Origin: a virus
DNA length: 21,575 nt
Reading direction: 5' to 3' (one strand)
Virus record (IMG/VR): IMGVR_UViG_3300002835_001275
Coordinates: 1-21,575 of that record
Position 1 is the stretch's first letter. Each line of letters begins with the position of its first letter. Made by a program: the position numbers and the translations under genes. The notes under the pieces were generated by a model. It was not told the origin of the DNA. It worked only from the letters and a program-made list of their open reading frames with translations, and ran no database searches. Shown here in pieces: positions 1-21,575 of this stretch.

Positions 1-1
1 T

Positions 2-121
2 GAATGGTTAGACTTAGCTGGATCAGCCACACCTAGAAATCTAAAACTTTTGGCCGATGAGAAACTTAAGAACTGGATCGATACCAAAGCTAACTGGGAG
101 AAAGTCACATGGTTAAACTAG
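2..121 (+). CDS. C-terminal end of an upstream phage gene (portal protein by position)
   Basis: An open frame enters at base 2 and runs 39 codons to a TAG at 119-121, ending in the residues WEKVTWLN. It is acidic/basic mixed and helical in character, and I recognise no motif. It overlaps the start of the prohead protease by 13 bases, which is the tight coupling typical of phage head operons. In HK97-type modules the gene before the protease is usually the portal, so that is the positional guess; a small unknown protein is equally possible. The identity rests on synteny only. Confidence 0.5.
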   Translation, partial: EWLDLAGSATPRNLKLLADEKLKNWIDTKANWEKVTWLN

Positions 122-678
122 AAACACGATTCACCACAGAATTTAGGGTAGAGCAAGATGGAAAAAAGCTAGTAGGTTATGCTGCAAAGTTTAGTCCTAA
201 TAGGTCTCAGGATTTGGGTGGATTCCTTGAACAGATTGACCCTAAAGCTTTCACCCGATCACTGGCACAGGGTGCAGATGTTCGCGCACTTATTAACCAT
301 GATCAGAACTTAATCCTAGGTAGGTCCACCAGTGGCACTCTTAATCTTTCTGTGGATTCTGAAGGGTTACTAGTCGAGATCACCCCACCGGACACCAGCT
401 ATGCAAGGGATCTAATGGTCTCGATGAGCAGAGGAGATGTTACCCAGATGTCATTTGCATTCATCACCAAGAAGGATGCATGGGATAAAGAGGGTGAGAA
501 GAACATCCGAACCCTGCTCGATGTCGATCTGCATGATGTCAGCGCAGTAACCTATCCAGCCTATTTAAATACTGAAATAGGGCTGAGAAGCCTGTCAAGT
601 TTCTTAGCAGAAAAACAGGAGCAGGAATCAGAGATTCAAAGAAGAATAAATTTGGTTAGCCTGTTAAAAGTAAAATAA
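109..678 (+). CDS. HK97-family prohead protease
   Basis: A 189-residue serine protease of the HK97 prohead protease family (peptidase family U35, herpesvirus assemblin-like fold). It digests the scaffold-like delta domain of the capsid protein and itself during head maturation. The N-terminal GYAAKFSP block, the GFLEQIDPKAF block, the INHD motif carrying the probable catalytic His64, and QMSFAF carrying the probable nucleophile Ser115 are in the expected order and spacing. DVSAVTYPAY, the hallmark block near residues 142-152, follows. The length is normal for the family. The start overlaps the previous gene by 13 bases. The usual next gene, the capsid gene, is separated from it by an extra gene and a terminator, which is unusual. 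Assignment is firm. Confidence 0.95.
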   Translation: MVKLETRFTTEFRVEQDGKKLVGYAAKFSPNRSQDLGGFLEQIDPKAFTRSLAQGADVRALINHDQNLILGRSTSGTLNLSVDSEGLLVEITPPDTSYARDLMVSMSRGDVTQMSFAFITKKDAWDKEGEKNIRTLLDVDLHDVSAVTYPAYLNTEIGLRSLSSFLAEKQEQESEIQRRINLVSLLKVK

Positions 679-740
679 TCTTGGTATCCCAAAAGTGATC
701 TGATAGCATGGTTTCATTACTCTTTCATGAGGATGGAACC

Positions 741-1166
741 ATGATTTTTAAAGACCGTTGGGCTATGCAAAGATGGGCAGTTGAAAAGGTTGGGACCGGA
801 TGGTCTCCAGGTGCCAAGGGCACTGATGCAGCAGATATCATTCATGAAATGCCAAATCGCCCACCTTATAAAACGGATTGGACAGAATTCATTTCTACAC
901 TTCCAGATGATTTGGAAAACATGGTGGATCAGCATTTCCACCAATTAAAGCCCAAAAAAGATTTTATCGCAGTAGTCGAACTGGAAGATAAAAAAACTAG
1001 GGTTCTTGGCATCATGTCCGAACGAGATAAGAATGATTGCTTTAGGCAGATCTATCATTTCTTCCCTGAGCTTGTGACATCACAGGCAAAGATAGTAATG
1101 AAAACCAAATCAGAATTAAAAGTATCAGAAAAAAAACAATTAGAAAATCTTCCTAGATTATCTTAA
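741..1166 (+). CDS. Unrecognised protein between protease and capsid genes (possible moron)
   Basis: A 141-residue protein from ATG 741. I prefer this start because a GAGGATGG-like ribosome-binding sequence lies just upstream; an ATG at 708 would add 11 residues but has no such site. The sequence is mixed charge, with aromatic-rich stretches (DRWAMQRWAVEKVGTGW at residues 5-21, then a Trp/Phe segment). It ends in a Lys-rich tail (KVSEKKQLENLP). There is no signal peptide or membrane segment and I know no family for it. It sits alone between two genes that are normally adjacent and is followed at once by a strong terminator, the layout of a separately acquired 'moron' gene. An in-frame head role cannot be excluded. 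Confidence 0.75.
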   Translation: MIFKDRWAMQRWAVEKVGTGWSPGAKGTDAADIIHEMPNRPPYKTDWTEFISTLPDDLENMVDQHFHQLKPKKDFIAVVELEDKKTRVLGIMSERDKNDCFRQIYHFFPELVTSQAKIVMKTKSELKVSEKKQLENLPRLS

Positions 1167-1185
1167 TAACACCATTTAATCCTCT

Positions 1186-1215
1186 AGCCCCTAGCTAATC
1201 CTAGGGGCTTTTTTT
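1186..1215 (+). terminator. Rho-independent terminator
   Basis: A perfect 9-bp stem, AGCCCCTAG (1186-1194) with CTAGGGGCT (1201-1209), closes a 6-base loop and runs into seven T residues (1209-1215). It lies 20 bases after the stop of the preceding gene. It should end or attenuate transcription between the protease operon and the capsid gene, so the capsid gene needs read-through, antitermination or its own promoter. Confidence 0.9.
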
Positions 1216-1369
1216 ATTGTAGTCACGCTACAACATGAAACCTCAACCCATCCATATCTCAGGCTGGGTGCAACATAGATTTGATAACGAAATCTGTTTC
1301 GTGATCAAATGGCAAAAGCCTTAGTTTCTAGCCATTCAGCATGCGGTGTTTCCCATCATTCCATACGAT

Positions 1370-1397
1370 TTGACACATCCCCAACCCATGTGAAAAT
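1370..1397 (+). promoter_or_regulatory. Candidate sigma70-like promoter for the capsid gene
   Basis: A perfect TTGACA at 1370-1375 is followed after 16 bases by GAAAAT (four of six matches to TATAAT) at 1392-1397. It is the best promoter-like pair in the leader and would explain how the capsid gene is transcribed past the upstream terminator. The -10 match is weak and the host's promoter preferences are unknown, so this is tentative. Confidence 0.2.
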
Positions 1398-1420
1398 GGG
1401 GTTAGCCCTGCAGTATTTAC

Positions 1421-1457
1421 GCATGGTGGCCACCGGAGCATTCCGGCATGGTGCCAC
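1421..1457 (+). repeat. Short direct repeat within a hairpin in the capsid leader
   Basis: GCATGGTGGCCAC (1421-1433) and GCATGGTGCCAC (1446-1457) differ by a single inserted G and flank a CCGGA/TCCGG hairpin that overlaps the edges of the two copies. Each copy is itself nearly palindromic, so the unit could be a paired protein-binding site or a compound RNA hairpin. Confidence 0.6.
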
Positions 1458-1472
1458 TGCGTTGAGCGGGCA

Positions 1473-1495
1473 CCTTGAAGAATTCTTTTCAAGGA
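1473..1495 (+). promoter_or_regulatory. Hairpin sequestering the capsid gene ribosome-binding site
   Basis: CCTTGAAGA (1473-1481) can pair with TTTTCAAGG (1486-1494) through nine base pairs (one of them G-U) around the tetraloop ATTC. The AAGGA Shine-Dalgarno of the capsid gene occupies 1491-1495, so four of its five bases are in the stem; the ATG follows at 1505. This geometry suggests translational control of the most abundant phage protein. Pairing is read directly; regulation is inferred. Confidence 0.6.
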
Positions 1496-1504
1496 AAAAT
1501 ACCT

Positions 1505-2827
1505 ATGAGTATTAGTGAAATCAAAGCCTTACAGGCAGATCGCAGCGAGAAAGTTAACTCCATGGAAGCCATGGCAGTTCGAGCATTGACCCCAGAAGAG
1601 CAAACCAGCTTTGATAATCTTGCAGCATCTGTTGCTGATATTGATATCAGACTTGCAGTCCTAGAAGACAATGCTGCTGGTAGTGCATCGATTCAACAAA
1701 ATTCAGAAAAGCTGGAAGCTGTCAAACGCAGTGTAAGAAAATCTGCACCTATCGCAGCTCCAAACTTTGTTGCTGATCTGTCTGATAAAAAATCCAAGCG
1801 CACCAAAGCCAATGCTGTTCGTGGTTGGTTCCTGAGAGGCACCAGGGGTTTCAGGTCTGAATTTGCTGCTGCAGCAAATGAAATTGGCCTAGACCTTAAT
1901 TCCAACGAACTCAACCTTGAAGCTCGTGCGCAAGGTGTTGGTTCTACTGGCATCGGTGGTGCCTTGGTTAATGATGAATTCTACGGCACTTTGACCCAAG
2001 CTATGCGCGATTATAATGCTGTGCGCCAAGTGGCAACTGTAATCAGCACCAGCAATGGTTCAAACATTCAGATGCCATGCCTTGATGATACTTCCAATGC
2101 TGGAACCCTGATTGCTGAAAATGGTTCTATCAGTGAAGTAGCTTTGACTTTCACCAATAAAACCATGGCGGCTTATAAGTTTTCATCGGGTCAGGTTCTG
2201 ACCAGCTATGAACTTATGCAAGATGCCTTGATTGATGTTGAATCCCTTGTTGCTGAACAAGCTGGCATTAGAATTGGCAGAATTCAGGAAACATTGTTTA
2301 CCACTGGTACTGGATCATCCCAGCCCCAAGGTATTGTGGTTGGTAGTGCTGCTGGTAAAACAGCTAGCGCAACTAATGCGATCACTATCGATGACATCAT
2401 TGATTTGGTGTTCTCAGTAGATGAGGCATATAAGACCACTGGCAATGTTGGTTTCATGTGTCACCCTTCTATTTTGGCAGCTATTGCTAAATTGAAAGAC
2501 ACTAGCGGCACTCCTGTATTTTCCCAGAACTATTCTGGTGCAGAAGCTAGGGTGCCAACCATCATGGGTTATCCTGTGACCCTCAACAGCAACATGGCAT
2601 CCAGCCTATCTGCTGCTGGCAAAGTCCTGTTGTTTGGTGATTTCTCCAAATACTTTGTGCGTGATGTTGCAGGCGATGGCGGTATCACCATTGTGCGACA
2701 ATCTGAAACCTATGCAACTTCTGGCCAAATCGGCTGGGTAGCTATTGCAAGGTCCAGTGGATTGTTGCTCACAGCTAATGCAACCACTTATAACCCTGTT
2801 AAACACCTAATCATGGCGGCTTCCTAA
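1505..2827 (+). CDS. HK97-fold major capsid protein
   Basis: A 440-residue major capsid protein of the HK97 family. I start it at ATG 1505, with AAGGA ten bases upstream; an in-frame TTG at 1475 lies inside the hairpin and is not favoured. Residues 1 to about 60 (SISEIKALQADRSEK onward) are a helical, charged delta domain, the built-in scaffold removed by the protease. A basic linker follows, then the mature shell domain beginning around GVGSTGIGGALVNDEF. Typical later blocks are the QMPCLDDTSNAG stretch, VLTSYELMQDALIDVESLV, the GTGSSQPQGIV motif, and the C-terminal GDFSKYFVRDVAGDGGITIVR region. It matches HK97-type capsid proteins in length and order. Its mRNA appears to have its own structured leader. 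Stop and next start overlap as TAATG. Confidence 0.95.
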   Translation: MSISEIKALQADRSEKVNSMEAMAVRALTPEEQTSFDNLAASVADIDIRLAVLEDNAAGSASIQQNSEKLEAVKRSVRKSAPIAAPNFVADLSDKKSKRTKANAVRGWFLRGTRGFRSEFAAAANEIGLDLNSNELNLEARAQGVGSTGIGGALVNDEFYGTLTQAMRDYNAVRQVATVISTSNGSNIQMPCLDDTSNAGTLIAENGSISEVALTFTNKTMAAYKFSSGQVLTSYELMQDALIDVESLVAEQAGIRIGRIQETLFTTGTGSSQPQGIVVGSAAGKTASATNAITIDDIIDLVFSVDEAYKTTGNVGFMCHPSILAAIAKLKDTSGTPVFSQNYSGAEARVPTIMGYPVTLNSNMASSLSAAGKVLLFGDFSKYFVRDVAGDGGITIVRQSETYATSGQIGWVAIARSSGLLLTANATTYNPVKHLIMAAS

Positions 2828-3093
2828 TGCTAGTAACTATTTTAAAAAACCTGTCTGGATTGGGAAAATCATTCCAAGACAGACAGGTAGTTGATCTCCC
2901 AGATGATGTGGCTGTTGAATGGTGCAGGATTGGTTATGCCAGTCCTGCAAAACCAGCAGCAACTGAAAAGGCTAGTTCAAAAGTCATACCTGAGGTAAGA
3001 AAAAATGGAAATCAAGGGTCGAACGCAGGTAGTGACACAACCGACAACCGAACCTCTGACACTGTCAGAACTAAAAAACCATCTAAGGATTGA
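2827..3093 (+). CDS. Small protein after the capsid gene
   Basis: An 88-residue protein whose first 45 residues (MLVTILKNLSGLGKSF, then VVDLPDDVAVEWCRIGYAS) resemble the short domain often encoded right after capsid genes, with a 'no gap, valine-rich strand, D-L-P-D-D helix' pattern. That domain is seen in many siphophages with unknown or head-related function. The remaining half is Lys/Ser/Thr/Asn/Asp-rich and looks disordered. It starts on the capsid stop (TAATG). Its last 89 bases are read in a different frame as the beginning of the connector gene, so the disordered tail may be shaped by that overlap. The function is unassigned. Confidence 0.75.
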   Translation: MLVTILKNLSGLGKSFQDRQVVDLPDDVAVEWCRIGYASPAKPAATEKASSKVIPEVRKNGNQGSNAGSDTTDNRTSDTVRTKKPSKD

Positions 3094-3580
3094 TGGTAGT
3101 TTTGATGATGCTTTGCTTAATAGCTGCATCACCAGTGCAAGGATGTACTTTGAATCGCAGTGCGAGATATCCATAGCCAGTCAGACACTTCTGCTGGCTT
3201 TGGATTATTTCGATGACATCATTTATCTTCCTAAAGGCCCAGTCCAATCGGTACAAGATATTAGTTACGCAGACTCAAAAAACATTGCTCAGGACATGGA
3301 TGATTGGATTGAAGATTTAGTTTCTAACCCTGCTAGGATCACCCCTGCCTTTGGGGATTCATGGCCAGCCACTGCAGATGTGGTTAATGCTGTGGAGGTC
3401 AGTTACACCACTGGCTATGCCAATGCAAACCTAGTGCCTAAATTGCTGAAATCAGGAATGTTATTCTATGCTGCACATCTTTATGAAAACCGATCAGCGG
3501 TCACAGATGGTGACCTTAAAGAAGTTCCTATGGCTGTGGAATCGATCATCCAACAGTACACCACAGGGATCTACCACTAA
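3005..3580 (+). CDS. Head-tail connector, gp6-like (adaptor)
   Basis: A 191-residue member of the phage gp6-like head-tail connector family, the adaptor that forms a ring beneath the portal. The signature is at the N-terminus: EPLTLSELKNHLRIDG followed by DDALLNSCITSARMYFESQC, a pair of helices typical of the family. VEVSYTTGYA comes near residues 130-140, and then a helix for ring packing (LLKSGMLFYAAHLYENR). A GAGGTAAG ribosome-binding site six bases ahead of ATG 3005 supports this start even though it lies inside the preceding gene. It joins the next gene by a TAATG overlap. Assignment is firm by motif and by position. Confidence 0.9.
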   Translation: MEIKGRTQVVTQPTTEPLTLSELKNHLRIDGSFDDALLNSCITSARMYFESQCEISIASQTLLLALDYFDDIIYLPKGPVQSVQDISYADSKNIAQDMDDWIEDLVSNPARITPAFGDSWPATADVVNAVEVSYTTGYANANLVPKLLKSGMLFYAAHLYENRSAVTDGDLKEVPMAVESIIQQYTTGIYH

Positions 3581-3900
3581 TGCGCCCAGGACTATTACAG
3601 TATAGGGTGGAGATTCAAACACCGACATCCACAAGGGATGCCATGGGTCAACCTGTGATGAGTTGGACCACCTCCCAAACAAGGTGGGCAGGAATAATCC
3701 CACTGACTTCCAGAGAAGGTTTTTACGCTAAATCGGTTAGACCAGAACTATCCCACCGGATCACCCTGAGATGGTTTACTGGTTTGGAGCATGGCCACCG
3801 AATCAAAATGGATGCAAGAATCTTTAATATTGCCAGCATCATTAATGTCGATGAGGGTGACCACACTTTGCAGGTTGACTGCGTGGAGCTGGTGAACTAA
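3580..3900 (+). CDS. Head closure / head-tail joining protein
   Basis: A 106-residue phage head-tail joining protein (SPP1 gp16-like family), which closes the portal channel before tail attachment. It begins MRPGLLQYRVEIQ, followed by a TRDAMGQPV loop and TRWAGIIPLTSREGF. RITLRWFTGLEHGHRIKM and the strand NIASIINVDEG follow; this is the standard all-beta order of the family. The length is typical. Start and stop both overlap neighbours as TAATG, indicating translational coupling in the head-completion operon. Confidence 0.9.
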   Translation: MRPGLLQYRVEIQTPTSTRDAMGQPVMSWTTSQTRWAGIIPLTSREGFYAKSVRPELSHRITLRWFTGLEHGHRIKMDARIFNIASIINVDEGDHTLQVDCVELVN

Positions 3901-4487
3901 TGAGTAAACTAGATAGAAGCCAGTTGATCAAAAAAGGCAAGGTTTCCATTGAAGGATTGGATGCCTTATTGCAGACTTTTAAAGATTTAACGGGTGGCAA
4001 GTCTGATACCAAGCTTGTTTCAGCAATGCGCTATGCCCTGCAGCCCTTGCAGAAACAAGTGAAGGCGAATGCACCAAGGCAAAGAAGCAACAAGAATAAA
4101 TCAGGTAGGACCGGACTATTAAGAAAATCAATTGCAATGAAGGCAAAAAAGTTTGGCAGGGGAAGTAAAAAGAAAATATTAGGCCTGGTAGGTCCAAAGT
4201 TTAGTACATCCATCACATTAAAGAATGGTCTTAAAATTGAACCTTTTCGTTATGCACACCTAGTAGAAAAAGGAACAGTGCCCCACACAGTTTCGCCAAG
4301 ACGCAAAGAAAAACAGAAAAGATTTGTGGGTCCGATTATGCCTGGGAGATTTAAAAGCTGGCAACATCCTGGTGCAACCAAAGAACCATTCATGAAGCCC
4401 GCACTGGAAGCGGTGGGATCTCAAATCTTTAATCGGTTTGCCGAGAAGATGAAAGAAATTATCTCTAAAATAGGGGTAAAGAAATGA
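3900..4487 (+). CDS. HK97 gp10-like tail completion / head-tail protein
   Basis: A 195-residue protein of the HK97 gp10-like family, usually placed between head closure and tail terminator genes and needed for tail completion. Visible family blocks are KVSIEGLDALLQTFKDL near residues 14-30, the KANAPRQRS region leading to RTGLLRKSIAMKAKK, FRYAHLVEKGTVPH near 117-130, and HPGATKEPFMKPALEA near 155-170. It is unusually basic, with Lys/Arg clusters around residues 60-95 and 130-140. Its stop overlaps the next start as ATGA. Confidence 0.88.
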   Translation: MSKLDRSQLIKKGKVSIEGLDALLQTFKDLTGGKSDTKLVSAMRYALQPLQKQVKANAPRQRSNKNKSGRTGLLRKSIAMKAKKFGRGSKKKILGLVGPKFSTSITLKNGLKIEPFRYAHLVEKGTVPHTVSPRRKEKQKRFVGPIMPGRFKSWQHPGATKEPFMKPALEAVGSQIFNRFAEKMKEIISKIGVKK

Positions 4488-4906
4488 TTGAAGCAGATTT
4501 TTATTCCTACCTCACAAGCCAAACAAGCATCACCACACTGCTGGGAACTAGGATCTACCCAGATGCCAGCCCACAGAATGCAACGCTACCACTTCTGGTG
4601 TATGAAAAAACATCTGTGGATAGGCAATTAACTTTGCGTGGGGCAACAGGTGTCTGCACTGCCAGAATCACTTGTGATATTTTTGCTGCAAGCCGTACGG
4701 TTTGCGAATCGATAGTTGAATCCATTAGACTCAGGGTAGATGGTTTTCGTGGGAACTGGAACACCACTTACATCCATCAGTCCAGATTGGATTCGCAGGA
4801 TGTGGGGTGGGATCTGGAATCTGCAAAAGATACTGGGATCCACCGAGCAACGATTGATGTAGTGGTAAGTTTCACAGAACCAATAACCGATTTTTTTGGA
4901 GGCTAG
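4484..4906 (+). CDS. Tail terminator / tail completion protein (DUF3168-like)
   Basis: A 140-residue protein of the DUF3168 / tail terminator family, which caps the tail tube and joins it to the head. The N-terminus is IEADFYSYLTSQTSITTLLGTRIYPDASPQNATLP in family style (helix, then the 'RIYP..AP....LP' strand). A VYEKTSV strand, TARITCDIFAAS, and a helix ESIVESIRLRVDGFRG follow. Length and place, between gp10-like and tail tube genes, fit. It begins within the preceding stop codon (ATGA) and ends five bases before the tail tube start. Confidence 0.85.
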   Translation: MIEADFYSYLTSQTSITTLLGTRIYPDASPQNATLPLLVYEKTSVDRQLTLRGATGVCTARITCDIFAASRTVCESIVESIRLRVDGFRGNWNTTYIHQSRLDSQDVGWDLESAKDTGIHRATIDVVVSFTEPITDFFGG

Positions 4907-4910
4907 AATT

Positions 4911-5309
4911 ATGTCAGTAGCATCAACTTATGGAGTTACCCTCACCGCAGGCACTGCTATTGGAGAAGTGATTTCCATCACTCCACCCCAAAGCAAAACT
5001 TCAGCCATTCAAACCAGCAACCTTTCCACCACTGGTCAAACCCATACCTTTATCGCAGGATGGGAAGATCCAGGGGAAATGAGCTTTGAAGTTAACCTGA
5101 CTGCAGCAAATTATGCAGCCATGAATGCGCTTGCAAATGCTAGCCCTGTGGTAGAAACCACATTCACAATTACCATTCCTGCCCCTATCACCTTGGCGAT
5201 TGCAGTCAAAGGTTTCATCACCTCTAGGGGTATTAGCACCATTGCAGTGGGTGATGACCTGATTAAGGCATCTTTCACAATTAAAGTCTCAGGCGCATGT
5301 TATATATAA
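4911..5309 (+). CDS. Major tail tube protein
   Basis: A 132-residue tail tube protein; hexamers stack to form the siphovirus tail. I start it at ATG 4911 because GGAGG lies nine bases before it; an in-frame TTG at 4896 overlaps that site and is unlikely. The N-terminus places the GVTLTAGTAIGEVISITPP strand-turn before SNLSTTGQTHTFIAGWEDPGEMSFEV, a pattern of lambda gpV-like tube proteins. The C-terminus is a strand pair ending in AVGDDLIKASFTIKVSG. The length is at the short end for the family. The neighbours (tail terminator before, assembly chaperone after) fix the assignment. Confidence 0.85.
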   Translation: MSVASTYGVTLTAGTAIGEVISITPPQSKTSAIQTSNLSTTGQTHTFIAGWEDPGEMSFEVNLTAANYAAMNALANASPVVETTFTITIPAPITLAIAVKGFITSRGISTIAVGDDLIKASFTIKVSGACYI

Positions 5310-5326
5310 TTTAGGAGTTTTTTAAT

Positions 5327-5680
5327 ATGGCTTTATCTCGATCACAGATCCTTTCGAAAAAAGACAACCTGCCTAGGCAGGAAGTTTTAGTTCCAGAATG
5401 GGAAGGATCTGTATGGGTCAGAAGTCTGACAGTAGGTGAACGAGATTCAATAGATAACGAATTCAACGCAGCACGAGTCAAGAATAAAACCCCTGACAAC
5501 CTTAGAGCAAGGATGCTTATTAAAGGGTGCTGCGATGAAAAGGGAAAAGCATTATTTACAGAAGCGGATATCGCTGAAGTAAATGTGTTACCTGCCACCA
5601 TCCTTGAAAAAATCTTTGATGCGATTCTTAAAATAAATCGTATTGGAGCAGGGGCAGTAGAGGATGCGGAAAAAAACTAA
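5327..5680 (+). CDS. Tail assembly chaperone, short form (G)
   Basis: A 117-residue tail assembly chaperone, the counterpart of lambda gpG. It starts at ATG 5327 after an AGGAG ribosome-binding site. The sequence has the family's N-terminal helix, a strand pair (VLVPEWEGSVWVRSLTVGERDSI) that resembles other chaperone G proteins, and a long C-terminal helix. It ends in an acidic EDAEKN where the TAA follows directly after A AAA AAC. It should bind and keep the tape measure soluble until tube assembly. A fraction of ribosomes is predicted to slip into the T frame at this site. Confidence 0.85.
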   Translation: MALSRSQILSKKDNLPRQEVLVPEWEGSVWVRSLTVGERDSIDNEFNAARVKNKTPDNLRARMLIKGCCDEKGKALFTEADIAEVNVLPATILEKIFDAILKINRIGAGAVEDAEKN

Positions 5681-6000
5681 GGGAAAGCCCGAGTAGATTA
5701 TTTCTATTCAGGCTGGCTGGACATCTTAAAAAGATGGTGTCCGAGATCGAGCAGGATATGAGCCATTCCGAATTCATGGAGTGGGTCGCATTTGCTAGGA
5801 TCGAACCCATAGGGGATGCGCGATTAGATTTCCTAGCTGGTTCAGTTCAGCATACCCAAGTGGCATGCACCAGTACCAGCAAACACAAGCTATCTGATTT
5901 TATCCCTGATTGGTTAGGTCAGAAAGTATCTGAAAATAAGCAGACACCAGAAATGATAGCAGCAATGTTAGGCGGGTTGGTTACTAAGAAAAGGAATTAG
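5327..6000 (+). CDS. Tail assembly chaperone, -1 frameshift product (GT)
   Basis: Predicted fusion of the short chaperone (5327-5677) with a downstream T domain (5677-6000), for a 224-residue product. The T part contains MSHSEFMEWVAFARIEPIG followed by ARLDFLA, the familiar phage T-protein block, and so is real coding sequence despite lacking a credible start of its own. Its only early ATG (5734) has no convincing ribosome-binding site. The shift from frame 5327 to frame 5677 is exactly -1, and the heptamer A AAA AAC at 5671-5677 is in the correct phase, just before the zero-frame stop. Lambda-type tails use the same ratio-controlled fusion to deliver the tape measure. Coordinates are for the fused frame, with base 5677 read twice. 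Confidence 0.85.
5671..5714 (+). promoter_or_regulatory. Programmed -1 frameshift signal
   Basis: The slippery heptamer A AAA AAC (5671-5677) abuts the stop codon TAA (5678-5680). After an 8-base spacer, a hairpin is possible at 5686-5714. AGCC (5686-5689) pairs with GGCT (5711-5714); after a C-A mismatch, GAGTAGA (5691-5697) pairs with TCTATTC (5703-5709, one G-U), around a 5-base loop. Slip site phase, stop, spacer and hairpin all have the standard arrangement. Confidence 0.8.
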
Positions 6001-6002
6001 AC

Positions 6003-8630
6003 ATGGCAGATACATCCTTAGGACGAGCCAGTCTATCCGTTACAGCAGACCTATCAGGCTTCACATCTTCCTTAGATACAGCATCCACAAAAGTTCAAGC
6101 CTTTGGTAGTTCCAGTGTAGCTGCAGCTATGGATGCCAATAAGATAACCACCGCAACCGAAAAGGTAACTCTATCTCTAGAGCAACTTCAGCAGGCAGCA
6201 GTAACTGGTGCAGCAAACCAGATGAGCCTAAAGTCTAAGACCGATCTAGCATCCAAGGCTTTGGAATTGCAAGCCCGACAAATGAACATTGATTCAGGTG
6301 CAACTAAAAAGCTTCATGATGAAATGGTCAGGTTGGAGCAGATCGAACAGAAATTAATTGCTGCAGAGAATAAGGCTAGGGGAATTCCCCCACCCCTACC
6401 GATCAAGCCACCACCGATTCCAGAGAATAAAAACACCGCAGCATTTGTATTGAATGCTAAGAAGATGTCTGCAGAAACGGACATCCTCAATAAGAAACTG
6501 GATCAACAAGCTAGGCAGATGATGATTGATAGTGGTGCTGCTGCTAAGTTAGCACAGGAACTATCCGCATTAGAGAAGGCTGAAAAGAAACTGGCAGATG
6601 CAGAACAGAAAATCAATGCTGCAGCGGGTAGGGGTCAGACAGCCAAGGAAAAGGTTAAGTCACCCACCAAGGTTGCAGCATCAAGTGGTGGCATGAAAAT
6701 TACGGACATGATGGGTATAGGTTTCTTCACCGCAGTGTTTGACCGTATGTTCACCAGTGTAGGTAATGTCATTGGCGCAGTTGCAAAACTAGGGACCGAC
6801 ATTATTGATGCGGGTGCTAAATTTCAGCAAGTCGATATTCGGTTAGGTGCCTTAACAGGTGTATCAGGCATGGCCCAAGGTCTTCAAGATATCATGAAGT
6901 CTGGCCCCAGTGCGAGCTTTGACACCTTGGCCGAACATGCCACCCGATTAGCTGCCCTAAAGTTTGATGCAAATTCTGTGCAGGTGTTAACTGGTCAATT
7001 TAACAAGCTTGGCATAGCCCTTGGAAATCCTGAAAAGATCATGGCTTTGATTGTGGATAAGATTGGCGATATGGCCAGTGAAGGGTTTGCCACCACTGCA
7101 GCCTTGGACAAGTTAGCTGAAGAGGGTGTGAACGCTTACAGTGTACTAGCTATGAGGATGCAGATTTCAGAGGCAGAAGCCAAAGCTGCTGTAGCTGCTG
7201 GAACTGTGTCAGTGGCTGAAGCATCATCAGCAATTTCTATGCTAGCCAATGATCCCAAGCACATTGAAGGATTTGCAAAAACAGCGAATAGCTTTTATGG
7301 TATTTGGCAGACTGCCAGCAATAACATCCTAGCTTTGTTCCAAAAGATCGGTGGTTACTTTGTTGAAGGGTTTAGCCTGGTTAAACTTTCAGACACGATC
7401 ACCCAAACCTTTAAAAGCATTGGGAATAAACTGGATGAATTAAAACCCTACTTTTTAAAGTTTGGGGTATTCGTTTCAAGTGTGTTTAAGATCATTGGAA
7501 ATTCGGTAGAGGATTTCTTTAAGGGCTGGACTGGGAAAGCGGAAGAATTTAATGTTGAAGATATTATGAAAAGCGCAAAGATGGCTGCAATAGACTTTGG
7601 TTCCTCCCTTTTAGAAACAGTTAAACTAGTTATAATTGGACTCACTGAAATTATTAACAGCTTTAATGAGCTGATTGATACTATTAAAAACTTTAAGCCT
7701 AGGGTGGTTGATGCGGTTATAAAATTCAAGCCATTGGGCAAAGATACGCCTGGCCTTGATCTTCTTGAAAAAAACAACCCTGTAATTCACCAACCATTCC
7801 CACCATTTGTACCTATCAAAACTGATAAGACAGAAAAGTTTTTCAATGATCAGATTAACAAGCTAGATATTTTAAAAAGAGAGGCAGCAAAGCCCCTTGA
7901 ATTTGGACCACCTAAGAATTTGATGGATCCAAATCAAATGGAAAAGCCTAAAAGCGAGCTAAGGGAACTAATTGATTTTTACAAGGCTAATGTTAACGCA
8001 ATTCAGAATAATGTGGGTGCAAAAGAATGGAGTGAAAAGGTTGGCCGATTAAGGAACTTCAACCAAGAGATTACAAAAATATTTGATGACAATCGAGATA
8101 AAAAAAGCTCGGATAAATTCCCTTTACTAGATAATGTTCTGGAGAAGCTGGAACCAAAAGTCAAAAATTTAAATGATGCTTTTAAGGATCTAAATGATGA
8201 GATCAATAGGAAGGAACCACCCAAGTGGGAAAAGTTCTTAGCAGATAACCTGACACCATTACAGATCTATCAGAATGAATTAAAGAAACTTAGCGCACTT
8301 CTAGACCCAACACAAGGGCCAAACGGACTTAAAGCCTTTGCAATCGGTTCTGCTGCAGCTATCAAGAAGCTCAAAGATGCCACTGGCCTAGGCGGTCCTC
8401 AGCAATTTGCATCCGCAGTTCAAGCTGGATCGGCTGCAGAATTCCAAGTTAAAGTCGATGAGATGGGCAAAGGTAAAAATGTTCAAGAGGAAATCAGGCA
8501 ACTGATGGAAGCTGCTGCAGAGGTAGAAGCCCAACAGTTAGAAGCTGCCAGAGAAATTGCAGAAGCTATTAAGAATCTACCCGCAGCAATGCCAAGACCT
8601 CAACAAATTGCAGTGGCCCTTAACCCTTAG
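6003..8630 (+). CDS. Tape measure protein
   Basis: An 875-residue tail tape measure protein, which sets tail length and is ejected with the DNA. The N-terminal third is helical with coiled-coil character and holds a duplicated segment beginning QARQM near residues 90 and 169. A Pro-rich spacer (IPPPLPIKPPPIP) lies between the two copies. Residues about 230-450 form the conserved tape measure core, with QQVDIRLGALTG, a DTLAEHATRLAALKF segment, EKIMALIVDKIGDMA, and FYGIWQTASNNILALFQKIG, the last a typical semi-hydrophobic stretch. The C-terminal part is charged and helical. The length predicts a tail of about 130 nm. The start is two bases after the chaperone stop. Position and size confirm the call. 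Confidence 0.93.
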   Translation: MADTSLGRASLSVTADLSGFTSSLDTASTKVQAFGSSSVAAAMDANKITTATEKVTLSLEQLQQAAVTGAANQMSLKSKTDLASKALELQARQMNIDSGATKKLHDEMVRLEQIEQKLIAAENKARGIPPPLPIKPPPIPENKNTAAFVLNAKKMSAETDILNKKLDQQARQMMIDSGAAAKLAQELSALEKAEKKLADAEQKINAAAGRGQTAKEKVKSPTKVAASSGGMKITDMMGIGFFTAVFDRMFTSVGNVIGAVAKLGTDIIDAGAKFQQVDIRLGALTGVSGMAQGLQDIMKSGPSASFDTLAEHATRLAALKFDANSVQVLTGQFNKLGIALGNPEKIMALIVDKIGDMASEGFATTAALDKLAEEGVNAYSVLAMRMQISEAEAKAAVAAGTVSVAEASSAISMLANDPKHIEGFAKTANSFYGIWQTASNNILALFQKIGGYFVEGFSLVKLSDTITQTFKSIGNKLDELKPYFLKFGVFVSSVFKIIGNSVEDFFKGWTGKAEEFNVEDIMKSAKMAAIDFGSSLLETVKLVIIGLTEIINSFNELIDTIKNFKPRVVDAVIKFKPLGKDTPGLDLLEKNNPVIHQPFPPFVPIKTDKTEKFFNDQINKLDILKREAAKPLEFGPPKNLMDPNQMEKPKSELRELIDFYKANVNAIQNNVGAKEWSEKVGRLRNFNQEITKIFDDNRDKKSSDKFPLLDNVLEKLEPKVKNLNDAFKDLNDEINRKEPPKWEKFLADNLTPLQIYQNELKKLSALLDPTQGPNGLKAFAIGSAAAIKKLKDATGLGGPQQFASAVQAGSAAEFQVKVDEMGKGKNVQEEIRQLMEAAAEVEAQQLEAAREIAEAIKNLPAAMPRPQQIAVALNP

Positions 8631-8638
8631 GAATCATC

Positions 8639-9619
8639 ATGGCGATTGATCTATTTGAAGAGCTATGGCAGGAGCGTAAAGGAACTCTGGATAAGAGCTA
8701 CCAGAACACTTTTTCGCGATCCTTCATTGTTCATACTAATACTTTAGAGCAAACGGATATTAACATTTATGATGCCATTTATGGGCATCCTAACTGCCCA
8801 CAAATTGGGGATCTTTTCCCTGGGGATGATGACAGCTATGCGCAAAATGTAAACATCACACCCGAACAGGATGACCCGCAAACTTGGAAAGTCACGATTG
8901 AGTATTCGTCCAACCCTGATGCAGCATCGAGCAACTCAGGTGGTTCTGGCGGTGGCAGCACTCCACCACCCCAAGTGGAAACCCAGCAGACTGGTCAGAA
9001 ACCTGCAGACAGGGAAGCCAACCCCACCCTAAGACCACCTGATTTCAAGGTAAACTTTGTTTCATTCCCTTACATAGTGCCGAACATCAACAACAGTGCA
9101 GGTGATCCTTTTGTACCACCAATTACAGTGGAAAAGTTTAGGCCAGTGTTTAGTATCGGATGCAATGTTAAGAGCATCAACAGCTACACCCTAGCCACCT
9201 ACATAGGCAAAGTAAATTCCACCAGTGTGACTTTCACCACAGGCACTGGGTGTGTGTTATCGATCCCAGCAAAGACTGGGAAGATTAAGAATATCAACAC
9301 CGAACTATTGCTAGAAGGTAGCTTCCAATATTGGCGATTAACTTACGAAATCGAGATCAACACCAGCATAAGCCCAATTGATAACACCACTGTGATTGGC
9401 TGGGATATGTACATACTTGATATGGGCTATAGGTTTAGGAAAGATGATGGGGAGATGGCTCCAATTTTTGAGGGTGGTCAAAAAGTTACCACACCAGTAA
9501 AGCTTAATGGATTTGGTAAGAAAGCTAATGTAGGTTCTAGCAGTTATCGTCAGTTTACATCATCTGAAATCTACGGCACTGTTAACTTTGCAACTCTCCC
9601 AGGACTAGGATTTTTCTAA
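8639..9619 (+). CDS. Unrecognised tail protein after the tape measure
   Basis: A 326-residue protein in the position of a distal tail or baseplate component. Three parts are visible. First, an N-terminal alpha/beta domain, where MAIDLFEELWQ leads to SFIVHTNTLEQTDINIYDA, a 'P.IGDLFPGDD' loop and a TWKVTIEYSS strand (residues 1 to about 95). Second, a Gly/Ser/Pro linker (about 96-130, SGGSGGGSTPPPQ). Third, a C-terminal beta-rich domain (about 135-320) with repeated strand-forming blocks, ending FATLPGLGFF. I recall similar first domains in unannotated proteins of planctomycete prophages, without assigned function. Good ribosome-binding site (TAGGA). I do not assign a function beyond 'tail'. 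Confidence 0.75.
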   Translation: MAIDLFEELWQERKGTLDKSYQNTFSRSFIVHTNTLEQTDINIYDAIYGHPNCPQIGDLFPGDDDSYAQNVNITPEQDDPQTWKVTIEYSSNPDAASSNSGGSGGGSTPPPQVETQQTGQKPADREANPTLRPPDFKVNFVSFPYIVPNINNSAGDPFVPPITVEKFRPVFSIGCNVKSINSYTLATYIGKVNSTSVTFTTGTGCVLSIPAKTGKIKNINTELLLEGSFQYWRLTYEIEINTSISPIDNTTVIGWDMYILDMGYRFRKDDGEMAPIFEGGQKVTTPVKLNGFGKKANVGSSSYRQFTSSEIYGTVNFATLPGLGFF

Positions 9620-9620
9620 C

Positions 9621-10514
9621 ATGCCTGATCCAGTAGCATTTGAATTTGAGACAGCCAAACAGCTCCTAAGACTTTTAAAAAAGTCCAAGGATGGCACCTT
9701 TAATTCGGAAATCGATGATACTATTCCACTCGATCACACCCCTGCTTTTGTGTGGGCTTATGTGCCTGGCACAGTCACTTGCACACTATCTGGGAATCCA
9801 CCAGCTTGGCTTATACCAGGGGCAACGACATGCTACCCACTAAATATTGGGGTAGATAGATTTGGTTATCTACAGTGGGGGAAATCTGATACTGCAGGAG
9901 AGATCACTGGTGGCATCGCTTGCACCACTCTCACACCTAGAATGGGGTCAGAATCAGCCCCATCTGTTTTTGGTGGTTTTTATCTAGGTATTATTTTTGG
10001 GTATGACTCTTTAGAAAAACCAAGGGTCATGATAGGCAAGCCAACCAATCCAAATGTGTCCCCCAGTGGAAATGCGGTTATAGAAGTAGTCAGTGATGTG
10101 ATATGTACCCCAACAGGAATTGAGGTGCAAACTATTCAGTTATCTGGAAAAGACTACGATACCGCAGTGATAAGGCAGTTCCTTGGGCTATCGGATGTGA
10201 TACCTGTTTCCTATTCAGGGCAGCAAAACAGAGTGGTTAAGGTTAATTCTTCTGCCACTGGTTTGGAGTTTGGACTTAATGCAGGAACCTTAGAAGCCGA
10301 CATATCAACGATCAAGGCAGACATTGTAACGCTTAAAGCTAATGTCGTTACTATTAATTCAAGATTAACAGGCATAGATGCAGCAGTAGCATCAGTGGTT
10401 ACTTTATCTAATTCACTTGCTACAAGGGTTACTGCCATTGAGAGCAATGTTACTACATTGCAGGCAAATGCTACCGACTTTGAATCCAGGCTAGCAGCAC
10501 TGGAGAACCCATAA
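9621..10514 (+). CDS. Tail protein with C-terminal coiled coil (possible baseplate or fibre-base protein)
   Basis: A 297-residue protein in two parts. Residues 1 to about 205 are beta-rich, with Trp/Gly/Pro-rich strands (PAFVWAYVPGTVTCTLSG, FGYLQWGKSD) and four Cys in the first 110 residues. Residues about 222-297 form a continuous heptad repeat (ISTIKADIVTLKANVVTINSRL and on to FESRLAALENP), a strong signal for a trimeric coiled coil. A globular head followed by a trimeric rod is common in tail-tip and fibre-attachment proteins, but no family is recognised. It lies one base after the previous stop and overlaps the next gene by one base. Confidence 0.75.
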   Translation: MPDPVAFEFETAKQLLRLLKKSKDGTFNSEIDDTIPLDHTPAFVWAYVPGTVTCTLSGNPPAWLIPGATTCYPLNIGVDRFGYLQWGKSDTAGEITGGIACTTLTPRMGSESAPSVFGGFYLGIIFGYDSLEKPRVMIGKPTNPNVSPSGNAVIEVVSDVICTPTGIEVQTIQLSGKDYDTAVIRQFLGLSDVIPVSYSGQQNRVVKVNSSATGLEFGLNAGTLEADISTIKADIVTLKANVVTINSRLTGIDAAVASVVTLSNSLATRVTAIESNVTTLQANATDFESRLAALENP

Positions 10515-12412
10515 TGGAATTTGGGACCAACATTGACAGGCAGTCAAGGGTGATTATTTTACGAGCTTACATTAACCCTACCACAGATATAATCGATTGG
10601 GGATCTGGCCAGAATGTTCCAGTCCGACTTCCTGAATACGAGCTGTTTACCTATCGTGTATTTTTAAAGGGCAATCTTCCAATTGGTTTAGAGAATAATA
10701 GGATCTATTATCTTCAGAGGCAATTAGGGGGATCAAACCCAAACCTTCTTTTTTTGTCTACAGACGATATTGATAACAATAACCCATTTGATTTTACCAC
10801 TGAGAATCTAGAAGGATTTGTCACTTGTGAGGCATGGACAGTTGATTACAAGTACACCACCTTTCCCTGCATAGAAAGAGCAGCTACGAATGTTCAGGAT
10901 ATGTTCTGTTGTCCACCAAAAGCAGAATTAAACACCAACATCCCAGAGTTTTTAACCTTGGATACTGGCTCAGAAGATGATTCAGGTGATTATTATTTAG
11001 CAACTTACAAGGTTATGAACTCGGTACCTAATTGGGTACCACCCTTGGGGTATCAACCAGCAAACCTTGCCTACAAAAGCAGGAACAAACCCTATGTTCC
11101 AATCACAAGGATGCAGACCAACATTTATGCTGGCCCTAGTCGTTACGAAACTGTCAACCAAATGTATACCATTGCTTGGGAAATGATGACAGATCATCAG
11201 GTTGTTAATGGTTTAGCGACTGGGAATATACGGATAAAGGTTCTATGCACTGTTTGGGCTTTAACTCCAGGGAATATGCCAGCGGATGGAGGAGGTTTGA
11301 AAACACTTCAGGAATATTATTCTGAATGGGTTCATAAAGATGAATTTGATTATGATGGAACCTGCACGATATTGAATAATATGGACGCTGATTATTTTGG
11401 ACCTAGCGTTATGGGTTATTATGAAACTCCAGCAGGTCTACCGATTCCGCATACGGTTTCAGTTTCTAGAAGTGCTGCAAATGTTACCATGCCTAGCACT
11501 CTCTACCTTAATATGCCCGATGCAGTTTTTGTAACTCCTGAAGGAAACATACCACTGGGCAACATAGCAGAAGCCTTGAATTACGATTCAATCCTTGGGG
11601 CTTATTATTCTGACATAAAAGATCATTACTTAATCAAAGGTCGATACTACATACCCTTTAATTTTTACCCAGTAGCAGCAGCATACAACCCATTTAATCC
11701 AAATCGAATGGGTATAGGTTTTGGGCAGGGAGGTATTAATTCTCAAATTTCCGAGAGTGGCGATGGGCTATTTTATGACACCATAACAAACCAAGGTCCA
11801 TACTATTTTGGCGCACGCACCCCACCACTTTATTTTACAAATGACATTGAAGAAAGAGGCCCATTTGTTGGCAGTTTATCTGAAGCAGGGGCTGGTTTTG
11901 GGGGGATATTCTCAGGGCTAGCACACGGGAAACCATTCATAGATTCTAGAGCTAAAGTAATATTGACTGGGACCGCTGCGGGAAATCCGATTTTCGACCT
12001 TGAAGGCCATGTAATTGGTGTGTCTTTAGTAGGTGGTCGTGGATCTGGTTATATAACTCCACCCACTGTTGTTGTTATCAATTCTAATGCCATTTGTGTT
12101 GCCACTTTAGGGGAAGGTGAATTTGAAGGGCAGGTGATTTCAGTTACTGTTACCAATGCAACGACAAACTGGTATGGCAATAACGCCTATGTTTATTTTA
12201 GCCCACCACCACCACCCTATTTCAGACTGAAAGAGAAAAACAGGAGCATGGATTTATTTTATTCGTCTTATGAATCAGCTATAAAAAGACAACCTGTTGG
12301 CACCAGTTATCAACCATATAATTTTTACAAGAACTACTTTTATTACATTACATCATTCCACCCGGATGCTTACATCACCAGCCTAACATCTATTCCACCA
12401 CCCCCAAGCTAA
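10514..12412 (+). CDS. Large unrecognised tail protein
   Basis: A 632-residue protein, the largest of the tail-tip group, rich in Tyr, Asn, Pro and Gly and probably all beta. Residues about 490-545 contain a GSGYITPPTVVVINSN block, a 'GxGYxxPPxV' type motif often repeated in phage tail proteins. Two short proline runs (SPPPPPYF near 572 and a C-terminal IPPPPS) flank a Tyr/Phe-rich stretch. There is no obvious enzymatic motif, signal peptide or membrane segment. It begins on the stop of the coiled-coil protein (TAATG) and is followed by a small gene. A receptor-contact or tip role is plausible by place only. Confidence 0.72.
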   Translation: MEFGTNIDRQSRVIILRAYINPTTDIIDWGSGQNVPVRLPEYELFTYRVFLKGNLPIGLENNRIYYLQRQLGGSNPNLLFLSTDDIDNNNPFDFTTENLEGFVTCEAWTVDYKYTTFPCIERAATNVQDMFCCPPKAELNTNIPEFLTLDTGSEDDSGDYYLATYKVMNSVPNWVPPLGYQPANLAYKSRNKPYVPITRMQTNIYAGPSRYETVNQMYTIAWEMMTDHQVVNGLATGNIRIKVLCTVWALTPGNMPADGGGLKTLQEYYSEWVHKDEFDYDGTCTILNNMDADYFGPSVMGYYETPAGLPIPHTVSVSRSAANVTMPSTLYLNMPDAVFVTPEGNIPLGNIAEALNYDSILGAYYSDIKDHYLIKGRYYIPFNFYPVAAAYNPFNPNRMGIGFGQGGINSQISESGDGLFYDTITNQGPYYFGARTPPLYFTNDIEERGPFVGSLSEAGAGFGGIFSGLAHGKPFIDSRAKVILTGTAAGNPIFDLEGHVIGVSLVGGRGSGYITPPTVVVINSNAICVATLGEGEFEGQVISVTVTNATTNWYGNNAYVYFSPPPPPYFRLKEKNRSMDLFYSSYESAIKRQPVGTSYQPYNFYKNYFYYITSFHPDAYITSLTSIPPPPS

Positions 12413-12423
12413 AGGATTCAACC

Positions 12424-12684
12424 ATGGTTATTCACTTTGAATTGCATCCTTCATGGACTCAATCTCTACTGTTTGGAGATGCACTTAAGGCTGGGGTAAG
12501 CTTAGGTAAGGATAATCACTGGCATTACAACGGCATCACCGGACTTTGGGTGGTTTCCAATGGTTTCCTGATTATCGAGATCATTGAAAAGCCCTGTGAT
12601 ATTGAACCCAGTTTAATCAGGGTAACGATCAGGCAGATCCAAGCAAGGTTGATGCAGCCAAGGAAGAAAAAGAATGGGAAGTGA
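12424..12684 (+). CDS. Small unrecognised protein
   Basis: An 86-residue protein with a good start (AAAGGA, then ATG at 12424). It has a central HWHYNGITGLWVVSNGFLIIEII strand-rich segment and a basic tail (RLMQPRKKKNGK). It is not a membrane protein despite the aliphatic strands. No family recognised. It belongs to the tail operon by position, 11 bases after the preceding stop and 90 bases before the next start. That 90-base gap contains no further feature I would defend. Confidence 0.6.
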   Translation: MVIHFELHPSWTQSLLFGDALKAGVSLGKDNHWHYNGITGLWVVSNGFLIIEIIEKPCDIEPSLIRVTIRQIQARLMQPRKKKNGK

Positions 12685-12774
12685 AGTCTTTTTTGTTGGG
12701 TCTGAAGGTAGTAGCACTTTTAGTCAAACTGATTTTGGATGCTCTGTGGTCATTATCTATTCAAGGGGGTCATT

Positions 12775-13122
12775 ATGCCAGCAGGATCATATAGTTTCTA
12801 CGCTGAGCAGGGTGCAACCCTAGAACGAGTTATCACTTATACCGACTCGGCAGAAGCCATCATCAACTTGACTGGCTACACGGCAAAAATGCAGGTCCGC
12901 ACCAGCGCAGAAAGCCCTACTGTAGTCCTAGAACTAACCAGCTCTGCAGGCATCACCATCAATGGAGCTGCTGGCACCCTAACCATTTTGGTGGCAGCTT
13001 CCGTCTTATCAGCAATTGCGCCCTTAATTTATGTTTACGATCTGGAAATCACTGCACCAAGCGGGAAAGTGACGCGACTCATTGAAGGTCGATTCTATGT
13101 CAAGGCAGAGGTAACCCGATGA
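12775..13122 (+). CDS. BppU-like N-terminal domain protein of the fibre cassette
   Basis: A 115-residue protein resembling the compact beta domain that many phages encode ahead of their fibres, often annotated with the BppU N-terminal domain. EQGATLERVITYTDS, then INLTGYTAKMQVRTS, a VLELTSSAGITING turn, and a closing YDLEITAPSGKVTRLIEGRFYV are in family order. I choose ATG 12775 because AAGGGGG stands just before it; an earlier ATG at 12739 lacks one. The role is inferred to be docking or organising receptor-binding proteins. It overlaps the following gene by four bases. Confidence 0.8.
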   Translation: MPAGSYSFYAEQGATLERVITYTDSAEAIINLTGYTAKMQVRTSAESPTVVLELTSSAGITINGAAGTLTILVAASVLSAIAPLIYVYDLEITAPSGKVTRLIEGRFYVKAEVTR

Positions 13123-13460
13123 GCGTAACTGTAAACGAAATCAACAACACCATTCTAGTCAGCCAAGAATCCAATGCTGTGGCTGTCACCCAGTCTGGTG
13201 GACAAGTTGCAGTGGTGGATACTGGGGCAAACCGGATCAGTGTGTTATTCCCCAATAATGCAGTGGAAGTATCCAGCCCTGGATATGTTGGCCCAGTTGG
13301 TCCAGTTGGCCCTCAGGGTCCAAGTGGAACTAGCAATGGACCACTCGATGACCTCACCGATGTTCTCATTGTGAGTGCTGCAGATGGGGATGTTTTACGA
13401 TATTCGCAAGGCTTGGGTGTTTGGACTAATAGCAACCGTCTCGATGGTGGAAACTTTTAA
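13119..13460 (+). CDS. Small fibre-associated protein with collagen-like segment
   Basis: A 113-residue protein starting in the previous stop (ATGA). It has a beta-rich N-terminus (VAVVDTGANRISVLFP), then a short collagen-like Gly-X-Y run, GPVGPVGPQGPSG, at about residues 60-72. A LDDLTDVLIVSAADGDVLRYS block follows, a well-known phage fibre repeat. It ends in LDGGNF. Collagen-like runs and this block are typical of tail fibre parts. The C-terminal motif is shared with the next two proteins. Likely a trimeric linker or spacer of the fibre assembly. Confidence 0.75.
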   Translation: MSVTVNEINNTILVSQESNAVAVTQSGGQVAVVDTGANRISVLFPNNAVEVSSPGYVGPVGPVGPQGPSGTSNGPLDDLTDVLIVSAADGDVLRYSQGLGVWTNSNRLDGGNF

Positions 13461-13471
13461 AGGAATCGATT

Positions 13472-14602
13472 ATGCCAACAACACTAAGAATCAAAAGAAG
13501 GTCAAGTTCCACAGTGGGGGCACCTTCTACTTTGGCCAGTTCGGAACTCGCATTTAATGAAACTTCTGGTGGTAGGGTTTTATATTATGGCCTAGGGGAT
13601 GTCAGTGGCACAGCTTCCAGTGTGATAGCAATAGGTGGCCCTGACTTTGTTTCTAGCACCATACCCAACCTTACTGGGGTAGTCACTTCTGTAGGCACCA
13701 CTACCAGCATTGCTAACGCAGCAATCACAAATGCGATGTTGGCGAATACCGCAGTAGCTAATTTAAGCGGGAGTAACTCTGGAGACAACGCTGTCAACAG
13801 TTTGTACAGCAGTCTTATTTCCGATAAAACGGTAGTCCTCACGGCTGGCAGTGGTGTTACAGTAACAGGAACTTATCCATCCTTCACGATAGCTGCCACC
13901 GGATTAGGTGGAACAGTAACTAGTGTTAGTGTGGTAAGTGCCAATGGCTTTGCAGGAACTGTTTCCACAGCAACATCCACACCAGCCATCACGATAAGCA
14001 CATCCATCACTGGCCTAATCAAAGGCAATGGAACGGCACTGAGTGCTGCTGTTGCTGCCACTGATTATGTTGCACCAAATGGTGCTTTAGGGACACCCTC
14101 ATCTGGTACTTTAACCAACTGCACATTCCCAGTTTTAAACCAAAATACCACAGGTACCGCATCTAATGTAACTGGGGTTGTTGCAGTAGCTAATGGTGGC
14201 ACAGGCCAAACTTCCAGCACTGGTTCGGGTGCAGTGGTACTAGCTAACACCCCTACTCTTATCACTCCTAATATTGGTGCAGCTACTGGAACTAGCTTAG
14301 TGCTTTCAGGAAATCTGACAGTCAATGGAACCACAACCACAATTAGCTCCAGCACTTTAGTTGTTGGGGATAAGAACATAGTTCTGGCCAGTGCGAACAC
14401 TACCGATGCGGGTGCTGATGGGGGTGGGATAACCATCAAAGGTCTCACCGATAAAACCTTTAACTGGATTGATGCCACCGATAGCTGGACATCTTCCGAG
14501 CATATTGATCTAGCCACTGGCAAGGTCTTAAAAATTAATGGAACCACAGTACTTTCCGCTACCGCTCTGAGTGGTGTGGATATAGATGGGGGGAGTTTCT
14601 GA
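13472..14602 (+). CDS. Tail fibre protein with Mtd_N-like start
   Basis: A 376-residue fibre protein. The first 40-50 residues ([27 protein letters not shown]) resemble the phage Mtd N-terminal-type module that attaches the fibre. The remainder consists of low-complexity, Thr/Ser/Gly/Ala-rich beta repeats frequent in metagenomic fibres, such as [38 protein letters not shown] and [14 protein letters not shown]. The C-terminus ends in the shared IDGGSF motif. The start has an AAAGGA site. Late motifs such as [18 protein letters not shown] are also recurrent in phage fibres. Confidence 0.85.
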
Positions 14603-15480
14603 TGCCTAGTTATTGCGTCCAAAATGCTGGTACATCATTTTACAATGGAACCTTTGATTATTATGCAGCGGGTGAATACCGAAAAACAGACAACGCTTCA
14701 TCTAAGATTGTTTATAATGGTGATGGGCTTTGGTATTTTATTAACTTCAGTACGGAAGGATACACTGCGGCTAGTTATAGTGCTACCCCACCTTTAACTG
14801 GATGGAATGTGTCTGGTAATGGTACAGGAACAGCACCAACGCTAACAGAGGGAGCCTGTTTAGTAGATCCTTATTGTGTGGCAAGTGCGGGAACGACAGT
14901 AGCTAATGGCACTTACAGTTTTAATTCTAGTTCATACAACCAATTCATGTCTGGATATTGGCAGCACATCACCCAGCCCCTTTTAAAAATGGGTTACGGC
15001 ATGATGGGGTCTTATGAAATCATTAATGATTCCACTAGACTTTATTACGCATCAACCTTAACTGGCCTTTGGTCCACTGATTATGGTACAGCATCAGCCC
15101 CCACAGTTACCGCAGGGGCTTGTAGTTCCCCAACTCCAACACCGACCCCTACACCAACACCGACTCCTACACCAACGCCAACACCGACTCCTACACCAAC
15201 GCCAACACCAACACCAACACCGACTCCTACACCGACACCTACTCCAACACCGACTCCCAGTCCAAGCCCAACACCCAGCCCAAGTCCAAGCCCAACCGCA
15301 AACATCATTCGACCAAAGCGCAGCACGACAGCTTCTGCAGTTCCAAGTTCTTTGGCGGCCTATGAACTGGCGGTAAATATTTCCGATAAGCGTATATGGG
15401 TTGGGTCTTCTGATGGCACTCCTGTGCTAATGTCCGAACTAAATGATCTACCACCTTCCATCGATGGTGGGACTTTCTAA
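14602..15480 (+). CDS. Modular fibre protein: duplicated domain, Pro-Thr linker, Mtd_N-like module
   Basis: A 292-residue protein. Residues 4-88 and 91-176 are two copies of one domain. Each starts YCV..AGT, has NGT(F/Y) nearby, then LTG.W and ends in AP T.T.GAC, so it is a tandem duplication; two Cys per copy could be paired. Residues 177-232 are an uninterrupted run of 28 Pro-Thr/Pro-Ser dipeptides, likely an extended stiff spacer. Residues 234 to the end repeat the RPKRS/ELAVN module of its neighbours and end IDGGTF. I know the repeated domain only as a recurring unannotated unit. Its role is probably receptor contact, on inference. The start overlaps the prior stop as TGATG. Confidence 0.8.
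15130..15297 (+). repeat. Pro-Thr/Pro-Ser codon repeat tract
   Basis: 168 bases encoding 28 consecutive Pro-Thr or Pro-Ser dipeptides (56 residues). Units are six bases, with longer near-identical runs such as ACACCGACTCCTACACCA. The tract could lengthen or shorten by slippage in in-frame six-base steps, changing the spacer length without changing the frame. The complementary strand is Gly-Val coding and meaningless. Confidence 0.9.
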
Positions 15481-15482
15481 AA

Positions 15483-17189
15483 ATGGCTAACACCATACGA
15501 CCTAAGCGCAGTTACACAGCAACCAATACCCCAACTCTGGTTAGTGGGGAACTAGGTATTAATGCAGCCGATGGGAAGATCTTTTTAGGAAATGCTGCAG
15601 GTAATGCTAATGTTTTGGTTTCTTCCTTGGCTTTCACAGATCACACCGGAACAGTAACTAACTCCCAACTTGATACCACAGCAGTAACACCTGCATCTTA
15701 TACCAATGCAAACATTACTATAAATGCCCAGGGAAGAATCACAGCAGCATCTAGTGGAACTGCTGGTTCTGGCACAGTAACTTCTGTAGGGATGACTGTT
15801 CCAACAGGCTTATCTGTAAGTGGAACACCCATTACAGCTTCAGGAACTTTAGCAGTAACCCTATCTGCTGGTTACTCGATCCCAACCACTAGCGATCAAA
15901 CGAACTGGGGCACAGCTTACACCAACCGGATAACCTCATTAACCACCACTGGTTCATCAGGTGCAGCAACCCTGTCATCTAATACCTTGAACATTCCAAC
16001 CTACACCCTAGCTGGTTTGGGTGGTATCAAACTTACTGACCTGAGTTCAACGGCAACAGGCTTGACCTACACGAATACCACAGGGGTTTTTAGTTTAACA
16101 TCAGGCTATTCAATCCCAACAACTTCAAGCCAAACAAATTGGGATTCTGCATACACTCAAAGATTGCAGTGGGATGGAGGGTCAACCAATCTGGTAGCTG
16201 CCACAGGAAGAACCAGTTTAGGTTTGGTGATTGGTACTAATGTTCAGGCATGGGATGCTGATCTGGATTCCATTGCAGGATTGGCTGGCACATCAGGACT
16301 GCTAAAAAAGACTGCTGCAAATACTTGGACTTTAGATACCTCAACCTACATAACAGCTAATCAATCCATCACATTGTCAGGTGATGTCACAGGGTCTGGT
16401 ACTACTGCGATCACCACCACCTTAGCAACTGTGGGTGTAGCTAAGGGTGGCACAGGACTAACCACCTTAACGGCAAACAATGTCATCCTAGGCAATGGCA
16501 CTTCCACCCCAAGCTTTGTTGCTCCTGGTGCATCTGGCAACCTACTCACGAGCAACGGAACCACTTGGCAAAGCACATCCCCAGCACCGTCATCATCCAT
16601 GCCAACTGGCGCACTCATGCCATATGCAGGCGCAACGGCACCTACTGGGTATCTGTTATGCGATGGCAGTAGCGTCAGTAGTTCAAGTTATTTAGCCCTT
16701 CATGCAGTGATATCTAACACCTATGGTGGATCTGCTTACACTGGAGCAGCAGGGTTAAGTTTTAACTTGCCAGATCTCAGGGGCAGGCTACCTATGGGTG
16801 CTGGTACTGGTACTGGGCAGAACGCATCAGGCACTGGCGCACCATCTGGTACGGCACAAACAGCTAGGACTAGGGGCCAATGGCTAGGGGAAGAAACACA
16901 TCTTTTAAGCATTTCAGAAATGCCAAGCCATAACCACACAGCAAACACAGGAAGTGCTGGAAGTCACTTTCATAGTTTTGGCAGACCAGCTTTGTCTTAT
17001 AATGCTCCAAATGGAAATATTAGCGTATCAACACCAGGCGGTACCTTACACAGATTTTCTGATGGTGATGGAGTGAACGACACAGACACAGCATCAAACC
17101 ACCAACACACGATCACAGCAGAAGGTGGCGGGTCTAGACATAGTGTGGTACCTCCTGTTGTGGTCTTAAATTACATCATTAAAACTTAG
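15483..17189 (+). CDS. Tail fibre with Mtd_N-like start and tail-collar tip
   Basis: A 568-residue fibre. Residues 4-48 hold the RPKRS ... ELGINAADGKIFLG module shared with the two preceding proteins. Residues about 50-370 are Thr/Ser/Gly repeats, including the duplicated GYSIPTT(S)xQTNW near 130 and 208, and the LSGDVTGSGTTAITTTLA block at 298-315. Residues about 374-440 form a phage tail collar domain (PTGALMPYAGATAPTGYLLCDG, FNLPDLRGRLPMG). The C-terminal tip carries three H-x-H pairs at 483/485, 495/497 and 540/542; in T4 gp37 comparable motifs coordinate iron. It should be the receptor-binding fibre. The ribosome-binding site is weak, so coupling to the previous gene is likely. Confidence 0.9.
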   Translation: MANTIRPKRSYTATNTPTLVSGELGINAADGKIFLGNAAGNANVLVSSLAFTDHTGTVTNSQLDTTAVTPASYTNANITINAQGRITAASSGTAGSGTVTSVGMTVPTGLSVSGTPITASGTLAVTLSAGYSIPTTSDQTNWGTAYTNRITSLTTTGSSGAATLSSNTLNIPTYTLAGLGGIKLTDLSSTATGLTYTNTTGVFSLTSGYSIPTTSSQTNWDSAYTQRLQWDGGSTNLVAATGRTSLGLVIGTNVQAWDADLDSIAGLAGTSGLLKKTAANTWTLDTSTYITANQSITLSGDVTGSGTTAITTTLATVGVAKGGTGLTTLTANNVILGNGTSTPSFVAPGASGNLLTSNGTTWQSTSPAPSSSMPTGALMPYAGATAPTGYLLCDGSSVSSSSYLALHAVISNTYGGSAYTGAAGLSFNLPDLRGRLPMGAGTGTGQNASGTGAPSGTAQTARTRGQWLGEETHLLSISEMPSHNHTANTGSAGSHFHSFGRPALSYNAPNGNISVSTPGGTLHRFSDGDGVNDTDTASNHQHTITAEGGGSRHSVVPPVVVLNYIIKT

Positions 17190-17197
17190 GAACGATC

Positions 17198-17383
17198 ATG
17201 GAAATACTTATCAGCGAGACCACAACCAGTGAAAACATCACAGGCTTTAATGTGACCTTCATCAATCGCAACAAAAAGAAAACGATTAATGATGCAGACT
17301 TTTTTCCAGAAGGCTCGGAAGTAGATGTGAAAATTAAACAGCTTAAGAAATTACTGAAACAATACTTTGATGCACAGGTGTAA
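17198..17383 (+). CDS. Small unrecognised protein
   Basis: A 61-residue protein with a TAGGA site eight bases before ATG 17198. The first half is polar with strand-like stretches (ITGFNVTFINRNKKKTIND); the second half is a predicted helix (VDVKIKQLKKLLKQYFDAQ). It has no signal peptide or membrane segment. It lies 8 bases after the fibre gene and 3 bases before the secreted protein gene, so it is part of the same transcript. No function assigned. Confidence 0.6.
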   Translation: MEILISETTTSENITGFNVTFINRNKKKTINDADFFPEGSEVDVKIKQLKKLLKQYFDAQV

Positions 17384-17386
17384 ACC

Positions 17387-18049
17387 ATGAACCTAATACC
17401 CATTCTATTCTTAGCCCTTGGCCAGCAGGTTACCCTGCCTCAGGAAATCCATGGGCAACCAGGGCAATTCATTTCTATACCCAGTGTGACCGATTGCAAG
17501 TCAGTTCAATGGGTGGTCCTTGATGCAGGGCTAAACCTGTTCCCAGTGGAGCTGCTCAGGGATACTACCACCGCAGTAGTATCTGCAAATGCTCCTGGTA
17601 AATACAGAGTCCTAGCCTATGCAGCCAAAGGAGATCAGGCATCCAAACCTGCACTAACCACAGTCTGCATTGGTAATCCACCCGAACCCATACCAGCACC
17701 GGATGAAACCACCTCCAAATTAACCCGAGAATTGAAATCACTTTATGTGTCATTGGGTGAGGATGACAAGCAGGGAAAGGTTACCAAACTTGCTGGGCTT
17801 TATGCCAGCTTTGCAACCACTGTCAAGGGTGAGGAAGTCCAGACCGCAGGAGAGTTATTAGGGTTATGTAAAGAGGCAGTGGCAAGGGTGCTTAGCCCTT
17901 CAGATTTGCGGGAAATTAGAGTCCGGATACAATCAGAGTTGTCAGGTTTCCCGACTGATCCAGATGAAAAGCTGGATGACAAAATAAAAAAAATGATAAG
18001 TGGGAAATTTATGGAAATATCTAAAGCCCTAGAGCGAATAACTAAATGA
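17387..18049 (+). CDS. Secreted protein coupled to the papain-like peptidase
   Basis: A 220-residue protein. It begins MNLIPILFLALGQQV, a short hydrophobic run that could be a signal peptide, with cleavage possible around residues 12-16. Residues about 20-95 look like a beta-sandwich (GQPGQFISIPSVTDCKSVQWVV and later VVSANAPGKYRVLAYAAKGD, an Ig/PKD-like pattern). A Pro-rich hinge (PPEPIPAPDE) follows, then a helical, charged C-terminal half (about 105-220). Its stop overlaps the peptidase start as ATGA, so the two are translated together. I suggest it partners the peptidase (delivery, anchoring or inhibition) but the sequence gives no direct proof. Confidence 0.7.
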   Translation: MNLIPILFLALGQQVTLPQEIHGQPGQFISIPSVTDCKSVQWVVLDAGLNLFPVELLRDTTTAVVSANAPGKYRVLAYAAKGDQASKPALTTVCIGNPPEPIPAPDETTSKLTRELKSLYVSLGEDDKQGKVTKLAGLYASFATTVKGEEVQTAGELLGLCKEAVARVLSPSDLREIRVRIQSELSGFPTDPDEKLDDKIKKMISGKFMEISKALERITK

Positions 18050-18960
18050 GCGGACCATCCAATCTAGGATGGATTCCACCCAGTGAACGCACCTCAGGAC
18101 AGATCGAGCTGGACGCACAAATCCAATCTCGATGGGAACCCTTCAAGATTAGGGGCAAATACAAAGAACCCACCTCAGCCCTTCTTTATCGATTTATTCA
18201 TGATCATAAACCCTTCTACCAACAAACCGGATCATGTGTAGGCAATGGCCTAGGGATGGCCCTATGGTGCCTTGAATCCATAGAGGTTAACCAACTCGGC
18301 CAGCTTGAAAATCCTGTCTGCCCATTTTGGTTATTGCCCTACGGAAAATCGCGCGAACTTGCTGGCATGAGTGGTAGAGGTGAAGGAAGTTTCGGATCTG
18401 CTGCCATAGAAGCCCTCATGAAATTTGGCACCCTGCCATCCGATGATCCATCAGTTCCCAAACCCAAACTGGTGGATGGGGCATGGACATGGGGGGAAGC
18501 TGCGGAAATGCAGTGGTCAGATGGCGCAGCGATCAAACCTGCATTCCTATTGCAGTCTAAAAAATACACCCTGCAAACATCCGCACGAATTAAGTCATGG
18601 CAAGAAGCCAAGGCAGCTTTGATCAATGGATACCCTTTAACCTGTGCCAGCAACTGGGGTGGGGAAATGAATCCACCGATTAAAGGAACACCAGCAGTCA
18701 TCGTAAATAGAAGGGTGACCCAGTGGGGCCATCAAATGTGTGTCTTAGCATGGGTCGATCATCCCGAACTTAAAGACATTTTCTGGGTCCAAAATTCATG
18801 GGGTGTCTGCCATGGGAAAAGCCCAGGTAATTACCATGAACCAGAAGGTGGTTTTTGGATTCAGGCTAAGGACATGGATTGGATTTGCAAGGATGGGGAA
18901 GTGTTTTCCCTATCTAATTTTGAGGGTTTCCCAGTACAGAAACTCGATTGGTTAATTTAA
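18046..18960 (+). CDS. Papain-like (C1-type) cysteine peptidase
   Basis: A 304-residue protein with the full papain-type catalytic set. The probable nucleophile is Cys64 in QQTGSCVGNG, with oxyanion-hole Gln59 or Gln60 before it. The His is His229 in TQWGHQMCVLAW and the Asn is Asn250 in FWVQNSWG, the classic NSWG box. After it comes a CxGKSP.Y..EPEGGFWI stretch typical of the fold's end. No signal peptide is visible, so export would need another factor. In this cassette, with a membrane protein and secreted proteins nearby and no muramidase or amidase, it may be the cell-envelope-degrading enzyme. A different role in virion processing or entry is possible. Active-site assignment is strong; the biological role is inferred. 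Confidence 0.85.
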   Translation: MSGPSNLGWIPPSERTSGQIELDAQIQSRWEPFKIRGKYKEPTSALLYRFIHDHKPFYQQTGSCVGNGLGMALWCLESIEVNQLGQLENPVCPFWLLPYGKSRELAGMSGRGEGSFGSAAIEALMKFGTLPSDDPSVPKPKLVDGAWTWGEAAEMQWSDGAAIKPAFLLQSKKYTLQTSARIKSWQEAKAALINGYPLTCASNWGGEMNPPIKGTPAVIVNRRVTQWGHQMCVLAWVDHPELKDIFWVQNSWGVCHGKSPGNYHEPEGGFWIQAKDMDWICKDGEVFSLSNFEGFPVQKLDWLI

Positions 18961-18971
18961 CAGGAGTAAGT

Positions 18972-19157
18972 ATGTCATTTATTTTAGCAACAGTTTTGGC
19001 GATGACCCCAGTAGTTGATTCTTCCTGTGAAGAATGCAAACGCTTTAGCAAATCATGTGTATCTGGTGCAGCCGTTAACAGCTCCACAACCAAAGTAATC
19101 ACCCGTGACCGAATCAGAATCAAAGGCAGATTCAAAAGGGGAGGATGCTGTGTATAG
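18972..19157 (+). CDS. Secreted Cys-rich mini-protein
   Basis: A 61-residue protein starting at ATG 18972 with AGGAG nearby; a TTG at 18948 is in frame but overlaps the peptidase stop. Residues 1 to about 17 (MSFILATVLAMTPVVDS) look like a signal peptide, followed by SSCEECKRFSKSC. The tail is basic (TRDRIRIKGRFKRGGCCV). Five cysteines in 61 residues suggest disulfides or a lipid site: CEEC, C, and a terminal CC. The signal end, VDSSC, is only roughly lipobox-like. It precedes the membrane protein, so an outer-membrane spanin-like role is possible but unproven. Confidence 0.65.
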   Translation: MSFILATVLAMTPVVDSSCEECKRFSKSCVSGAAVNSSTTKVITRDRIRIKGRFKRGGCCV

Positions 19158-19419
19158 CTTTGACTGGCTAACTATCATTGACCGATTAGGGCTACCAGTG
19201 GTGGCCCTTATAGCCATTGGTTATGGCCTCCATAATAGTGCTAGATGGTTAGGAAATAACATCCTAATGCCCATTCATCAAAGGCACTTGATATTCCTTG
19301 ACCGATTAGAGGCAGGGATATCTAGGATCGTAGATACCCAGCATGACCAAAGCAGCCAGATCATTCATCTAACACAAAAAATTTCAGACCACCTAGAAGC
19401 ACAGGAGAAAAAGAACTAA
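19150..19419 (+). CDS. Small single-pass membrane protein, holin-like candidate
   Basis: A protein of 89 residues from GTG 19150, preferred because GGGGAGG lies just upstream; a GTG at 19105 would give 104 residues. One membrane segment, DRLGLPVVALIAIGYGLHN (about residues 11-29), is followed by an amphipathic, partly helical, charged part (RHLIFLDRLEAGISRIVDT to KISDHLEAQEKKN). It fits a holin or a membrane-anchored coiled-coil protein, next to the peptidase cassette. Its start overlaps the Cys-rich gene's end. The single-TM-plus-helix layout could also be an inner-membrane spanin, although charge distribution would favour the C-terminus inside. Confidence 0.65.
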   Translation: MYSFDWLTIIDRLGLPVVALIAIGYGLHNSARWLGNNILMPIHQRHLIFLDRLEAGISRIVDTQHDQSSQIIHLTQKISDHLEAQEKKN

Positions 19420-19748
19420 TGCTATTACCATTCCCACAAGACCTACCCATTGAAGGTGTAGGAATCCTAATCGATAGACTCAGGGGCAAACCTATTCCCT
19501 TGCAAACAGCCCTTAACGCAGCTTGGAATTTGGCAGGTTATGCTGCCACCCAAGTACCCTTGAATCAACCAGTCACAGAAGTAAACCACACCTACCCAGT
19601 ATCAGATGCTGAGGTGATCACCCTCTTAGAAATGATCAAAGGTGAGTATCAAACCCCACTTGAAGGTTCACCCATCAAGTTTGCAGTTATCCCATGGGGT
19701 ATCGTGTTGAAAGTCTTGATTAAATTTCTGATCAATGCTGCATTCTAG
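19419..19748 (+). CDS. Unrecognised protein with hydrophobic C-terminus
   Basis: A 109-residue protein that starts one base inside the preceding stop and ends overlapping the HNH gene by 14 bases. It contains DLPIEGVGILIDRLRGK, AALNAAWNLAGYAATQ-like helices and an acidic middle (VSDAEVITLLEMIKGEY). Its last 16 residues (WGIVLKVLIKFLINAAF) are hydrophobic and could be a tail anchor or amphipathic helix. The position suggests a part in lysis or host-envelope work. No family recognised. Confidence 0.6.
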   Translation: MLLPFPQDLPIEGVGILIDRLRGKPIPLQTALNAAWNLAGYAATQVPLNQPVTEVNHTYPVSDAEVITLLEMIKGEYQTPLEGSPIKFAVIPWGIVLKVLIKFLINAAF

Positions 19749-20061
19749 GCAGCCAGATCGATTATGTTTTGGAATCCCTAGGTCATCTAAATGGCCTGGG
19801 GTCCGCACCCAGTTTCTAAAGTTAAATCCATTCTGCGCTGCATGTGGTAGCACCGAAAAATTAGAGGTGCATCATGTCACCCCATACCATACCCCTGCAG
19901 GTAAATCCCTAGAACTAGACTTTGAAAATCTACTTACCCTCTGCATGGGCAGTGGTCGCTGTCATTTCGTTTGGGGCCACCTGCTAAACTGGCGTTCCCA
20001 TAATAGAGATGTTAGGATGGACTGTGTTAGGTATTATCGAAAAATTGAAACACGACCTTAG
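19735..20061 (+). CDS. HNH endonuclease
   Basis: A 108-residue HNH nuclease with the standard ordered motif. Zinc-type Cys34 and Cys37 lie in CAACGS, His46-His47 in EVHHVTPYH is the first H, and Asn65 in DFENLLTLC is the N. Cys70, Cys76 and His77 (RCHFVWGH) complete the zinc/metal set. HNH enzymes of this small size often assist DNA packaging or cut at cos sites, usually beside terminase, but here it lies just after the lysis cassette. In a circular genome it could still neighbour the terminase at the missing side. The start codon has a weak ribosome-binding site and overlaps the previous gene. Confidence 0.88.
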   Translation: MLHSRQPDRLCFGIPRSSKWPGVRTQFLKLNPFCAACGSTEKLEVHHVTPYHTPAGKSLELDFENLLTLCMGSGRCHFVWGHLLNWRSHNRDVRMDCVRYYRKIETRP

Positions 20062-20085
20062 GATGGATCCGCACTAGGATCCCCT

Positions 20086-20487
20086 ATGCCCAATGTCAGG
20101 ATGATTGAATGTTTATTATGCGGACAAACCAAACCCCACAAATCTAGAAACCTCTGCCTTGCCTGTTATCAGAGGCCAGAATCTGAACCATTAAAGATCG
20201 AAACCAGACACAGAGTGGAAAGAAATACCAACGCATTTATGGAGCCTATTGGGTTACCAGATTCCCCCACTCAGTTTCTACCAGGCTCAGAAGAAAAGAT
20301 GGCAGTGATGGCACAAAGGCTAGAGGATCTCAGGGAAATACATCACCCAGATGATGCGGTGGTAACACCGGATTGTTATTTTAAATCAGATGGAAGCATG
20401 AAAAAAAGAAAAGGTGTGTTATCAAATAATTGGGCACCTAAAAGAATTACCCTTGACATGGATGAGGATGATTCCATAGACTTCTAA
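20086..20487 (+). CDS. Protein with N-terminal zinc-ribbon
   Basis: A 133-residue protein. Cys9-X2-Cys12 and Cys24-X2-Cys27 form a zinc-ribbon (CLLC ... CLAC). The rest is charged and probably flexible, with a Lys/Arg-rich patch (KKRKGVLSNNWAPKR) near 105-120 and an acidic end (LDMDEDDSIDF). Such small ribbons suggest nucleic-acid or protein binding. AGGA sits just before ATG 20086, and an ATG at 20101 is less likely. It stands between the HNH gene and the att site; no specific function assigned. Confidence 0.65.
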   Translation: MPNVRMIECLLCGQTKPHKSRNLCLACYQRPESEPLKIETRHRVERNTNAFMEPIGLPDSPTQFLPGSEEKMAVMAQRLEDLREIHHPDDAVVTPDCYFKSDGSMKKRKGVLSNNWAPKRITLDMDEDDSIDF

Positions 20488-20495
20488 TTATCTAA

Positions 20496-20559
20496 GGATG
20501 GTCACTTTTCTGCGGGATTCGGACCTGCGACCTCTTGGTCCCGAACCAAGCGACCACCC
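20496..20559 (-). other. Probable attP site derived from the 3' half of a tRNA-Pro(CGG)
   Basis: Read on the minus strand, the sequence matches a tRNA from the anticodon arm to the T arm. CTTGG/CCAAG (20546-20550 and 20534-20538) encloses TTCGGGA, with anticodon CGG (Pro). A 5-base variable region and a T arm follow, with the loop TCCGAAT at 20517-20523. There is no D arm or 5' half, so this is not a functional tRNA gene. GACCACCC (20552-20559) and GGATGGTC (20496-20503) form a flanking inverted repeat. It sits 40 bases before the integrase start, as is typical for tRNA-targeted integration. Confidence 0.7.
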
Positions 20560-20598
20560 TAGATGAGGATACTTTTTCCCTTATTAGGATGGACACCT

Positions 20599-21489
20599 AT
20601 GAAAAGCTCAGTAATCATTTCGTTTCGTAATTTTCTGGACTACCTCCAGACCTATCTGGAAAACTCAACCGAGTTAACCACCCACAGATGCGCTCAAGCA
20701 AAATTCCTTGAGTGTGTCAGTTTACCCGATCCCAAGAAATTAGCTGTAACCCATCTGCGGAAGTTCCGAGATCACATGATTGCTCAGGGGCTGGCCCGCA
20801 AGACTATCAGGGAATACCTGCACAGAATTATTAGGTGGGTGGGTTTCTGCTGGGAGCAAGGCAAGGTTTCACAAGCAACCTATCTAGCATGCAAATCCAT
20901 GTGGATGCCAAACCCTAGGCAGGGTAGACCTCCAGTCAGAACTAGACCAGTCACCTGGACTGACATAGAGACTATGCTTCCACATCTTCCAGAGCATCTA
21001 CAGCAACTCATTCAGCTTCACTGGCACACCGCAGCCCGACCCTGTGAGATTGTCCAAATCAATGATAAACAAATCACACGAAACAGTGATCAAATGTGGG
21101 TCTGGGATTTGCAGGACCATAAGAATATGTGGAGAGGTTCACAAAGATTATTATTTTTAAACTCAAAATGTATAAATATTTTAAAACATATAATTCCGGC
21201 CGATTCTGGCTATTACTTCCCTTCCGAGAAAAACAGCTTAGGATTTCTTACACGGCTAACCTACCAGAGACAGATTAAAAAATGTATCATGAGGAAACAT
21301 ACCAAAGGATTAGATGTTTGCCCTGAATGGACTATCAGGGGAATACGAAATGGCAGAGCCAGATCTGTGCAACACGCACACGGTTTGGAAGCTGCGCGCG
21401 TTTTGCTCGGACACACTGACCAACGAATGACCAGTCATTATGCAGGGCTAGCAATACCAAGCCCTGACTTTATCCATCAGCTAGAGTGA
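20599..21489 (+). CDS. int: Tyrosine-type site-specific integrase
   Basis: A tyrosine recombinase of 296 residues from ATG 20599, chosen because AGGATGG lies just upstream; ATG 20563 would add 12 residues. The N-terminal part (about 1-100) is the core-binding, SAM-like helical domain. The catalytic part contains Arg147 (HTAARPCEI), a Lys candidate at 175 (DHKN), R247-x-x-R250 (TIRGIRN), His272 (LLGHTDQ) and the nucleophile Tyr281 (SHYAG). The usual first His of the HxxR box is an Arg here (R247), a tolerated but uncommon replacement. It should recombine attP with a chromosomal tRNA-Pro gene. It lies directly next to the att candidate. Confidence 0.92.
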   Translation: MKSSVIISFRNFLDYLQTYLENSTELTTHRCAQAKFLECVSLPDPKKLAVTHLRKFRDHMIAQGLARKTIREYLHRIIRWVGFCWEQGKVSQATYLACKSMWMPNPRQGRPPVRTRPVTWTDIETMLPHLPEHLQQLIQLHWHTAARPCEIVQINDKQITRNSDQMWVWDLQDHKNMWRGSQRLLFLNSKCINILKHIIPADSGYYFPSEKNSLGFLTRLTYQRQIKKCIMRKHTKGLDVCPEWTIRGIRNGRARSVQHAHGLEAARVLLGHTDQRMTSHYAGLAIPSPDFIHQLE

Positions 21490-21510
21490 CCCTTACCCAG
21501 AAGGATTGTC

Positions 21511-21575
21511 ATGCATCAAGTATTTGTAATTATCAGGATGAGGGGGTTAGTTACCCTACCCCCCCCCCCCCCCCC
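21511..21575 (+). CDS. Start of a further gene, cut by the sequence end
   Basis: AAGGA at 21501-21505 precedes an ATG at 21511, and the frame stays open to the last base. The first residues read MHQVFVIIRMRGLVTLP before the final run of C, which would give only prolines. Whatever the gene encodes lies outside the window. It may be a short-lived open frame rather than a real gene. Confidence 0.3.
   Translation, partial: MHQVFVIIRMRGLVTLPPPPP
21559..21575. repeat. Terminal poly-C run
   Basis: The final 17 bases are all C. A run of this kind at the very end of an assembled piece is most likely a sequencing or library artefact. A G-rich stretch just before it (GGGGG at 21542-21546) could pair with C residues and may have stalled assembly. 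Confidence 0.85.

Follow-up and report, generated by a model that had tools for sequence, protein, structure and literature searches.

Phage lysins that combine a papain-like fold with a Cys-His active site (CHAP) are common (PMC10318531), and PeiW and PeiP, two phage enzymes, achieve lysis of pseudomurein walls through cleavage of a peptide link (PMC4592898). C1A peptidases of the xylellain type have also been acquired by Myoviridae and Siphoviridae according to the accessible text of a further report, in which neither a phage function nor the gene context of these copies is given (PMC10380794). The locus compared here with these systems belongs to an IMG/VR virus record of 21,575 bases, which is referred to as the window. 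The original prediction had recognized in it a possible release cassette built around a papain-like peptidase and had held that such an enzyme, if it is the endolysin, would represent a catalytic type not usual among phage lysins. In view of CHAP (PMC10318531) and of PeiW/PeiP (PMC4592898) this was overstated, although a C1A enzyme in such a role would be new. The results point, tentatively and at slightly less than an even chance, to an envelope-directed protease module, most likely used for host exit, that would replace a peptidoglycan hydrolase.

A second record, G005, was identified as the same phage (99.9–100% identity over 10 kb). Its first 4322 bases corresponded to 17253-21574 of the window at 99.9% and its positions 16897-22664 to 1-5768 at 100%, and the addition of the missing 12.6 kb (G005 4323-16896) to the window yielded a genome of about 34.1 kb. 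Two relatives, G001 and G002, were apparently complete too, at about 33.7 kb. Terminase, portal, RusA, Gp157, tail and integrase functions were assigned to the genes scanned against Pfam. Elsewhere in this phage, a Mom-family protein with a possible function in DNA modification was detected (L040:10354-10812; PF25680, 1.4e-6), a fibre-like gene (window 14602-15480) contained a long tract of Thr-Pro dipeptide repeats, and the run of C that terminates the window (21560-21575) is probably an assembly or sequencing artefact.

The four open reading frames of the predicted cassette were all present, and purifying selection was observed on them in comparison with relatives (NG86 dN/dS). The cassette begins at 17387 but extends to 19748 and does not end at 19419; its genes are tightly coupled and, together with the 61-aa gene at 17198-17383, lie 3' of a fibre gene (15483-17189) (Table 1). 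The HNH endonuclease gene that follows is probably not part of the cassette function. In a scan for promoters and terminators, promoters were no more numerous than in shuffled sequences.

Table 1. Positions, in the window, of the cassette genes, their neighbours and the codons of the catalytic residues.
Feature	Position	Strand	Basis
Small protein, 61 aa, in the interval between fibre gene and cassette	17198..17383	+	Retained by several relatives from groups A and B
Exported two-domain protein, 220 aa	17387..18049	+	AlphaFold2 (pLDDT 86.3); fold search; pairing
C1A papain-like peptidase, 304 aa, without signal peptide	18046..18960	+	AlphaFold2, Foldseek, profile
Catalytic Cys64 codon	18235..18237	+	Invariant column; intein site in relatives
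Catalytic His229 codon (WGHQ motif)	18730..18732	+	Invariant column
Asn250-Ser-Trp-Gly codons (NSWG box)	18793..18804	+	Invariant columns
Small secreted Cys-rich protein, 61 aa	18972..19157	+	dN/dS 0.09-0.40 (NG86); retained by relatives from group A
Single-pass membrane protein, 89 aa from the most likely start (GTG)	19150..19419	+	Weak match to phrog_18771; homologues near peptidase
109-aa protein with hydrophobic C-terminal helix	19419..19748	+	TAATG overlap; homologues; dN/dS
HNH endonuclease, directly 3' of cassette	19735..20061	+	Pfam PF01844, E 3e-6

The start of the peptidase gene overlaps the upstream gene by ATGA, and its product was modelled by AlphaFold2 as a papain fold (pLDDT 91.4, pTM 0.90). 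Xylellain (3ois) was the best PDB match of this model in Foldseek (E 6e-12), followed by procathepsins, and was also matched when the profile of the peptidase family was compared with the PDB (E 9.4e-8). The Pfam scan of the window peptidase itself gave no match, Peptidase_C1 included; this Pfam family was matched by 10 of 44 members of the phage family (E ≤ 0.05, best 2e-5), with the relative L165 above the cut-off. Across 44 divergent sequences, Q59, C64, H229 and the N250-S-W-G box were invariant columns, the Gln being placed five residues before the Cys, versus six in papain. The full papain-type catalytic set claimed for this protein was thus upheld, and its modelled papain fold together with the Gln-Cys-His-Asn set would assign it to the C1A peptidases (MEROPS C1, PF00112). 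The dN/dS values against relatives (0.06-0.19, NG86) indicated strong purifying selection. Proteolytic activity of the enzyme is predicted. A SAR-type N-terminal signal-anchor was absent from the window peptidase and was found only in L165, whose peptidase has an N-terminal membrane anchor that would place the catalytic domain outside the cytoplasm. A search of viral structure models showed that further phages encode proteins of this fold; some of these proteins bear names that would suit host exit (N-acetylmuramidase, peptidoglycan binding-like), which are database names only.

In three relatives (L094, L167, and L168) one LAGLIDADG/Hint intein was located directly before the catalytic Cys (IGD/C...N/CVSFG), and a different intein was found at the identical site in L162. 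Inteins typically sit at conserved positions of important genes, and the position observed agrees with a constrained active site. Since the insertion lies precisely before the catalytic Cys, splicing would be required for the active site to form; that splicing controls the activity of the peptidase is speculation.

The protein encoded by the first gene of the cassette has a short hydrophobic N-terminus that resembles a signal peptide (MNLIPILFLALGQ), and its AlphaFold2 model consists of an Ig-like beta-sandwich, a Pro-rich linker and a five-helix C-terminal domain, which agrees with the secreted two-domain protein described originally. In the fold search, the Ig-like domain matched the C-terminal domain of lambda gpV, AAVR and domains of the S-layer protein SbsC. 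Values of dN/dS against relatives were 0.10-0.16 (NG86), and homologues reached as low as 16% identity. An identity as a chagasin/ICP inhibitor (I42), which is likewise Ig-like, was considered and not supported by the fold search, no chagasin being present among the 50 matches listed.

Relatives of the peptidase were gathered by means of the DNA pattern WGHQ...NSWG and of profile scans, and they comprised four main groups and some outliers. In the last scan 275 IMG/VR stretches encoded such relatives, and those that were read shared 28 to 100% identity. Upstream DNA of 200 bp or more was readable for 58 distinct copies; in 57 of them the gene of the exported protein was the immediate 5' neighbour of the peptidase gene, and in the other (L241) it lay one gene further away. 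Among 42 non-redundant loci compared earlier, profiles revealed the pair in 39 and reading revealed it in L150; the exceptions were L159, truncated by the end of the locus, and L165, with a related anchored protein upstream. The pair was carried by contigs of 34 to 275 kb, including one of 231 kb and one of 275 kb, and the same cassette, for which a search of related phages had been suggested, was recovered from many related and unrelated ones. In the phages of groups A, B, and C, the module follows the tail-fibre genes. In group D, by contrast, it lies among nucleotide-metabolism genes and not behind fibres, and in L079 just upstream of a capsid-like gene, and both of these placements argue against a role in exit. 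Fusions of the partner with the peptidase were not found in the peptidase family, and a mirror-tree test gave no specific signal between the two proteins beyond the co-inheritance of the cassette. No match was obtained by tblastn with the window peptidase and four relatives against GenBank phages (50,697 records), nor with the partner against GenBank phages and against plasmids; a different C1 peptidase (L088) weakly matched one uncultured phage of 595 kb.

Secreted trypsin-like proteases were encoded 1-2 kb 3' of the papain-type peptidase at L076:11971-12885 and at L150:1165-2109 (minus strand), and such proteases are also carried by the phages L031 and L150. Directly 3' of a different C1-family peptidase, a secreted thioredoxin-like protein was encoded in L088 (5896-6381, minus strand), L095, and L083, an assignment tested with Pfam in L088 only. 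The trypsin-like and thioredoxin-like neighbours, as well as the anchor of L165, fit an action on the envelope.

Downstream of the peptidase, the predicted secreted Cys-rich protein was confirmed, with five Cys residues that include a CEEC motif and a C-terminal CC. A spanin lipobox was looked for in this protein and not found, the sequence reading VDSSC. The single-pass membrane protein was likewise present and conserved (dN/dS 0.06-0.10 against relatives, NG86), but its start was revised: GTG 19150 is the most likely start, instead of 19105, because a Shine-Dalgarno-like stretch (GGGGAGG) lies just 5' of it and homologues from other groups have the same start. The protein has one transmembrane-like segment and a weak match to the unnamed phrog_18771 (3e-5). 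By its position it is holin-like, and permeabilization is predicted. The 109-aa protein adjoins it and is conserved there, with a homologue in 27 of the 48 loci examined and dN/dS values of 0.07-0.23 (NG86). In the loci of groups A to C with enough flanking DNA, the genes of both proteins lay no more than about 1.6 kb from the peptidase gene, and in group B the order of the two gene pairs was swapped.

The statement that no recognizable muralytic enzyme lies behind the fibres held, and the search for a standard endolysin was extended to the rest of the genome. No muralytic domain was detected by Pfam in 39 genes of the approximately 34.1-kb genome, a set comprising all but a few small open reading frames and some head or tail genes (e.g., 109-678 and 1475-2827). 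PHROG scans of the cassette and of ten otherwise unannotated genes gave no muralytic match, and NlpC/P60 was not matched in the cassette scans. Seven described endolysin families were then searched for in 19 peptidase-carrying records, which include contigs of 186-221 kb and may be fragments. Amidase_2, Phage_lysozyme, M15_4, SLT, CHAP and M15_3 were absent from all of them, and M23 gave one sub-threshold match, inside a frame of 1397 aa. In the control, six unrelated phage records were scanned with three of the seven families and one record gave a match, a contrast that is suggestive and not statistical. No wall-binding domain was found in the peptidase family. Since the defining muralytic domain was searched for and not found, the peptidase was not classed as an endolysin. 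The original interpretation is supported in part, by the place of the peptidase behind the fibres, next to membrane and exported proteins, and by the lack of a standard endolysin among the genes scanned. That the peptidase is the endolysin, or cuts the wall at all, is conjecture, and no fusion to a muralytic or wall-binding domain was found in its family. Our best guess is that the peptidase functions like an endolysin.

Regarding the host, an attP-like 3' half of tRNA-Pro (CGG anticodon loop) adjoins the integrase gene at 20512-20553 (minus strand) of the window, and attP-like tRNA-Pro halves with TGG or CGG were observed in the relatives. The only genome match was L077 (RFQY01000007.1), a 34-kb phage contig in a Rhodobacteraceae MAG. 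A Rhodobacteraceae host was rejected, as the matching tRNA-Pro of this MAG, which may be incomplete, was present only on the phage contig; the contig is probably misbinned or a contamination. As host clues, the terminase and the replication protein gave best matches that were taxonomically broad. The Planctomycete host put forward originally was not supported, the only genome match being this probably misbinned contig, and Planctomycetes possess peptidoglycan (PMC4432640).

The finding that the protease is nearly always encoded behind an exported partner, in the place expected for the lysis enzyme, suggests that exit is achieved by digestion of envelope proteins. C1A enzymes cleave ordinary peptide bonds, so the stem peptides of peptidoglycan are an unlikely substrate. 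In the mechanism that we propose, in which the protease activity, its timing, the holin function, the substrate and exit as the purpose (versus another envelope step) are all predicted, the exported Ig-like protein would move to the periplasm or the surface and stay there as an anchor or partner, and the signal-less peptidase would build up in the cytoplasm. The membrane protein and the 109-aa hydrophobic partner would open the inner membrane, and the freed peptidase would meet its partner and cut a protein component of the envelope. A more specific version, a widespread two-component exit without peptidoglycan hydrolases in which the Ig-like anchor recruits the holin-released protease to a load-bearing protein layer of the envelope and, in some lineages, intein splicing at the catalytic Cys serves as an activation lock, is possible but doubtful.

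Other roles of the module have to be weighed against exit by proteolysis. The lysis enzyme could be an unrecognized protein encoded elsewhere, with the peptidase module as an accessory of release that, for instance, strips a surface protein layer; spanins play a comparable post-wall role on the outer membrane. Several proteins of the genome match no family, a few were unscanned, and the endolysin test was limited to described families. However, the seven families were absent above the cut-off from the 19 phage records and no second cassette with exported and membrane proteins was seen in the genome, which makes this explanation unlikely. The surface-type Ig-like fold of the exported partner and the own anchor of the L165 peptidase would also suit a protease that remodels the surface in infection or lysogeny (superinfection exclusion, receptor removal) and not in lysis, a function that the integrase and the attP-like site would make possible in a lysogen. 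The lack of an export signal in the window peptidase and the position of the operon directly behind the tail-fibre genes render this decidedly unlikely.

That same position, with the L079 copy that precedes a capsid-like gene, might indicate a virion-associated or morphogenetic protease for assembly or genome entry. The signal peptide of the constant partner is unexpected for a virion protein, though, the head genes are distant in the window, and the pairing is kept on contigs of very different size, from 34 to 275 kb; we consider this role very unlikely. A cytoplasmic protease for host takeover, with a functionally unrelated exported neighbour, would account for a peptidase devoid of signal peptide and for the group D copies amid nucleotide-metabolism genes, but it is hard to reconcile with the near-perfect adjacency and start-stop overlap with the exported protein gene, the membrane-protein neighbours and the anchored L165 copy, and appears highly improbable.

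If the preferred reading, exit through an envelope-directed protease, is true, a large set of metagenomic phages would leave their cells via proteolysis and not by cutting peptidoglycan, hosts with protein-dependent envelope strength would be implied, and the module would be a marker for such phages. Regardless of this reading, the protease and its exported partner form a conserved unit without an assigned function on contigs of up to 275 kb.

Compared with the systems already described, the phage peptidase shares its fold and catalytic set with xylellain from Xylella fastidiosa (3ois), its best structural and profile match, but the phage copies are set apart as a family by their tight association with small membrane proteins and an exported Ig-like partner. 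CHAP and NlpC/P60 endolysins likewise belong to the papain-like superfamily, with Cys-His catalysis and a soluble enzyme beside a membrane protein, whereas the fold of the phage peptidase is C1A with an NSWG box, without a CHAP or NlpC/P60 match. PeiW and PeiP of methanogen phages are lysins that cut the peptide link of an unusual wall, their target being archaeal pseudomurein. Holin-endolysin-spanin cassettes are also compact operons behind fibres that combine a soluble enzyme with a small membrane protein and a small secreted protein; here, the enzyme is a predicted protease, the first gene encodes an exported Ig-like protein, and the spanin lipobox is missing. No description of the paired module or of the cassette was found in the open-access literature. 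Therefore, CHAP lysins and phage xylellain-type C1A peptidases are the known part of this system, and the new part is the paired module and its apparent replacement of the endolysin.
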